Part shown: piece after piece, positions 1 through 64,000 of the stretch
Layout of the letters: every line of letters begins with the position of its first letter
How positions within the stretch are numbered: the stretch's first letter is position 1
Assembly (NCBI GenBank): GCA_029060215.1
Contig: JAIDUK010000003.1
Coordinates: 1-64,000 of the forward strand
DNA from: Alistipes sp.
GTDB lineage: Bacteria; Bacteroidota; Bacteroidia; Bacteroidales; Rikenellaceae
Reading direction: 5' to 3'
Length of the DNA stretch: 64,000 nucleotides
Translations under genes and position numbers: made by a program
The notes under the pieces: generated by a model
Database searches by the model: none
The model's input: the letters and a program-made list of their open reading frames with translations, nothing else
Told to the model about the DNA's origin: nothing

Positions 1-91
1 GTATTAATTATGGTAATAAAAATACAAAATATATTCTATTTTAGATATAAAAAAAGAATTTATTTTTACAATAACCACGAAATATTAAACC

Positions 92-601
92 CTACTTTCG
101 AATGCAATCCAGCGCTTTGAGTTCGTCGTATCGCTGCTGGAGTTTCCGACGGATCATCTCGTTCAGGACTTCGAGATGTTCGCCGACAAGGACGGCGTCC
201 GCTTCGGTCAAGCCGTATCGTCGAATCGATTCCGGGGTCAAACGAAGCGGAGCGTTGCAGCGCAATCCCATCTCGCAATGGTGATAAAGGAACGATTCGT
301 AAATGCGTTCGATGTATTCAGCGGTCAATTCTTCCACGGTTTCGATATGCACTTCGTGGAAGATGACGATGAGCGGATCGTCGGGCGCAACCGCATCGCC
401 CCTGCCGAAAAACTCCCGCAAAGACAAATACTCGCCGTCTGCATTCTTTATCGAAAATGACAGGACCGATGCGTGTTCCCACAGCGCATAAATATGGTGA
501 TGCGAGCGTTCCGACGCCACCAGAAACGACCGCAATATCCGTGCGGTCAACGGTCGCACGACACGGCGATCCGGTATTCGATTCGTTGCGTTCATAATCA
601 T
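92..601 (-). CDS. hypothetical protein (phage-region)
   Basis: Open 169-aa ORF, no recognised domain. Confidence 0.5.
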   Translation of the reverse strand: MIMNATNRIPDRRVVRPLTARILRSFLVASERSHHHIYALWEHASVLSFSIKNADGEYLSLREFFGRGDAVAPDDPLIVIFHEVHIETVEELTAEYIERIYESFLYHHCEMGLRCNAPLRLTPESIRRYGLTEADAVLVGEHLEVLNEMIRRKLQQRYDELKALDCIRK

Positions 602-947
602 CGAAATGGCAGATAGGATCGCGTCTGTCCGCCGGGCAAAAAGAACGTGGGCCTACTGCCGCTTATACTGGAGAGGTACTGGTATACCCACAAAGGATAA
701 GCACATATAGCCCACGCCGTAAAGCAGGGATATGACCATATCCCGAACCTTACGGCGAGAGCCGTTCGATGCGAGAATACGGTGTGCTCAACCCTTTGTT
801 AAAAATTACCAGTTTTCTCCAGAGTCAAGTCGGATAATATGTCGCACTCCGGTTGTGCGGAATGCAACTACAAAGATAAGGCATTCTTCGGAATTAGGGA
901 CTTTGTATCCCGAAAAAGGTTCGGCGAAGCGTTATTTTCACGTCGTT

Positions 948-3086
948 ATGGACGAAGTTCGCATCAAAGACCTCGCGAGCGCTTCTGGACAGTTGGCGGA
1001 GTTCGACGCATTCGAGTTCATCGTCGACGTCCCGACAGCCGCCGCATCGATGAAGGTTTCCGGCAAGGAGATCAAGGGTGTGATGGCTCCGAAGAGGCAT
1101 ACGCACGCCGTCTCCGACATCACGGGGCTGTCCGGCGAGTTCGATAAGAAGTTGGACAAGAAAGGCGGTACGATCTCGGGCGACTTGTCGGTTATGGGCG
1201 ATACGTACCTGCGGCGGCTTCATTTGGAGGAGTTCTTGGAGGTTCCCGAATACCGCTACAACCGCATCGAAACGGTCGTCGGCGATCGGTGGTCCGCTCC
1301 GGGCGGCGGCATCGTCGAGTTCGTCTCGCCGGAGAACCGGACGTTGGTCGTCAAGTTGGAGGCGGGCGAAATAAGCACCTTGCGCGAGAACGACCTCTGT
1401 ATGGGCATCTTCCTGAACTCGGCAATGGACGCACCGAGCGGCAATACCGTCGATTCGGACGACTCGTTCGGCAACCGCGCCTATGCCGGCTTCACGACCT
1501 GCTACTTCCGCCTTACCGAGTGCCTCGACTGCAACACTTACGCCGAATGGCGGTACGAATTGCGCGAGGGGTACCCCTATCACCCGCAGGCGGCGATGCA
1601 GTTCGTGGCATTCGGCAATACGACCGACAAGGAGCGCCGAACCTCCCGCTACGAAACCCGCACCTACCTGCGGTTTCTCACAGGTATGGACGACTGGACG
1701 ATCCGCACGGAGAATATCGCAGCGCAGTTCGGCGACCTTTCGAATCTCAAGTCGCACGGTCTGGATATGACCGGTTATTCGGCCTACCTGAAAAATATCT
1801 ACCTCACGGGCTTCCTCTCGGACAAGTCGGGCGACTCGTGGTTCGACTCCGCGACGGGCGATATGCAGCTCTTCAACCGTACGACGGGTTACGGCGTAAA
1901 TTTCCGCAACGGCATCCTGCGCTTCGGTCGCATCGACCCCGCGAAGCCCGATACAGGAACGGATTTCGACGAGTTGATGCAGACGATCTCCTCGACATTG
2001 GAAACGCTCGGCCGTATCAACTCGGACAAGTATGTTTCACCCGTGGAGAAGTCGTTTTTGAAAGAGCGCTTGCAGGATATCCGAACCGAATACGAACAAC
2101 TCCGCGCCAATGCCCTGCGGCTGCTCTCCGTGTTTCGTTATCGCAGCGCGAACGGCAAAGTACTTATGGTACACGGCAAGCGGCGCGTCGTCCGGTTGCT
2201 CGCCGACGAATGGACGCCCTACGAAGATGCCTATCAGCGGGCCGTCGCCGCCATCGGGAAATACACGCAGCCGGAGCCGGAGTTCATTCCGATCGGGGAT
2301 GATTTCGCCGACATCGAGGCTTACTACACGGCTCGCCGAACGATCGGGGCGCTCTTGGACGAGGCGGCGAAAAGCGACGACAGCGATCTGGAGTATCTAC
2401 GCGAAAACTTTCAGGATATCTCGACGGAGATCGATGCCGGAAGCGGCGTGGTGCTGTCCGGGTTCGTCGGCGTAAAGGACGATACGGACAAGAAGGTCGT
2501 GGCGGGTATGGCAGGCTGCGCATTGAAAGGCGCTCCGACGTCGAAGCACGGCAAGTTGATGTTCTTCGCCGGAGCGGACGGTATCGAGAACGCTGCGACG
2601 GCTGCCACACGCATCTACGAAGACGGACACGTCGAAATGGCGAGCGGCATCTTCAGCGGATATTCGAAGGTGCAGTTCAAATACTTCACGGACGAAGGCA
2701 CGGACTACAACGCCTCGACCCGCAAGTATACATTGAACCGCAACTTCAACCTGATCGCCAACGGCGCAGATTTCGGCAGTTACATCGTCTGGTTGAACCT
2801 GCCCGTATCGTCCGAGTATATCGGCAGCGTGGTAAACCTCTACGACTGTCCGATCCGCACCCGTTCATCGCCCAGTCTGGTACTTGCAGCGGACGACACG
2901 CAGTCGGGCATCGTGACGACACTGAAGAAAGATGCCTACGGAATGGGCTATCTACCGGTTCCTCGCATCGAGACCTACGGAGGACTGTTGCAACTGTTGG
3001 CTGTGCCGTCGCCCTATTCCTCCGCCAAATGCATGTGGCACGTAACTTATCAGATGATGTCCGAATTCAAGATTTACGAAGAATAA
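948..3086 (+). CDS. phage tail fibre/structural protein
   Basis: ORF 732..3086; likely start ATG 948 (MDEVRIKDLASASGQLAEFDAF...); HTHAVSDITGL...LDKKGGTISGDLSV motif typical of tail fibres. Confidence 0.7.
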   Translation: MDEVRIKDLASASGQLAEFDAFEFIVDVPTAAASMKVSGKEIKGVMAPKRHTHAVSDITGLSGEFDKKLDKKGGTISGDLSVMGDTYLRRLHLEEFLEVPEYRYNRIETVVGDRWSAPGGGIVEFVSPENRTLVVKLEAGEISTLRENDLCMGIFLNSAMDAPSGNTVDSDDSFGNRAYAGFTTCYFRLTECLDCNTYAEWRYELREGYPYHPQAAMQFVAFGNTTDKERRTSRYETRTYLRFLTGMDDWTIRTENIAAQFGDLSNLKSHGLDMTGYSAYLKNIYLTGFLSDKSGDSWFDSATGDMQLFNRTTGYGVNFRNGILRFGRIDPAKPDTGTDFDELMQTISSTLETLGRINSDKYVSPVEKSFLKERLQDIRTEYEQLRANALRLLSVFRYRSANGKVLMVHGKRRVVRLLADEWTPYEDAYQRAVAAIGKYTQPEPEFIPIGDDFADIEAYYTARRTIGALLDEAAKSDDSDLEYLRENFQDISTEIDAGSGVVLSGFVGVKDDTDKKVVAGMAGCALKGAPTSKHGKLMFFAGADGIENAATAATRIYEDGHVEMASGIFSGYSKVQFKYFTDEGTDYNASTRKYTLNRNFNLIANGADFGSYIVWLNLPVSSEYIGSVVNLYDCPIRTRSSPSLVLAADDTQSGIVTTLKKDAYGMGYLPVPRIETYGGLLQLLAVPSPYSSAKCMWHVTYQMMSEFKIYEE

Positions 3087-3105
3087 TCTACTAAAAACAA
3101 CGAAC

Positions 3106-3348
3106 ATGGAGAATAATTCATTCGAAATCGTAAAGGATATAGATATCGAAGCGATAGCGGATCCCGTATCGGGAGCGATCACGCTCTCTCAGCTCCCGAA
3201 GGTAACGACTTTGGCAGCCACCGACCTTATCGAAATCGATCGCAACGGTACGGGGGCTGCCGTAACTTATGCGACGTTGGTCGATGCGATGACCGCCTCG
3301 CTCGGGCTGACGGGCATCGAGGAGGCACTGAACCATATTATCGGATAG
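3106..3348 (+). CDS. small phage structural/hypothetical protein
   Basis: 80-aa ORF between two fibre genes in the same orientation. Confidence 0.5.
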   Translation: MENNSFEIVKDIDIEAIADPVSGAITLSQLPKVTTLAATDLIEIDRNGTGAAVTYATLVDAMTASLGLTGIEEALNHIIG

Positions 3349-3351
3349 CAT

Positions 3352-4053
3352 ATGGCAGACTTTACTTCACTCGTTTTGCGGCTCGATGCGCTGCGGCAGC
3401 ACCTTGCCGGGACGCTCCGCGACAAAGGCGTGGCGACAACCGACGAAGAGACGTTGGCATCGCTCGTCGATAAAGTCGCATTGATGGACAGCACCAGCGG
3501 AATGAATCAGATCCGCAACGGCTACCAGCTCTTTCGGGGCAATACGACGATGTCGGTATTTCCGGAGTTCGATACGGCGTCGTTCGATTCGATGTATCAG
3601 ATGTGCTACGGCTGTACGGCACTGGAGCGCGTGCCGACGCTCGACACCTCGAACGTCGCGAATATGATGTATGCTTTCTACGGTTGTACGAACTTGCAGG
3701 AGATCGGCGGATTGGACACCTCGCGCATTACCTCCGCCTCGGAGATGTTCCACGGCTGCAAGAACCTGCGCAAAATCGGCGGAAGACTCGACTTCAGCAA
3801 GGTAACATCGAAGATCGACACGACATTCGTCTCCTGCTCCGCACTCGAAACGGTCATCATCGACGGCCCCGTCAGCGTGGATATCGCGATGAACGGCTGC
3901 CCGAAACTCACGGTCGAGAGTTTGGTATTCCTGCTGAATGCTCTATCCGACACAGGTAATGGCAAGACCTGCAATATCGGAGCGAAGAACCTTGCGAAAC
4001 TGAATGCTATCCAAAAAGCGATCGCGACAGACAAGGGGTGGACACTGATTTAA
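3352..4053 (+). CDS. BspA-like (DUF285) leucine-rich repeat protein, probable tail tip/adhesin
   Basis: Repeats such as FDSMYQMCYGCTALERVPTLDTSNVANMMYAFYGCTNLQEIGGLDTSRITSASEMFHGC. Confidence 0.75.
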   Translation: MADFTSLVLRLDALRQHLAGTLRDKGVATTDEETLASLVDKVALMDSTSGMNQIRNGYQLFRGNTTMSVFPEFDTASFDSMYQMCYGCTALERVPTLDTSNVANMMYAFYGCTNLQEIGGLDTSRITSASEMFHGCKNLRKIGGRLDFSKVTSKIDTTFVSCSALETVIIDGPVSVDIAMNGCPKLTVESLVFLLNALSDTGNGKTCNIGAKNLAKLNAIQKAIATDKGWTLI

Positions 4054-4973
4054 TACTTTACAATTTCGCATTTGATATTATCGAAGCCTTTCTGATCCAA
4101 AAAGGCTTCTACTGCTGATTGTGCGTGGATATTTCGGACGAATATGCGAATCAAAGCCAATTCAGGAAGAAAAAATTCTCGATAGTAAATATATCGCTCC
4201 TCTTTCGTCCTCATTTTCTCTTTTAGCAATGGAGATACGATATCTCCGCTTTTCATTTCCATATTCAATGCGGATGCAATAGCATCGATTAACAGAGCAT
4301 TTGCTTGTATGAACTCAGTATATGCAGGAACCGGAGCAGATAAAATCATCCGGAATTCTTCCTCTTGTTTAAAGCAGTTTCTTTTAATGCGCGGAGCAAA
4401 GAAATACAGTATATACATGGCAACGAATCGTACGAATAATTGAGGGTATTTTGGTAACATCTCCAAACACAGTTTTTTGTTGCCTTGTAATAGTGCTAAT
4501 CCTCCATCCGTATAGGCTTCATAAACTATTCGTATCAATTCCGCATCCCCGATAGTGTCTTCATAAATACATTTTTCCAATTTATAAATAATCGCAGTAT
4601 CGTATATTCCTCTCGTTTGCGGAAAATCTATTTCAAGCACAGCCCCATTTCCGTGATCCGCATAATTTTCCCACATATATGCATTGTCATTGCGGGCCGT
4701 TACGGAAATTACATACGGGTTCGGCAGATTTACGTTATTCTCAATGGTCTCCCGCCTGAATAAAGCGGCAATTCGTCTATCCTGTTTGAGATTGTATTTG
4801 CCTTCCATAATGGACAAATACTTACGAGTAAAATCGACACCTAATAGATATTCTTCCTTATCTACGAAACAATCGTACCGAGTTGCCCAAAAACAAAGTC
4901 CTTTGCCATTATTTTCATTCGATCGAATAATTCCTCGAAGAGCATCTAAAGAAGTATAGTGATAATAAGTCAT
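4050..4973 (-). CDS. DUF2971 domain-containing protein
   Basis: N-terminal YHYTSLDALRGI..., SVTARNDNAYMWENYADHGNGAVLEI signature; AT-rich relative to neighbours. Confidence 0.75.
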   Translation of the reverse strand: MTYYHYTSLDALRGIIRSNENNGKGLCFWATRYDCFVDKEEYLLGVDFTRKYLSIMEGKYNLKQDRRIAALFRRETIENNVNLPNPYVISVTARNDNAYMWENYADHGNGAVLEIDFPQTRGIYDTAIIYKLEKCIYEDTIGDAELIRIVYEAYTDGGLALLQGNKKLCLEMLPKYPQLFVRFVAMYILYFFAPRIKRNCFKQEEEFRMILSAPVPAYTEFIQANALLIDAIASALNMEMKSGDIVSPLLKEKMRTKEERYIYYREFFLPELALIRIFVRNIHAQSAVEAFLDQKGFDNIKCEIVKY

Positions 4974-4988
4974 ATCTTAGTCAAAATT

Positions 4989-6026
4989 TTAATATAAATC
5001 GATCGCCACCTTGATCGCTCCATCGCGGCGGTTTTCGAAAAGGTCGTATGCCTCGGCGATGCGGCCGAGCGGATAGCGGTGCGTGATGAGCGGCGTGGTA
5101 TCGATCTCGCCCGCCTCGATCAGCCGGAGGATTTCGGCGCAGTCGCAGCCGTCCACGCCGCCCGTTTTGAAGGTAAGGTTCTTGCCGTACATGTCGGGCA
5201 GCGGCAACATCTGCGGCCGGTCGTAGAGCGCAACAATGACAACCGTCGCATTGGGGCGGGCGCACTCCCACGCCAGACGGAACGTATCCTCCGCACCGGC
5301 CACCTCCAGCACGACGTCGGCGCCGCCACGGTCGCTGTTCGCAAGAACCGCCTCGCGACACTCCTCCGGTGCGACCGTCAGCACCTCGGGATAGTGCTCC
5401 CGCACGAATCGCCACCGTTCGGGCGATTTTTCGCAGACGATGATTCGCTTCGGGCGCTTCAATCTTGCGCAAAGCAGCGTGCAGATACCCGTCGGTCCGG
5501 CACCGATAATCAGGACCGTGTCGTCGGGCGCGATCTCCGAAATCTTCGCCGCCCAATAGCCCGTGGCCAGAATATCGCCGACGAACAATGCCTGTTCGTC
5601 GCTCACCGTATCGGGAATGCGGTTCAACCCCAGATCGGCATGCGGCACGCGGACATACTCCGCCTGCCCGCCGTCGATGCGGCAGCCCAGCGCCCAACCT
5701 CCGTCGGGATCGATGCAATTGTTCACGTAGCCGCGCTTGCAAAAGAAGCATTCGCCGCAAAAGGTCTCGACGTTGACCGTCACGCGGTCGCCGACCTTTA
5801 CGCTGCGCACCTCCGACCCGACCGCCTCGACGATGCCGACCATCTCGTGGCCGACGGTGATGCCCTCGACGGCGCGCGGCACGCTGCCGTGCTTGATATG
5901 CAGGTCACTGGTGCAGATGCTCGCGAGCGTCACGCGCACGATGGCGTCGCGAGGATCCTGCAAGGCGGGGTTCGGCTTGTCGAGCAGTCCGAACCGGCCG
6001 TGTTCGATATAGGTATAGGCTTTCAT
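4989..6026 (-). CDS. zinc-dependent alcohol dehydrogenase (MDR family)
   Basis: GHEMVGIVEAVGSEV, CxxCxxC-type zinc site (CGECFFCKRGYVNNC), Rossmann GAGPTG. Confidence 0.9.
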   Translation of the reverse strand: MKAYTYIEHGRFGLLDKPNPALQDPRDAIVRVTLASICTSDLHIKHGSVPRAVEGITVGHEMVGIVEAVGSEVRSVKVGDRVTVNVETFCGECFFCKRGYVNNCIDPDGGWALGCRIDGGQAEYVRVPHADLGLNRIPDTVSDEQALFVGDILATGYWAAKISEIAPDDTVLIIGAGPTGICTLLCARLKRPKRIIVCEKSPERWRFVREHYPEVLTVAPEECREAVLANSDRGGADVVLEVAGAEDTFRLAWECARPNATVVIVALYDRPQMLPLPDMYGKNLTFKTGGVDGCDCAEILRLIEAGEIDTTPLITHRYPLGRIAEAYDLFENRRDGAIKVAIDLY

Positions 6027-6077
6027 CGTATTCTGTTTTCGTTACAAATTTAATCATTATTTACATACAAAATAAAA

Positions 6078-6105
6078 TACCGGAGCCGCACATGATGCGG
6101 CTCCG
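6078..6105 (-). terminator. hairpin CCGGAGCCGCA-CATGA-TGCGGCTCCGG
   Basis: Perfect inverted repeat downstream of the 6227..6514 gene; near-identical hairpin at 7350-7379. Confidence 0.5.
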
Positions 6106-6226
6106 GCTGCAATAAACAACTGATGGAGCACGATAGATTTCCTATCGAAAGAGACGCGTGCAACCCTGCTCCGGGGTTAGGACGGATGCTCCCCGTTCAA
6201 TCTGCGGGGAGCATCCGTGCGTCGGT

Positions 6227-6514
6227 CTATTCCTCTTCGCTTTCGAACCACTCGCGGAAGTAGTCGTAGAAGCGCTCTTTGGTCCTATCCGCCATGCGAT
6301 CGAAGTTCGTCAGGATGAACTCGCGACCTTCGGTATTCCACTCGGCCGGGGTCTCGATAGCCCGGAAATTTACCGGTTCGACGATTACGCCTTCGTACTC
6401 TTCCAACAATTCGCGCGCCTTGCGAGCCATGTCACGCACCTCATCCGTCGCCTGCGCCCAATTCGTAGCATTCTTCGGGAATCTCTCTAAAAACCGTTCG
6501 ATGTTCGTCCTCAT
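6227..6514 (-). CDS. hypothetical protein
   Basis: 95-aa ORF preceded by conserved promoter repeat. Confidence 0.6.
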   Translation of the reverse strand: MRTNIERFLERFPKNATNWAQATDEVRDMARKARELLEEYEGVIVEPVNFRAIETPAEWNTEGREFILTNFDRMADRTKERFYDYFREWFESEEE

Positions 6515-6528
6515 AATTCGCTCTTTTT

Positions 6529-6613
6529 TAGTTGTTTATCGTACTGCAAACATAACATCGTTATTCGGAACACGCAAGTTGTTCGGCGACTATTATCGTA
6601 TTTATTTTCAATA
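6529..6613 (-). promoter_or_regulatory. promoter-repeat copy 1
   Basis: Minus strand TTGC-N19-TATGTTTGC (Bacteroidota -33/-7) inside an ~80 bp repeat shared with 7182, 7812 and 8625. Confidence 0.75.
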
Positions 6614-6664
6614 GATTAGATGCTATAAAAAGATAGCGGAACCGAGCATTATCGTTGTAGGCGA

Positions 6665-6862
6665 TTATTCCGCTTTCTCGATAATTACGAACCGATCGAC
6701 TTCGGGAATGACTGCCAAGCCTCCCCATGTGCCGTGCAGTTGTCCGAGCGAGTCGATGAACTCGATCGTACCCTCCTTGCCGTCGTAACGGCTATCCTCG
6801 TCGCGAAGATGGATAATGCGAATCTTGTCGCCTACCGTTGCATTTGCATTCATCGTTTTCAT
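6665..6862 (-). CDS. DUF4314-like protein
   Basis: VGDKIRIIHLRDEDSRYDGKEGTIEFIDSLGQLHGTWGGLAVIPEVDRF. Confidence 0.7.
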   Translation of the reverse strand: MKTMNANATVGDKIRIIHLRDEDSRYDGKEGTIEFIDSLGQLHGTWGGLAVIPEVDRFVIIEKAE

Positions 6863-6937
6863 CTCTTTATGTGTTTCCCGGTTTCGGGTCTTAACCCCGC
6901 CGAGGAAGATTTCTCGGCGGGGTCGTCTCTCGTTTCG

Positions 6938-7156
6938 TCAATCAGCCGTCTCTTCCGATTCCCAACGCTCAGCGAGCAATGTAAGGATCCGGTTGTTGAT
7001 GTCGTGATTCGCATTCGATAATTCGCCGTAGCGGTTGCCGGCACGTCTGTTTTCGTCGGCAAGGCGTTGCATCTCCTTGCGGTTCTTCTCGAATTCGACC
7101 TCCAACCGGTCGAGTTCGGCGTCGATTTCCGTTCTTTTTCGATTCGCTGTATTCAT
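6938..7156 (-). CDS. hypothetical coiled-coil protein
   Basis: MNTANRKRTEIDAELDRLEVEFEKNRKEM...; start placed downstream of promoter repeat (ORF-track start lies inside the promoter). Confidence 0.55.
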   Translation of the reverse strand: MNTANRKRTEIDAELDRLEVEFEKNRKEMQRLADENRRAGNRYGELSNANHDINNRILTLLAERWESEETAD

Positions 7157-7181
7157 AATCGAGTCGTTTAATAGATTGTAG

Positions 7182-7260
7182 TTCAATTGTTTATTGCACT
7201 GCAAACATAACATCATTATTCGGAACGCGCAAGTTTATCGGCAACTTAATTCAAAGAATA
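7182..7260 (-). promoter_or_regulatory. promoter-repeat copy 2
   Basis: TTGC-N19-TATGTTTG on minus strand. Confidence 0.7.
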
Positions 7261-7349
7261 TCAACTATTTATCAGGCATTTTCCATATGGTAAATATACA
7301 TTCTGTCGAAGATTCGTTGCAGAAACAATGTCCCGCCTTCGAACGGAAA

Positions 7350-7379
7350 CCGGAGCCGTACACGATGTACGGCTCCGGT
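7350..7379 (-). terminator. hairpin CGGAGCCGTACA-CGA-TGTACGGCTCCG
   Basis: Perfect inverted repeat, paralogous to 6078-6105. Confidence 0.5.
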
Positions 7380-7466
7380 CGCAATAAACAACTGAATGGA
7401 CGAAACGAGGGAAAGCCTCCCGTCGGAGGCTCGGAGCATTCGCTCCTTACGATCGGAAGTCGGTTA

Positions 7467-7799
7467 CTAATCGACCGTCCGGTATTCCCATTTGCCGTCC
7501 CGATAGAGATATTTGTAACATATATCCTCCTCGATTTCTCGTTCGTAGGCGGCAACCGATTTATAAATCCGAGGCTCGGTATCGTACCGTTCATTCGATT
7601 TCTCGAACCGGCACTCTTCGAGACGTGCCTCCACATTGATTATGTTGCCTCGTTCGACCAGTGCCATTGCCGATTCCAATGTATTGTAGTGCGCTGACAA
7701 CGTTTCGCCCAACGTATCGGGATGTCCGTCCCGCCATATATAGACGCTTTTGATTTTTCCGTCGGGAAGTCTTACTCCGATTCTTGCTCTTGTACTCAT
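7467..7799 (-). CDS. hypothetical protein
   Basis: MSTRARIGVRLPDGKIKSVYIWRDGHPDTLGETL..., 110 aa, downstream of promoter repeat. Confidence 0.6.
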   Translation of the reverse strand: MSTRARIGVRLPDGKIKSVYIWRDGHPDTLGETLSAHYNTLESAMALVERGNIINVEARLEECRFEKSNERYDTEPRIYKSVAAYEREIEEDICYKYLYRDGKWEYRTVD

Positions 7800-7811
7800 A
7801 ATACACTCTAT

Positions 7812-7900
7812 ATTAGTTGTTTATTGCACTGCAAAGATGACATCATAATTCGGGACACGCAAGTCTTTCTGAAATTATTATTGTATTTATCTTCAATATC
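7812..7900 (-). promoter_or_regulatory. promoter-repeat copy 3
   Basis: TTGC-N19-CATCTTTG on minus strand. Confidence 0.65.
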
Positions 7901-7907
7901 TTACACG

Positions 7908-8126
7908 TTATCGAAGTGCGTCGCACACCTGTCGCAATGCCTCGCGTTCATCGCCATCGAGCGAGCAGACGAAATCGTCATTGCTGTAATAGTTGCCGTC
8001 CTCGTCCTGCTCGTCGAAGCAACGCTCATCGGCGGTCGTAAGTACGGCAGCAAGGGCGCGATATTGAGTTGCGGTAATACCTGCCATCGTGTAAGTTCCG
8101 GTTTTCGTTCGGCGGAGTTTCATCAA
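7908..8126 (-). CDS. hypothetical protein
   Basis: 72-aa ORF. Confidence 0.5.
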   Translation of the reverse strand: MMKLRRTKTGTYTMAGITATQYRALAAVLTTADERCFDEQDEDGNYYSNDDFVCSLDGDEREALRQVCDALR

Positions 8127-8176
8127 CGTATCGTTTTATGCGCACCCTGCCTTTCGGCAAGGTGCGCGATTATCGG

Positions 8177-8599
8177 TTACTCGATAGGAAAGACCTCCTG
8201 CCATCCGACTCTCGATACGCAACCGGACCGGTCCGCCCGTCGGATGATATAGGGAATACTGCTGCGGTCCTTTACATTGTCCACGAACTCGTAAACCACG
8301 CAGTCGCCTTGCAGCCGGAAGCGTTGTCCTGCCGAAAGTTTATCGATCCGAGTAGCCGGCTTCAGATATTCGGATAAGCGTCCCGTGTTGCAGATCTTCT
8401 TCCAGCGGATCTCATTCGACTGCGGGTTCATCTCAACCTCGACAATCAATTCGTCCCCGTAGTCGTCTTCGGTGGTAAGCCACACCTTGACTGGTCCGTC
8501 CGCCGGAGCGAGGCTTTTAACCGTTACCTCCGAAAATATGTAATCGCTCTGCTGCCGCATATAGTTCGATGCGATCTGTTTTGCTTGTGCACTTGTCAT
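8177..8599 (-). CDS. hypothetical protein
   Basis: Start MTSAQAKQIASNYMRQQ chosen; upstream ORF extension reads through the promoter repeat. Confidence 0.55.
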   Translation of the reverse strand: MTSAQAKQIASNYMRQQSDYIFSEVTVKSLAPADGPVKVWLTTEDDYGDELIVEVEMNPQSNEIRWKKICNTGRLSEYLKPATRIDKLSAGQRFRLQGDCVVYEFVDNVKDRSSIPYIIRRADRSGCVSRVGWQEVFPIE

Positions 8600-8624
8600 G
8601 TTCGAGTGTTTTAATCGTTTATTA

Positions 8625-8712
8625 TTCAGTTGTTTATCACACTGCAAACATAACATCGTTATTCGGAACACGCAAGTTATCAGGCGACTATTATCGTATT
8701 TATTTTCAGTTG
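8625..8712 (-). promoter_or_regulatory. promoter-repeat copy 4
   Basis: TTGC-GTGTTCCGAATAACGATGT-TATGTTTG, near-identical to copy 1. Confidence 0.75.
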
Positions 8713-8713
8713 T

Positions 8714-9490
8714 TTAGGATAGCGTTGGCGAGTGTTCGAAGAGATCCATCCGCCGCTCGATCTCCTCGAAAGTCTGCCCGTATTTGAAACCTTCGGATGA
8801 CTTATTTTCGACCTTCGAGAGCAGTTGCAGTTCGCACCACAATTCAGGATGGCGGCGGCGCAATTCGGCGAAACCCGGAATGCGGCAGTTGGGGCAAAAC
8901 CAGCAACCGCCCCGATGCGAGGTTCGGTAGAGAGGCGACAGCAGACCGTATTCTTCGCACTTGCGTCGGGCATCCGCCTCGGTGTATCCGTACTTGGCGA
9001 GCAGACTCGTTTTACGGATATACCCTTTGTCCTGCATCCGCACGAGGCGTCTCGGCTCGTCGACCGCGATGCCGACGTACTGCACGACGCCACGCTCTCG
9101 GTAACGGGCGTAATAGCGATGTATGGGCCGGATTTTGAGGTCGCGGTTGGCGCAGCACTTGCCGCCGATGAGCCAGCCGCGCAGCATCCCCTTATGCGTA
9201 CCGCTCCCTATGACCGTATGGAATAACGTAAGATAGTCTTTCTCTGAACGGACGACATCGACCCGTACGCCCAATGCGGCAAGACGCGGGATTGCCGTCG
9301 AGTAGATCCACTCGATGTGTTCGGGCATCTCGCCGCTGATATTGCGTCGGTGGTCGAACATCACCTCCGAGAAGACGGCGGCATCGAGCGGCTCGCCGTG
9401 TTCGAGGGCAAGGAGGATCGTAGCGATCGAATCCTTGCCGAATGAACACGAAGCGATATAGGCGGGGTTATCGTAAGCGAATGTGCCCAC
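8714..9490 (-). CDS. phosphoadenosine phosphosulfate reductase-family protein (phage type)
   Basis: ASCSFGKDSIATILLALEHGEPLDAAVFSEVMF P-loop; Cys-rich C-term; GTG start at 9490 just after Dam. Confidence 0.75.
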   Translation of the reverse strand: MGTFAYDNPAYIASCSFGKDSIATILLALEHGEPLDAAVFSEVMFDHRRNISGEMPEHIEWIYSTAIPRLAALGVRVDVVRSEKDYLTLFHTVIGSGTHKGMLRGWLIGGKCCANRDLKIRPIHRYYARYRERGVVQYVGIAVDEPRRLVRMQDKGYIRKTSLLAKYGYTEADARRKCEEYGLLSPLYRTSHRGGCWFCPNCRIPGFAELRRRHPELWCELQLLSKVENKSSEGFKYGQTFEEIERRMDLFEHSPTLS

Positions 9491-9497
9491 GTCGGTA

Positions 9498-10280
9498 TCA
9501 GTAATTCGTCGTGATCCACTCCTCCTGCCGGCGGCGGGATACTTTCGAGGCGGTGATGGTGCGGTCGATCCGATGGATCGTCCAGCCGTGCCGGGCGGCG
9601 AGGCGTTCGATCTTCTCGTGCGGGAACATCGTGAGCATGAACTTCCCTTCGACCGTCGCGAGCGTGTCGAGCAGCCTCGAAAAATCCTCCTCGTCGAACG
9701 TGCCGTTGTAGTGTCCGCAGTCGCTGCCGACATAGGGAGGATCGACGAAGTGGAACGCCTCGGGACAGTCGTAACGGCGGATGATATCGATGCCGTCCTC
9801 GCACTCGACCGTAACGCGGCCGAGGCGGCAGCACAACTCCTCCGTGAAGGCTTCTTTCGCATTGCGGAGTTTCAGCGTCGTCGTGCCGCTGCGGTCGTAT
9901 CCGAACGTCCCGTCGATCATCGAGGCGAAGCCCAACTTCGTGCAAACCCACACCGCCCATGCCCGCTCGACGGACGTGAAGAACGACGGATGCTCGTTGA
10001 TATGCCGTGCGTGCGCGTGTATCTCGCGGCTGTGGAGCGTCGCATCGATCATCGCTTTGAGTGCCGCATACTGCGTCTGCGCTACGCGGTAGAAGTTCAC
10101 CAATTCGGTATTCGTGTCGTTGATGACCTCGCATTGCGCGGGCGGCTTGGCGAAGAGCACGGCGCAGCCGCCGCAGAAGGCTTCCGTGTAAAGCGTATGT
10201 TCTGGAATCAGCGGTAGGATATGCTTCAGAAGCATCTGTTTGCCGCCATAGTATGAAATCGGAGTTTTCAATCTGACCAT
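9498..10280 (-). CDS. dam: DNA adenine methylase (D12 class)
   Basis: ISYYGGKQMLLKHIL, EAFCGGCAV, FVDPPYVGSDCGHYNG (DPPY). Confidence 0.9.
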   Translation of the reverse strand: MVRLKTPISYYGGKQMLLKHILPLIPEHTLYTEAFCGGCAVLFAKPPAQCEVINDTNTELVNFYRVAQTQYAALKAMIDATLHSREIHAHARHINEHPSFFTSVERAWAVWVCTKLGFASMIDGTFGYDRSGTTTLKLRNAKEAFTEELCCRLGRVTVECEDGIDIIRRYDCPEAFHFVDPPYVGSDCGHYNGTFDEEDFSRLLDTLATVEGKFMLTMFPHEKIERLAARHGWTIHRIDRTITASKVSRRRQEEWITTNY

Positions 10281-10290
10281 AATGATTCGG

Positions 10291-10800
10291 TTATCGGAGT
10301 TTGAGGAATAAGAACAGCAGAAGCGTCAGTGCGACGAGCGCCGTCGTCCACTTGAGCCATGCGACACCGGAAGATGGTTGCTCATCGGTCTGCTCCTGCA
10401 CGTCGTTGCGGGCTGCCGTGTTGATGCGGCTATGCGAAATGCTGTCGGTAAGGATCGTGCGGTCGTTCTGCATCGATACCTCGGTATAGGAGATGCGCTT
10501 GACCGGCTGTCGGGAAGCACTCGTCGCCGGAATCTTCGGCGGCGGAAGAACGGCACGGAGCGTGTCGGTCGGATTCGGGAATCGATCGTCGCTCGGTTCC
10601 GGATATTCCGCCGGCGGATAAAACTCCACGACGGTTCGGCGGAGCGTTCCGATCTGCCGCTCGAACTCCTGCCGGAACAGCATCGTAAGGGTCGAGTCTG
10701 TGATAGCGAGCGTCTCGTGCCGCTCGGATCGCGTGCTTCGGAGCGGAGAGCAGCCGCTGGCGGCGATCGTCAGGATAATCAGGGTTATTTTCGGATACAT
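10291..10800 (-). CDS. small lipoprotein with C-terminal TM, candidate unimolecular spanin
   Basis: Lipobox LTIAASGC; C-terminal WLKWTTALVALTLLLFLFLKLR. Confidence 0.6.
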   Translation of the reverse strand: MYPKITLIILTIAASGCSPLRSTRSERHETLAITDSTLTMLFRQEFERQIGTLRRTVVEFYPPAEYPEPSDDRFPNPTDTLRAVLPPPKIPATSASRQPVKRISYTEVSMQNDRTILTDSISHSRINTAARNDVQEQTDEQPSSGVAWLKWTTALVALTLLLFLFLKLR

Positions 10801-11144
10801 CGTTTCATTTCTTCGATTCGTTCCATGCGTTCCTGCATGGTCGGTTCTTGTTTGGGTGAAGTCGTCGGCTTTTCCCACGGCAGCGGGAACATCTCGGTCA
10901 TCGGGCGGCGGTCTTTGCGGTCGAGTTGGATACAGGTCGCAACCCATACCGCCCACCGTTCGCGTTCCCATGCCTGCCGCTGCCGGTCTTCCTCGCATTT
11001 CGCCCAGCCGAGCCACGCATAGATGAACTCGGCGGGCGTCAGCCGTTCGAAGGCATCGGGTGCCAGTCCCATCTGCCCGACGGCGATGGCGAACCACCGC
11101 TCGTAGGTTACCGCTTGCGGCTCCCCGTCGTCGGGCGTTTCCCG
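10785..11144 (-). CDS. tail assembly chaperone, -1 frame extension (gpT-like)
   Basis: Frame open back through slippery A_AAA_AAC at 11150-11144; expressed as fusion to 11108..11467 product. Confidence 0.75.
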   Translation of the reverse strand, partial: RETPDDGEPQAVTYERWFAIAVGQMGLAPDAFERLTPAEFIYAWLGWAKCEEDRQRQAWERERWAVWVATCIQLDRKDRRPMTEMFPLPWEKPTTSPKQEPTMQERMERIEEMKRCIRK

Positions 11145-11467
11145 TTTTTTGAGAGGTCGCCCAACTTATCCGTCAGCGGCGCGATACTCTCGACGAAGAG
11201 TTCCGAGACAGCGAGAATGAGCGACGGCTCTTCGTCGAAGATGTCCCACACCTCGTCTTCGGTGTAACGACGGTCGCTGCCGGCACGCCGTGCGCCCTCG
11301 TTGAGTCCCGTAGCGGTCAGCGCGACGATGCTGTCCAACGATCCGAGGGCTTCGGTAGAAGCGACCGTCTGCCCGAATTCCGCACCGCGCTGCTTGACGA
11401 ACTCGTCGATGGCGCGCAGCCCGAAGTGGATCGGGTGCGGCGTGCCTTGAATGATGATCTCTTTCAT
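11108..11467 (-). CDS. tail assembly chaperone (gpG-like)
   Basis: Follows major tail protein; contains slippery heptamer near 3' end. Confidence 0.75.
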   Translation of the reverse strand: MKEIIIQGTPHPIHFGLRAIDEFVKQRGAEFGQTVASTEALGSLDSIVALTATGLNEGARRAGSDRRYTEDEVWDIFDEEPSLILAVSELFVESIAPLTDKLGDLSKNGKRPTTGSRKR

Positions 11468-11472
11468 AGCGG

Positions 11473-11913
11473 TCAGGATTTAGGTTTGTCTACCGGAGTC
11501 AGGTTGCCGCTACCGGTAAGCGAATAACTGTAAGAGGCATTGTCGCCCGCAGGCGTCGAGAGCGAGAAGGTCGTGATGTAGGCTTTGCCCGTGTACATCT
11601 TCGCAAGTCCCGTGAGCGGCGACTTGACGACCACATCGACGAGTTTCTTTTGAAGCACCAAGTCGAGGACTTCCTCGGCGGTATGGCTGTTCCCAATCGA
11701 ATCGTCGATGACCACCAGCCCGTCGCCGTCCACCGACCACGTAACGTCGCCCGGAGCTTTCTCCTTGCCGTTCGTATCCTTCGTGCGGAACTCCTTCATC
11801 TCCAGATCGACCTTCAGCGTATGGCTCGTGGCGTGGAGCGTCGTCTTCTCATCCACCAGAACGATGATGTCCTCGCCCTGCACGACCCGTTTGGTTCCGA
11901 TCGTTTCCGGCAT
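11473..11913 (-). CDS. major tail (tube) protein
   Basis: Position in HK97-type order; MPETIGTKRVVQGEDIIVLVDEKTTLHATSHTLKVDLEM. Confidence 0.7.
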   Translation of the reverse strand: MPETIGTKRVVQGEDIIVLVDEKTTLHATSHTLKVDLEMKEFRTKDTNGKEKAPGDVTWSVDGDGLVVIDDSIGNSHTAEEVLDLVLQKKLVDVVVKSPLTGLAKMYTGKAYITTFSLSTPAGDNASYSYSLTGSGNLTPVDKPKS

Positions 11914-11932
11914 AAGTTTTCGTTTTATTCGG

Positions 11933-12289
11933 TTATACTATTCTGAATGTCATCGCTGCGCCGTGCAGATCGTAATCCGCGTAGTATTCCGTCGCCGAGG
12001 AGACGAAGCGGCTGCGTTTGCCGTCGAACTCCGCACCCTCCAAGACGGCGATCACCCGATGCTTGAGGCGTTCCGCACCGGAGAACTTGCTGTCATAGAC
12101 CGCGACCTCGAACATCGTCCGATAGCCGGCGATGCCGTGCAGCGTCCTTACGGGCGTCTCCTCCGGTACGGAGAACGCGGCGAAAGGCACAGACGTCCGG
12201 GCATCGACCGCACCGGCCTGAATTTTATCTGCCAATTCGGGAATATCCCGCTCCAACAGCGAAATTAACCGCGTCTTGAAATCTTTCAT
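11933..12289 (-). CDS. DUF3168-like tail completion protein
   Basis: FKTRLISLLERDIPELADKIQAGAVDARTSVPFAAFSV; synteny. Confidence 0.65.
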   Translation of the reverse strand: MKDFKTRLISLLERDIPELADKIQAGAVDARTSVPFAAFSVPEETPVRTLHGIAGYRTMFEVAVYDSKFSGAERLKHRVIAVLEGAEFDGKRSRFVSSATEYYADYDLHGAAMTFRIV

Positions 12290-12810
12290 TTCGATACCGG
12301 TTTGAAGTTTTTATTCACGAACTTCTCGACCGCCGCGGCCAACTCGTCGCCGAAGATCGCCACCGTACGCTCGGAGTTCTCCGTATAAGCCTGCTCCAAA
12401 TAAGGCGTCGGCCGGATGCCCTCGACGCTGCGGACGAAGACCTTTTTGCCCTGCGCATCGTCGAAGACCAACAGTTTGCCCTTTTTCGAGGTGCGCGAAT
12501 CAGCAGTCCCCTCGTGGATGAACTTGCTGTAGTATTCGTTCACGGCGCCTTTCTTCTTCGTGTGCCCGAAGACCGGCTTCACAGCGATGGCCACCTCCGA
12601 CTTCGAAGCATTGCGGTCCTTGTAGCGAACCGTGCGCAGCTGTTTCTTTAGTTTGCCTGTGCGGACCGGAACTTTGCTCCGGGCCGATTGCAGCATCGGT
12701 TTGGCCGAGGCGCGCAGAGCAGCGAGCAGCATCCGCTTCTGCATCGTGTTCGGCAGCTCGTCCAGAATCCGCTTGGCTTCGGCATAACCTTCAACCTCGA
12801 TCGTCAGCAT
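12286..12810 (-). CDS. HK97 gp10-family head-tail protein
   Basis: RMLLAALRASAKPMLQSARSKVPVRTGKLKKQLRT. Confidence 0.8.
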   Translation of the reverse strand: MLTIEVEGYAEAKRILDELPNTMQKRMLLAALRASAKPMLQSARSKVPVRTGKLKKQLRTVRYKDRNASKSEVAIAVKPVFGHTKKKGAVNEYYSKFIHEGTADSRTSKKGKLLVFDDAQGKKVFVRSVEGIRPTPYLEQAYTENSERTVAIFGDELAAAVEKFVNKNFKPVSK

Positions 12811-13108
12811 CGCTTTTCCGGCATTTGAGGTGCAGGCGCCAGCGGCGCCCCTCCTCGTGGATCGAGATTATCTTCCGCAGATACCCCTCGTCGCGAACGA
12901 CCATATCGGAGCGCAGGTCGGGTTGCCAGCGGATCGTATAAACCACTTCGTTCTCGTAGACGATGCGTCCGGCGTAGAGGTTCTCCCGACCACCGTTCTC
13001 GGTGCGCTGGGCGTAGCAGACGGCGACACGCCGGAGCGATTTCGTAAGGTCGTTGTACTCGTCCCGCTCCTCGGTGTATTCGAAAATTTCGATTCTCGTG
13101 TCAAACAT
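12791..13108 (-). CDS. phage head closure protein
   Basis: Short DTRIEIFEYTEERDEYNDLTKSLRRV...; synteny. Confidence 0.75.
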   Translation of the reverse strand: MFDTRIEIFEYTEERDEYNDLTKSLRRVAVCYAQRTENGGRENLYAGRIVYENEVVYTIRWQPDLRSDMVVRDEGYLRKIISIHEEGRRWRLHLKCRKSDADDRG

Positions 13109-13637
13109 CGCCGTAAGGGGTTATCCGCCACGGAAGCAGGAGTTTCTCGGCCGTGAGCGACAGCTCCGAGACGGAGCGGCCGACGAGGTTGTCCGATTCG
13201 TTGTCGTAGAGGGTGCCCAGGATCAGCAGAATAGCCGCCTCGATTGCCGGAGGGATGTTCTCCTTGTCGTAGCCGACAACGGCTGTAACCATTGCTGTCT
13301 GTCCGCCGTACTGCGGCTCGGCAATCAGCATCGGGTCGTAGTCATCCTCCAAGAGCGTATAATCGGATTCAGGAACAATGGTTCGAGAGACGGAGAGCTG
13401 CTCGATGCGCGTTGTAGGGACAGGCAGGCGGACGACGGGAGCATCGGAGGGGATCGATACGTCGAACCGTACCCTCTTCTCCCGAATGGTCCGTCCTGTC
13501 ATATCCTCCGCCACGGCAACGGCCATATCGAGTTTCGCAGCGATCAAAGTATCGTCATGGGTGGCGCTGCCTACCCGCAGGTGCTGCTTGGCGAGTTCCA
13601 ACGCGATCGGCGGCTCCCGCATCTCGATTACCGTCAT
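13101..13637 (-). CDS. head-tail connector (gp6-like)
   Basis: LELAKQHLRVGSATHDDTLIAAKLDMAVAVAEDMTGR. Confidence 0.8.
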   Translation of the reverse strand: MTVIEMREPPIALELAKQHLRVGSATHDDTLIAAKLDMAVAVAEDMTGRTIREKRVRFDVSIPSDAPVVRLPVPTTRIEQLSVSRTIVPESDYTLLEDDYDPMLIAEPQYGGQTAMVTAVVGYDKENIPPAIEAAILLILGTLYDNESDNLVGRSVSELSLTAEKLLLPWRITPYGDV

Positions 13638-13640
13638 ACC

Positions 13641-14837
13641 TTACGCCGATTTATGCACCAACTTGTGGACGGGATGCGTACCGGCATCCAACAGGATGCC
13701 GTCCACACGGGCGAAGCCGAACAGCCCGATCGAAAGGTACTCGGCGAGCAGTTCGTTCAGACGGATCACGCGGAACGACTTGACCATACGGATCTTGAAC
13801 TTCGAGAAGTCGCCGAACAGCACCGAGGTCTTGCCCGCTGCGGCATCGTCGAGGTCGTCGTTCAGGATATAAGGTTTACCGAACAACGTCGGCGGCGTGC
13901 CGTCCTTCGCCCCCTCCTGCCAGATGTAGCGTCCCGTCGTATCCTTGATCTTGACGAGCGAGTAGAGCGTATTGCGGTTGAACATGAACCGCCCGTGCCG
14001 GGCATAGGAAGAATCCACGCCTTTCACGAGGTCGATGATACTATCCAACGTAATGGCAGCAGCGGCCGGTTGAGCATCCGAGGCCGTAGCCCACTCGACG
14101 ATGCCCTTGGGTTTGCCCTTGCCGTCGCCGCGCGTGAGGTCGTAGTTGATACCGCGTCCGAACGACTCGGCCAACAGACCCGAGAGCAGCGATTCGAGGT
14201 CGAATGCCGAGTCCTGCAACAGCTCCAACGACACGGGGACGATGGGCGTGCGGTAGGTGTAGGCTTTGAGCGTTTCGGAGCCGAACGATGGTGCGGATTT
14301 GGCGGACTGCTGGTACTCGGCCACGACCGTAGCTTTCGCATCGGTATTGTTCGCCGTAGGCATAATCAGATCGCCGCCCTTGCTCGTGGTGAGGATGGAA
14401 CCCGCCTCGAACATCCCGCCGTAGGCTTTCAGCGCGACCTCGATGCTGTCGGCGAGCGACGAAGGAACGACCACGCCGCCCGACAAACCCGTGATGCCGG
14501 CGCGCTGCTCGAAGAGTGTCCGGTGCTCGGGCGAAATATCCGCAGCGCCGCGCAGCAGGTAGTCGCGAAAAGCGGTGCGGTACTCCTCGGCACAGCGCTC
14601 GTCGAGCTGCTCGCCGGAAGTCTGTCGAGCATACTGCTGCTCGGCCTGCCGGCGTTCGATATCGACGTAGCGCTCCTCTGCTTCGACGGCACGGTCGGCC
14701 TGCTCGTACTCCGCAAGCAGCGTATTCCACCGCTCCTGCTCCTCGGAGGTCATCTCGCGCCCGTCGGTCGCGGTACGCAACTCGTCGATCTTTGCGAACA
14801 CGGCAGCGCGGCTCTCTTTAAGGGTTTTCAGTTTGCT
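13641..14837 (-). CDS. HK97-family major capsid protein
   Basis: N-terminal coiled-coil delta domain and HK97 fold motifs (GGVVVPSSLADSIEVALKAYGGMFEAG); start MSKLKTLKESRAAV. Confidence 0.9.
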   Translation of the reverse strand, partial: SKLKTLKESRAAVFAKIDELRTATDGREMTSEEQERWNTLLAEYEQADRAVEAEERYVDIERRQAEQQYARQTSGEQLDERCAEEYRTAFRDYLLRGAADISPEHRTLFEQRAGITGLSGGVVVPSSLADSIEVALKAYGGMFEAGSILTTSKGGDLIMPTANNTDAKATVVAEYQQSAKSAPSFGSETLKAYTYRTPIVPVSLELLQDSAFDLESLLSGLLAESFGRGINYDLTRGDGKGKPKGIVEWATASDAQPAAAAITLDSIIDLVKGVDSSYARHGRFMFNRNTLYSLVKIKDTTGRYIWQEGAKDGTPPTLFGKPYILNDDLDDAAAGKTSVLFGDFSKFKIRMVKSFRVIRLNELLAEYLSIGLFGFARVDGILLDAGTHPVHKLVHKSA

Positions 14838-14936
14838 CATAAATCTCGTTATTGATTCGTTCGGGAGCAAACTTAATCCACACATCAGCCTCGAAAGGGA
14901 AACTTTGTCGCAGTTCGGAGAATTTCTCTAAAAAAT

Positions 14937-15863
14937 ATGACTAGCTGCAATTATTTTAACTATTTTTGTAAAAATGTTTGTTTTATGTCGAATATTCACC
15001 TCATAAATTTCGATACGACAGACCGAAATAAATGGTTAAGCACAATTGCCGAAGCATCGGAAACGCATAGAGATTGCAAGTCGAATGACCATATTATTCT
15101 CGGATTCAACGGCATAAATGGCACAGAGAAAATTACGCCTATACATATCGTTTCACTTGCCTGCCTTATCGAATCTCTCGCAAGAAAACATGTTATTGTT
15201 CATATTCAAAATAGAGAAACGAATGCTGTAAGCAATTTTCTTTGGGAAAATTTAAGATTCAGAGAATATTGGGCTGGCGGACAAAATTTTGTTCCAGCAC
15301 AAGATACCAATGTTTTCAACCTTTGGCGAATCATCGATAATGAAAAAGAAATACACAGTAGAAGAATACACGACTATTTAAAACAAACATTTTTCCAACA
15401 TAAGGATTTAAGCGCTGTTCAGAATAGTTTGGATGAAGTTTATTACAATATTTTTGATCACGCAAATGCAGATGGGAACGCTTTTTCTTTTATTTTTTAT
15501 GACAAAGAAAATGAAAAATTGCATGTAGCAGTTTGTGATTTCGGTATCGGAATTGCTAAATCCGTTAGAAATGCATTGCCGGAAATCCCTGACGATATGG
15601 CAGCGTTGCTTAAAGCAATGGAATATAAATTCACCACCGGATCACAAACTCATAACATGGGTATGGGACTCGGCAATATCAAGGATACTTGTACTGAAGA
15701 CGATATTTTAGGTATTATCAGCAATAAAGGATGTCTATTTGCCAAGAGAGAAAATATGCGTGCTTACGAAAATACTTTCTATTTCCCCGGCACGTTAATA
15801 TATTACGAATTATCACTCTCTCATTTTGAAGAAGAGGAAATTATTGATAACTTTGCACTATAA
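14937..15863 (+). CDS. GHKL (HATPase_c) ATP-binding protein
   Basis: N-box DEVYYNIFDHANADGN, G1 VCDFGIGIAKSV, G2 MGMGLGNIKD; AT-rich. Confidence 0.75.
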   Translation: MTSCNYFNYFCKNVCFMSNIHLINFDTTDRNKWLSTIAEASETHRDCKSNDHIILGFNGINGTEKITPIHIVSLACLIESLARKHVIVHIQNRETNAVSNFLWENLRFREYWAGGQNFVPAQDTNVFNLWRIIDNEKEIHSRRIHDYLKQTFFQHKDLSAVQNSLDEVYYNIFDHANADGNAFSFIFYDKENEKLHVAVCDFGIGIAKSVRNALPEIPDDMAALLKAMEYKFTTGSQTHNMGMGLGNIKDTCTEDDILGIISNKGCLFAKRENMRAYENTFYFPGTLIYYELSLSHFEEEEIIDNFAL

Positions 15864-15877
15864 TTAAGGAGGTAAAT

Positions 15878-16159
15878 ATGTGTTCGATTAATTTACAAGC
15901 AATCATGGCAAACAAGACCTATCCGGAGGCCGGAGAAATTTTGTTTGATATACTTGCTGAAAAGATTAAAAGTGAGACCAAAATTGTTCTGGACTTAGAC
16001 GGAGTAGTTTCTCTACCTTCCATGTTTTTGAATATGTCCATAGGTAAATTCATTGAAACCTATGGTGTAGACTTATTACGTCAAAAAATTTCATTCGCTA
16101 AAATAAGCGCTACACAAGCAGAACGAATTAAAGACTACATTAATAGAGTTTCAAAATAA
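15878..16159 (+). CDS. STAS-like domain (DUF4325) protein
   Basis: KIVLDLDGVVSLPSMFLNMSIGKFIETYGVDLLRQKISF. Confidence 0.75.
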   Translation: MCSINLQAIMANKTYPEAGEILFDILAEKIKSETKIVLDLDGVVSLPSMFLNMSIGKFIETYGVDLLRQKISFAKISATQAERIKDYINRVSK

Positions 16160-16197
16160 AAAAGCCTCATTGAAATGAGGTTTTTTTATTTTCGAAG
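16160..16197 (+). terminator. intrinsic terminator
   Basis: AAAAAAGCCTCATT-GAA-ATGAGGTTTTTTTATTTT. Confidence 0.85.
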
Positions 16198-16310
16198 TCG
16201 TAATTGCAAACTCTCGACCAGCCGCTTTCTCGCCCGGCTTTCGGCGGCGGCACGGTCATTTCGTTCCGGTTGCGGTGCGTGTTCGCGCAGATATCCAGTC
16301 GGCTGGTCGA
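16196..16310 (-). pseudogene. truncated duplicate of prohead protease C-terminal coding sequence
   Basis: YLREHAPQPERNDRAAAESRARKRLVESLQLRLRK vs protease EYLREHAPQPERNDRVVAECWARKRLVESLRIKQ. Confidence 0.85.
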
Positions 16311-16473
16311 GAGAAAATGGGCATACGGCCGATTTTACGGATGCTCCAATTATCCGAAATGCAAGTTCACGCATCGTTGCTGAAGTGTTATTTTTTCATT
16401 TCTGAACACGATTTGCCGATAATAATCAGGAATAATACAGCATTCTGAAATAAGAAAGTATTATCTTTGCAGT

Positions 16474-16800
16474 ATGAATATTCGGGAGCATATCGCAGAT
16501 AAATTGATTGTCTCAGGCGGGTTCTGGTCGTATGACAAGACATCCGTTCGGGAAAATATGTCCGACGATCAACTGATAGGAGCCGCTCTCGAAAAACTCG
16601 ATTTAGACGATATCGATTTGTTGTTCCGGCTTTTTCCCGCAAAGAAAATCAAAGATGTTTGGCGCCGGACGATGGTCGTGCAGGGCGATTACTATTATTC
16701 GCTCAATCGTTTTTTCGCTTGGTATTATTTCGGCATTCGTTATCCGGATCGCTATCTGAAAGCGATGATGACGCGCCACCTTTCAAAATTAACCGCATGA
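16474..16800 (+). CDS. DUF6922-like protein, partner of AbiEii-type nucleotidyltransferase toxin
   Basis: ATGA overlap with downstream AbiEii-like N-terminus; own promoter TATCTTTGC at 16463. Confidence 0.55.
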   Translation: MNIREHIADKLIVSGGFWSYDKTSVRENMSDDQLIGAALEKLDLDDIDLLFRLFPAKKIKDVWRRTMVVQGDYYYSLNRFFAWYYFGIRYPDRYLKAMMTRHLSKLTA

Positions 16801-16955
16801 GAGGTATAGCCGAACATACCGAAGCAATTATCGAACGAGTATCCCGACTCGAGTGCATCGAAGAATGGACGCTTGTCGGCGGTACGGCGTTGGCTATCCA
16901 ACTCGACCACCGTAAGAGCGAAGATCTCGATTTCATGCGCTGGCAAACACAATAA
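16797..16955 (+). pseudogene. AbiEii/AbiGii-type nucleotidyltransferase toxin, truncated
   Basis: LVGGTALAIQLDHRKSEDLDFMRWQTQ* ends after 52 aa. Confidence 0.75.
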
Positions 16956-17006
16956 TCTCAGTGGTCGAAATCGAAGAATACATCAAAGGGTTATTGAAAC
17001 AAAATT

Positions 17007-17042
17007 AAATGGATACAATGAAAATTGCATCCATTTTTTGTT
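17007..17042 (+). terminator. intrinsic terminator
   Basis: AAATGGATACAAT-GAAA-ATTGCATCCATTTTTTG. Confidence 0.8.
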
Positions 17043-17685
17043 ACTGCTTGATCCGTAAACTCTCAACCAGTCGCTTTCTTGCCCAGCATTCGGCGACAAC
17101 TCGGTCATTTCGTTCCGGCTGCGGTGCGTGTTCGCGCAGATACTCGGCTTTTCGCTCTTCGAGATGCCGCACCGAGGCTTCGGTTTCGGGATAGGCAGGA
17201 AATACCACGAGCGACACATCCACCACACGAGAGAACCGGAGTATCGTCCGCTCGTCCATCGCAAGACCGTTCTGTTCATCGGCATACTGCCACTCGTCTT
17301 GCTCGACGCCGAAGCGGAACGAACATTTCGAGACGTCGCCCCGGCGTACCAGTTCCAGCATATCGTTTCCCAAAGTCGTATTCGGAGCCTCGAATGCGAA
17401 GCGCAGACCTACGTCGTCTACCTCCAATCGCAGCGTACCGCTCGTCGTGCGGGCGAGAATCGAATCGGTGTTATGGTTGAAACACATGATGACATCCGAC
17501 AGATCGCATCCATCGAACGCTCCCCGAGCGATCTTCTCCCGGAACCACCCCATAATAGGGTCGCTCCAACTCTCGAACTTCGCGGCATAGCCGACGATCG
17601 TCCGGCTGACGGTCCCCTCCTCGCGGCTCTCGATATGCAGATCGCCGACAAGGCTCCGGCTCTCTATTTCATTGTTCAGTTCCAT
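17041..17685 (-). CDS. HK97-family prohead protease
   Basis: VSRTIVGYAAKFESWSDPI..., FNHNTDSILARTTSGTLRLEVDDVGLRF; adjacent to portal. Confidence 0.9.
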   Translation of the reverse strand: MELNNEIESRSLVGDLHIESREEGTVSRTIVGYAAKFESWSDPIMGWFREKIARGAFDGCDLSDVIMCFNHNTDSILARTTSGTLRLEVDDVGLRFAFEAPNTTLGNDMLELVRRGDVSKCSFRFGVEQDEWQYADEQNGLAMDERTILRFSRVVDVSLVVFPAYPETEASVRHLEERKAEYLREHAPQPERNDRVVAECWARKRLVESLRIKQ

Positions 17686-18889
17686 TCGTTTTAAGTTTTA
17701 CGGCAGTCGTTACCGGCTGCATGTTCATTTGTACGAAGTATTCGTCGCCGCCATCGTAGGAGTTCATATCTTCGAGAGAGCGGATTTCGTTGGCAGACAT
17801 CGCACCGACGATATTCATATTCTTGTAGTATTCCGAGCGGGTTTTGGCATCGCCGCGCAGCAGTCCGTTCAGGCCGAAGAGGAAGTAATACTCCCCGAAC
17901 TCGTCCTCGCGGAGCAGTTTGCGATTGAACTCCTCCTCGATGCGGACGAGATACGGCATCAGGCAATACTGCACGAACTCCATACCCTGATGCTCGATAT
18001 TGTTGTTCGTAGCACGTTCCAAATCGGCGATCATATGGGGCGGGATGCCGTAGATGGTAGCGATCTCGGTCTTTTGGAATTTGCGCGTGGCGATGAACTG
18101 TGCATCTTCGGGAGGAATGGAGATGCGTTCATAGGTCATACCTCCCTCCAATAGCAGCGGGACGTGGGCGTTGTGCAAACCGACCGATTGGGCGATGAGG
18201 TCTTTCTTGAGACGCTGGTAGGCTTCGGGCTTGAGCGTCGAGGGATATTTGAAGACGCCCGACATATTGCCGCCCTGATCGAAGAAGCGTTTGCCGTAGA
18301 GTTGCGCCGAAACGGAGAGTGCGAGGTTATCGCGATGGACGGCGATCGGGCTTTTGCCCTTGTAGCCGTTGGTCGAGAGACCACGCAGATGGATGACGTC
18401 CTCGTTCGGGAGCAGTTCGCCCGTGTTCAAGCGGTAGAACAATTCGTCGTTGTCGGTAAGGAGCGGTTCGATACGGGCAGGATGAATGAATTTCAGTCGA
18501 ACGGGACGGTAGCGTTTGTCCCGAAAGATGCGGACATAGCCGTTGCCCCACAGAGCGCACGAGACCATCAGATGGTGCATCAGGTCGAAACGTGTGGAAT
18601 AGGAGTTGGGGACCTGTACGAGTCGGTGGCAGAGATGGCCGTACTGTCGCTCCCGGCCACGCACAGTACGGCGATAGAGATGCAAAGGGAGCGTTCCGAC
18701 CGTTTCGGAGAGGATTCGCACGCAAGCCCAAACCGCTGTAAGGTTCAATGCGCCCTCCTCGGTGATATACGGCTGGTGCGTGGCATCGGCGACCGTGTCG
18801 GCGGTAATGACTTTATTCACCGCCGCCTCGAATTCGGCCGATGAAATGTCGCGCCGCTCGCCCCTATGCAAAAATGGGAACCACTTCAC
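17669..18889 (-). CDS. phage portal protein
   Basis: LNLTAVWACVRILSETVGTLPLHLYRR; EIATIYGIPPHMIADLERATNNNIEHQGMEFV. Confidence 0.95.
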   Translation of the reverse strand: MKWFPFLHRGERRDISSAEFEAAVNKVITADTVADATHQPYITEEGALNLTAVWACVRILSETVGTLPLHLYRRTVRGRERQYGHLCHRLVQVPNSYSTRFDLMHHLMVSCALWGNGYVRIFRDKRYRPVRLKFIHPARIEPLLTDNDELFYRLNTGELLPNEDVIHLRGLSTNGYKGKSPIAVHRDNLALSVSAQLYGKRFFDQGGNMSGVFKYPSTLKPEAYQRLKKDLIAQSVGLHNAHVPLLLEGGMTYERISIPPEDAQFIATRKFQKTEIATIYGIPPHMIADLERATNNNIEHQGMEFVQYCLMPYLVRIEEEFNRKLLREDEFGEYYFLFGLNGLLRGDAKTRSEYYKNMNIVGAMSANEIRSLEDMNSYDGGDEYFVQMNMQPVTTAVKLKTNGTEQ

Positions 18890-18952
18890 TATCGCTTGCC
18901 TTTATTCGAGACAAACATAGCGAAGCGGTTCGAGATATGGATAAGACAATGT

Positions 18953-19372
18953 CTATCCCGAAATTATTTCATTTGTCAATCTTTCTAAATTTTCTTCTCT
19001 GACACGGGGCTTCAACTGACATTGCCAGACCGTGAGTACGCGATATCCGAGTTCTTCCAGTTCACGTTTTTTTCGTTCGTCCCGTTCTAAATTATCCGCG
19101 ATCTTTTTCTCCCAATATTCGAGATTGGTCGATGGCAGATGAGAATACTTACATTCTTTATGTCCGTGCCAAAAACAGCCGTTCACGAATACTGCAGTCT
19201 TATATTTCGGGAAAACGATATCCGGCGTACCCGGCAATCGCTTTACATTCTTCCGATACCTCAAACCGCGCGCGAAAAGGTATTTCCGGACTACTATTTC
19301 GGGTTTCGTCTCTTTTCCCGTTACATGGGACATTATCTCCGAACGTTTCTCTTTGCTGACCGTATCCGCCAT
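18953..19372 (-). CDS. vsr: very short patch repair (Vsr) endonuclease
   Basis: RSEIMSHVTGKETKPEIVVRKYLFARGLRYRKNVKRLPGTPDIVFPKYKTAVFVNGCFWHGH. Confidence 0.95.
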   Translation of the reverse strand: MADTVSKEKRSEIMSHVTGKETKPEIVVRKYLFARGLRYRKNVKRLPGTPDIVFPKYKTAVFVNGCFWHGHKECKYSHLPSTNLEYWEKKIADNLERDERKKRELEELGYRVLTVWQCQLKPRVREENLERLTNEIISG

Positions 19373-19375
19373 AGT

Positions 19376-21247
19376 TTATTTTATGATGATCCGTTCTTTA
19401 AGGCGGTCCATATTTTCCTTACGAGTTTTCTTCGTATAGCCGAGTTTCTCGCAAACAGCTTCTATTTTCTGACAAAAGACATCTGCATTCAGTCCGGTCA
19501 TACATAATTCGTTATTTTCGTTTCGTTCCGTGCAATGCCATAATGCTTCATCGTTCAAAGGATGTTGCGGTTTGAACGGAGGAATATTGAATATCCTATT
19601 ATCTACTTGAGTAATCCAAGAAGCGCCGATTTCGGTCATCGCTCCCCATGCGCCAGGCGTATTGTCGCTCGTAACGAATATTACGAAGATTTTTTGATTC
19701 GAGTAGCTCTCGACGAAAAAATCTCTTAAATAATTGTAAATCGAAGTCGTTCCTTCCGGAATACGACTCGCTTCATCATCGCAACTCGTATACAATATAT
19801 CTTCCGGAGGAACTCCATTGAATATCAAAAACGAATATATCAGATCCGCCAGACCTTTATCTTTCGAAGCATGACTGATAAGGATTTTCTTCTTCTGGGA
19901 ATCTACGACAGTTTTCAAACCCAATGCTTGTGCATTGTCGTTGATCGCTTCGGAGATGACTCGTTCGATAGTTTCTTTGGAAGAATCCGGTGCTAATTTT
20001 CCGATTCCAGCAGCGGCATTTTCGCTCACTCTCGTTTTGAATGTATCTACCGCAGCTCGAAATCTCGCTTCATTGTCTTTTTGTTTTTCCAACTTTTGTT
20101 GCTTCTTTTCTTTATTCGCTTCATCGGTATATGCTATCCTTTTTCGAATAATATTCGGGAGAAGCCGGTCTCTGACATAATTCGTTACGGCAATATAGCG
20201 AGGATCATCGGATTTATAACCCTGTCTATTGCTCAATGCCATATCCGGAAGTTCGGATAATTCGAATAAATCTACATATAATTGACCGACGATATAGACC
20301 TCATTCAGTTTGTTCTGTCCGACGATCGGCAATATATTGAACTCGCCTAATTTTTTATTGGCATATAATGAAATAAAATTATCGGGGAAATCCGTAAGAG
20401 CGGCTTTTCGACCTCTGGTAGATTCATATGCTCCGATCCACCCTTTCATTTCCAAAATATATTCCCGTTCTTCTCCGGAATTGTTTTTCAAAGTCAACGA
20501 TTCCGTATACGGTTCTCTATTTTCGACTAAATCGGAACGTTTATAAGGATATTTATCTGGAACAAACTTGCTTAACCGGGCAAATTCATCCCCCAATGAG
20601 ATGAAAGCGCATAACTCTTTCGCTACATTTTCATCGAAAGTATCGATTGTAATATTTTTGTCTCCTCCGATGATATGGATCTTAAAATCATCATTGACTA
20701 ATGGAAATATTTTAAGGAGATTGCGTTTTACCGAATCGGATGTTTTATTCAGTCTATATCGAGGGTTCCGCATTACAATCGCTGTTCCGTTGTTTTCGAT
20801 ATGAGCGAATACTATCTCCTCGTCCGGTATGGCTTTCAATTTATTTCCATCAAAGGGTATTCGTGCGAGAACGAATCCCGATTTTTCGCCGTTGCTGATG
20901 GTCATGACATCGACCCATTCGGAAACGGATAATGCCGCTAATTTCCCGACTCCTTTCCGACCCATTTTACGACGATTACCGGAGCGCGTTTTCGCTTCAT
21001 CTTCATTGGTTCGCGAAATACCGGCGACATGCAGGAATTTTCCGACTTCGCCTTTCTCATACGACATGCCATGTCCATCGTCTTCGATGCGGATATCGTT
21101 CTCGCCAGAAATTATATATACGTTATGGGCATCCGCATCATAAGCATTGGCGATGAGTTCAGCCAATACATAGTAAATGTTCGTATAAAGGTTCGGCCCC
21201 AGCAGCTCCAATATTCTCGGGTCAACATCCAATTCGTATTCCTTCAT
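19376..21247 (-). CDS. GHKL ATPase fused to C-terminal TIR-like domain
   Basis: ELIANAYDADA, IEDDGHGM, GRKGVGKLAA; C-term KKKILISHASKDKGLADLIYSFL...IFVTSDNTPGAWGAMTEIGASWI. Confidence 0.85.
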   Translation of the reverse strand: MKEYELDVDPRILELLGPNLYTNIYYVLAELIANAYDADAHNVYIISGENDIRIEDDGHGMSYEKGEVGKFLHVAGISRTNEDEAKTRSGNRRKMGRKGVGKLAALSVSEWVDVMTISNGEKSGFVLARIPFDGNKLKAIPDEEIVFAHIENNGTAIVMRNPRYRLNKTSDSVKRNLLKIFPLVNDDFKIHIIGGDKNITIDTFDENVAKELCAFISLGDEFARLSKFVPDKYPYKRSDLVENREPYTESLTLKNNSGEEREYILEMKGWIGAYESTRGRKAALTDFPDNFISLYANKKLGEFNILPIVGQNKLNEVYIVGQLYVDLFELSELPDMALSNRQGYKSDDPRYIAVTNYVRDRLLPNIIRKRIAYTDEANKEKKQQKLEKQKDNEARFRAAVDTFKTRVSENAAAGIGKLAPDSSKETIERVISEAINDNAQALGLKTVVDSQKKKILISHASKDKGLADLIYSFLIFNGVPPEDILYTSCDDEASRIPEGTTSIYNYLRDFFVESYSNQKIFVIFVTSDNTPGAWGAMTEIGASWITQVDNRIFNIPPFKPQHPLNDEALWHCTERNENNELCMTGLNADVFCQKIEAVCEKLGYTKKTRKENMDRLKERIIIK

Positions 21248-21275
21248 TTTCGAAAAGATCGGGATAAATGTATAA

Positions 21276-22340
21276 TTATTTTTCGGTTAGTTCGGATAAA
21301 TGGGCTCGTATGCTTTCCGCTATTATTTCCCCCAGCTTCGGAGGTACGGCGTTGCCGATATATCTCGATGCTTTGGTGATCGCGACATACTGCTCATCGG
21401 CGAAAAACTTATACGTTTTCGGAAATGTTTGTATAAGGGCGGCCTCTCTGACCGATATCGCACGGTCTTGGGTCGGGTGTCCGAATCTTCCGTTTCCCAA
21501 TCCGGTACATTGGGTAGTCATCGTAGGAGCCGGTTTTTCCCAAACCATTCTGCCGTAAACGCTTCCGAACGAACTGCCGCCATCCGTTTTATGGCATCGT
21601 AGTTTCAACTTTTCCGGCCAATCTTTCCATCCTCCGCCGTACGGAGTATTTCGAATACGATCGAGATTCTTCGGCGACAATGCTTTGGCTCTGTGCAAGG
21701 GATCGTTCGGATCGACCTCTCCGGCTTTCAGTTCCGGCAGGTCGCCTATCGCATCTTTAACGGTTTTATATTCGTTCGGCTTATGCGTAGGCGGAATCAA
21801 TTCGATTTTACCCAATCGCGACGCCAACAGCACCAATCGTTTCCGTGTTTGAGGAATTCCGTAATCCGGACAATATACAGGCTTCACCCAAACTCGATAG
21901 TCGTTTTCTTTCAAAAGATTCACGAAATCGGATAACACCGGTTTATCTTTGAATGCCAGAATTTGAGAGACATTCTCCATCGTGACTATATCGGGCAACG
22001 TATCTTTTACCAACCGTCCGAATTCATATAGCAAATCGTATTTATTCGGATCCTTTTTTTTGTTTTTGAACGCATACGAAGAAAACGGCTGGCAAGGAGC
22101 GCATCCTGCTAAAACCCTAATAGCATCTTTACCGTACATTGCACCGATTTCATTGGCGGATACCGTTTTGATATCTTTATAAATGAACTTCGCTTCGTTA
22201 TTCGTTTCATAGGCATATCGGCATGTGGCATCGAGATCGTATCCTGCAAGTATATCGAAACCCTTGCTTTTCATACCGAAACTCAAGCCGCCGATGCCGC
22301 AAAACAAGTCTATGACTTCTATTTTTCGAGATGCAATCAT
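21276..22340 (-). CDS. dcm: DNA (cytosine-5) methyltransferase
   Basis: DLFCGIGGLSFGM, GCAPCQPFSSY, TMENVSQIL, PQTRKRLVLLAS; ATGA overlap with upstream ORF. Confidence 0.95.
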   Translation of the reverse strand: MIASRKIEVIDLFCGIGGLSFGMKSKGFDILAGYDLDATCRYAYETNNEAKFIYKDIKTVSANEIGAMYGKDAIRVLAGCAPCQPFSSYAFKNKKKDPNKYDLLYEFGRLVKDTLPDIVTMENVSQILAFKDKPVLSDFVNLLKENDYRVWVKPVYCPDYGIPQTRKRLVLLASRLGKIELIPPTHKPNEYKTVKDAIGDLPELKAGEVDPNDPLHRAKALSPKNLDRIRNTPYGGGWKDWPEKLKLRCHKTDGGSSFGSVYGRMVWEKPAPTMTTQCTGLGNGRFGHPTQDRAISVREAALIQTFPKTYKFFADEQYVAITKASRYIGNAVPPKLGEIIAESIRAHLSELTEK

Positions 22341-22672
22341 CTTTTTTTCCTTAAAACTTTACAAATATAATAATTTTGATTCGAATATCTATTCAACACC
22401 CTCCTGAATGAACTGAATTCGGAGTATCTGCGCTTTCCCGTGATGGTGATGTAGAAATCCTCCAACCGTTCGTAAGCCTCCAACTGCGTCGGATAGAGGT
22501 CGCGCATACGGAGGTAGAGTTCCGCGAAGCCCTCGAACGAGAGGAAATGCCGCACTTCGGGTTCGAGGGGATTCATCGCTGACAGTTCCGCCTCGACTTT
22601 CTCGCGCTCGGCGGCGATGACCGGCGAATGATAACGCTTGTATTGTTTTCGGTTCATTTTTCTGCTGCTCAT
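22337..22672 (-). CDS. hypothetical phage protein
   Basis: 111-aa ORF between TerL and dcm. Confidence 0.55.
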   Translation of the reverse strand: MSSRKMNRKQYKRYHSPVIAAEREKVEAELSAMNPLEPEVRHFLSFEGFAELYLRMRDLYPTQLEAYERLEDFYITITGKRRYSEFSSFRRVLNRYSNQNYYICKVLRKKR

Positions 22673-22684
22673 AATCGTATCGTG

Positions 22685-24352
22685 TTATAAGGTCAATAAT
22701 CCTCTGTTTTCATACGGGTTGCTCTCGTCGTCGGTCTGTGCCGTCATCCACTCCCCGAGTGCCATGATCGCCGCGACGATGCCGTCGATCTTCTGCGTCG
22801 ATTTCTCCTTGTCGGGTTTGATATTGCCCGCAGGATCGGTCTTGACGAGCGTCGACGCGAGCATCCACCGCAGGACCGGATTGCCGAAGTGTTCGATCTT
22901 CCCGGTCAGCACCAGTTTTTCAAACTCCTTGGTCGGCGCCGACATCGAGCCGTAGCCCTGTCCGAAGGGATTGCACTCCATCCCCTCGTTCTGCAAGTCG
23001 ATGATCGTCTGCGAAGAGTTCCAGCGGTCGTAAGCCGATGTCCGCAAGTCGTAATCGGCTACGATACGCAGGATATCCGCCTTGACGAAGTCGTAATCGA
23101 TGACATTGCCCGGCGTAACGGTTACATAGCCCGTTGCCACCCACTTGTCGTAGTTGATATTCTCCTTGCGGACCTTTTCCAGCATCTTCTCTTCGGGAAT
23201 CCAAAAGTACGGCAGCAATTGGAAACGGTCGTTCTCGTGGAAGAGCAGCACGTAGGCCGTAATGTCCGATACGTTCGAAAGATCCAAACCGCCCCAGCAG
23301 GCGCAGCCTTTCAGGTCGGCAGGGTCGGTCGTACCGATACACTTCAGCCAAACGTCGTCGAGTATCCACGTCCGCTCGGCATCGACCCACAGATCGACGT
23401 TCTTCGTCATCACGTTGCGGACGGCTTCGGGACGGTTCTTGGCGTCTTTCACTTGGTCGGCGAGGTAGTCGGCGCTCAAACTCACGCCGAGGTTGGGATT
23501 GGCCTTGATCCACATCTTCGGGTCGTCCCACTCCGATTTATCGTCGAGCGTGTAGATGATGCCGAATAACGAATCGTCCTCGTTCACGCCGCGCAGCACT
23601 TTGATGACGTTCTCCCGATAGGCATAGCATACTCCCGACTTGTCGAAGCCCGCCGTCGTGATGATGAACATCAGCGGTTGCCGCCGTGCGCCGAAAGCAG
23701 ACTTGATGACGTCGAACATTCCGCTGTCCTTGTGGGCGTGGAACTCGTCGATGATGCCGCAACTCGGGTTCAGACCGTCGTGCGTGCCGTAATCGGACGA
23801 GAGAGGCTTCATCGTACCGCCTTTGAGTTCATAGACGATCGAGTTGCGGTATGGCGTAAGGTAGTTTTTCAGATCGGTCGCCTTGACGATCTCCACAGCA
23901 TCCGAAAAGCATATCTTCGCCTGATCCTTGACCGTCGCGGCCGAGTAAACCTCCGGGCGGCTCTCGCCGTCGGCGAAGAGCATATACAGCCCGATGCCGG
24001 CAGACAGTGCGGTTTTGCCGTTCTTGCGTGCGATCTCGATATAAGCGTATCGAAAACGTCGCATGCCGTCGGCATTCTTCCACCCGAAGATATTCCACAG
24101 CACGAACTGCTGCCACGGCTCCAGTCGGAACCGCCGGCCCGCCCATTCGCCCTTGGTATGTTTGAGTTTCTCGATGAAGCGGATAGCGCGCATTGCGGCT
24201 TTTTTATCGAAGTACCATCCTTTGTCGAGCGCACGGTCGAGGTCGGCGTAGTAACGCTCGACGGCGAGGCGGACATACTCGCAGACGAGAATCTCGCCGG
24301 AGCGCACCTGCTCGGCATAAAGTTCGGCGGGATATTTCTTAACGGCAGTCAT
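22685..24352 (-). CDS. terL: terminase large subunit
   Basis: RRFRLEPWQQFVLWNIFGWK, IARKNGKTAL, GIIDEFHAHKDSG. Confidence 0.95.
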   Translation of the reverse strand: MTAVKKYPAELYAEQVRSGEILVCEYVRLAVERYYADLDRALDKGWYFDKKAAMRAIRFIEKLKHTKGEWAGRRFRLEPWQQFVLWNIFGWKNADGMRRFRYAYIEIARKNGKTALSAGIGLYMLFADGESRPEVYSAATVKDQAKICFSDAVEIVKATDLKNYLTPYRNSIVYELKGGTMKPLSSDYGTHDGLNPSCGIIDEFHAHKDSGMFDVIKSAFGARRQPLMFIITTAGFDKSGVCYAYRENVIKVLRGVNEDDSLFGIIYTLDDKSEWDDPKMWIKANPNLGVSLSADYLADQVKDAKNRPEAVRNVMTKNVDLWVDAERTWILDDVWLKCIGTTDPADLKGCACWGGLDLSNVSDITAYVLLFHENDRFQLLPYFWIPEEKMLEKVRKENINYDKWVATGYVTVTPGNVIDYDFVKADILRIVADYDLRTSAYDRWNSSQTIIDLQNEGMECNPFGQGYGSMSAPTKEFEKLVLTGKIEHFGNPVLRWMLASTLVKTDPAGNIKPDKEKSTQKIDGIVAAIMALGEWMTAQTDDESNPYENRGLLTL

Positions 24353-24363
24353 ATTGCGATAAC

Positions 24364-24843
24364 CTATTTTATCTCCTCGAACTCGGCGAAGTCGTCTTTC
24401 GGTGTATTATCCGAAAGCAAAGCCGCCACGCGGCTGCGACTGGCAGGCGTCAACCCGAACTCGGCAGCCAGCGCCTTGGCATTGGCGAGCGCCGCTTCCG
24501 CGACCTTGCGTTTGGGGTTGACGACCGTCGCCGTACCGTGTTTCGTCATCACTTCGATGGTGTATCCCTCCTTTTCGGTTTCGCGCATCATGTCGTGGTA
24601 CAGCCCCATTTCGCGAGCGTAGGCGACGACCAAGTCTACACCGACGATGTCGAGCAGGCATTTGTGGATCAACTCCGTCGTCACGACCTCGAACACCTTC
24701 TTTGCCGTACCTTTCAGTCCGGAGCGCGGCAATGCTGCGACGGCAGTTCCGGCAGGAATGGCGTCACCGGTCATCCGGCACGGCTGGTCCGTACCCCGTA
24801 AGGATTTCAATTCATCAGGTATTTTCTTGCGACCTTTCGTCAT
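24364..24843 (-). CDS. terS: terminase small subunit (P27 family)
   Basis: MTKGRKKIPDELKSLRGTDQPCRM...; directly upstream of TerL. Confidence 0.85.
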   Translation of the reverse strand: MTKGRKKIPDELKSLRGTDQPCRMTGDAIPAGTAVAALPRSGLKGTAKKVFEVVTTELIHKCLLDIVGVDLVVAYAREMGLYHDMMRETEKEGYTIEVMTKHGTATVVNPKRKVAEAALANAKALAAEFGLTPASRSRVAALLSDNTPKDDFAEFEEIK

Positions 24844-24942
24844 TTTTATACGGTTTTACAATTGCATTCCTATTTCGCACGGAACGAAACATCCGAGTCT
24901 TGCGAACCCGGATGCAGTAACATTGAAATATTGTACGAGAAG

Positions 24943-26067
24943 TCAGAATGCCAGACTACGCAGCCATTCGTTCAAGAAGCGATCGTATATGATATATCCA
25001 TTCGGAGCTTTGTATACCAGTTCGTTAGCGAGCAGTTTTTTGATTGCACTATTCACGCTGCTGGCAGCCCGAAGTTTATATTTGGCGATGAATTCTCCGG
25101 CCTGAATCTCCTTGACGCACCCTTCGCGGGCGATGGCTTTGAGTAAGCGAACGCTCCCTGTCGGGTAGGCTGACAACAGACTTTCGTAAGCATAGGTCGA
25201 CTCCTCGACGATCTCCCGAATGGCGAAATCGACCGTTGCGGAGTCGATAGCGACCGAATATCCGTAAAGTCGGTTCAAGATCGCCTGAATATACCAAGTA
25301 TGCCCGTCGAACCGGTCGTAAATCGTGTCGAATACGGTTCGCTCCAGCGCACGATCCTGCCCGGCGAAGAATGCCTCGGCGAAGTCATAGTAAGCCGTTT
25401 TATCGATTCGATCGATCGAAAGCGTCTGCGTACTCTGGTAAAACGGTTTTTTAGCCGAGAGGAACATCTCCTGCATGACATGCTGTTTGCTCCCCGCAAA
25501 GATGAAGTTCACGTTCGGCAGGAACTGAATGTAAGAACGCAACAAGGCCTCGACGCCTTTTTCGGGATATTCGGCAATCTGTTGAAATTCATCGATGGCG
25601 ATATAGCAACGCTTATCCGCCGATTGCAGGTAGTCGAATATCTCCTTGAGCGTAGTTTCCTCCGTTGTCGGAGCGACATCGATCGTCGCCTTGGGCAGTC
25701 CGGTCAGTTCATCGAACGTGAAAACCGGGCGGCAACTCTTGATGAATTGCGCGACACGACCCAACGCCTTCTGCGGGACAGTATCCAATCGTCCCAACAC
25801 TGTATTGGCGAACAGCCGAATGAAGTCCCCGAGGTTCTGCGTCGAATAGATGTCCATGTAAAGCGTTACCGTATCCGGCTGCCGCTCCTGCAATCGGTAA
25901 AAGACATGTCTGATCAATCCTGTTTTGCCTATACGGCGCGGCGCTATCAAGGTCAGATTGCGACCATTGTGCAGCGCCTCGATCATCGTTGCGGTTTCCC
26001 GCTCGCGATCGCAGAAATATGCGGGACTGTAGTAGCCCGAAATCAAAAACGGATTATTCGGCTTCAT
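24943..26067 (-). CDS. AAA-family ATPase with C-terminal winged-helix-like region
   Basis: LIAPRRIGKTGLIRHVFYRL Walker A, CYIAIDEFQQIAEYP Walker B. Confidence 0.85.
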   Translation of the reverse strand: MKPNNPFLISGYYSPAYFCDRERETATMIEALHNGRNLTLIAPRRIGKTGLIRHVFYRLQERQPDTVTLYMDIYSTQNLGDFIRLFANTVLGRLDTVPQKALGRVAQFIKSCRPVFTFDELTGLPKATIDVAPTTEETTLKEIFDYLQSADKRCYIAIDEFQQIAEYPEKGVEALLRSYIQFLPNVNFIFAGSKQHVMQEMFLSAKKPFYQSTQTLSIDRIDKTAYYDFAEAFFAGQDRALERTVFDTIYDRFDGHTWYIQAILNRLYGYSVAIDSATVDFAIREIVEESTYAYESLLSAYPTGSVRLLKAIAREGCVKEIQAGEFIAKYKLRAASSVNSAIKKLLANELVYKAPNGYIIYDRFLNEWLRSLAF

Positions 26068-26088
26068 ACTATTTTTTTCATCTTTATC

Positions 26089-26121
26089 GTTACGATATTA
26101 CCGTAACGCAAATATCGTAAC
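26089..26121. promoter_or_regulatory. 11-bp perfect inverted repeat upstream of AAA ATPase
   Basis: GTTACGATATT-N11-AATATCGTAAC. Confidence 0.6.
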
Positions 26122-26204
26122 AAAATACGAAACGTCCAATTTTTTCGTACAATATTTCAAAGAACGCATCCGAGAATTATCGTATTCTCCTAACTATGCT
26201 TTCC

Positions 26205-26300
26205 GGTCGGGACGAAGCAACGACCAACCGGCTGATCCGTCCCACGCAAGGATTTCAATTCATATGATAGTCTTTTACGACCTTTCGCCATTTCATCTTT
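26205..26300 (-). pseudogene. truncated duplicate of TerS 5' end
   Basis: MAKGRKRLSYELKSLRGTDQPVG vs TerS MTKGRKKIPDELKSLRGTDQPCR; nucleotide-level similarity extends upstream of ATG. Confidence 0.8.
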
Positions 26301-26423
26301 ACAGTTTTTGTATTCACATTTCATGTTATCGAATAGAATATCCGCATATAATTTGCCGATACCGGCAAATATTGCTATCTTTGGCATCGAAATCGGAATC
26401 GAACTTGCCGATAGACGGAGTTT

Positions 26424-27311
26424 ATGGAGTATATTTCAGTAGTCGCATTCGCCGAGAAATACGGCATTTCGGAGCGCACGGCGCGTAACTATTGCGCCGA
26501 AGGTAAAATCGAGGGCGCGTTCCTCACGGGAAAAACATGGAACATTCCCGTCGATGCCGCTTTGCCCGCACGCAAACGCCGCCGCTCGAAGTTGTCGCCG
26601 CTGCTGACCGCACTGCGCGAACAGAAGGGAATGCAGTTCAAAGGCGGTATTTACCACAAGACGCAGATCGATCTGACCTATAACTCCAACCACATCGAGG
26701 GCAGCCGACTGACGCACGACCAGACGCGTTATATCTTCGAGACGAACACCGTCGGCATCGAGGGCGAAAGCGTCCGTGTAGACGACATTATCGAAACGAC
26801 GAACCACTTCCGCTGTATCGACCTCGTGATCGACCATGCCGAGGAGCGGCTGACCGAGTCGCTTATCAAGGAGCTGCACGCCCTGCTCAAATCGGGCACC
26901 TCCGACAACCGCAAGGAGTGGTTCGCCGTCGGTGCCTACAAACGCCTGCCCAACGAAGTAGGCGGCAACGAAACGACCGCACCCGAGAACGTAGGCCGGG
27001 AGATGAAAGCGCTCCTTGCCGAATACAATGCCAAGCGGCAGAAATCATTGGCGGATATCCTCGACCTGCACCAGCGCTTCGAGACTATCCACCCGTTTCA
27101 GGACGGTAACGGACGTGTCGGGCGGCTCGTGATGTTCAAGGAGTGTCTGGCCAACGGCATCGTACCTTTCATCATCACGGACGACCTGAAGATGTTCTAC
27201 TATCGCGGTCTGCAACGCTGGCCGGAAGTTCGGGAGTATCTGACAGACACCTGTCTAACGGCGCAAGACAACTATAAGGCAGTACTCGACTATTTCAAAA
27301 TCGAGTATTGA
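26424..27311 (+). CDS. Fic-family protein with N-terminal HTH
   Basis: IHPFQDGNGRVGRLVMF; SNHIEG inhibitory motif; promoter TTGC-N19-TATCTTTG upstream. Confidence 0.9.
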   Translation: MEYISVVAFAEKYGISERTARNYCAEGKIEGAFLTGKTWNIPVDAALPARKRRRSKLSPLLTALREQKGMQFKGGIYHKTQIDLTYNSNHIEGSRLTHDQTRYIFETNTVGIEGESVRVDDIIETTNHFRCIDLVIDHAEERLTESLIKELHALLKSGTSDNRKEWFAVGAYKRLPNEVGGNETTAPENVGREMKALLAEYNAKRQKSLADILDLHQRFETIHPFQDGNGRVGRLVMFKECLANGIVPFIITDDLKMFYYRGLQRWPEVREYLTDTCLTAQDNYKAVLDYFKIEY

Positions 27312-27578
27312 TTCCGTTCGATATTTCAAAGAGCATTTTATCCTCGCAATACGGATTTTCCGTTTCACTCGATTCTGCACGCGCGTACAGAAGACTTGGG
27401 GCGCGATTGCTTTCCGCAGGGTCCGAAGGATTTTCGACCCCTCCCCGTCTTCGGTCGGGAGCGTACCTCGATCACGCAACTCTTTGATACCCACTGTCGG
27501 GTTTCAGCGAGTTGCGGAAAATCGCAATGTTTTGTCCGTTAAACACATAGCGTAATTCATTAATTCACTGTACTTCAA

Positions 27579-28514
27579 TCATCGGTGCGGTTTGCCGCCG
27601 CTGTTCAATATCGCATCGCCTATGGTCATCGACGGCGAGTGATGGAGCAGCCGTCGCTGCTGCGCCATCTCGATATAGATGCGCGTGGTCTTCGTATCGG
27701 AGTGTCCCATCATATCCTTGATCGTCTCGATGTCTATGCCCTGTTCGACCATCAGCGCCCCGAACGTGTGCCGCAGCGAGTGCGCCGAAATCTTCGGATG
27801 CGAGATGCCGATACGGGCGAGCCGTTGTTTGATGATCCGTCCGATCGTCTGCCGCACGAGCCGGTTGTCGCATTGCGCCTTGTGGGATGCGAAGAGCGGA
27901 GTGTCGCTGTCGAAGTCCCTATCGGCGATATACTCCTCCAGCCACGCGACCGTGTCGGGATGCAGCACGACGATCTCGTTCTTGTCCGTGCGCCCCTTGC
28001 GCTGGATGCGGAGGATCGGCTGCCCCTCGCGCTCGGCGAAGTCGCCGATGTCGATACGCTCCGCCTCGCAGGTGCGAAGCCCGTTGAAGAGCATCAGCGA
28101 AATCATCAGTCGGTCGCGGCGTCCGATGGCGGTCGAAGTATCGATGCTGTCCAACAGCCGGAACGCCTGCTCCGCCGTCAGCGGCAGTTTGCTGTACTCC
28201 GTATGGCGTTTGCTGCTGCGGATCCCGGCAGCGATATTGTCGTAGTAGCCCTGTCGCTCGCAGAAGCCGTAAAACAGCTTGAGGATCGTAACGAGGCTGT
28301 TCACGGTATAAACGCTCTTGCCTTCGGCTTGCAACTGCTGTTTGTACTCCAAGACGTGCCGACGCTCCGGCGAACGGGTATCGACATCGTGCGCCGACAG
28401 CCACCGGAACCACAGCGCGATCTTGCGCCGGTAATCCCGTTTGGTGGCAGGGAGTATGTCGCACTCCGAAATCCATTCGGAGATGATTTCATTCAGGTTA
28501 AGGGTCGTTCGCAT
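27579..28514 (-). CDS. tyrosine recombinase/integrase
   Basis: NGLRTCEAERI, HSLRHTFGALMVEQG, MMGHSDTKTTRIYIEM; start MRTTLNLNEII. Confidence 0.92.
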   Translation of the reverse strand: MRTTLNLNEIISEWISECDILPATKRDYRRKIALWFRWLSAHDVDTRSPERRHVLEYKQQLQAEGKSVYTVNSLVTILKLFYGFCERQGYYDNIAAGIRSSKRHTEYSKLPLTAEQAFRLLDSIDTSTAIGRRDRLMISLMLFNGLRTCEAERIDIGDFAEREGQPILRIQRKGRTDKNEIVVLHPDTVAWLEEYIADRDFDSDTPLFASHKAQCDNRLVRQTIGRIIKQRLARIGISHPKISAHSLRHTFGALMVEQGIDIETIKDMMGHSDTKTTRIYIEMAQQRRLLHHSPSMTIGDAILNSGGKPHR

Positions 28515-28669
28515 AGTCGTCAGGTCTATGATAAAAATGCAGGCGATACGAAAAGATTTTTTTCCAACAGCCAATCTCTCCCATATTCGATTTACAATAT
28601 CGATTCAAGGTCTTCGTACCGCCTGCTCGCTTTACATCATAGGCATTCGTTTTAGAGGTTCGACATCGT

Positions 28670-28969
28670 TTATCTTCGCTCCCGAGCGCTCTTGCGGTTG
28701 TGGCAAGAGTTGCAGAGGGATTGCAGGTTCTGCAAGTCGAGCGGGGCCCCGCCCCGATTGATCGGGACGATGTGGTCGACCATCTGCGCCGGAGTATGCC
28801 GGTCGTGTTTCAGGCACTCTTCGCACAGCGGTTGCTGCTCCAACTTGACGAGGCGTAGTTTCCGCCATGCGGCGGAACGGTAGAACTCCGTATTGGCGTG
28901 GCGGCGTCCCGACTGCGGTTTATGCTCCGGCAGCCACGGACGGCGGACGGTTTTCTTAAGCTTCGGCAT
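28670..28969 (-). CDS. HNH endonuclease
   Basis: CEECLKHDRHTPAQMVDHIVPINRGGAPLDLQNLQSLCNSCHNRKSARE. Confidence 0.92.
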   Translation of the reverse strand: MPKLKKTVRRPWLPEHKPQSGRRHANTEFYRSAAWRKLRLVKLEQQPLCEECLKHDRHTPAQMVDHIVPINRGGAPLDLQNLQSLCNSCHNRKSARERR

Positions 28970-28971
28970 CG

Positions 28972-29247
28972 TCAGAAGATAATTTCGGGGTTCAACGGCA
29001 GGTCGTGATCCTCGGTCTCGAAGCCGACGATGCGGATGATCTTTGCATCGGGATAGCGTTCGCGAAGTTCGCGAGCGGAGATGCTGTACTTGGCGAAGTC
29101 GGCAGTATAGGCTGCCGGACCGTACTGTTCCGTATTGCGGCGGAGGTTTTCGATCTCGACTTCCGTCCACTTTTCCATCTCGCCGTTATGGGTCACATAC
29201 TTGCGGCGGCCGTCTTCCAAATGATGAATGATTCGTTGCAGTTTCAT
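28972..29247 (-). CDS. hypothetical protein
   Basis: 91-aa ORF. Confidence 0.5.
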   Translation of the reverse strand: MKLQRIIHHLEDGRRKYVTHNGEMEKWTEVEIENLRRNTEQYGPAAYTADFAKYSISARELRERYPDAKIIRIVGFETEDHDLPLNPEIIF

Positions 29248-29264
29248 ATCGTGTTCTGTTTTTT

Positions 29265-29429
29265 AGAAGTTGTTCAATGCTTTTTGCGAATGAAGATTAT
29301 TAGTTATTTTTTGAGAATATTTATTCGATTTTGCGAGGAGAATGGCGGCTCCTATTTGACGAGCAAAAGCGGATAAATAGACCAAAAAGAACCATAAGAT
29401 TGATTTGTAAAAAGCGTTAAACAACTTCT
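29265..29429. repeat. MITE-like 165-bp element with ~28-bp imperfect terminal inverted repeats
   Basis: AGAAGTTGTTCAATGCTTTTTGCGAATGA ... reverse complement AGAAGTTGTTTAACGCTTTTTACAAATCA. Confidence 0.55.
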
Positions 29430-29433
29430 TATG

Positions 29434-30069
29434 TCAGCGCAGGCTCTCGCCCTCGAACTTCACCGGACGGCACAAGCGCGTCAATCGGTCGAAAGTCCGC
29501 TCTCCGTAACGGCGAAGCAGTTGTTCGCGGGTCAGGTTCGTCGAGATGAACAACGGCCGCAGATAGCGTTCGGCAGCGTTGATGACGCGGTTGAAGCCCT
29601 CGTACTTCTCGCCGTAGTCATTCACGAGCGGCTCGACGCCCAACTCGTCGATAATGGGATAAGCCGTGCGGGTCAGGTAGTCGAGGTTCGTCGTATGCAC
29701 ATCGTATCCGGCTGTCCGCAGGGCGAGGTCGTAAGGCTTGGAGAGTTCGTCGGCGTGAATGGCTATCGCCATCCGCTCTTTCATCGCCAGCAATACGGGA
29801 ACGACGCCCGTAAGAATGATGCTCTTGCCGCGTCCGCAATCGCCGTAGAGCAGCAGTCCGCGCCCTTCGGTCGAGGTCATCCAGTCGATGATTCCGGCAT
29901 ACTCGGGCAGGTGGCGGTAGCGCACGATCGAGGTATCGACCCTCCGGAAGATTTCGCAGAACAGCCCTTCGCAATAGTCCCTATCGCCCCACGAGAGGTC
30001 GTGCGGCGAACGGACGACGAGGCGTTTGTCTGCGACCATGCGGTCGATAAGCGATGCTATTCGGTTCAT
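29434..30069 (-). CDS. DnaC/IstB-like replication ATPase
   Basis: GRGLLLYGDCGRGKSIILTGV; PLFISTNLTREQLLRRYGERTFDRLTRLCRPVKFEGESLR. Confidence 0.8.
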   Translation of the reverse strand: MNRIASLIDRMVADKRLVVRSPHDLSWGDRDYCEGLFCEIFRRVDTSIVRYRHLPEYAGIIDWMTSTEGRGLLLYGDCGRGKSIILTGVVPVLLAMKERMAIAIHADELSKPYDLALRTAGYDVHTTNLDYLTRTAYPIIDELGVEPLVNDYGEKYEGFNRVINAAERYLRPLFISTNLTREQLLRRYGERTFDRLTRLCRPVKFEGESLR

Positions 30070-30140
30070 ACGGTGTGTCGTTTTTGTCGTGTGAAAATAG
30101 TTTCGTCGGTATTTGCGCAAAGAGGTCATTGTCCCACATT

Positions 30141-30950
30141 TCATTTGCGGTCGAGTTTTTCCAACAATCGCCGGGTACGTTCGTCGGTCGCAGGATGGAT
30201 GATCTGTCCGGGATGCTGTCCTCGCGCAGGCTGTGCCGGTTGCAACGGGAACAGGCCCGCCCAGTTGTTGGCGATGCTGCGGTCGATGATGGCGGCGGCA
30301 ATCGTCGGATCCTCGTCCGAAAGGTTGCGCAGCAGCGACAGACATTTCCTCGCTCCCGACTCGCTGCGATAACTCTCGCGACGAATACGCTTGTACTCCA
30401 GCCATACGGTCATCGGCTCCCGCCACGCCGGATCGAGCGTCGAGAGGAACTGCGCCTGATTCAGACGCGGAATTTCTCTCTTTTTCGCGCAACTTTTTCT
30501 CTCTTCGCCCGCCGAACCCTCTTTTTCTTTTTTGCTTGTTTTTTCTTTTTCAGAAGAATCTCTGTTCAGTCTATGTACGGTTGCAGACAGCGTCGCACCT
30601 TGCAGCGCTTCGGACGGATTCGAGTCGGATTGCGTTGCAGTCAGCGTAGTACGTTGCGACGCAAACACCCGCTCGAACGAATGCAGCCGATAAAGCGCGC
30701 TCCGATTGCCGCCTCGTTCCTCCACGGAGATAATACCCCTATCCGCCAAAACCTTACGCATCCGCCAGACGGTCGATCGGTCGAGTTTCGTGCGGCTCTG
30801 CAATACGGAGAACGATACTGCGAATTCGTCGCGCCAGCCGCAGCGGTTCGCCGTGAACATCAAGGCGTACCACAATACGATGGCATTGGACGGCAGCTGT
30901 TCGGTTTCGAGCCACTCGTTGAAAAGTTTTATCTCCGTGAGGTAGTTCAT
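30141..30950 (-). CDS. winged-helix replication-initiation-like protein
   Basis: FSVLQSRTKLDRSTVWRMRKVLADRGIISVEERGGNRSALYRL; next to DnaC-like gene. Confidence 0.65.
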   Translation of the reverse strand: MNYLTEIKLFNEWLETEQLPSNAIVLWYALMFTANRCGWRDEFAVSFSVLQSRTKLDRSTVWRMRKVLADRGIISVEERGGNRSALYRLHSFERVFASQRTTLTATQSDSNPSEALQGATLSATVHRLNRDSSEKEKTSKKEKEGSAGEERKSCAKKREIPRLNQAQFLSTLDPAWREPMTVWLEYKRIRRESYRSESGARKCLSLLRNLSDEDPTIAAAIIDRSIANNWAGLFPLQPAQPARGQHPGQIIHPATDERTRRLLEKLDRK

Positions 30951-31267
30951 CGTCGTCCGAATCTGCCCAATACCCGTTGCAACTCGCTTTGGCGCGGCTC
31001 CGCCGGTCGTGCGACCAGCCCCATATGCACGAGCAGGTCGATTTTGGGGATTCGGATTCCTCCGTTGGCATGTACCTTTCGGATGCCGTATCGGCGGCAA
31101 TCCCGATCCAGTTGCCGCAGCGACTTGCCGATCAGATCGGCAGCCTCCTGACGGGTCATCAGAATCGTTTCGGCCGACTTGTCGTCCATCGTCTTCAACT
31201 CTTCGACCCGCTGTTGCAGCGAGAAGATGCATCCCTGCATATCTTCGATGATAGCGTCTAATTTCAT
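30947..31267 (-). CDS. excisionase-like HTH protein
   Basis: ILMTRQEAADLIGKSLRQLDRDCRRYGIRKVHANGGIRIPKIDLL. Confidence 0.65.
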   Translation of the reverse strand: MKLDAIIEDMQGCIFSLQQRVEELKTMDDKSAETILMTRQEAADLIGKSLRQLDRDCRRYGIRKVHANGGIRIPKIDLLVHMGLVARPAEPRQSELQRVLGRFGRR

Positions 31268-31383
31268 AATCGTTCTGTTTCGATTTCCGTGGACAAAGTT
31301 CCGAATAGTCGAAAAATAAAATGCGGGCAGTACCCGCATTACTACCCGCAAGAATATTTCTATTCGGCTGCTATTCAATATGT

Positions 31384-31986
31384 CTATTTGGCGCTCTTTT
31401 CGATCAGAGCATCGATCAGCCGTTCCAAGAAATCCGTACTCTTCGTCTTGCGGTTCAACACCTCCTCGCGGATTTTATAGGCATTCGGCAAGGAAACATT
31501 GAGCGTCTTTTCGGCGAATGCCACCAACACCGAAAACGGAGCGTATTTACCCACGGCATTCAAAATCGGACCGAGATACTCCAAAGCAGAGAGCAGCTCT
31601 ACCAAATCCCGCTTCGTGAACTCCGAACTCCAAAACAAATCCGGAATATCGTTTTTACGGGGCGGCTGAAACAACGACGGATGCACGACCCGTTCATTCA
31701 AAAGACTCAACTCCGATTCGACGATTCGTTTAGCTGCTACGATATAGCGGGAGGCAGATACCTCGCCAGCATTCGATTTAACCCGCGTCCGCGACGGATA
31801 CAACATTTCCAGTCGTACTTGCGTATGCGTCAAGATCCGAAAAAGCAGTTTATAATCGGTCGTATTGTCGCAAACTTCGATGACCGTGCGGAGAAAATCG
31901 TCGTAGGCCGATTCCAATTCCTCTCGACGACAAGGACGAAGCGTAAATAATAAGTTTATGAAAGGTGTGTCGATCAACGGATTCAT
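31384..31986 (-). CDS. RteC-like protein
   Basis: [23 protein letters not shown]...[29 protein letters not shown] overlap with upstream gene. Confidence 0.7.
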
Positions 31987-32627
31987 AAATATCTGCGAAT
32001 ATCCGATGAACAGCATGCATCCGGTTCTCCGTTAGTGATATGCGGAATATTCTCCCGAATCTTTTCGACCGGCCAATCCCACCATCGCAATCGTAGCAAG
32101 CGGTCGATCGTATCCGTATCGAACCGTTTACGGATCTCGCGTGCAGGCACTCCGCCGACGATCGTATAAGCCGGAACATCTTTCGTCACGACAGCCCGCG
32201 CTCCGATGATCGCGCCGTCGCCGATGTGAACGCCAGCCAAGATGACTGCCTCGAATCCGATCCAGACATCGTTGCCGATAACGATATCGCCCTTATCTTC
32301 CCAAGCCGACGCGACATCGGCCCGATCCAGTCCCCACTCCTCGTAAAAAAGCGGGAAGGTATAGGTGGACAACGACCGCAGCGAGTGATTGGCACAGTTG
32401 AACAGGAATTTCGCGCCGCAGGCAATCGAACAAAACTTGCCGATAACGAGCCGTTCGCGATGGACCGGATAGTGATACAACACGTTATTCCGCTCGAAAT
32501 CGCATGGATCGTTCACGAAATCGTTGTAAATCGTATAGTCGCCGACCTCGATCGACGGATCGCGGACTACAGAATTCAGATAAACCGTTTGCAGGTCCCC
32601 GGTACGGGGATATATTTTTGTCATCAT
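31983..32627 (-). CDS. Vat/CatB-type xenobiotic O-acetyltransferase (hexapeptide repeat)
   Basis: [72 protein letters not shown]...[10 protein letters not shown]. Confidence 0.85.
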
Positions 32628-32853
32628 TTGTATTATCGATATAGTAATGCAACCCCTCGCAAGGGTTGCGATCTTGTTGTTCGAATAATCGATTGAAAAT
32701 TCCGGGAGATAGGAGCATAATGAATCTATGCCGAAGAGAGACTCCCCGACACACCCGGAGCAGGATAGTTATATGCAGCGTTGCCACTTCATACGAATGC
32801 AAAGATACATCATAAATGGGAAAGCCGATCGCAGAATCTTTTTTAATACGGAA

Positions 32854-32880
32854 AAAAGGGCATCGATAGTAGATGCCCTT
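32854..32880 (-). terminator. intrinsic terminator of ars-like operon
   Basis: AAGGGCATC-GATAGTA-GATGCCCTT preceded on + strand by A-tract. Confidence 0.75.
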
Positions 32881-32893
32881 AACACATTACATC

Positions 32894-33055
32894 TTACTCT
32901 TCCTTTTCGGGCGAAGAGTCCGAATTCTCTTCTTCTGCGGCTATTTCGGTAGCCTTATCGAACTCTTCGACAATTTGCATCCCGCACGAGCAGGAGCATG
33001 GCTTCGGCGAGAACAGCGACGCCCAAAAACCTTTCTTCTCTTTTTTGTCTTCCAT
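32894..33055 (-). CDS. 53-aa Cys-cluster protein
   Basis: MEDKKEKKGFWASLFSPKPCSCSCGMQIVEEFDKATE... Confidence 0.55.
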   Translation of the reverse strand: MEDKKEKKGFWASLFSPKPCSCSCGMQIVEEFDKATEIAAEEENSDSSPEKEE

Positions 33056-33066
33056 AATACGAAGAT

Positions 33067-33957
33067 TTATAATAAAATATTGAACAAATAGCCGGCGACA
33101 ACGGCCGTCAGGAAAATGACCAGCACGATGATCGCGACCAATTTCTTGCGGAAAATACTTGCCAGCAGCGACATTTCGGGAATCGCCATGCCTGCACCGC
33201 CGATGACGAGCGCAATGACAGCTCCGACACTCATCCCCTTGCCCATCAACGCCACTCCGATCGGTATGGCCGTTTCGGCGCGGATGTAGAGCGGGATACC
33301 CAACACGGCGGCAATGGGCACAGCGAACGGATTGTCCGGCCCGGCGATGCCGAGCACGAAATCCTGCGGCATATAGCCGTAGATCCCTGCCCCCAGCGCC
33401 ACGCCGACGAGCAAGTAGCCCATAATGGGTCGCAGGCTGCCCCAAGCACCGCGAAACGCCTCTTTGAGTTTGCGGCCGAACGGCCACGCCCGACGGTTTT
33501 CGCCCGTTTCATGTGCATTTTTGAGCCTTACGTTCTTGACATAACGCTGCATGCCCGTCTTTTCAAGGAGATAGCCGAAAGCGACCGAAGCGATGAAAGC
33601 GATTACGAAATAGGCGACCATCGCCTCGACGCCGACCATTGCACCGAGCATACCAATGATGATCGGATTCAGCAGCGGCGAGGCGATCAGAAACGACATC
33701 GTGGAACCGAACGGCACGCCGGCATGGAGAAAACCGACGGTCATCGGAATCGTCGAGCAGGCGCAGAACGGCGTAAGCGCTCCGAATCCGGCCGCCATGA
33801 TGTTGCCTACGATGCCTCGCCCCGAAAGTTTGGCGCGGATTTTCTCCTCGGGAATGTACATCAGAATAATCTCGACCGCAGCACTGATAAGCATGAACAA
33901 CGCGACGAGCTCGAACGTGATAAACACGAAATACTCCAATGTTTGAATAAATGTATT
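33067..33957 (-). CDS. permease (DUF318/ArsP-like)
   Basis: FGALTPFCACSTIPMTVGFLHAGVPFGSTMSFLIASPLLNPIIIGML; start near MNTFIQTLEYFVFITFELVAL. Confidence 0.85.
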   Translation of the reverse strand, partial: NTFIQTLEYFVFITFELVALFMLISAAVEIILMYIPEEKIRAKLSGRGIVGNIMAAGFGALTPFCACSTIPMTVGFLHAGVPFGSTMSFLIASPLLNPIIIGMLGAMVGVEAMVAYFVIAFIASVAFGYLLEKTGMQRYVKNVRLKNAHETGENRRAWPFGRKLKEAFRGAWGSLRPIMGYLLVGVALGAGIYGYMPQDFVLGIAGPDNPFAVPIAAVLGIPLYIRAETAIPIGVALMGKGMSVGAVIALVIGGAGMAIPEMSLLASIFRKKLVAIIVLVIFLTAVVAGYLFNILL

Positions 33958-33964
33958 CATCTTA

Positions 33965-35305
33965 TTAAAATAAGTTTCCGTAAACATACCCGGCCAGCGT
34001 TGCCAACACGATGACCAGCACGACGTAGACGACGGTCTTTTTCGTTCCCATCACACCGCGGATGACCAGCATGTTGGGCAGCGACAGCGAGGGACCGGCC
34101 AGAAGCAGGGCCAACGCCGGGCCTTTGCCCATACCGGAAGCCAGCAATCCCTGAATGATCGGCACTTCGGTCAGCGTGGCGAAGTACATGAAGGCCCCCG
34201 TGAACGAGGCGAAGAAGTTCGAGAGAAGCGAGTTCCCGCCGACCGCCCATTCGATCCAACGGTTCGGAACGACACCCGCGATCGTCTCGCCGTCGTGCGT
34301 CGAGCCGAGCAGAAATCCCGCCGTCACGACACCGATAGCCAGCAGGGGCATGATCTGCTTGGCAAAACCCCACGACGACAGGACCCATTCCCGATTTTCG
34401 GCATCGCCTTTGTCGCAGAGCAGCATGACGGATAGGGCTGCGATTCCGACGATCATCGGCACGAGCGGTACGAGTTTGGCATCGGCGATGAATGCCGTTG
34501 CCAGCCATGCGGAGAGCAGCGTCGTGGCTGCTGCCGCGGCGACCCATGCAAGTTTCAGTTTCAGCACCCGAACGAGCGACCAGCAGAGCAGCAGCCCGAA
34601 TCCGGCCGTGAAGTACCATTTATAGGTAAAGACGAACTGCCAAAGACCGGTGTCCGTCGCGGCGGGTGCACCCCAATTCGCGAAGACGAGGATAGCGACC
34701 AGCGTAAAGAAGTGCAATGCCGTCTGCCGCATCGGGCGTTTTTCGGGCGGCGGCACGATGTTCATTTGCTGCTCCTTTTTCACCTGCTCCTCTTTTCTGA
34801 AAATGAACGCCATCGCAAGACCGATGACCACCGAGAAGCAGACGGCTCCGATCATGCGCGCCACGCCTAATTCGACACCGAGAATCCGTGTCGTGAGGAT
34901 GATCGACAGAATGCTGATAGCCGGGCCGGAATAGAGAAACGCTACGGCAGGCCCCAATCCCGCACCGCGCTTATAGATGCTCGTAAAGAGCGGCAGGATC
35001 GTACAGGAGCAAACCGCGAGAATACCGCCCGAGACGGCGGCAACGGAGTAGGACAACCATTTCTTCGCATTGGCTCCGAAATATTTCAAGACCGAGCCTT
35101 GACTGACAAATACAGCGATAACGCCCGCAATGAAGAAGGCCGGCAGCAGGCACAGCACGACGTGTTCGCGTGCATACCACCTCGCAAGATCGAGCGTCGC
35201 ATCGACCGCCGTCATGAATCGTTCGCTGCCTATCGGCAGGATGAAGACGACAGCGAATACAGCTACGATCCGAAAGAGGATTTTCAACTCTTTTTTAGGT
35301 TCCAT
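33965..35305 (-). CDS. permease (DUF318/ArsP-like)
   Basis: SGGILAVCSCTILPLFTSIYKRGAGLGPAVAFLYSGPAISILSIILTTRILG. Confidence 0.85.
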   Translation of the reverse strand: MEPKKELKILFRIVAVFAVVFILPIGSERFMTAVDATLDLARWYAREHVVLCLLPAFFIAGVIAVFVSQGSVLKYFGANAKKWLSYSVAAVSGGILAVCSCTILPLFTSIYKRGAGLGPAVAFLYSGPAISILSIILTTRILGVELGVARMIGAVCFSVVIGLAMAFIFRKEEQVKKEQQMNIVPPPEKRPMRQTALHFFTLVAILVFANWGAPAATDTGLWQFVFTYKWYFTAGFGLLLCWSLVRVLKLKLAWVAAAAATTLLSAWLATAFIADAKLVPLVPMIVGIAALSVMLLCDKGDAENREWVLSSWGFAKQIMPLLAIGVVTAGFLLGSTHDGETIAGVVPNRWIEWAVGGNSLLSNFFASFTGAFMYFATLTEVPIIQGLLASGMGKGPALALLLAGPSLSLPNMLVIRGVMGTKKTVVYVVLVIVLATLAGYVYGNLF

Positions 35306-35318
35306 AATTGCCGATAAA

Positions 35319-35552
35319 TTAAATTCCTAACAATTTCTTGATTTCACTTTCCGAGGGGACATATCCCTTGATTCGTACCGCACCGTCCACGACGACTGCC
35401 GGTGTGGTCATGATGTTATAATTGAGCAACTCCATAATATCTTCCACTTTCGAGAGCGAGACGTCGAGTCCATTCTCTTCAATGACTTTCTCGATAGCGG
35501 CATACGTCGCCTTGCACTTGGAGCAACCGGCTCCCAAAACTTTGATTTCCAT
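35319..35552 (-). CDS. thioredoxin-family small protein (redox-active disulfide)
   Basis: MEIKVLGAGCSKCKATYAAIEKVIEENGLDV...TTPAVVVDGAVRIKGYVPS. Confidence 0.9.
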   Translation of the reverse strand: MEIKVLGAGCSKCKATYAAIEKVIEENGLDVSLSKVEDIMELLNYNIMTTPAVVVDGAVRIKGYVPSESEIKKLLGI

Positions 35553-35574
35553 AATTCGTATTATTTAGTTGTTT

Positions 35575-35598
35575 GTATTTCGTCGTATTACGAATAAT
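35575..35598. promoter_or_regulatory. candidate ArsR operator copy A
   Basis: ATTTCGTCGTATTACGAATAAT. Confidence 0.55.
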
Positions 35599-35599
35599 A

Positions 35600-36307
35600 T
35601 CAACAATAAAAAACGGCGCAATAGTAAATTCCGATTGCGATGAACAGCCCGCCGACGATCCAATTGAGCCACCGTTGCACGGTTTGCATTTTCCCGTAAA
35701 ATGCTCCGATTCGTCCGACGCTGAATGCCAATATCCACGCTACGACCAGTACGGGCAAGGCGGTAGCCATGGCGAATACGATCGGCAACAGCCAACCTGC
35801 CGTCGCAGTTGCCGACATGGGAATCAGCATACCGAAATAAAATACGCCGCTCGTAGGGCAAAAAACCATCGCGAAGAGCATTCCGAGCAGGAATGCACCG
35901 CGACCACCGCGTCGCGCCAATCCTTCGCCGCTACCTCTGAAGCCGAGTTTCGGCAGATTGAGGCGGTCGCCGACGAGCATGAACCCTCCGACGAGCAGCA
36001 AAGCAGGGCCGAGTAACATTTCGCCGTATTTACCGATGAATTTCTGAATCCCGAACAAGCTCGAACCGCCTTTCAGCACAACAAGCAACACTGCCCCCAA
36101 CGCGGTATAGGCTACCGCCCGCCCCAACGTGTAGAGTAGACCGTTGACGAATATTCGTCGTCGGTTCTCGATATGCTTGCCGATAAAGCCGATCGCAGCG
36201 ATATTCGTAGCCAACGGACACGGCGATATAGAGGTCAGCAGACCAAGCAGAAAAGCAGTCAAAACTGGCGTCGAACTGCTGTCCAATAACGATTGCAGCC
36301 ACTCCAT
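35600..36307 (-). CDS. ArsG-family/DsbD-like transport protein
   Basis: LTSISPCPLATNIAAIGFIGKHIENRRRIFVNGLLYTLGRAVAYTALGAVL. Confidence 0.8.
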   Translation of the reverse strand: MEWLQSLLDSSSTPVLTAFLLGLLTSISPCPLATNIAAIGFIGKHIENRRRIFVNGLLYTLGRAVAYTALGAVLLVVLKGGSSLFGIQKFIGKYGEMLLGPALLLVGGFMLVGDRLNLPKLGFRGSGEGLARRGGRGAFLLGMLFAMVFCPTSGVFYFGMLIPMSATATAGWLLPIVFAMATALPVLVVAWILAFSVGRIGAFYGKMQTVQRWLNWIVGGLFIAIGIYYCAVFYC

Positions 36308-36312
36308 AAGCG

Positions 36313-36750
36313 CTATTCATTCAATGCGTTCGTAATCTTTTTTGCCAGACCGCTACGAAATGTGTCGGGAGCCGTGCGGGCATTTGCGAAAGCAAATTCG
36401 GTCAGGTTTTCGCGCGTCTCTTTGCCGTTCCGCCAACGATTGACGAAAAGCGACGACCACGCCACCTCGTAATCATCGGCCAATCGTTCATTCTCCGGTG
36501 CGGAAATATCCACCGAACGGAATACGACCGTTCCTTTTTCCACCTCATCGGCAAAGAGGGTTTCGACCGTCTGCCGGGCGTTTTTCTCGATCGCCATGCA
36601 AGTGGCGCAGCGTTGTTTACCGTGGAAATAAAGTATCTCCACGCGATCCTTGTCATTTAGTTTCGTTTCGGTTTCCCGATTCTTCGCCGTGCGACCTCCG
36701 CAAGCGAACAACAGCAAACATGCTGTCCCTAATAAAAATCCTTTCATCAT
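36313..36750 (-). CDS. ArsF-family lipoprotein (thiol-redox-like)
   Basis: Lipoprotein signal LLLFACGG; ILYFHGKQRCATCMAIEKNARQTVE. Confidence 0.8.
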   Translation of the reverse strand: MMKGFLLGTACLLLFACGGRTAKNRETETKLNDKDRVEILYFHGKQRCATCMAIEKNARQTVETLFADEVEKGTVVFRSVDISAPENERLADDYEVAWSSLFVNRWRNGKETRENLTEFAFANARTAPDTFRSGLAKKITNALNE

Positions 36751-36774
36751 ACGTTTTGTTTTTTTAAATTGTTT

Positions 36775-36800
36775 ATATTTCGTCGAATTACGAACATTTA
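36775..36800. promoter_or_regulatory. candidate ArsR operator copy B
   Basis: ATTTCGTCGAATTACGAACATT. Confidence 0.55.
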
Positions 36801-36888
36801 TAAGCAAAAAAAATAATTTCGTATTATATCGCAACACGAAAGTGCAGTGCAAACGCTCGGTAGTCGGAAAACCTGCATGAAAATGAAC

Positions 36889-37236
36889 TCATAAATCCTC
36901 GCTTCGGAACGGGGTACTGCACGTCTCTTTTTTCGGAGCACAATCACGATAGAAATCGGCGAAGAGCAGGCGAGCTGTTTCCCAATTTTCACGATTGATA
37001 CAATAGCGCACTTTCGGCGGCTCGATCGTTCCCTGAATCAATCCCGCCTCTTTCAATTCTTTCAGATGCTGCGATACCGTGGCTTTCGAGATGGGCAAAA
37101 CCTCGTGAATGTCGCCGAAAAAGCAACACTTCTGTTTCGCCAAGAAGTGCAGAATCGCGATCCGTGCAGGATGCCCCATCGCTTTCGCAAATCGTGCAAG
37201 TTGCTCTTGTCCTTCGGTATATGATTTTTCTGCCAT
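36889..37236 (-). CDS. arsR: ArsR-family transcriptional regulator
   Basis: FAKAMGHPARIAILHFLAKQKCCFFGDIHEVLPISKATVSQHLKELKEAGLI. Confidence 0.92.
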   Translation of the reverse strand: MAEKSYTEGQEQLARFAKAMGHPARIAILHFLAKQKCCFFGDIHEVLPISKATVSQHLKELKEAGLIQGTIEPPKVRYCINRENWETARLLFADFYRDCAPKKETCSTPFRSEDL

Positions 37237-37250
37237 ACACTTCCTTATTT

Positions 37251-37275
37251 GTTGTTCGCAAAATTACGAATAATA
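37251..37275. promoter_or_regulatory. candidate ArsR operator copy C
   Basis: GTTCGCAAAATTACGAATAAT. Confidence 0.5.
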
Positions 37276-37628
37276 TTTATATTCTCCAAACGATAGAATA
37301 ATTTAAACTCTAATGCCCTGTGGTAAATAGCAGCGTGAACAATCTTGTAATTCAACGTTATTTCAATCTCACTTATTTTAATAAAATATCTGAAATTGAT
37401 TCCTATGAACTTGCACATTCTCCAAAAACAGGTTACATTTGAACCGTGAAAGTTCTTTGAAGGACGGGCATTCGCGGACGTCGATTTTCGAGCGTCGAAA
37501 CGGCGTAACCACATTGTGACCCGAAACTGCAAAAGCAAGCGTAACCTACTGATAAACGGCGCATTTCATCGGAGGATTAAAATCCCCTACGCACCGCAGA
37601 GAAGTCGAACCGATCGACGGACGGAATC

Positions 37629-37657
37629 CGCAAAACTCATGTTTTGCGGATTTTTTG
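37629..37657 (+). terminator. intrinsic terminator
   Basis: AATCCGCAAAAC-TCAT-GTTTTGCGGATTTTTTG. Confidence 0.75.
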
Positions 37658-37784
37658 TTTCTACACCCCACCCCGCTATCGGGAAGCCGCGGAAAGACAA
37701 ACGAGCGGCTATATCTCGAACCGGCAAATAAAAAAGCAAGAACCATACAACGTAACATAAAAAACACTACCTTTGCGGCAGTTG

Positions 37785-37952
37785 AGTTTCCGTAGGCGTA
37801 CCGCCGACCGGAATTAAAAGGGAATACCGGTGAGAATCCGGAGCTGTACTCGCAGCTGTAAGTCCCATTGGTGTCTGTCGCACTCTTTGCCACTGGTTGT
37901 AAGACCGGGAAGGCGCGGTAGACGGGACGAGCCAGAAGACCTGCTTGACGAG
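37785..37952 (+). promoter_or_regulatory. cobalamin riboswitch
   Basis: AAAAGGGAATACCGGTGAGAATCCGGAGCTG...CGCAGCTGTAAGTC...CCACTGG...GGGAAGGCG...GAGCCAGAAGACCTGC. Confidence 0.95.
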
Positions 37953-38105
37953 ATGTGATTCAGCAACCACGGGATAATTGGTGCTCGATCGAAGTGAAGT
38001 AAGGCCGTCCGCAAGCTACACCTTATATTCTTTTTGATAACCGCTGCCCCATTCGTTGCGATCCATCGCGACGAATTTTTTGTTTTACTTCAAATATCGC
38101 GAGTT

Positions 38106-39059
38106 ATGAAAAAGAATTTCAGAAGGATGGCAATGGCCGTTGCAGCCATGGCCGCCGTGACGTTCGCCGCTTGCAATGCGGACAACGATTATTTCGCAGA
38201 GCCCCGTCAAAACGCGGCGAACCCCGACACTCGGTCTGCCGAAAATCCGGATGGGACGCTAACCGTCACATTCGATGATTTCGACCGGACGATGATGGCC
38301 TATACGCCCAGAGCCGACAATTATTATTCGTATTACGGTTTTTCCAAGGATGACCAGATAACGGCCATATACGATCCGTTATATACGTTCGTGTCGTATA
38401 TGAATACGGTCGAGAATTCGTACGGTACGTTCACGGAGTTCTCCAGCGGCGCGATCGCCCTGTCGAAATACAATTACAGAAGCAGTGCCGCAGCAGGTGA
38501 ATCCGGGAGCTGGTGGTATACGTTCGACAATCAGTGCAGTGTCTACAATACGGCGTCCGTAGACGGCAGCAACGAGAATGCAGGCCATAGCGGTTCGAAC
38601 TTCGCCGTTGTGTACGGATACTCCGACAATAGCAGCACGGAGTGGATCGAACAGCCGGAATTTTACTTCGACATGCCGTATACGTTCAAGGGGTTGTGGT
38701 ACTGCAACTCGTCCTACGTCTACGGTGTCATCGAAAACGGCAACCGGTTCGGATCATCCGGAGGAGCTACAGCATTGAAAGATCTCAAAGATTCGGAGGG
38801 GCGCAACATCGGATATTTCGAGGCCGTCGTCGAGTGCTACGACATCGACGGCAATCTGATCGCCGCCAAGACGAAACTTCTGGCAGACTACCGCTACGAC
38901 CGTCCCACGGTGGAGCCCGTAACGACATGGACCTATTGGGATATCGACGTAGAAGGCGTGCAGAGCGTCAAATTCAACTTCACGGGTTCCGATGTCGATC
39001 CGGATTACGGCCTCAATACTCCGGCATATCTTTGTATCGACGACATCACAATAGAATAA
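38106..39059 (+). CDS. DUF4465-type surface lipoprotein
   Basis: Lipobox TFAACN; VTFDDFDRTMM...FYFDMPYTFKGLWYCNSSYVYGVI...YLCIDDITIE; first gene after riboswitch. Confidence 0.8.
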   Translation: MKKNFRRMAMAVAAMAAVTFAACNADNDYFAEPRQNAANPDTRSAENPDGTLTVTFDDFDRTMMAYTPRADNYYSYYGFSKDDQITAIYDPLYTFVSYMNTVENSYGTFTEFSSGAIALSKYNYRSSAAAGESGSWWYTFDNQCSVYNTASVDGSNENAGHSGSNFAVVYGYSDNSSTEWIEQPEFYFDMPYTFKGLWYCNSSYVYGVIENGNRFGSSGGATALKDLKDSEGRNIGYFEAVVECYDIDGNLIAAKTKLLADYRYDRPTVEPVTTWTYWDIDVEGVQSVKFNFTGSDVDPDYGLNTPAYLCIDDITIE

Positions 39060-39080
39060 TTTCGGCTTACGATCTTGAGT

Positions 39081-40892
39081 ATGAGGTTTTCCATCCCGTT
39101 TTTTTTGGCCGCTTCGCTCCTGTTCGCAGCGTGCAACAAAGACGACGTCATTACCGAATCGGCGAAGCAGGTTCCGATCATCGAGCTCGACAGCCAAACC
39201 GGCATTTATTCCGTCAAAGTCGGTCGGGAGCTGACCATCGCCCCTCTCTATCGCAACGCGGAAGGAGCCGTTTATGCTTGGACGGCAGAGGGCAGGCTCC
39301 TTTCGTCCGAGCCTGTGCTGCGATACACGTGGGAGCAAGAGCAGGAAATATATCTTAAATTGCGTGTCGACACCGCCGAAGGCTATGCCGAGGAGGAGTT
39401 GAAGGTCGAAGTCGCGGAGTTGACGCCGCCCGTCATATCGCTGGTCATCCCGTCCAGAGGGCTGAAAGTGATGGCCGGCACCGACTACGTCTTCGCCCCC
39501 GACATCCGGCACGACGATCTCGACGATTTCCGCATTGAGTGGATCCGCGACGGGCAGGTCGTCGGCACCGACAAAAGATATACGTTCAACGAACCGGCCG
39601 TCGGCACCTACCCTATCGTCGTCCGCGCTTCCAACATCGACGGCCAAACCACGTGCGGGATCGACGTAGAGGTGGTCGAAACCATGCCCTACGAGGTCCG
39701 GTTTCCGACTCCGTCCCATACGCAGACCTCGACCGACCGCCACACTTTCGTCGGACGGCCCGTCTGTCTGCGTCCGTCGCTGGAGTACTTCGATCGGCCG
39801 CAGTTCCGGTGGAGCGTCGACGGGCAGCCGGTCGACGGCGCTTCGCAGCAGCTCTTCCGGTTCGTTCCGGAATCCGCCGGTGAATATCGGGTCGACGTCA
39901 CCGTGACGGAAGGAGCGTCGGCAGCACAGCCCCTCACCAGAAACATCCTACAGGCAGCCGCTTCGGTCACGGCAAGCGTCAGGGTCGTTTGCCACGGGGC
40001 TACGGAGCAGGAGCGTTTCCGGGCCGCCACGGCTTCGAGTTCCCGGCTTTGGAACAAGGTCTACGAATTCACTCCGGCTCCGGGACAGTTCATCAACGAA
40101 TTGTCCTCAGGCACAGGCTACACGGGCAACGAAACGACCCCCGAACTGGCCGTGGAGTATGCAACGATGCGATTGAGCAAAAAGTCGCATGTTTCATTGG
40201 GGGCTTTCGGCGGTTGCATCGTCGTCGGATTCGACCACAGCATCCCCAACAGCGGCGGCGAATACGACTTTGCCGTTCAGGGCAACGCGTTCAACAGCAA
40301 TTTGGGCGGCGGTTCCAACGAACCCGGGGTCGTATGGGTGATGCAGGACGTGAACGGCAACGGACTTCCCGACGACGAATGGTACGAGTTGAAGGGTTCC
40401 GAAACCGGCAAGGAAGGCACCATCCAAGATTATGCGGTTACCTATTACAAGCCGGCCGGCATCCGGATGAGTGTCCCGTGGACCGATTCGGAAGGCGCCT
40501 GCGGCACTGTCGACTACAACGCCTATCACGCACAAGAGTACTACTATCCGCTGTGGGTCGCCGAGGAGAGCTATACGCTGACCGGCACGCGCCTCTCCCC
40601 GCGCAACAAAATGGATCCGGCTACCGGTTTCTGGGGCAACAATGCCTACGATTGGGGATATGTCGACAACATGGGTTCCGACAATCTTTCGCAGCAAACG
40701 GCTGACGGCAGCGGCCAGCGCAACGGATTCAAGATTGCCAACGCCATCCATCGCGACGGCACCCCGGCCGATTTGCAGTATGTCGATTTCGTCAAGGTCC
40801 AATGCGCCGTGCTCGCACAGAGCGGAGCGTTGGGCGAAGTCTCCACCGAGGTATTTTCATTCGAAGATCTGTCGATAACCAACAACCAATAA
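39081..40892 (+). CDS. PKD-like surface lipoprotein of cobalamin locus
   Basis: MRFSIPFFLAASLLFAACNKDD; PKD/Ig-like repeats; conserved C-terminal GEYDFAVQGNAFNSNLGGGSNEPGVVWVMQDVNGNGLPDDEWYELKGSE. Confidence 0.75.
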   Translation: MRFSIPFFLAASLLFAACNKDDVITESAKQVPIIELDSQTGIYSVKVGRELTIAPLYRNAEGAVYAWTAEGRLLSSEPVLRYTWEQEQEIYLKLRVDTAEGYAEEELKVEVAELTPPVISLVIPSRGLKVMAGTDYVFAPDIRHDDLDDFRIEWIRDGQVVGTDKRYTFNEPAVGTYPIVVRASNIDGQTTCGIDVEVVETMPYEVRFPTPSHTQTSTDRHTFVGRPVCLRPSLEYFDRPQFRWSVDGQPVDGASQQLFRFVPESAGEYRVDVTVTEGASAAQPLTRNILQAAASVTASVRVVCHGATEQERFRAATASSSRLWNKVYEFTPAPGQFINELSSGTGYTGNETTPELAVEYATMRLSKKSHVSLGAFGGCIVVGFDHSIPNSGGEYDFAVQGNAFNSNLGGGSNEPGVVWVMQDVNGNGLPDDEWYELKGSETGKEGTIQDYAVTYYKPAGIRMSVPWTDSEGACGTVDYNAYHAQEYYYPLWVAEESYTLTGTRLSPRNKMDPATGFWGNNAYDWGYVDNMGSDNLSQQTADGSGQRNGFKIANAIHRDGTPADLQYVDFVKVQCAVLAQSGALGEVSTEVFSFEDLSITNNQ

Positions 40893-40906
40893 TAATCAGA
40901 ATCCAT

Positions 40907-43036
40907 ATGAAACGTTTTTTACTGATGCTGGCAGCAGTGCCTGCCTTGTTCTCGCTCGGCGGCTGCTCCGACGATGAGACGGCTCCGGGAATCCCCGCCG
41001 ATGCCGACGAGAATTTCATTTCGTCCGTCGTGTTGACGGTCGACGGAACATCGTACACGGCCCTGATCGCCGACAATACGATTACCATGACGGTGCCTTA
41101 TACCGTATCGTTGGACAACGCGCAGGCCCAGTTCGAATACACTCCTTCGGCTACGATCGTGCCCGATCCGGCAGCCGTCAGCGATTGGGATACCGAGCGC
41201 ATGTTCCGCGTAACATCGTACAACGGCGCCGCCAACGATTATGCCTACAAGGTGATCAAAGACGAAATCCGCTACGAAGGCAGCGTCCATCTGAAAACCG
41301 CGGCCGACATCGCCGACTTCGTCGCTACGGATGCAACCGTCGTCAAAGGCGATCTGATCCTCGGGACCGACGACGAAGATGCCGAAAGGCTGACCGACAT
41401 TTCGGCCTTGTCGCTCCTGAAGCAGGTCGAGGGGAATATCGTCATCCGCAGCAGCTTCGACGGCGCCGACTTGACCGGGTTCGACAACCTCACGGCCATC
41501 GGCGGCCTGCAAATCGGTTCGGCGGATGCTTTCGCCGCCAACGCGGCATTGCAGTTGGTTTCCATGCAATCGCTCGCCCGTGTTGCCGGCGACATCGTCA
41601 TCCGCAACAATTCGGTAGCCTACGTCCAATTCGACAAGTTGGCAGAGGTCGAGGGCAGCGTGCGGATATCTTCTTCCGCGTTGCAGACACTCGATTTTCC
41701 GGAATTGGCGGCCGTCGGCAGCGATTTCGATATTCAGGGTACGACCGACGACGGAAATGCCGGTGGCGAAATCGTTGCGCTGGAGCTGCCCCGGCTCGCG
41801 AGCGTCGGCGGAGTGCTGGCCGTCAACAATCTGGAGAAGCTGGCATCCATCTCGCTGCCCGTGTTGACGGAGGCCGGAAGCATCAACTTCGCATCCGTTC
41901 CGGTTCAGTTCGAGAAACTCGTCATGCCCTCTCTGTCGGTCGTCAACGGCGACTTGTATATCAACGCCTGCTACGTCAAAGGCGATTTCTCCACTTCTAC
42001 GGCCAACAACAAACTGACCGCGATCGACGGGCTGTCCGATCTGACGCTCGTCAAAGGAACGCTGACCATCTCCAACTTCGATGCGTTGGAGCAGCTGCCC
42101 GACTGGAGCAAGCTCGCCCGGCTCGGCGGTCTGACCCTCATCCGTCTGCCCGAATGGTATAACCGGACGCTCGATCTGAGCCATACCGATTTCGTAGCCT
42201 TCGATGGCGTGGAGCCGACGATAACCATCTCCAACTTGATCAATATCGGGAAACTCATCACCAAAGAGGACATGTCGCATGTCAACATCATTCTCTACGC
42301 CAATGCCAGCGGGAAACAGATAATCGTGCCCGAATTGAATTTCAAAAGCGTCAAGGATTTCTCCTACAACAACGCTTCTGCTACCGACCCGGTATTCACG
42401 TTCGAGAAGGTCTGCGGCAATATGTATGTCACCCGTTCGTCACGGCAGGGCGTCTCCGCCCCGAATCTGACAAGCGTCGAGGGTTATCTGCATATCAACA
42501 TCGCCATGATGGCGTCGCGTCTGGACTTTCCCGTGCTCGAAAGCGTGGGCGGTCAGTTCTTCATCGAGGGTACCTTGAACCACGCCTCGTTCCAGTACGA
42601 TTTTTCGCATTTGAAGAGCGTCGGATGCGCCGAAAACCCGCAATATGCAAAGGAGGGCTTGGCTGCGAACGATATTCCGCTCGGCGCTTTGGACATCCGA
42701 GGTCCCAACAAGGATTTTGCGTTTCCTGCTTTGGAGCGCGTCGGTGGCAGCGGGCTGACGATCCATTCGGCCAAGACGTTTTCATGCCCCCACTTGCAGC
42801 GCATCGACGGAACATTGTCGGTCGATGCGGCAACGCAGATGACCGCTCTCGACATGCCGTCGTTGACCGGACTTTCGGGCGTCAGGTTTTACCGCGCGAC
42901 CCAATTCAAGGATTTCACCATGTTCGGGCCGTTTATCGAGGACGGCCAGATCACCGCCGAAAATTGGAATGTAAGTTCGTGCGGCTACAATCCGACGTTC
43001 GACGACATGCAGGCTGGACGCTACACCGCCGAATAG
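40907..43036 (+). CDS. lipoprotein with Ig-like N-term and receptor-L-domain-like LRR body
   Basis: MKRFLLMLAAVPALFSLGGCSDDE; repeated VEGNIVIRSS...LTAIGGLQIGS...VAGDIVIRNN...VNGDLYIN. Confidence 0.75.
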   Translation: MKRFLLMLAAVPALFSLGGCSDDETAPGIPADADENFISSVVLTVDGTSYTALIADNTITMTVPYTVSLDNAQAQFEYTPSATIVPDPAAVSDWDTERMFRVTSYNGAANDYAYKVIKDEIRYEGSVHLKTAADIADFVATDATVVKGDLILGTDDEDAERLTDISALSLLKQVEGNIVIRSSFDGADLTGFDNLTAIGGLQIGSADAFAANAALQLVSMQSLARVAGDIVIRNNSVAYVQFDKLAEVEGSVRISSSALQTLDFPELAAVGSDFDIQGTTDDGNAGGEIVALELPRLASVGGVLAVNNLEKLASISLPVLTEAGSINFASVPVQFEKLVMPSLSVVNGDLYINACYVKGDFSTSTANNKLTAIDGLSDLTLVKGTLTISNFDALEQLPDWSKLARLGGLTLIRLPEWYNRTLDLSHTDFVAFDGVEPTITISNLINIGKLITKEDMSHVNIILYANASGKQIIVPELNFKSVKDFSYNNASATDPVFTFEKVCGNMYVTRSSRQGVSAPNLTSVEGYLHINIAMMASRLDFPVLESVGGQFFIEGTLNHASFQYDFSHLKSVGCAENPQYAKEGLAANDIPLGALDIRGPNKDFAFPALERVGGSGLTIHSAKTFSCPHLQRIDGTLSVDAATQMTALDMPSLTGLSGVRFYRATQFKDFTMFGPFIEDGQITAENWNVSSCGYNPTFDDMQAGRYTAE

Positions 43037-43060
43037 CGTTCCGGCCAGTCGCCGCAAACC

Positions 43061-43092
43061 AAGAGCCCGCTTTGTCAAGCGGGCTCTTTTTT
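43061..43092. terminator. bidirectional-type terminator
   Basis: AAGAGCCCGCTT-TGTC-AAGCGGGCTCTTTTTT. Confidence 0.9.
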
Positions 43093-43110
43093 CGGGAAAG
43101 CACGTTTTTT

Positions 43111-44001
43111 TCAGACCCTCAGCTTCAGCCCCGCAAAAACGGTGTCCGGCCTGAGCGAGAAGACCGACGCCATCTCTCCGGCCATGCAGAACCCGCATCG
43201 GTCGCATTTGTCGGTGCCGTAGCCGATGCAAAGGCCGCGCGAGCCGTCGGGATATACGAAGTCCGTCACCCAGCAGCGGCGGGCGAAGCGGCTGGTCTTC
43301 ATCAGCTTCAGCCCCGACACCGAGTTCATGATCGGATAGCCTCGTTTCTTGTAGCCGATCACCCGGTCGATGATCTCCGCCCGTTTGTCCATATCCAGCG
43401 CCAGATACTCCGTGCCTTCGAACGGCGTGTGGAAATTGATCGATATGCTTTCGATGGCCGGATTGTTCCGGGCGTATTCGATGGTAGCGTCTACGGCCGT
43501 ATGGTTCAGGGTGTTCACCACCATGTTGACGCTCAGATGCTTGTGCCCGCATTCGGCTATGTTCTTTTCCAGTTTGGCGAAAGTCCCCTGCCCGCGCACT
43601 TCTTCGTGGTACTTGCCGACCCCGTCCAGACTTACCCATATCGAATCGGCATGCGAGCCCGCAAAGGGCAGTTGCGCATTCGTGGTGATCGTGCACGAGA
43701 AGTAGCCTATCTCTTTCGCCAGATCGATCAGGTCGTCGATGCCCTTCTCCCCGTCTTTCCATATCGTCACTTCGCCGCCCTCGAAATCCACGAACCGCGA
43801 GCCTGCGTCATACGATTTTTGCAGGTGGCCGCGCACTTGTTCGTAGGTCATGTTGTGCGGGTTCTTCAGTTCGTAGACGCTGCAATGCCGGCATCGGAGG
43901 TTGCAGATATCCGAAATGAACAGCACCGTCTGCAAGGGAGCCCTTCTCCCGAATATGCGGGCCCGGACGAACCACAGGCCCAAGTACCATAGTTTTTTCA
44001 C
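43111..44001 (-). CDS. radical SAM protein
   Basis: ISDICNLRCRHCSVYEL, FEGGEVTIW; C-terminal CIGYGTDKCDRCGFC; GTG start overlapping UbiA stop. Confidence 0.9.
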   Translation of the reverse strand: MKKLWYLGLWFVRARIFGRRAPLQTVLFISDICNLRCRHCSVYELKNPHNMTYEQVRGHLQKSYDAGSRFVDFEGGEVTIWKDGEKGIDDLIDLAKEIGYFSCTITTNAQLPFAGSHADSIWVSLDGVGKYHEEVRGQGTFAKLEKNIAECGHKHLSVNMVVNTLNHTAVDATIEYARNNPAIESISINFHTPFEGTEYLALDMDKRAEIIDRVIGYKKRGYPIMNSVSGLKLMKTSRFARRCWVTDFVYPDGSRGLCIGYGTDKCDRCGFCMAGEMASVFSLRPDTVFAGLKLRV

Positions 44002-44999
44002 CTTATCCCCAATATCAAGTTGACCATTATCAGCAGGGCGCAGAACATCGTCACTATGTTGCGGGCCGTCAGCCAGCGCAGCATGAACCAGTCGAGCCCG
44101 GCTCCGCGGTATTTGTCGAAGTCGCCCATCGGGCCCATCCACCATCGCGGTTCGGAGAGCGTTTCCCGGCCGCATACGAAGTCGTCCAGCGATTTCACCA
44201 GCCAGAGCGATACCGGCAGGACCGCCGTTGCGGCCAGATACGCAGGGTGCAGTTGCCCGAGCGCCGCCCCCGTCGCCACCAGCGCATACGGCACCGTGTT
44301 CAGCAGCGCCGACAGTACGATGCGCCCTTTCCCGGAGCCCGCAAGGTGGGCCATCGTCTTCTTGCCCATCTTCTCGTCGGGTACGGCGTCCAGCACCGAG
44401 TGCGAATAGACAATGTTGGCCACCAGCAGCCCCACGGCCGTCGAGAGCCAGACGATGTCCCAGCCCACGCTCCCCGTGATCGCATAATACACTCCGGTCA
44501 TCAGCAGCGGACCGAACATCACGAATATCACCCATTCCCCCAGTCCGCGGAAGCCCAGTTTCAGCGGTCCGCCCGAGTAGGATGTTCCGATGACGAACGC
44601 CGCCGCGATCCACCCGAAGACGGCCCGTCCTCTGACGGCTACGATGATCGCTCCCATCAGGGCGGCCAGCAGCAGCATGACCGCCACGGCACGGAGCAGT
44701 TGCGCGTGGGTGGCTGCGCCCGAGGTCAGATAGGGATACTTCACGATCCGGCCCCGGAATCCTTCGTCGGCCACTTTCCGCCTCGCTTCCGCCGACCCGA
44801 CCCGGTAGTCGAACCAGTCGTCGAGCAGGTTGAACGCAAGGTGCAGGAACACCACGCCTGCTACGGCCGCTACGGCCGCCAGCGCGTTGAATTCGTTTTC
44901 GCCATAGGAGAGGGCCACGGCCGTTAGCGCGGGCAGCAGCGATTGCGGCAGCGCGATCGACCGGGCATTGTCGAGCCAGAAGCGGATGGTCCGGAGCAT
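43998..44999 (-). CDS. UbiA-family prenyltransferase
   Basis: FNLLDDWFDYRVG; VGLLVANIVYSHSVLDAVPDEKMGKKTMA. Confidence 0.9.
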   Translation of the reverse strand: MLRTIRFWLDNARSIALPQSLLPALTAVALSYGENEFNALAAVAAVAGVVFLHLAFNLLDDWFDYRVGSAEARRKVADEGFRGRIVKYPYLTSGAATHAQLLRAVAVMLLLAALMGAIIVAVRGRAVFGWIAAAFVIGTSYSGGPLKLGFRGLGEWVIFVMFGPLLMTGVYYAITGSVGWDIVWLSTAVGLLVANIVYSHSVLDAVPDEKMGKKTMAHLAGSGKGRIVLSALLNTVPYALVATGAALGQLHPAYLAATAVLPVSLWLVKSLDDFVCGRETLSEPRWWMGPMGDFDKYRGAGLDWFMLRWLTARNIVTMFCALLIMVNLILGIR

Positions 45000-45127
45000 A
45001 GGGGTTTCTGTTTGAGCCGGGCAAAGATAGGGGTTTGTCGCAAGAATCCCAAGACTTCGGCGGTTTCATGCCGCCGTTCGCAGATTTTTCCGTAAATTCG
45101 CCCGTCCAATCCCCAAACATCCCGATC

Positions 45128-45766
45128 ATGGCAGACAATTATCTGGGCCGCAAGATGGAAGAGTACTTCGCCCGCAGCCAAAGCCGCACCGCCCGTCCGG
45201 CAATGACTTTGGACCGGCTTTTGTCGAAAAACCGCAGCCACCGGGGCTACGACGCCCGGTTCGTCGTGCGCAGCGACCAGCTCCGCCGCATCATCGGGGT
45301 CAACGCCCGCATCCCCTCGGCCCGCAACCAGCAGGTGCTGCGGTTCCGGCCCGTACTGGCCGACGAAGCCGCCGCCGTGCTGCCCCATATCCGGTTGGGC
45401 GGGGCGTTGCCCGGGTTGCAGCTGCCGCTTCCCGGCACCGAGCCCAACGCCTTCATCGTGGTGTGCGCCACCGTCGAGGAGAGCCGCTACGTCGACATCG
45501 ACCTCGGCATTTCCGCCCAAAGCATGTTGCTCAAGGCCGTCGAGCTGGGGTTGAACGGCATCTGCATCGGCGCTTTCGACCGGGACAAGGTCCGGCAGGC
45601 GCTCGGTTTGCCGTTCGAGCCCCTGTTGATCCTCGCCATCGGCCGGGGCGCCGAGAAAATCGAGTTGACCGAGATCGGCGCAAACGAGAGCCACGATTAT
45701 TATCGCGACGAATCCGGCACCCACTACGTCCCCAAATTGCGGCTCGAAGAGCTTCTCATCGTGTAA
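45128..45766 (+). CDS. nitroreductase-family protein
   Basis: LSKNRSHRGYDARFV..., DLGISAQSMLLKAVELGLNGICIGAF. Confidence 0.9.
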   Translation: MADNYLGRKMEEYFARSQSRTARPAMTLDRLLSKNRSHRGYDARFVVRSDQLRRIIGVNARIPSARNQQVLRFRPVLADEAAAVLPHIRLGGALPGLQLPLPGTEPNAFIVVCATVEESRYVDIDLGISAQSMLLKAVELGLNGICIGAFDRDKVRQALGLPFEPLLILAIGRGAEKIELTEIGANESHDYYRDESGTHYVPKLRLEELLIV

Positions 45767-45770
45767 AAAA

Positions 45771-45800
45771 GCGGCAGCCCGCAAGGCTGCCGCAATCTTT
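45771..45800. terminator. intrinsic terminator
   Basis: GCGGCAGCC-CGCAA-GGCTGCCGC. Confidence 0.8.
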
Positions 45801-45858
45801 TCCGCCCCAAAGGGCCTTGCCGCAGAAACAACGTTCCCGGCAACGGCTGTCCCGTTCG

Positions 45859-46551
45859 TCAGCGGTCGCGCAAAACTTCGTCCAGCACATGCGCGGCCCG
45901 GTCGCCCTCCGTCCGGCCCACCCGTTCGCGCAGGGTCGCGGCATAGCAGCGCAGCTGCTCCGGGGTCAGCCCCACGTTCAGACACACCGCCACGTGAGAC
46001 GCAAGTTGCGGTTCCAGCCCCTCGATCGAGGCCAGCATACCCACCGTCGCCAGTTCGCGGCTCGGGTAGTCGAGGTTGTCGCGGGCGAAGATGTCGCCGA
46101 ACAAGTGGGCCCGCAGGTAGTCGTTGATGACCGGCGCGAAGTCGAACACTCCGCCTTCGACCGGGCGACCTACCAATTCGGTCTGTACTTCGCGGCCTGC
46201 GTCCCATGCCGAGAAGTCGTCGGGCAGCGGCGCAGGTTCCCGCCCCGGTTCGTCGTGGATGCCGCTGTCCGCACGCTCGTCCACAACAGCCATGAACGCT
46301 CCGAGGGCATTCAGGCTGCGCGGAAATCCGCAGTAGGCATAGAGCTGCACCAGCACTTCCTTGATTTCGCCTACGGTCAGCCCCTCGTCCAGCCCCCTGC
46401 GGAGCGCCGTCTTCAGATTCTCCACGTCGCCTTTGGCGGCCAGCGAGGCTATGACGACGATGTTTTGCTGACGCGCGGTCAGTTCTTCTGCGGCCGTGGC
46501 CGAAGCGCTTTCCAGCGGCAGCAGGCAAAATAGCAATGCAAAATGTTTCAT
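45859..46551 (-). CDS. carboxymuconolactone decarboxylase-family protein (signal peptide)
   Basis: LTVGEIKEVLVQLYAYCGFPRSLNAL; duplicated CMD-like halves. Confidence 0.85.
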   Translation of the reverse strand: MKHFALLFCLLPLESASATAAEELTARQQNIVVIASLAAKGDVENLKTALRRGLDEGLTVGEIKEVLVQLYAYCGFPRSLNALGAFMAVVDERADSGIHDEPGREPAPLPDDFSAWDAGREVQTELVGRPVEGGVFDFAPVINDYLRAHLFGDIFARDNLDYPSRELATVGMLASIEGLEPQLASHVAVCLNVGLTPEQLRCYAATLRERVGRTEGDRAAHVLDEVLRDR

Positions 46552-46724
46552 GGTCGAAGCGTTGTTTTTACAGCGGCAAAATTAGCAGCAATGCACCGCC
46601 GCCGACCGATACGGATTCCGGAATTTGCTACCCATATTCCGGTTTCTGCTTCGCGGGCTGCGAATCTTCGGACTGAAAACCATATATTTGCACGCAGAAC
46701 CCAATATCAAAAACCGTACATACC

Positions 46725-47714
46725 ATGAAACACTTCCGTTTGTTGGCCGCAGGACTTCTGCTGCTCGCGTTCGTTGCAAGTTGCGGCGGGCGCACCGCTC
46801 GCACGGCAACAGCCGGCGAACCCGAAAAAGCGGTCGTCTACATGACCCGCGACATCTCCCCCGCCGGGCTCGACGCCGTCTACGAGGCTTTGGGCCGCAA
46901 AGCCGAAGGCAAGGTCGCCGTCAAGATCTCGACCGGCGAGCCGGGCGGCAGCCACTACCTCCAGCCCGCCCTCATCGGCGGTTTGGTCAAGAAAATCGGC
47001 GGCACCATCGTCGAGTGCAACACCGCCTACAACGGCGGACGTGCCGCTACGGCCGACCATCTGAAAGCCGCCGAGGAGCACGGATTCACGGCCATCGCCC
47101 CTGTCGACATCATGGATGCCGAGGGAGAGATCGCGCTTCCGGTCGCGGGCGGCACTCACCTCAAAGAGGATTTCGTCGGGTCGCACTTCCCCGCCTACGA
47201 CTTCACGGTCATCCTCTCCCACTTCAAGGGCCATGCAATGGGAGGTTTCGGCGGCGCGCTCAAAAACATGTCGATCGGCATCGCTTCGTCGGCAGGCAAG
47301 GCTTGGATCCACACCGCAGGCAAGACCAAGGCCGACCTTTGGAACAACCTGCCCGAGCAGGACGCCTTCCTCGAATCGATGGCCGAAGCGGCCAAGGCCG
47401 TGGCCGACCATTGCGGCCGCAACATCATCTATATCAACGTCATGAACAACCTCTCGGTCGACTGCGACTGCGACGCCCACCCCGCCGCTCCTCAGATGGG
47501 CGACATCGGTATCTTCGCCTCGCTCGACCCCGTGGCCTTGGATCAGGCCTGCGTCGATCAGGTCTACGCTTCGCAAGACCCGGGCAAGGTCCACCTGATC
47601 GAGCGCATGGAGTCGCGCCACGGCATCCATACCGTCGAGCATGCCGCCGCCATCGGGCTGGGCAGCCGCGAGTACGTGCTCGTCGACCTCGATTCCAAGA
47701 CGCCGCAGCAATGA
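46725..47714 (+). CDS. DUF362-domain lipoprotein
   Basis: VAVKISTGEPGGSHYLQPALIGGLVKKIGGTIVECNTAYNGGR...HFKGHAMGGFGGALKNMSIG. Confidence 0.85.
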   Translation: MKHFRLLAAGLLLLAFVASCGGRTARTATAGEPEKAVVYMTRDISPAGLDAVYEALGRKAEGKVAVKISTGEPGGSHYLQPALIGGLVKKIGGTIVECNTAYNGGRAATADHLKAAEEHGFTAIAPVDIMDAEGEIALPVAGGTHLKEDFVGSHFPAYDFTVILSHFKGHAMGGFGGALKNMSIGIASSAGKAWIHTAGKTKADLWNNLPEQDAFLESMAEAAKAVADHCGRNIIYINVMNNLSVDCDCDAHPAAPQMGDIGIFASLDPVALDQACVDQVYASQDPGKVHLIERMESRHGIHTVEHAAAIGLGSREYVLVDLDSKTPQQ

Positions 47715-48859
47715 TCTACCGTCCGCTCGGCCGCACCGGGCTCGAAGTAAGCGCCATCGCTCTGGGTTGCGAAGGCTTCGTCGGGATGACCGCCGACCTG
47801 CTGCGCCGCGAAATCGACTTCGCCGAAGCACAGGGCATCAACTTCATCGACCTCTATTCGTCGTCTCCCGACTTGCGTTCCGCACTGGGTGCGGCGCTCG
47901 CCGGGCGGCGCGAAAAGTTCATCGTGCAGGGGCACCTCTGTTCGGTGTGGGAAAACGGGCAGTACCTCCGTACGCGCGACCTCGCCAAGACCGAAGCGGC
48001 TTTCGCCGACCTGCTCGCACGGTTGGAGACCGATTATATAGACATCGGGATGATCCACTACATCGACCAAGCCGAGGATTTCCGCCGCGTCTTCGAGGGC
48101 CCGATCATCCGCTTCGCCCAGCAGCTCAAGGCCGAGGGGCGCATCCGCTGCATCGGTCTGAGCAGCCACAACCCCGTCGTGGCCCGCATGGCCGTCGAAA
48201 CGGGGCTCGTCGACGTACTGATGTTCTCGATCAACCCCTGCTACGACCTTCAGCCCGCCGGGGAGGATGTCGACGCTCTGTGGGCCGACGAGAGCTATGC
48301 CCGGGCCTTGCACAACATCGACCCCGACCGCGAGCGGCTCTACGAGCTTTGCGAGCGCACGGGCGTGGGCATCGACGTCATGAAGGTCTACGGCGGCGGC
48401 GATCTTCTGAGCGACGAGCGTTCGCCCTTCGGGCGGGCCCTCACCCCCGTGCAGTGCATCGAGTATGTCCTGACACGTCCCGGCGTAGCGGCCGTCATGG
48501 TCGGCAGCCGGTCGCAGCAGGAGATGCGCGAGGCCCTCGCTTGGTGCACGGCATCCGCCGCCGAAAAAGACTATGCGTCAGCCATTTCGGGTCTCGAAAA
48601 ATTCTCGTGGCACGGTCATTGCATGTACTGCGGCCATTGTGCGCCGTGCACGGCGGGCATCGACATCGCCTCGGTCAACAAGTTCCGCAACCTCTGTCCC
48701 GACGGGGGCGGGGTTCCCGAGACCGTCCGCGAGCACTACCGCGCCCTGACGCACCACGCTTCGGAGTGCGTGGCCTGCGGGGCTTGCGAAAGCCGCTGCC
48801 CCTTCGGGGTGAAGATCGTCGAGGCCATGCGCCGGGCCGCCGACAGGTTCGGATACTGA
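47711..48859 (+). CDS. aldo/keto reductase with C-terminal 4Fe-4S motifs
   Basis: YRPLGRTGLEVSAIALGCEG; CMYCGHCAPCTAGIDI; CVACGACESRCPFGVKI. Confidence 0.9.
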   Translation: MIYRPLGRTGLEVSAIALGCEGFVGMTADLLRREIDFAEAQGINFIDLYSSSPDLRSALGAALAGRREKFIVQGHLCSVWENGQYLRTRDLAKTEAAFADLLARLETDYIDIGMIHYIDQAEDFRRVFEGPIIRFAQQLKAEGRIRCIGLSSHNPVVARMAVETGLVDVLMFSINPCYDLQPAGEDVDALWADESYARALHNIDPDRERLYELCERTGVGIDVMKVYGGGDLLSDERSPFGRALTPVQCIEYVLTRPGVAAVMVGSRSQQEMREALAWCTASAAEKDYASAISGLEKFSWHGHCMYCGHCAPCTAGIDIASVNKFRNLCPDGGGVPETVREHYRALTHHASECVACGACESRCPFGVKIVEAMRRAADRFGY

Positions 48860-48949
48860 TCCGTTGAAAATGGTAGGGATTCCGGGAATACATATACACA
48901 AGCACACTCTCGCGGCCGTTACCTTTGCCGCGCAAACAGTATCGAATAC

Positions 48950-49390
48950 ATGCCGACAATCGCTTTTCCGACCGAGACCCGCCGCCGGTTGATCGCGCTG
49001 CTCCATGCCGAGCGGTGTTCGTGCGTCATCGCCAACGGCGGGCAGACCCGCATCTTCCGCCAGCGGGGCATCAACGACCTTTTCCGGCTGTTGCACGAAG
49101 AGCCGGAGCTTCTCGACGGGGCTTTCGTGGCCGACAAGGTCGTGGGCAAGGGTGCCGCCGCGCTGATGATTCTGGGCGGCGTGCGCGGGGTCCATGCCGA
49201 CGTCATGAGTACGGGGGCCCGCGAGCTCTTCGCCGCAAGCGGCGTCGAGGCTGCCTGCGACCTCGAAGTGCCGCACATCGTCAACCGTGCGCACACGGGC
49301 TGGTGCCCGGTCGAAACGCTCTGCCGCGATTGCCGCAGCGCCGAGGAGTGTCTGGAACCGATCCGCAACTTCATCCATACCGTTTCATGA
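48950..49390 (+). CDS. DUF1893-domain protein
   Basis: CSCVIANGGQTRIFRQRGINDLFRLL...VVGKGAAALMILGGVRGVHADVMS. Confidence 0.85.
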   Translation: MPTIAFPTETRRRLIALLHAERCSCVIANGGQTRIFRQRGINDLFRLLHEEPELLDGAFVADKVVGKGAAALMILGGVRGVHADVMSTGARELFAASGVEAACDLEVPHIVNRAHTGWCPVETLCRDCRSAEECLEPIRNFIHTVS

Positions 49391-51303
49391 ACAAGACCGT
49401 TTTGTTCGCCGCCCTGCTGGCGGCCTTTCCGGCTCGGGCATCGCTGCCCGCCGCTTCGCAGACCGCTGCCGGAGGAGAGCTCCCCCACCCGATCGATTCG
49501 GTGGTCGTCACGGGAGCCCGCTACAGCACCGACATCCGCCACCTGCCCATGAGCGTCTCGACGCTCGGGCGCGAGCGCATCGAGCGGAGCCACGAGCAGT
49601 CGCTGCTGCCCGTGCTCACCGAGCAGATACCCGGGTTCTTCGCCACGAGCCGCGGCATCATGGGTTACAGCGTCTCGACCGGCGCCGCCGGACAGATGTC
49701 GCTGCGCGGCATCGGCGGGGCTCCGCAGGACGGGCTGCCCACCACCGGGCTCATGGTCCTCATCGACGGCCACCCCCAGTACATGGGTTTGATGGGCCAC
49801 CCCATCGCCGACGCCTACCAGTCGATGCTCACCGAGCGCGTCGAGGTCCTGCGCGGCCCGGCGTCGGTGCTCTACGGCTCCAACGCCATGGGCGGCGTCA
49901 TCAACATCGTCACCCGCAAGCCGAAAGAAGACGGGGTCCGGACCGGCCTGCATGCCGGCTACGGTTCCTACAACACGCTCCAGACCGAAGCGACGAATCA
50001 GGTGAAGCTAAAACGTTTTAGCAGCGTCGTGACAGCCTCTTACAACCGCACCGACGGCCATCGGCCCCGCATGGGGTTCGAGCAGTACGGCGGCTATGCC
50101 AAGGCGGGCTACGAGCTCTCTTCGGCATGGAGCATCGAGGCCGACGTCAACCTCACCCACTTCAACGCCTCGAATCCCGGCAGCATCTCCGCACCCGTCA
50201 TCGACAACGATTCGCACATCACGCGCGGCATGACCTCGGCCGCCCTGCGCAACGAATACGACCGCACCTCGGGCGCGCTGAGCTTCTTCTACAACTGGGG
50301 CAAACACCGCATCGACGACGGCTACTCGCCGGGGCAGCAGCCCCTCGACTACCGTTTCCACTCGCGCGACGACATGCTGGGGCTCTCATGGTACCAGAGC
50401 GCCCGCCTGTTCGAGGGCAACCGCCTGACCGCGGGCTTCGACTGGTTCCGCTTCGGCGGCCGGGCGTGGAACCAGCCGCTCGACGGTTCGCAGCGCTCCA
50501 TGCTGGCCGACAAAACCCTGCACGAAGTGGCCGCCTACGTCGATTTCAGGCAGACCATCGGCCGGTGGCTCACGCTCGACGCCGGGGTGCGCATCGACCA
50601 CCACTCGCACGTCGGAACCGAGTGGGTGCCGCAGGCAGGCATCTCGATTCTGCCCACCGACAACGCCGAACTGAAGCTGTCGGCGTCGAAAGGGTTCCGC
50701 TACCCCACCATCCGCGAGATGTACATGTTCCCGCCGCAAAACCCCGACCTGAAGCCCGAACGGCTGTGGAACTACGAAATAGCGTGGTCGCAGCGACTGC
50801 TCGACGGACGCATATCCTACGGCATCAACCTGTTCTATATCGACGGCGAGAACCTCATCATGCGTGTTCCGGTCGACGGGCGGCCGAAAAACATCAACAC
50901 GGGCCGCGTGGAGAACGCAGGCGTCGAAGCGCAGGCCGCATGGCGGATTTCGCCCGCATGGTCGCTCGACGCCAACTACAGCTATCTCCACATGGCCTAC
51001 CCGGTGCTGGCATCGCCCGAACACAAGCTCTACGCCGGAGCCGCATTCGCCAAGGGCCGCTGGAACGTCTCGACGGGCGTGCAATATGTCGAGGGGCTCT
51101 ACACCCAAGTGAAGATCAACGGCAGCGGTACCGAGCGGCAAGAGAACTTCGTGCTGTGGAACCTGCGCGGAAGTTTCCGCGTCTGCAAGGCCGTCGAGCT
51201 CTTCGTGCGGGGCGAGAACCTGCTGGCCCAGCGCTACGAAATCAACGCAGGCTACCCCATGCCCAAGGCCACGGTGCTGGGCGGCATCGACCTGCATTTT
51301 TAG
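49387..51303 (+). CDS. TonB-dependent receptor
   Basis: Plug domain (VLRGPASVLYGSNAMGGVINIVTRKPKE) and barrel; C-term ...GGIDLHF. Confidence 0.92.
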   Translation: MNKTVLFAALLAAFPARASLPAASQTAAGGELPHPIDSVVVTGARYSTDIRHLPMSVSTLGRERIERSHEQSLLPVLTEQIPGFFATSRGIMGYSVSTGAAGQMSLRGIGGAPQDGLPTTGLMVLIDGHPQYMGLMGHPIADAYQSMLTERVEVLRGPASVLYGSNAMGGVINIVTRKPKEDGVRTGLHAGYGSYNTLQTEATNQVKLKRFSSVVTASYNRTDGHRPRMGFEQYGGYAKAGYELSSAWSIEADVNLTHFNASNPGSISAPVIDNDSHITRGMTSAALRNEYDRTSGALSFFYNWGKHRIDDGYSPGQQPLDYRFHSRDDMLGLSWYQSARLFEGNRLTAGFDWFRFGGRAWNQPLDGSQRSMLADKTLHEVAAYVDFRQTIGRWLTLDAGVRIDHHSHVGTEWVPQAGISILPTDNAELKLSASKGFRYPTIREMYMFPPQNPDLKPERLWNYEIAWSQRLLDGRISYGINLFYIDGENLIMRVPVDGRPKNINTGRVENAGVEAQAAWRISPAWSLDANYSYLHMAYPVLASPEHKLYAGAAFAKGRWNVSTGVQYVEGLYTQVKINGSGTERQENFVLWNLRGSFRVCKAVELFVRGENLLAQRYEINAGYPMPKATVLGGIDLHF

Positions 51304-51335
51304 TCGAGATAACCGAACTTAAATAATTAAAAACC

Positions 51336-51848
51336 ATGATTTCAACAACCGCTAATCTCTACTCGCCCGGCTTCCGTCAGGCGCAGACCTACCGGGTGGC
51401 GGCGCTCTTCGTGCTGGGCAACATAGCCCTGCCGCAGCTGTGCCACTTGGCAGCCTTGGGCGGCCCCACGTGGCTGCCGATCTACTTCTTCACGCTCGTC
51501 GGCGCCTACAAATACGGCTGGCGCGCAGGAGTGCTCACAGCCATAGTGTCGCCCGTAGCCAACTCGCTGCTGTTCGGCATGCCCGCGGCCGCAGCGCTGC
51601 CCGCCATTCTGCTCAAATCGGTCGTACTGGCGCTCGCCGCAGGCTGGACGGCGGCCCGTTTCCGCCGGGCGTCGCTCCTGCTGCTGGCAGGCGTGGTGCT
51701 GGCCTACCAAGCGATCGGCACCCTCGGCGAATGGGCGCTGTGCGGCGACTTCCGCACCGCCGCACAGGATTTCCGCATCGGCCTGCCGGGCATGCTCGTG
51801 CAAGTTTTCGGCGGCTGGGCCTTCATCGACCGCTTGATCCGCAAATAA
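51336..51848 (+). CDS. ECF transporter S component-like protein
   Basis: Small hydrophobic protein: [41 protein letters not shown]. Confidence 0.75.
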
Positions 51849-51849
51849 G

Positions 51850-52974
51850 ATGACAGCGGCCAAGAAACTGGGATTCGGCTGCATGCGCCTGCCGCTGACC
51901 GACCCGGAGGACTTCACGAAAGTCGACATGGCGCAGGCCGAGAAGATGGTGGACACCTTTCTCGAACGGGGCTTCACCTACTTCGACACGGCCTACATGT
52001 ACCACGAATTCGAGAGCGAGCGGATCGTCCGCAAACTCCTTGTCGAACGCCACGACCGCACGGCCTTCACGCTGGCGACCAAGCTGCCGACGATGTTTCT
52101 GAAAGCCGAGGGCGATCAGGAGCGCATCTTCGCCGAGCAGCTGGACAAATGCGGCGTGGAGTACTTCGACTACTACCTGCTCCACAACCTCAATGCGGCC
52201 AACTACCGCAAGGTCTGCCAGTTCGACAGCTTCGCCTTTGCGAGCCGCATGAAAGCCGAGGGGAAAATCCGCCATGTGGGATTCTCGTTCCACGACAACG
52301 CCGAGCTGCTCGACGAGATTCTGACGGCCCACCCCGAAACGGAGTTCGTGCAGCTGCAAATCAACTACATGGACTGGGAGAACCAGAGCATCCAGTCGCG
52401 CAAGTGCTACGAGACGGCCCGCCGCCACGGCAAACCCGTCGTGGTGATGGAGCCCGTCAAGGGCGGGACGCTGGCCCGGCTGCCCGAAGAAGCGGAAAAA
52501 CTCTTCCGTTCGGTGCGGCCCGACCTCTCGCCCGCGTCGTGGGCCATCCGCTATGCGGCCGGGCTCGACGGGGTCATGATGGTGCTGAGCGGCATGTCGT
52601 CGATGGAACAACTCCTCGACAACACGGCCTACATGCAGGACTTCCGGCCGTTGGACACCGAAGAACGGGCCACGGTGGAGAAAGCCGTGGAGCTCATCAA
52701 CCGCTCGATCGCCATCCCCTGCACGGCCTGCCGCTATTGTGTGGACGGATGCCCGAAGCACATCGCCATACCCGAGTATTTCGCGCTCTACAACAACCTC
52801 AAACAATCGCTCAACAAGGGTTTCGCCGTGCAGAGCGTCTACTACGCCAACCTTGCGCAGACCCACGGCCGCGCTTCGGAGTGCATCGGCTGCCGCAAGT
52901 GCGAAAAGAGCTGTCCGCAGCACCTGCCCATCGTCGAACATCTGCGGCAGGTGGCGGAAGTCTTCGACAAGTAG
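51850..52974 (+). CDS. aldo/keto reductase with ferredoxin-like C-term
   Basis: [43 protein letters not shown]. Confidence 0.92.
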
Positions 52975-53008
52975 CGAAGATAGCTTCCGGCCTACAGGCC
53001 AACCGAAA

Positions 53009-53045
53009 AGGGTGAAACGTTTTAGCAAACGTTCCACCCTTTTTC
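53009..53045. terminator. bidirectional terminator
   Basis: AGGGTGAAACGTTT-TAGC-AAACGTTCCACCCTTTTT between convergent genes. Confidence 0.8.
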
Positions 53046-53063
53046 AGCGCGCACCGCCCGAGC

Positions 53064-53960
53064 TCAATTGGGCGCGCGGTACTCTTTGGGCGTCAGGCCC
53101 GTCAGTTTCTTGAAGAGCCGCGTGAAGTGCTGGGGATACTTGAACCCCAGTTCGTAGGCGACCTCGCTGACTGACTTGCGGACGTCGAAAATCCGCTCCT
53201 TGGCCACGTCGATCAACTTCAGCTGGATATGCTCCTGCGCCGTGCGCCCGGTCTCCTTCTTGATCAGGTCGCCGAAGTAGTTGGCCGACAGGTGGAGCTG
53301 CTCGGCGAAGTAGCGGACCGAGGGCAGCCCCTCGCTCTGCGGACGCTCCGAAGCGAAATAAGCGTCGAGCAGCGACTCGAAACGCATCAAAAGGTCGTTG
53401 TTGACGTTGCTGCGGGTGATGAACTGCCGCTCGTAGAAACGCACGCAATAGTCGAGCAGCAGCTCGATGTTGGCCGTGATGAGCCGCTGCGTATGCTTGT
53501 CGACGGCATGCTCGGTTTCGGTGCGGATCTTGTGCAGGCAGTCGATGACGATCTCGCGCTCCTGCTCGGAGAGGTGCAGGGCCTCGTTGGCCTCGTAGGA
53601 GAAGAACGAATAGTTGCGGATGCTGCGGCCCAGCGAAGTGCCGCGGATCAGGTCGGGATGGAAGACCAGCGCCCAACCCTTGGGCTGGAACTCCTCGCCG
53701 TTGTCCTCGACGCCCGCCACCTGCCCGGGAGCGATGGCCACGATGGTGCCCTCCTGATAGTCGTAGTACTGGCGCCCGTAGATGAGGTTGCCGCACTTGA
53801 CATCCTTGAGAAAAAGGGTGTAGAACCCGAAAGTATGGCGCATGTGGCGGATCTTGCGGGACTTGGAGAGGTCGATCACCGACACCAGCGGATGCAGCGT
53901 CTCGATGCCCAGCAGGTCGTTGTACTCGAAAACATGCTCGAAATGCTCGATTTTGCTCAT
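53064..53960 (-). CDS. AraC-family transcriptional regulator
   Basis: FAEQLHLSANYFGDLIKKETGRTAQEHIQLKLIDVAKERI...YELGFKYPQHFTRLFKKLTGLTPKEYR; start MSKIEHFEH. Confidence 0.9.
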   Translation of the reverse strand: MSKIEHFEHVFEYNDLLGIETLHPLVSVIDLSKSRKIRHMRHTFGFYTLFLKDVKCGNLIYGRQYYDYQEGTIVAIAPGQVAGVEDNGEEFQPKGWALVFHPDLIRGTSLGRSIRNYSFFSYEANEALHLSEQEREIVIDCLHKIRTETEHAVDKHTQRLITANIELLLDYCVRFYERQFITRSNVNNDLLMRFESLLDAYFASERPQSEGLPSVRYFAEQLHLSANYFGDLIKKETGRTAQEHIQLKLIDVAKERIFDVRKSVSEVAYELGFKYPQHFTRLFKKLTGLTPKEYRAPN

Positions 53961-54151
53961 AGGGACGATTTTTTGGTCGGCGGAGCGCCGGAAGCAGCCC
54001 TGCACGAGCCGCCGCAGCGCATCCTGTCCGACTGCAAATATAGCGATAAATCCGCCGAACGGAGCCGCCCGGCAGCCCGATCGGTAATAATGGTAGCAAA
54101 CCCCGTAATCCGTATAGCCGCCCGCCGCGGGAAAGAGGTAATTTTGCTCCG

Positions 54152-54646
54152 ATGAAAAAGACGATTCTTATTCCGCTACTGCTGCTGGCGTTCGGCGGCT
54201 GTACGCACAACACCTCCGCAACGATGGAACGACCTTTCGAACAAATCTTCCCGCAGGGCGAAAAACTCCCCGAGCAATTCTCGCAGTACTTCATCGGGCA
54301 AGCCTACTTGGCCCGGCTGACCGCCGACACGACGCTCAACTGCCCCATCGCCAACGTTACCTTCGAACCGGGCTGCCGCAACAACTGGCACAGCCACACG
54401 GGCGGCCAGATACTGGTAGCGACGGCGGGCCGCGGCTACTATCAGGAGCAGGGCAAGCCTGCGCGCGAACTGCACCCGGGCGACGTGGTGGAGATTCCGG
54501 CCGACGTCATCCACTGGCACGGCGCGGCTCCCGACAGCTGGTTCTCCCATCTGGCGATCGAAGCCAACCCGCAGACCAACCGCAACACGTGGCTCGGCCC
54601 GGTGGACGACGAACAATACGCCGAAGCGACGACCGCCCGAGACTGA
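54152..54646 (+). CDS. cupin-domain lipoprotein
   Basis: FEPGCRNNWHSHTGGQILVATAGRGYYQEQGKPARELHPGDVVEIPADVIHWHGAA. Confidence 0.88.
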   Translation: MKKTILIPLLLLAFGGCTHNTSATMERPFEQIFPQGEKLPEQFSQYFIGQAYLARLTADTTLNCPIANVTFEPGCRNNWHSHTGGQILVATAGRGYYQEQGKPARELHPGDVVEIPADVIHWHGAAPDSWFSHLAIEANPQTNRNTWLGPVDDEQYAEATTARD

Positions 54647-54765
54647 CAACACAGGAATCGGACAATCTTCGGCAGTCGGCGTGAATGCCGGCTGCTAAAA
54701 CGTTTTAACAGCCTTCGTTCGCGATCGAACCGACATTGAGCCGGGAATCGGATTCCGTTTCCCGG

Positions 54766-56007
54766 CTATTCCGTATATTCCTCGCCGCGCAGGAAAATAC
54801 GGCGAATCAACGGTGTCTGATAGGCGTAGGAGAAGAACTCGACCGAGGGCATGGGCGCCGTGAGGAAGAAGTTGGCGACCTTGCCGGGGGTGATCGACCC
54901 GTAATCGCGGCTCAGCCCCATGGCATAGGCGCTGTTCATCGTGGCGGCGTTGATCGCCTCGGCGGGGGTCATCCGCATGCGGATCGACGCGAGCGAGACG
55001 ACCATGCGCATGTTGCCCGAGGGCGAAGAACCGGGGTTGTAATCCGACGCGAGCGCCACGCCCAACCCGGCGCGGATCATGTCGCGGGCGGGCGGATAAC
55101 TCATGCCGAGGAAGAACGCCGCGCCGGGCAGCAGCGTCGGCATGGTGGCCGAACCGGCCAACGCCTCGATCTCGCGGGGCCCCATGCTTTCGAGGTGGTC
55201 GACCGACAACGCGCCGTGGGCCACCCCCACCTGCACGCCGCCCGACGCGGCCAACTCGTTGGCGTGGATCTTGGCCCGCAAACCCAGTTTGCGCCCTTTC
55301 TTGAGGATGCGGGCCGTCTCCTCGACAGTGAAGAACCCGGCGTCGCAAAAGACGTCGACGAAGTCGGCCAACCCCTCGCCTGCGACGGCGGGCAGCATCT
55401 CGTTGCAAACCAAGTCGACATACTCCGCCTGCCGCCCGGCATAGGCCCGGGCGACGGCGTGGGCCCCGAGAAAAGTAGCCCGCACGGCCAGCGGCGCCGT
55501 GTCGCGGATGCGGCGGATGACGCGCAGCATCTTCAACTCGTCCTCAGTAGAGAGACCGTAGCCGCTCTTGATCTCCACGCAACCCGTCCCCATGCGGATG
55601 ATTTCGCGCACACGCTCCATCGCCTGCCGGTAGAGCTCCTCCTCGGAAGTCTCGTGCAGGAGATCGGCGGAATTGAGGATGCCGCCGCCGCGCCGGGCGA
55701 TCTCCTCGTAGCTCAACCCGTTGATTTTGTCGAGAAACTCCTGCTCGCGGCTCCCGGCGTAGACCAGATGGGTGTGCGAATCGCAGAACGAAGGGAACAA
55801 CATGCCCCCCTCGGCGTCGACCGTCTTGGCGGCGACGCCCGACCCGCAGTCGTCCATGCGCCCGAAAGCGGCGATGCGGCCATCCTCGACGAGCAGCCAC
55901 GCATTGTCGAGGCACTCCAGACGGTTCATCTCGGCGCCGCACAGGCGCTGCCGCCCCGAAAGCTGGATGCCGACGAGCTTGCCGATGTTCTTAACGAGGA
56001 TTCTCAT
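54766..56007 (-). CDS. hutI: imidazolonepropionase
   Basis: FCDSHTHLVYAGSREQEFLDKINGLSYEEIARRGGGI. Confidence 0.95.
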   Translation of the reverse strand: MRILVKNIGKLVGIQLSGRQRLCGAEMNRLECLDNAWLLVEDGRIAAFGRMDDCGSGVAAKTVDAEGGMLFPSFCDSHTHLVYAGSREQEFLDKINGLSYEEIARRGGGILNSADLLHETSEEELYRQAMERVREIIRMGTGCVEIKSGYGLSTEDELKMLRVIRRIRDTAPLAVRATFLGAHAVARAYAGRQAEYVDLVCNEMLPAVAGEGLADFVDVFCDAGFFTVEETARILKKGRKLGLRAKIHANELAASGGVQVGVAHGALSVDHLESMGPREIEALAGSATMPTLLPGAAFFLGMSYPPARDMIRAGLGVALASDYNPGSSPSGNMRMVVSLASIRMRMTPAEAINAATMNSAYAMGLSRDYGSITPGKVANFFLTAPMPSVEFFSYAYQTPLIRRIFLRGEEYTE

Positions 56008-57481
56008 GGCTCAAGAACTCGACGGAAGTGCGGATATGGGGATACATGACCGTGTCGTCGTCGATGAACGGCACCTGCTTGCGGTAATCGGCCAACAATC
56101 GCTCCAACACGGGCGAAGTGCGCAGCGGACGGCGGAACTCGAACGCCTGCGCGGCGTTGAAGAGCTCGATGGCGAGCACGCGGCGCGTGTTGCAGACCAC
56201 GCGGAAGAGCTTGGTGGCGGCATTGGAACCCATGCTGACGTGGTCCTCCTGCCCCTGCGACGAAGGGATGGAATCGACCGACGCGGGCATGCAAAGCCCC
56301 TTGGACTGGCTGACGATCGACGCCGCGGCATACTGCGGAATCATGAACCCGCTGTTGAGCCCGGGCTTGGCCACGAGGAAACTGGGCAGCCCGCGCGAAC
56401 CGGAAATCAACTTGTAGATGCGCCGCTCGGAGATATTGCCCAACTCGGCGACGGCGACGGCCAGAAAATCCATGGCGAGGGCGATGGGCTGGCCGTGGAA
56501 ATTGCCGGCCGAAACGACCATATCCTCGTCGGGGAAAACGGTGGGATTGTCGGTGGCGGAGTTGATCTCGGTGGTGAGGACCTGCTTGACATAAGCGATC
56601 GTATCTTTCGATGCGCCATGCACTTGTGGGATGCAGCGGAACGAATAGGGATCCTGCACGTGCTCCTTGGGCCGGGCGATCATCTCGCTGCCCTCCAACA
56701 GGCGGCGGAAATTGCAGGCCGTGGCGATCTGCCCCGCATGCGGCCGCACGGCGTGCACTTCGTGGCAGAAAGGCTCGGGGCGCCCGTCGAACGCTTCGAG
56801 CGAGAGGGCCCCGATGGTGTCGGCCCACTCGCTGAGCCGCTCGGCCTCGATGACCGACCACACGCCGTAGGCGCTCATGAACTGCGTGCCGTTGAGCAGG
56901 GCCAACCCCTCTTTGGACTGCAACTCGATGGGCTGCCACGCCATTTCGGCCAACACCTCCGACGCGGGGCGGACCTCGCCCCTATGCACCACCTCGCCGA
57001 GCCCCAGAAGCGGCAGGCTCATGTGGGCCAACGGCGCCAGATCGCCCGAAGCACCGAGCGAACCCTGCTGGTAGATGACGGGCAGTATGTCGTTGTTGAA
57101 GAAGTCGATAAGCCGCTCGACGGTGGCGAGCTGCACGCCCGAATGGCCGTAGGCGAGCGACTGGATCTTGAGCAGCAGGATAAGCCGCACGACCTCGGCC
57201 GGAACCGGCTCGCCCGTACCGCAGGCATGCGACATGACGAGGTTTTTCTGCAAGGCGGCCAAGTCGTCGCGCCCGACCGAAATGTTGCACAGCGACCCGA
57301 AACCGGTGGTGATGCCGTAGATGGGCCGCTCGGGGTTGAGCATCTTGCGGTCGAGGTACTCGCGGCAGCGGACGATGCGCGCCCGGGCGTCGTCGGAAAG
57401 GGCCAGCCGGAGATGCTTTTCGAGGATCTCGCGGACCCTGCCGACGGAAAGATGCTCGGCGGAAATATAATGAAGCTCCAT
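55991..57481 (-). CDS. hutH: histidine ammonia-lyase
   Basis: YGITTGFGSLCN; GSLGASGDLAPLAHMSLPLLG (ASG MIO motif). Confidence 0.96.
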   Translation of the reverse strand: MELHYISAEHLSVGRVREILEKHLRLALSDDARARIVRCREYLDRKMLNPERPIYGITTGFGSLCNISVGRDDLAALQKNLVMSHACGTGEPVPAEVVRLILLLKIQSLAYGHSGVQLATVERLIDFFNNDILPVIYQQGSLGASGDLAPLAHMSLPLLGLGEVVHRGEVRPASEVLAEMAWQPIELQSKEGLALLNGTQFMSAYGVWSVIEAERLSEWADTIGALSLEAFDGRPEPFCHEVHAVRPHAGQIATACNFRRLLEGSEMIARPKEHVQDPYSFRCIPQVHGASKDTIAYVKQVLTTEINSATDNPTVFPDEDMVVSAGNFHGQPIALAMDFLAVAVAELGNISERRIYKLISGSRGLPSFLVAKPGLNSGFMIPQYAAASIVSQSKGLCMPASVDSIPSSQGQEDHVSMGSNAATKLFRVVCNTRRVLAIELFNAAQAFEFRRPLRTSPVLERLLADYRKQVPFIDDDTVMYPHIRTSVEFLSHENPR

Positions 57482-57503
57482 AGGAATTAAAACGTTTTAG
57501 CAA

Positions 57504-59519
57504 TCAGTTTTTCAATGCGTTGCGAATCAAATCGTCGTCGGCGAAGTTGGGAAGCGTGACCCGGAGTTCGGGCGTGCGCTCCATCTGACGGCGGATGGCC
57601 GACAAAGCCCCCTCGTTGCGGGCCCAACCGCGGCGCGCGATGCCGTTGTTGACGTCCCAGAAGAGCATCTCGCGGATGCGGCGCTCGGAATCGGCCGAAC
57701 CGTCGATGACCATGCCGAAACCGCCGTTGACGACCTCGCCCCACCCTACGCCGCCGCCGTTGTGGATCGAAACCCACGTAGCGCCGCGGAACGAATCGCC
57801 GATGACGTTATGCACGGCCATGTCGGCCGTATGGGCCGACCCGTCGTAGATGTTGGAAGTCTCGCGGTAAGGCGAATCGGTGCCGGAGACGTCGTGGTGG
57901 TCGCGGCCCAGCACGACGGGAGCCGAAAGCCGCCCGTCGGCGATGGCGCGGTTGAAAGCCAGCGCGATCTGGGTGCGCCCCTCGCAATCGGCGTAGAGGA
58001 TGCGGGCCTGCGACCCGACGACGAGCTTGTTGCGCCCGGCCTCGCGGATCCAATGGATGTTGTCGTCGAGCTGCCCGCGGATATCCTCGGGCGCCGTCTG
58101 TCTCAGACGCTCCAACACCTCGGCGGCGAGCCGGTCGGTGAGCTCCAGATCCTCGGGGCGGCCGGAAGTGCAGACCCAACGGAAGGGGCCGAAACCGTAG
58201 TCGAAGAACATGGGCCCCATGATGTCCTGCACGTAAGAGGGATAGCGGAACCGCCCGCCCTCGGCGACGACGGCGGCCCCGGCGCGCGAAGCCTCCAAGA
58301 GGAAAGCGTTGCCGTAGTCGAAGAAATACATGCCGCGCGCGGTGAGACGGTTGATGGCATCGGCCTGACGGCGAAGCGATTCCTGCACGCACTCGCGGAA
58401 ACGCCCGGGCTCCTCGGCCATCATCTTGTTGGAAGCCTCGTAGCTCAAGCCGACGGGGTAATAACCGCCCGCCCACGGGTTGTGGAGCGAAGTCTGGTCG
58501 GACCCGAGGTCGACGGCGATCTGCTCGGCGGCGAGCCGCTCCCAAAGGTCGACGACGTTGCCGACGTAAGCCAGCGAAACGACCTCTTTCTTGCTGACGG
58601 CCTGCCGGATACGGGGAATCAATTCATCCAGCGATTCATGCAGCTCGTCGACCCACCCCTGCTCGAAACGTTTGACCGCGGCCTTGGGGTTGATCTCGGC
58701 GATGACCGAGACGACGCCCGAGATATTGCCCGCCTTGGGCTGGGCGCCCGACATGCCGCCGAGGCCCGAGGAGACGAACAACATGCCGCGCGTATCCTTG
58801 CGGCCGTTCGTGAAACGCTTGCGGGCGGCGTTAAGCACGGTGATGGTGGTGCCGTGGACGATGCCCTGCGGCCCGATGTACATGTAGGACCCGGCGGTCA
58901 TCTGCCCGTACTGCGAGACGCCGAGGGCGTTCATACGCTCCCAATCGTCGGGCTTGGAGTAATTGGGGATGACCATGCCGTTGGTGACGACGACGCGCGG
59001 AGCATCGGGGTGCGACGGAAAGAGCCCGAGCGGATGGCCGGAATACATGACCAGCGTCTGCCGGTCGGTCATCTCGGAGAGGTACTGCATGGTCAGCCTG
59101 TACTGCGCCCAATTCTGGAAGACGGCGCCGTTGCCGCCGTAGGTAATGAGCTCGTGGGGATGCTGCGCCACGGCCTTGTCGAGGTTGTTCTGAATCATCA
59201 TCATGATGGCCGCGGCCTGCCGACAGCGGGCAGGATAATGGTCGATGGGCCGGGCGTACATCTCGTAGTCGGGCCGCAGGCGGTACATGTAGATGCGTCC
59301 GTAGCGGTGCAACTCCTCGGCGAACTCCTTGGCCAAGAGGGCGTGGTGCTTCTCGGGGAAGTAACGCAGGGCGTTCCTGAGAGCGAGCGCCTGCTCCTCG
59401 GGCGAGAGGATCGGCTTGCGGCGGGGCGCATGGCTGATCTGCTTGTCGTAGGGCTTGGCGGCGGGAAGCCGGTCGGGAATCCCGGCGCGGATGTCGTCCT
59501 GAAACTCTTGCAAAGTCAT
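57504..59519 (-). CDS. hutU: urocanate hydratase
   Basis: YGGNGAVFQNWAQYRLTMQYLSEMTDRQTLVMYSGHPLGLFPSHPDAPRVVVTNGMVIP; start MTLQEFQDDI. Confidence 0.96.
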   Translation of the reverse strand: MTLQEFQDDIRAGIPDRLPAAKPYDKQISHAPRRKPILSPEEQALALRNALRYFPEKHHALLAKEFAEELHRYGRIYMYRLRPDYEMYARPIDHYPARCRQAAAIMMMIQNNLDKAVAQHPHELITYGGNGAVFQNWAQYRLTMQYLSEMTDRQTLVMYSGHPLGLFPSHPDAPRVVVTNGMVIPNYSKPDDWERMNALGVSQYGQMTAGSYMYIGPQGIVHGTTITVLNAARKRFTNGRKDTRGMLFVSSGLGGMSGAQPKAGNISGVVSVIAEINPKAAVKRFEQGWVDELHESLDELIPRIRQAVSKKEVVSLAYVGNVVDLWERLAAEQIAVDLGSDQTSLHNPWAGGYYPVGLSYEASNKMMAEEPGRFRECVQESLRRQADAINRLTARGMYFFDYGNAFLLEASRAGAAVVAEGGRFRYPSYVQDIMGPMFFDYGFGPFRWVCTSGRPEDLELTDRLAAEVLERLRQTAPEDIRGQLDDNIHWIREAGRNKLVVGSQARILYADCEGRTQIALAFNRAIADGRLSAPVVLGRDHHDVSGTDSPYRETSNIYDGSAHTADMAVHNVIGDSFRGATWVSIHNGGGVGWGEVVNGGFGMVIDGSADSERRIREMLFWDVNNGIARRGWARNEGALSAIRRQMERTPELRVTLPNFADDDLIRNALKN

Positions 59520-59527
59520 ATCGGGGG

Positions 59528-61228
59528 CTATTTGATTTTGGATTCGACGATGGCGAGCACCTCCTGCTCGCGGCGCCCGGCCTCGGCAGCCAACGCTTCG
59601 GCTTCGGCGACGAGGGCCTCGGCGACGGCGCGGTCCTTCAACCCGGCGGCATTGATCTTGACGTTGAGACAAGCCCCCAACACGGCGCTGCGGGCGGCCA
59701 AGGCCCCTACCCCGGCATCGGAAACGGAATTGGGGTTGCCCTCGGCGGCCATGGCCTGCACGAGGTCGAAGACCTGCGCGGCGGCTTTCATGGTGCGGAG
59801 CGGCACCTGCGTGGCGTAGAGCGTAGCGGCCTGCAAAGCCTCGCTGCGGGCGGCTTTCTCCTCGTCGGTGGACTTGGGCATGGCGAAGACGTCCATGATG
59901 CGGTTGAAAGCGGCGGTATCCTCGTCGACGAGGTGCAACAACTCGGCGAGGAGAAGCTGCCCCCGGTCGGCCCAATCGGAGAACTCCTCCCAACGCTCGT
60001 CCCATCCGGCCTTGTGGGCCGAAAGGTTGGCGACCATGGTGCCGAGCGCAGCACCCAAAGCCCCCATATAAGCAGAGATGGAACCGCCGCCGGGAGCGGG
60101 AGACTCGCTGGCTGTTTCCTCGGCAAAGCACTTGCATGTGAGGTCGATAAGACGCTTCTTCTGAACATCCGCTTCAAGCAAGTACTCGATGACCTTCTCC
60201 TCGGGAACGAACGGCTTCAGATCGCCCAGCCCCATGGACTTGACGGCCGTGCGGACGATCTCCTCCTCGGCGATGCCGGTAGACCGATGCTGCTTGCGCA
60301 AGAAATATTTCCCGGCCTCGACGAGCGCCCGCTTGGGAACGAGCCCGACGATCTCGGTGCCGGTGACGCGGACGCCGCGGGCGTCGGCCTTGCGGCAGAC
60401 CTCGTCGAAAGCAACGTGTAGAGGAGTGGTGCCGATGTCGGTGATGTTCATCGAAACCTGCGCGATGCCGTACTCCTCGATGAACCAGCCGATGGCCTTG
60501 GTAGCCTTGAGCGTACCGGGCTGCATGAGGGGATTGCCTTGGGCATCCTTGCGGATCTTGCCGACGATGGGGTTGCCCTCGCGCAGAGGACGCCCCTTCT
60601 CGCGGACGTCGAACGCGATGGCGTTGGCGCGGCGGGTAGAAGTGGTATTGAGGTTGAAATTGACGGCTATCAAGAAATCGCGGGCCCCGACGGTGGTGGC
60701 GCCGGTGCGGGCGACCCCGTCGTCGTAGGGCCGGGCCCCGAAATCGGGTGCGGAATCGGCGTGCGCCAACTTCTCGGGCAAAGCCTCGTACTCCCCGGCG
60801 CGGCAGACGGCCAGATTCTTGCGCTCGGGACGGAAGGCGGCGGCCTCGTAACAATAGGTGGGGATCCGCAACTCGTCGGCGATGCGCTTGGCCAGATCGC
60901 GCGACAAAGCGGCGCACTCCTCCAATGTGATGCCGGAAATGGGAATCAACGGCAGGACGTCGGTAGCCCCCATACGCGGATGGGCCCCCTTGTGGTGCCG
61001 CATGTCGATGAGCTCGGCGGCGCGCCCGACCCCCCGAAAAGCGGCCTCGACGACCGCCTCGGGCGACCCGACGAAGGTGACGACGGTGCGGTTGGTGGCT
61101 TCGCCGGGATCGACGTCCAACACCTTGACGCCGCCTGCCTGCTCGATGGCCGAAACGATCTGCCGGATCACCTCCCGGTCGCGCCCCTCGCTGAAATTGG
61201 GGACGCACTCTACGATTCTCTGCTCCAT
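59528..61228 (-). CDS. ftcD: bifunctional glutamate formimidoyltransferase/formimidoyltetrahydrofolate cyclodeaminase
   Basis: VECVPNFSEGRDREVIRQIVSAIEQ...RMGATDVLPLIPISG; C-terminal cyclodeaminase SPAPGGGSISAYMGALGAALGTMVANL. Confidence 0.95.
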   Translation of the reverse strand: MEQRIVECVPNFSEGRDREVIRQIVSAIEQAGGVKVLDVDPGEATNRTVVTFVGSPEAVVEAAFRGVGRAAELIDMRHHKGAHPRMGATDVLPLIPISGITLEECAALSRDLAKRIADELRIPTYCYEAAAFRPERKNLAVCRAGEYEALPEKLAHADSAPDFGARPYDDGVARTGATTVGARDFLIAVNFNLNTTSTRRANAIAFDVREKGRPLREGNPIVGKIRKDAQGNPLMQPGTLKATKAIGWFIEEYGIAQVSMNITDIGTTPLHVAFDEVCRKADARGVRVTGTEIVGLVPKRALVEAGKYFLRKQHRSTGIAEEEIVRTAVKSMGLGDLKPFVPEEKVIEYLLEADVQKKRLIDLTCKCFAEETASESPAPGGGSISAYMGALGAALGTMVANLSAHKAGWDERWEEFSDWADRGQLLLAELLHLVDEDTAAFNRIMDVFAMPKSTDEEKAARSEALQAATLYATQVPLRTMKAAAQVFDLVQAMAAEGNPNSVSDAGVGALAARSAVLGACLNVKINAAGLKDRAVAEALVAEAEALAAEAGRREQEVLAIVESKIK

Positions 61229-61435
61229 AGACTATGCTGTATGATGATTGATTGCGAACCTATACAAATGTAGGAATTTTTCGGCAGACGGACAACAAAT
61301 CGTCCATTTTCATGCGGGATATGGCGTTGACGAAAAAAGCCCGGCGCCTTGCGGCACCGGGCGGAAAGCAGCCGGAAAAGGAAGCATGGAAGTTTCCGAC
61401 AAACCGAGCCACGGCACGGAAACCTCCCGGACGGA

Positions 61436-63439
61436 TCAACGCTTGCCGATGGTCAACACGACCCCGGCCGTGACCCAAGCGCGTGGCAGCGGAATGCCGC
61501 CCATGTCGCAATAATCGGTGTCGGTGATGTTGGTGCCGTCGACGTAGACACGGCAGATCCCCTTCTCCCAAGCCAGACGGGCGTCCAAGAGGAAGAACGG
61601 CGCGAAATCGCGCGTCTCGGAAACGGAACTGTCGCCGGGGACGGGATAATAGGAATAACTGCCGTTGCGGTCGGCGACGGTGGCGGTCAACGCGAACGAC
61701 ATCCGCCGCAAGAACCGCACCTCGCCCGCCAAGACGGCCTTGTGCCGGAGAAAATCCATGGCGCTCTTGGCGATAAGGTCGGAACTGCGGTCGATGGAGA
61801 TGAACGCATAGGACAACGTCAACCGCCGCAAAACACCGGAAGCGGAAGCGTAACCGCCCGCCAACTCGACGCCGAAAGTGTCGAGCGCACTGCTCTGCTC
61901 GGAATGCCACTTGCCGCGCCACGCCTCGACGGGATCGTCGTCGGGGTGCCACACCCAATCGATGATGTCGCGCCCGGCCCGATAATAACCCGACGCCGAC
62001 GCGAACCAACGTCCTCGGGCATACTCGGCGCCCGCACGTACGGTGACGGCCTTCTCGGGGACAAGGTCGAGGTTGTTGATCTGGGCGGGCGACGAATAAT
62101 AAAGGTCGGTGAAAGTGGGCAACCGCATGGACTGCGACGCCCCGACGCTCAAGCGCAACCCCTCGACGGGCGTATACCCCCCGGAGAGGTTCCACAAAGC
62201 GGCCGGACCGTAGGGCGTGAAACTGGCGCCGCCGGACAAGGCGACGTCGAAACGCTGCCACTGCTTGGTATGGCGCAGGAAAAGGTTGCCGGTATGGCGG
62301 GCCTTGGCCTTGGTATAATCGCCGTTGGGAACGGCCAAAGGCTCGCCGAGGTTGGTGCTGTAGATGTGGTGGAAAGCGTAGTCGCCGCCGAGGGTGGTGG
62401 TACCGCCGACCCACGAACAATCGACCCACGCCTTGGCCCCGACATGGTCGGTATTGTGGCGATTCATGGGAGTGCCGCGCGTCCAATCGTAACGGTCGAA
62501 GTTCTTGCGGTAACTGGCGGCGGCGCCCACGGAGAAACGCCCGGCCTGCCGAAGCCACCTGAGCGAAGCCAACGCCGTGGAAGTATGCTCCCACTGCTCG
62601 GGATTGTACGCGGCGTAGAAACCGTTGGACCCGAAGGCGCGGTTCTGATAACCGGCCTGAAAATCGAAGAACCCGGCCCGCGGAGCCTCGTAGGTCAGAC
62701 GGGCGAAAGCGTTGTAGGTATCGAAATCGGTATTGTGGCGGTAACCGTCGCTGCGCCTGTAGGAAGCGGCGCCCAAGAGGGAGAGACGCCCGTCGGTGAA
62801 CCCGCCCGAGAGATTGGCGTAGGCGTAGCCGTACTGCCCGCCGGCCCCCTCGAACCGCAGATAACGCGGCAGAAGCGGAGCCGTGCGGATATTGACGGCC
62901 CCGGCGTAGGCCCCGACCCCGGGGATGCCCTCGAGCAGATCGACGCCCGAAATGCAATCGAGGTCGACGGGCAACGAATGGGACTGGTGTCCGGTGCGGG
63001 CATCGGTGAAGTCGATGCCGTTGAGAAGAACCATGGTCTGGTCGAAAGAACCCCCGCGAATGGAGATGTCCGCCTGCGTACCCTTGCCCCCGCGCTCGCG
63101 AAGATCGACCGACGGAGCGGTGCGCAGAACGGCTTCGAGCGTCTGGTAAGGCGCGGAGCCCTGCGCTTTCCGGTCGAAAAGCGAGGTTTGCGACTGGACG
63201 CTGCGCAAAGGAGCCGCGAGGCTCCCGGAGACGCCGACCTCGCGGATCCGCAATTCGCGGAGAACCGCCGTAGTATCGGCATCCTGTGCAGATGCGCCCT
63301 GCGTCGCGAGCAAGAGAATGGACATCCCCACCGAGAGCACCCCGATCCGGACCGAACGGTGGAGACTGGCAAAAGCCGACCAGCCCTTGCGGTTCCACCG
63401 ACGCCAACAGGAAGCCTGTTTCGGAAGAATGTTTTTCAT
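61436..63439 (-). CDS. TonB-dependent receptor (BtuB-like plug/barrel)
   Basis: Plug RGGSFDQTMVLLNGIDFTDARTGHQSHSLPVDLDCISGVDLLEGIPGVGAYAGAVNIRT; start MKNILPKQ. Confidence 0.88.
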   Translation of the reverse strand: MKNILPKQASCWRRWNRKGWSAFASLHRSVRIGVLSVGMSILLLATQGASAQDADTTAVLRELRIREVGVSGSLAAPLRSVQSQTSLFDRKAQGSAPYQTLEAVLRTAPSVDLRERGGKGTQADISIRGGSFDQTMVLLNGIDFTDARTGHQSHSLPVDLDCISGVDLLEGIPGVGAYAGAVNIRTAPLLPRYLRFEGAGGQYGYAYANLSGGFTDGRLSLLGAASYRRSDGYRHNTDFDTYNAFARLTYEAPRAGFFDFQAGYQNRAFGSNGFYAAYNPEQWEHTSTALASLRWLRQAGRFSVGAAASYRKNFDRYDWTRGTPMNRHNTDHVGAKAWVDCSWVGGTTTLGGDYAFHHIYSTNLGEPLAVPNGDYTKAKARHTGNLFLRHTKQWQRFDVALSGGASFTPYGPAALWNLSGGYTPVEGLRLSVGASQSMRLPTFTDLYYSSPAQINNLDLVPEKAVTVRAGAEYARGRWFASASGYYRAGRDIIDWVWHPDDDPVEAWRGKWHSEQSSALDTFGVELAGGYASASGVLRRLTLSYAFISIDRSSDLIAKSAMDFLRHKAVLAGEVRFLRRMSFALTATVADRNGSYSYYPVPGDSSVSETRDFAPFFLLDARLAWEKGICRVYVDGTNITDTDYCDMGGIPLPRAWVTAGVVLTIGKR

Positions 63440-63544
63440 GCTTGGTTTGAAATTAGTAGATAATGAAAAAACGGCGGTCGGGAACGAGTCCGGCTGCGAG
63501 CCGCGTTCCAAACCGCCGCGAAGATACACAATTTCGGGATATTA

Positions 63545-64000
63545 CTACTTGCCGGCCGCCTGTTTTTCGACCTTGGCGAGCCACGAAGGGTATTTCTTCA
63601 ACACCTTGTTGCCCCAATCGCTGAACCACGAATACCCGGAACGCCGCTCGGCGGGCATCTCGGCCAAGGAATAGACCTTGACGCCCTCGCGCGTACAAAG
63701 GAAAAACTCGTCGCGGCCGAGCTCGTAATAACGCGACCAGATGGGGTCGGCATCGGGATCGTCGAGCAAATAACGGTCCCGCTTGACGGAACGGTCCTCG
63801 GGCAGCCCCTCGGGGACGGCGACCGTGACGACGCGCTTGCCGGTGATCTTGGTCTTGTCGAACCAAGCGACGGCCGCCTTCACGGCCTCGACGACCTCGG
63901 GCGAAGGCTTGCGGATGCGCATGAGGAGCATGACGATATTGGCGCTCTCGTTGGCCGACAAAGCGGGCAACTCGTAAGACCGCGCCTTGACGGGCTGCAA
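63545..64000 (-). CDS. pectate lyase (PL10-like), 3' part, truncated by window edge
   Basis: PSPEVVEAVKAAVAWFDKTKITGKRV...DPDADPIWSRYYELGRDEFFLCTREGVKVYSLAEMPAERRSGYSWFSDWG. Confidence 0.7.
   Translation of the reverse strand: MQPVKARSYELPALSANESANIVMLLMRIRKPSPEVVEAVKAAVAWFDKTKITGKRVVTVAVPEGLPEDRSVKRDRYLLDDPDADPIWSRYYELGRDEFFLCTREGVKVYSLAEMPAERRSGYSWFSDWGNKVLKKYPSWLAKVEKQAAGK

Follow-up and report, generated by a model that had tools for sequence, protein, structure and literature searches.

Why does a prophage of Alistipes carry a second copy of the end of its prohead protease gene, stranded between two accessory cassettes on the opposite strand, and what does this arrangement say about how cargo enters an operon of essential head genes? 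The question concerns the window, i.e., the whole 64,000-nucleotide stretch of DNA that was analysed, which was compared with 180 genomes of the genus, 268 of the family, and 394 of the order. The locus contains the following features:

13641-14885, minus strand: major capsid protein (MCP; Pfam Phage_capsid, 8.7e-56)
14868-14912, minus strand: MCP leader, TGCGACAAAGTTTC-N23-TAAGTTTG, the right border of all cargo in the clade, conserved in seven phages
14937-15863, plus strand: GHKL (HATPase_c_2) protein of cassette 2, likely start ATG at 14985 (phrog_3364, 6.7e-30)
15878-16159, plus strand: STAS-like DUF4325 partner in cassette 2 (Pfam DUF4325, 2.2e-11)
16152-16195, no strand assigned: strong predicted hairpin terminator of cassette 2, directly adjacent to the orphan tail (-18.7 kcal/mol, z -7.4)
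16208-16293, minus strand: orphan protease tail (YLREHAPQPERNDRAAAESRARKRLVESL...), which begins at the counterpart of codon 182 (88% identity)
16211-16313, no strand assigned: 14-bp perfect inverted repeat bounding the tail copy (CTCTCGACCAGCCG, 16211-16224; CGGCTGGTCGAGAG, 16300-16313)
16294-16461, no strand assigned: spacer upstream of the 108-aa ORF
16474-16800, plus strand: 108-aa ORF of cassette 1 (relatives 68-71% identical in G013, G002, and G134)
16797-17008, plus strand: AbiEii pseudogene, a 52-aa N-terminal ORF and a frameshifted C-terminal remnant (VVEIEEYIKGLLKQN, then a stop; Pfam AbiEii, 1.3e-6)
17007-17036, no strand assigned: predicted hairpin terminator of cassette 1, between the AbiEii remnant and the live tail (-10.6 kcal/mol, z -4.3)
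17041-17685, minus strand: S78 prohead protease, live tail at 17057-17142 (Pfam Peptidase_S78, 1.2e-41)
18953-22340, minus strand: second cargo slot, from orf111 to the portal, with a C5 methyltransferase, a GHKL ATPase with an spbK-like C-terminal part, and Vsr

The anomaly lies in the protease 3' end, of which 86 nt (17057-17142), the 28 S78 prohead protease codons that precede LRIKQ (codons 182 to about 210), are repeated at 16208-16293 in the same orientation with 88% identity and a longest exact run of 23 nt. The repeat has an E-value of 1e-25, exists in two copies and no more in the 2.07 Mb host assembly, and is absent at the DNA level from all others of the 180 genus genomes, searched with the tail region, which bears out the near-identical second protease tail of the original prediction. 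A trivial cause, namely the resemblance of any two low-complexity, KR-rich tails, was checked and rejected, as other family members encode clearly different tails (LREQATESVSRSKMESLSRKRLADLLKLKQ, LRNNTPQPDSLPSPDPTSVSRTRLCECLRLKR) and no further copy occurs genus-wide. The two tails show six synonymous and four non-synonymous differences, with a dS of 0.36 and a dN of 0.066 (dN/dS about 0.18). The proteases of the window phage (G000) and of G173, which pair in the portal tree as G147 does with G160, have a dS of 0.54 overall and of 0.28 in codons 120-182, while in a neutral simulation of 28 codons so few amino-acid changes had P = 0.059, a weak test on a short stretch. The comparison of tail with protease divergence that had been proposed thus places the tails at the sister-phage level: their divergence resembles that between sister-phage proteases and is unlike that of a fresh duplication. 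Since the dS values are similar and amino-acid changes are few, the origin of the orphan from a sister phage is preferred over a local duplicate that drifted. One residue is S in the orphan, as in the outgroups, and C in the live tail. Moreover, the 14-bp inverted repeat, overlooked by the earlier reading, lies around the upstream end of the orphan copy; the window contains three inverted repeats of this kind with arms within 120 nt, and this one may be a scar of recombination by template switching.

Cassette 2 (GHKL-STAS) lies on the MCP side and cassette 1 on the live-protease side, and each is preceded by its own TAnnTTTG element (14961-14968 before the GHKL gene, 16462-16469 before the 108-aa ORF) and followed by a predicted terminator. 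The anticipated plus-strand cassette with a terminator adjoining each tail is thus recovered, and both hairpins are predicted to be able to act on either strand. The GHKL protein has a Pfam HATPase_c_2 match (9.6e-5) below the cut-off, and GHKL-STAS relatives in G171 and G158 adjoin phage-like genes. Cassette 1 had been described as DUF6922-AbiEii: its AbiEii is recognisable but broken, and its 108-aa ORF has no Pfam match, DUF6922 included; in G134, DUF6922 is found in the gene upstream of the homologue of this ORF. Compared with intact 215-residue copies (L068/L069; G013, G002), the window AbiEii is missing most of its central part and is out of frame, so that cassette 1 is a remnant, and with this internal deletion and frameshift it lacks the intact AbiEii nucleotidyltransferase of the AbiE toxin-antitoxin system (type IV). 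Upstream of the 108-aa ORF, the spacer matched nothing in the genus search beyond one trivial 32-nt stretch. Elsewhere, a leader-less relative, G128, carries an HTH gene and an intact AbiEii between a Dam-like methyltransferase and tail genes (L031, reverse-complement 6797-8000), so this toxin family is found there at a different slot.

Between the cargo and the MCP sits a leader of the pattern TGCGACAAWGTTTC-N23-TAnGTTTG, which in its exact form occurs seven times in six of the 180 genomes, always at MCP or portal leaders of phages of the clade; the reversed control pattern has zero occurrences in the same 180 genomes. The second half of the leader matches TAnnTTTG, the Bacteroidetes -7 consensus (PMC7366714), and the leader is probably the MCP promoter. 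A related leader before the portal (18890-18950, minus strand) also ends in TAnGTTTG, the portal leader of G160 fits the full pattern, and both leaders may be promoters that would keep the next essential gene expressed whatever the cargo upstream. The second slot is likewise variable: it holds an RmrA-like HTH/M78 pair in G173 and G147, a 590-aa ORF in G195, and an antisense DprA-like ORF in G160.

A survey of protease and MCP genes in the genus and the family yielded 17 phages with a readable junction. In ten of these, protease and MCP almost touch or overlap, with no leader and no cargo, and the remaining seven share the leader before the MCP and have cargo between protease and MCP in six cases, counts that are not independent trials because the leader-less and leader-bearing groups are related by descent. 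The protease/MCP junction is thus a recurrent cargo site in the leader-bearing phages, as had been proposed. Specifically, the junction of G147 is empty, G173, G160, and G006 carry an MjaI-type restriction-modification cassette (in G006 the methyltransferase end alone is visible), G134 carries HTH-DUF6922 with a gene related to the 108-aa ORF, in antisense orientation to the protease, and G195 a DUF2971 gene (PDC-S31/DUF2971), also antisense to the protease. Cargo is therefore present in the window and absent at the same junction in G147, with other cargo in G173, G160, G134, and G195, as is expected of morons, and one fixed locus holds varying defence-related cargo, as in prophage defence hotspots. 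The defence-like genes include MjaI restriction-modification, PDC-S31/DUF2971, the AbiEii remnant, and HTH-DUF6922 and, at the second slot, methyltransferase/Vsr and RmrA-like genes, which suggests a defence function for the cargo. No near DNA relative was found among named phages.

Some traits of these prophages lie beside the cargo question. A tail-less satellite, considered when no tape-measure gene was seen after the head genes, was dropped once tail genes were found further along. The tail genes of the window (948-4047, plus strand) and those of G173 are encoded on the other strand from the head genes, whereas in G147 both sets are co-directional, a difference that corresponds to an inversion of the head and tail modules. 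In G147, the opposite strand carries more cargo-like genes, DUF262-like and McrBC-like by eye, both inside the tail gene region and beyond it (L094, 5019-6724 and 9875-13976), and in G212 a transposase-bearing region, IS630-like by eye, stands in place of the MCP N-terminus (L074, 4690-7100).

Close pairs of phages allow the joints to be read. Portal and protease of G147 and G160 share 94.7% identity over 1798 bp, up to a breakpoint near protease codons 186-189, and the two phages match again, at 98.7%, from precisely the first base of the MCP leader (TGCGACAATG). The sequence in between is entirely different: 20-odd codons peculiar to G147 with a short spacer, and in G160 another tail with the restriction cassette. 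Similarly, G000 and G173 share 91.6% identity as far as window base 17142 (codon 181/182), the boundary at which the orphan tail also starts (codon 182), and their homology is back at about 14915 with 87.8% identity. As homology in both pairs stops at codons ~182-189 and resumes at the MCP leader, the protease tail changes with the cargo. In G173, a frameshifted SRNRLCDFLKVANRH remnant stands beside the restriction cassette on a G000-like protease, and it resembles the in-frame ...RLRFCDFLRIVNRG end of G160, beside the same cassette type. The restriction cassettes of G160 and G173 have about 73% identity, a divergence no lower than that of the backbone, so that this cassette is perhaps ancestral and G147 and G000 are the recipients.

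The other occupied relatives have a tail that was exchanged for another or joined to the cargo, without a second copy remaining. A stacked arrangement with a stranded tail occurs in a single one of the 180 genomes, and replacement is the usual state. The original prediction held that incoming cassettes bring their own protease tail and leave the older one behind: tails are indeed exchanged with cargo, but a second tail is left in this case alone. The alignment of the junction across relatives that it called for returned empty and occupied variants, but two tail copies in the window only, and its unit of cassette, terminator, and tail does not repeat outside this single case, as other occupied relatives have no second tail. 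A single tail of matching sequence beside either the GHKL-STAS or the 108-aa/AbiEii cassette was found in no relative surveyed, so the two parents have not been seen.

The findings, namely a cargo slot, a tail that changes together with its cargo, a shared boundary at codon 182, and the degree of tail divergence, are best explained, with good though not overwhelming probability, by two separate units of tail and cargo that were joined in tandem by a second, partly illegitimate recombination. The junction is a tolerated cargo slot that follows the conserved protease domain and precedes a leader by which the MCP probably retains its own promoter, and phages of the clade would trade cargo there by ordinary recombination, with the left joint at codons ~182-189 and the right joint in the leader/MCP. 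Because homology lies in the protease domain and in the leader/MCP, tail and cargo would travel as one unit. The window tandem would consist of the live tail with the decayed AbiEii/108-aa cassette, followed by the orphan tail with the STAS-GHKL cassette, and the route that we infer is most likely one recombination between two phages with different units. One joint would be homologous, in the protease domain, and the other illegitimate, upstream of the 108-aa ORF near the 14-bp inverted repeat, where it would have stranded the tail of the second unit, so that the sequence upstream of the 108-aa ORF runs straight into codon 182 of another tail. The decay of cassette 1 speaks mildly against a late arrival of that unit. 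For the part of the prophage examined, an ORF list read by eye contained no recognisable gene for homologous recombination.

The same orientation of the two tails, which are mutually the closest among all tails found, would also result if a cassette insertion had duplicated the tail in place, through a long target or a tandem duplication, and the copy had then drifted. This local origin is unlikely, as the 12% divergence has a synonymous excess though the orphan frame has no use, derived residues occur in the live tail too and not in the orphan alone, the tails end differently (LRIKQ-stop and LQLRLRK-stop), and other cassettes occupy the slot without duplication. It is very improbable that the assembler joined two co-existing phage variants: the assembly is a draft of 46 contigs and the 23-nt shared run lies at the edge of the copy, but a k-mer chimera at this 23-mer presupposes a real tail beside the 108-aa ORF, itself the thing needing explanation, the join enters unrelated sequence with the 14-bp inverted repeat, and AbiEii decay and tail divergence are foreign to assembly errors.

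Least likely of all is a dedicated docking process, in which a recombinase would recognise the protease tail or its hairpin and insert cassettes repeatedly in an integron-like manner. Left joints that cluster at codons 182-189, the inverted repeat around the copy, and the strong fold of the tail sequence (z -3.0) speak for such a process, yet the tails of occupied phages differ widely, the cassette ends have no repeated site, no tandem arrays occur elsewhere, and ordinary homology on both sides accounts for the joints. An integron-like cassette array was likewise rejected, with no repeated end sites in relatives and an inverted repeat only around the window's copy.

A further and rather speculative possibility is that the protease tail forms an integral piece of an interchangeable "tail + cargo" cartridge, by which phages of the clade regularly trade defence cargo via the end of an essential head gene, with a dedicated late promoter on the other border, and which can stack in tandem. 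Phage cargo islands are usually described as gene lists per locus, whereas here the joints are readable and give a concrete account of how a phage could take defence genes into its late operon and survive: the cargo and the end of an essential head gene are swapped together, and the essential gene that follows is shielded by a probable promoter. Moreover, two slots are marked for seeking new defence cargo in phages of a gut-bacterial genus.

Phage morons are accessory genes with their own promoter and terminator, inserted between late genes, and the window cassettes are putative extra transcription units, opposite to the late operon, with a promoter-like element and a predicted terminator, and absent from close relatives. 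Unlike in morons, a change of cargo is coupled here to a change in the 3' end of the neighbouring structural gene, and a stranded gene end separates two stacked units. Lambdoid phages show modular mosaicism, with exchange at short conserved boundary sequences, which is paralleled by joints at a conserved protein domain end and at a conserved leader, although here the module comprises protease tail and cargo, and the resulting tandem is unusual. P2 phages and P4 satellites have defence hotspots, which share with this locus the single fixed place and the interchangeable, mostly defence-like genes; here, in contrast, the place is inside the head operon, upstream of the MCP and the portal, with probable late promoters as borders. 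The Tab defence moron of Pseudomonas phage JBD26 (PMC10884400), located between the terminase genes and accompanied by an anti-Tab gene, is similarly an opposite-strand defence gene that has a promoter of its own and conserved neighbours among the head/packaging genes of the late operon; it differs in position, host, and genes. The locus is a variation on this known mosaicism of morons and defence hotspots.

Follow-up and report, generated by a model that had tools for sequence, protein, structure and literature searches.

The 64,000-nucleotide stretch of Alistipes sp. DNA analysed here (the window) carries, in a phage cargo slot, a genuine and intact representative of the known paraMORC4 family. 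Three genes make up the cassette, encoding a C5-cytosine DNA methyltransferase (Dcm), a protein joining a GHKL ATPase to a C-terminal TIR domain (GHKL-TIR) and a very-short-patch mismatch endonuclease (Vsr). On balance, we consider it somewhat probable that this is a prophage-borne abortive-infection cassette of the paraMORC4 kind, in which methylation would mark self and the TIR domain would degrade NAD+. Gene content, domain homology, conserved catalytic residues and a near-constant link to methyltransferases among relatives were all observed and are set out below.

Organization of the cassette

The three genes are intact and co-directional on the minus strand, separated by gaps of 28 nt (dcm/GHKL-TIR) and 3 nt (GHKL-TIR/vsr), and are flanked by TerL and orf111 (111 aa) on one side and the portal gene on the other. 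The order, coordinates, identities and head-operon location proposed in the original prediction were thereby borne out, the identities through matches to PF00145, HATPase_c_3, TIGR00632 and SpbK. The features are as follows:

17669..18889 (-), phage portal, bounding the slot on its downstream side (PF04860, 8e-102)
18953..19372 (-), vsr, very-short-patch mismatch endonuclease, 139 aa (TIGR00632, 9.2e-43; PF03852, 1.4e-32)
19376..21247 (-), GHKL-TIR protein (paraMORC4-type), 623 aa (HATPase_c_3, BbrUII/HgiDII and PADLOC spbK matches)
19433..19915 (-), TIR domain, residues ~445-605 (SpbK profile and fold match)
19631-19633 (-), codon of E539, aligned with SpbK catalytic Glu192 (invariant in 38/38 aligned sequences)
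20114..21247 (-), GHKL ATPase and S5 transducer, residues 1-378 (MORC3/MORC4 fold match; invariant E30, N34, D57)
21276..22340 (-), dcm, C5-cytosine DNA methyltransferase, 354 aa (PF00145, E 8.9e-61)
22337..22672 (-), orf111, small conserved ORF of the phage, located after TerL and before the cargo slot (shared by most related phages)
22362..22369 (-), TATATTTG, candidate Bacteroidales -7-like element (TAnnTTTG), 21 nt upstream of dcm
22685..24352 (-), phage TerL, bounding the slot on its upstream side (PF03354, PF20441)

The stop codon of orf111 overlaps the dcm start within ATGA (22340-22337); the last ~16 residues of orf111 vary among most relatives, and a family search with it gave no match. 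TAnnTTTG is the Bacteroidales -7-like consensus, and the TATATTTG element is a possible, weakly evidenced promoter of the cassette's own. The order Dcm, GHKL-TIR, Vsr was also found in Bacteroides pyogenes, a Parabacteroides and a Muribaculaceae bacterium, which excludes a chance arrangement.

Elsewhere in the phage region, the stretch beyond the major tail protein (11473-11913) showed no ORF of tape-measure size across window 1-11500, and further on, at 4989-6026, it includes a probable bacterial gene resembling alcohol dehydrogenases; the prophage may therefore be incomplete. An ATPase_2-family protein just past TerS (24943-26067) is a possible extra cargo gene of the packaging region.

The GHKL and S5 module

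The N-terminal part of the 623-aa protein matched HATPase_c_3 (PF13589, E 8e-16) and the NCBIfam BbrUII/HgiDII model (E 4.3e-61), the latter at 207 bits against a cut-off of 550 and confined to residues 4-419. Proteins encoded in other genomes that join this module to a C-terminal DNase scored 717-830 bits against that cut-off, most of them adjoining dcm. The predicted link to restriction-modification (R-M) systems was upheld. The GHKL motifs E30, N34, D57, G58, G60 and G96-G101 were invariant or nearly so across relatives, and residues 7-375 of the full-length AF2 model (pLDDT 79.2) matched the ATPase modules of MORC3/MORC4 (Z 21-22), a match that also covers the S5 domain after GHKL. The module carries other C-termini too, including a Ymh (HEPN) domain in locus L007 and, by reading of its C-terminus, in L062. 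In a tree of the GHKL part, a starred branch separated all TIR forms from the proteins with other C-termini, a split to be taken as a caution as well as a result because this was a quick tree with long outgroup branches.

The TIR domain resembles the NADase SpbK

Pfam TIR models matched neither the whole window protein nor its TIR domain alone, and evidence based on SpbK was therefore used for the TIR call. The PADLOC spbK model matched residues 423-561 (E 6.6e-23), phmmer with the window protein matched SpbK (9phb, E 4.9e-8), and a profile built from 38 TIR domains matched the same entry (E 1.2e-17) and gave no other credible match. A structure model of the TIR domain alone (pLDDT 79.6, pTM 0.77) aligned with the SpbK fold over 142 residues (Z 12.9, rmsd 3.5), and nearly all of the lower top-ranking matches were TIR domains. 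By sequence and modelled fold, then, the nearest solved relative of this domain is the NADase SpbK, in keeping with the predicted fusion of TIR to GHKL. The possibility that the call was an artefact was considered and rejected.

E539 pairs in the phmmer alignment with the glutamate of the SpbK motif NEMGATW and is invariant across the 38 aligned sequences. That glutamate occupies chain position 216 of the 290-residue SpbK construct; allowing for an inferred 24 tag residues before the native start, this would be residue 192, in agreement with the published catalytic Glu192 (PMC11984713; PMC12847820), whose E192Q substitution abolishes both NAD+ depletion and defence (PMC11984713). S121 and Y188, two proposed NAD+ contacts in SpbK (PMC12847820), are not conserved here. 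The Hx[ST]xD motif of the first TIR loop is present in the window as HASKD (residues 459-463), where most relatives read SQTYxDK (QTYxD). The patterns used to gather loci sat in the N-terminal part, so TIR residues were not selected for by them; confirmation by tblastn used the whole protein.

Dcm and Vsr

Dcm has the motifs PCQPF (catalytic) at residue 82, ENV at 122, QTRKR at 164 and GNAVPP at 329, and Vsr scored 145 bits against a TIGR00632 cut-off of 98. Across most compared systems, DNase ones included, conservation of the Dcm recognition region (residues 215-289) equalled or exceeded that of the catalytic core; for the window against the nuclease systems L006, L009, L121 and L122, identity was 52-61% in the recognition region and 43-48% in the core. 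This conservation, which extends to a halophile system of the BbrUII/HgiDII family, is consistent with one shared system design. M.HgiDII makes 5mC in GTCGAC (PMC5867850), and the target of the window Dcm is probably related to that site.

Relatives adjoin two kinds of methyltransferase

Besides the window, 48 GHKL-TIR loci were collected by patterns blind to neighbouring genes, with the G230 cassette, identical to L014, counted once. A DNA methyltransferase adjoined GHKL-TIR in 46 of the 48. A C5-methylase lay within 1 kb in 33/48, usually 0-151 bp upstream on the same strand, although these are not 33 independent events because L015, L016, L017 and L059 are near copies. A further setting was class 1 DISARM (13/48), where GHKL-TIR adjoined the methylase DrmMI; these calls were made with the PADLOC DrmMI, DrmA, DrmB and DrmD models on two representatives and by tblastn for the remainder. 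L026, on a truncated contig, carried vsr alone, and L039 had no methylase within 6 kb. Vsr was found in 16/48 loci and was adjacent in fewer. At least four switches between the Dcm and DISARM settings are forced by starred branches of the GHKL tree. As far as the openly licensed literature goes, these pairing statistics and partner switches appear new.

A DrmMI survey of 274 genomes returned three matches, one of them the genome on which the survey was centred, too few to derive a frequency of GHKL-TIR in DISARM. A scan of viral contigs with a single GHKL-TIR protein as query gave no relative, whilst a three-sequence alignment recovered L061, a full GHKL-TIR, together with four other GHKL proteins. 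Against named phages, tblastn gave no full relative and two partial GHKL matches, one being a ParaMORC3 beside Dcm in Escherichia phage PhiR44_1.

Two further arrangements were seen among the collected loci. In L015, L016, L017 and L059, GHKL-TIR and Dcm directly follow a Vsr-methylase fusion and a restriction gene that appears by reading to be of HpaII type (PADLOC label REase_II). A class 1 DISARM on a Microvirga plasmid (L123, 10134-12548) has a different ATP-binding protein and an annotated O-methyltransferase after DrmMI, and HTH-Dcm-Vsr ahead of DrmD.

A variable cargo slot in related phages

The region separating TerL/orf111 from portal is a cargo slot of variable content. A portal search of 393 same-order genomes gave one distant match besides the window, and the phage comparison therefore rests on IMG/VR contigs. 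In a dozen of these (portal identity 74-81%), TerL and portal are 352-391 bp apart with orf111 alone inside, whereas the gap reaches 1.8-3.2 kb in eight phages (L066, L068, L069, L078, L080, L081, L084 and L091) and 3.8 kb in the window, with L076 intermediate. Cargo is common to L080 and L081, and to L084 and L091, and otherwise differs: a GHKL protein with a Shedu-like C-terminus by sequence reading (Pfam detects the ATPase only) in L068 and L069, a protein with a weak PDC-M63B match in L066, and lipoproteins or a WG-repeat/trypsin protein in the other filled slots. A TAnnTTTG-like element directly precedes portal, both in the window and in the relatives compared with it. As far as the openly licensed literature goes, this slot also appears new.

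The gap between protease and capsid forms another such slot; it is occupied in the window, L067, L068 and L069 and has no insert in most related phages. In the window (14937-16955, + strand) it holds a HATPase_c_2-like protein (308 aa), a DUF4325 STAS-like protein (93 aa), a 108-aa ORF and a fragment resembling the start of an AbiEii-type nucleotidyltransferase. The same site holds a C5-methylase with a Bpu10I-type nuclease in L068 (9849-11917), a DUF2971 protein (PDC-S31) in L067 (4893-5870) and an apparent toxin-antitoxin pair in L069 (10001-10544).

In the B. pyogenes, Parabacteroides, Listeria and DISARM loci whose neighbours were read, GHKL-TIR is not beside phage structural genes. Given this and the variability of the slot, the head-operon position is unlikely to be mechanistic, and the idea that it forms part of the mechanism was rejected because related phages have the slot empty or differently filled. 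The original prediction had considered the combination within the head operon under-described.

Relation to known systems

Iyer, Abhiman and Aravind (2008) define paraMORC4 as GHKL and S5 followed by a C-terminal TIR with HxSxD, in R-M-type operons with a methylase and Vsr (PMC2292703). The window, with GHKL, S5 and TIR, HASKD and flanking dcm and vsr, fits that description; the architecture is not new, and the suggestion that the TIR fusion was a new twist on the 2008 work has to be withdrawn. The text consulted gives the role as possibly nuclease or ligand-binding, and makes no mention of an SpbK-class NADase reading, of a phage cargo slot or of class 1 DISARM as an exchange partner.

Other known systems share parts of the design. 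BbrUII/HgiDII (NCBIfam NF050001; paraMORC3-like) has the GHKL module and a partner C5-methylase with the conserved recognition region, but the window protein falls far below that family's cut-off and ends in a TIR domain where theirs end in a DNase. SpbK, from Bacillus subtilis ICEBs1, shares TIR sequence, fold and the position of the catalytic glutamate, yet lacks both a GHKL module and a methylase, and its trigger is the SPbeta portal protein. VcSduA, a GHKL-Shedu of a type earlier annotated as paraMORC3 and tested as an anti-phage protein, likewise fuses a GHKL ATPase to a C-terminal effector, but its effector is a nuclease acting directly on phage, and the single gene suffices, with no methylase reported as part of the system (PMC12137116). 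GHKL-Ymh (HEPN) proteins of R-M neighbourhoods have the same sensor beside Dcm and Vsr, as in L007 and similarly L062, with a predicted RNase as effector in place of TIR (PMC3710099). Class 1 DISARM houses relatives of GHKL-TIR beside DrmMI, whereas the window cassette lies among phage head genes with no Drm gene adjoining; DrmA, DrmB, DrmD and DrmMI had no credible match among the scanned neighbouring ORFs, the Drm-model matches there being dcm cross-matching DrmMII methylase models and weak DrmA matches. We found no tested GHKL-TIR or DISARM-TIR system in the openly licensed PMC literature, judged mostly by title and abstract.

Proposed mechanism and alternatives

Methylation-gated abortive infection is the best reading of the cassette, on the strength of the SpbK-class TIR domain, its conserved glutamate and the near-constant methyltransferase pairing; the presence of other defence-like genes in the same slot of related phages also counts for a defence role. 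The cassette would have the build of a type II restriction system with a TIR domain in the place of the DNase. Dcm would methylate host and prophage DNA at its site, and methylation would thus be read as self against non-self by the GHKL and S5 module, which, as a homologue of the HgiDII/BbrUII GHKL module, may be an ATP-driven clamp responding to unmarked DNA. Clamped and clustered, the protein would activate its TIR domains without cutting DNA, and their predicted NADase activity would hydrolyse NAD+, so that the cell stops before the invading phage matures. Vsr would be an optional helper, repairing T:G mismatches that arise from 5-methylcytosine deamination at Dcm sites. A more specific claim, that an R-M system has turned suicide switch, its GHKL clamp reading missing 5-methylcytosine and firing the TIR NADase, and that the same protein serves class 1 DISARM as an exchangeable suicide module, is advanced tentatively, as something short of an even bet.

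Several observations count against this best reading. A single GHKL-TIR clade is partnered by two unrelated methylation systems, and GHKL-TIR may therefore read something downstream of methylation; L039 lacks a methylase within 6 kb; and SpbK, whose S121 and Y188 are not retained here, responds to a phage portal protein, not to DNA. One alternative is a defence cassette whose GHKL-TIR senses a phage protein or a replication or packaging intermediate, with Dcm independent or merely a stabilizing partner. The activation of SpbK, the closest TIR protein, by the portal YonE (PMC11984713; PMC12847820) and the repeated switches of methylation partner speak for it. We nevertheless regard it as unlikely, since a methyltransferase adjoins nearly every locus, the N-terminal module is that of a restriction-enzyme family and the N-terminal, portal-binding part of SpbK has no counterpart in the phmmer alignment.

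The 2008 proposal, which likens the TIR domain to the nuclease at the C-terminus of paraMORC3 (PMC2292703), would make that domain a nuclease and the cassette an ordinary restriction system. The closeness of the domain to an NADase in sequence and fold, its invariant catalytic glutamate and the replacement of HxSxD by SQTYxDK in most of the clade make this very improbable. We give equally little credence to a cassette that mainly serves the phage, with methylation hiding phage DNA from host restriction, Vsr guarding methylated sites and TIR acting as an addiction module: placement within the head operon and the start/stop coupling to orf111 would suit it, but the B. pyogenes, Parabacteroides and Listeria relatives lie away from phage structural genes and the slot also accepts other defence-like genes.

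Implications

Among the PADLOC models, the best match to the GHKL-TIR protein is that of a type II restriction enzyme (E 1.9e-28), and such loci may therefore be tallied as ordinary R-M. Because GHKL-TIR recurs in class 1 DISARM, a suicide arm may be part of some DISARM loci. If the methylation-gated mechanism holds, it would join methylation-based self recognition to NAD-depleting TIR suicide, two branches usually kept apart, and restriction enzymes would evolve by effector swaps (DNase, predicted HEPN RNase or TIR) on a common GHKL sensor.
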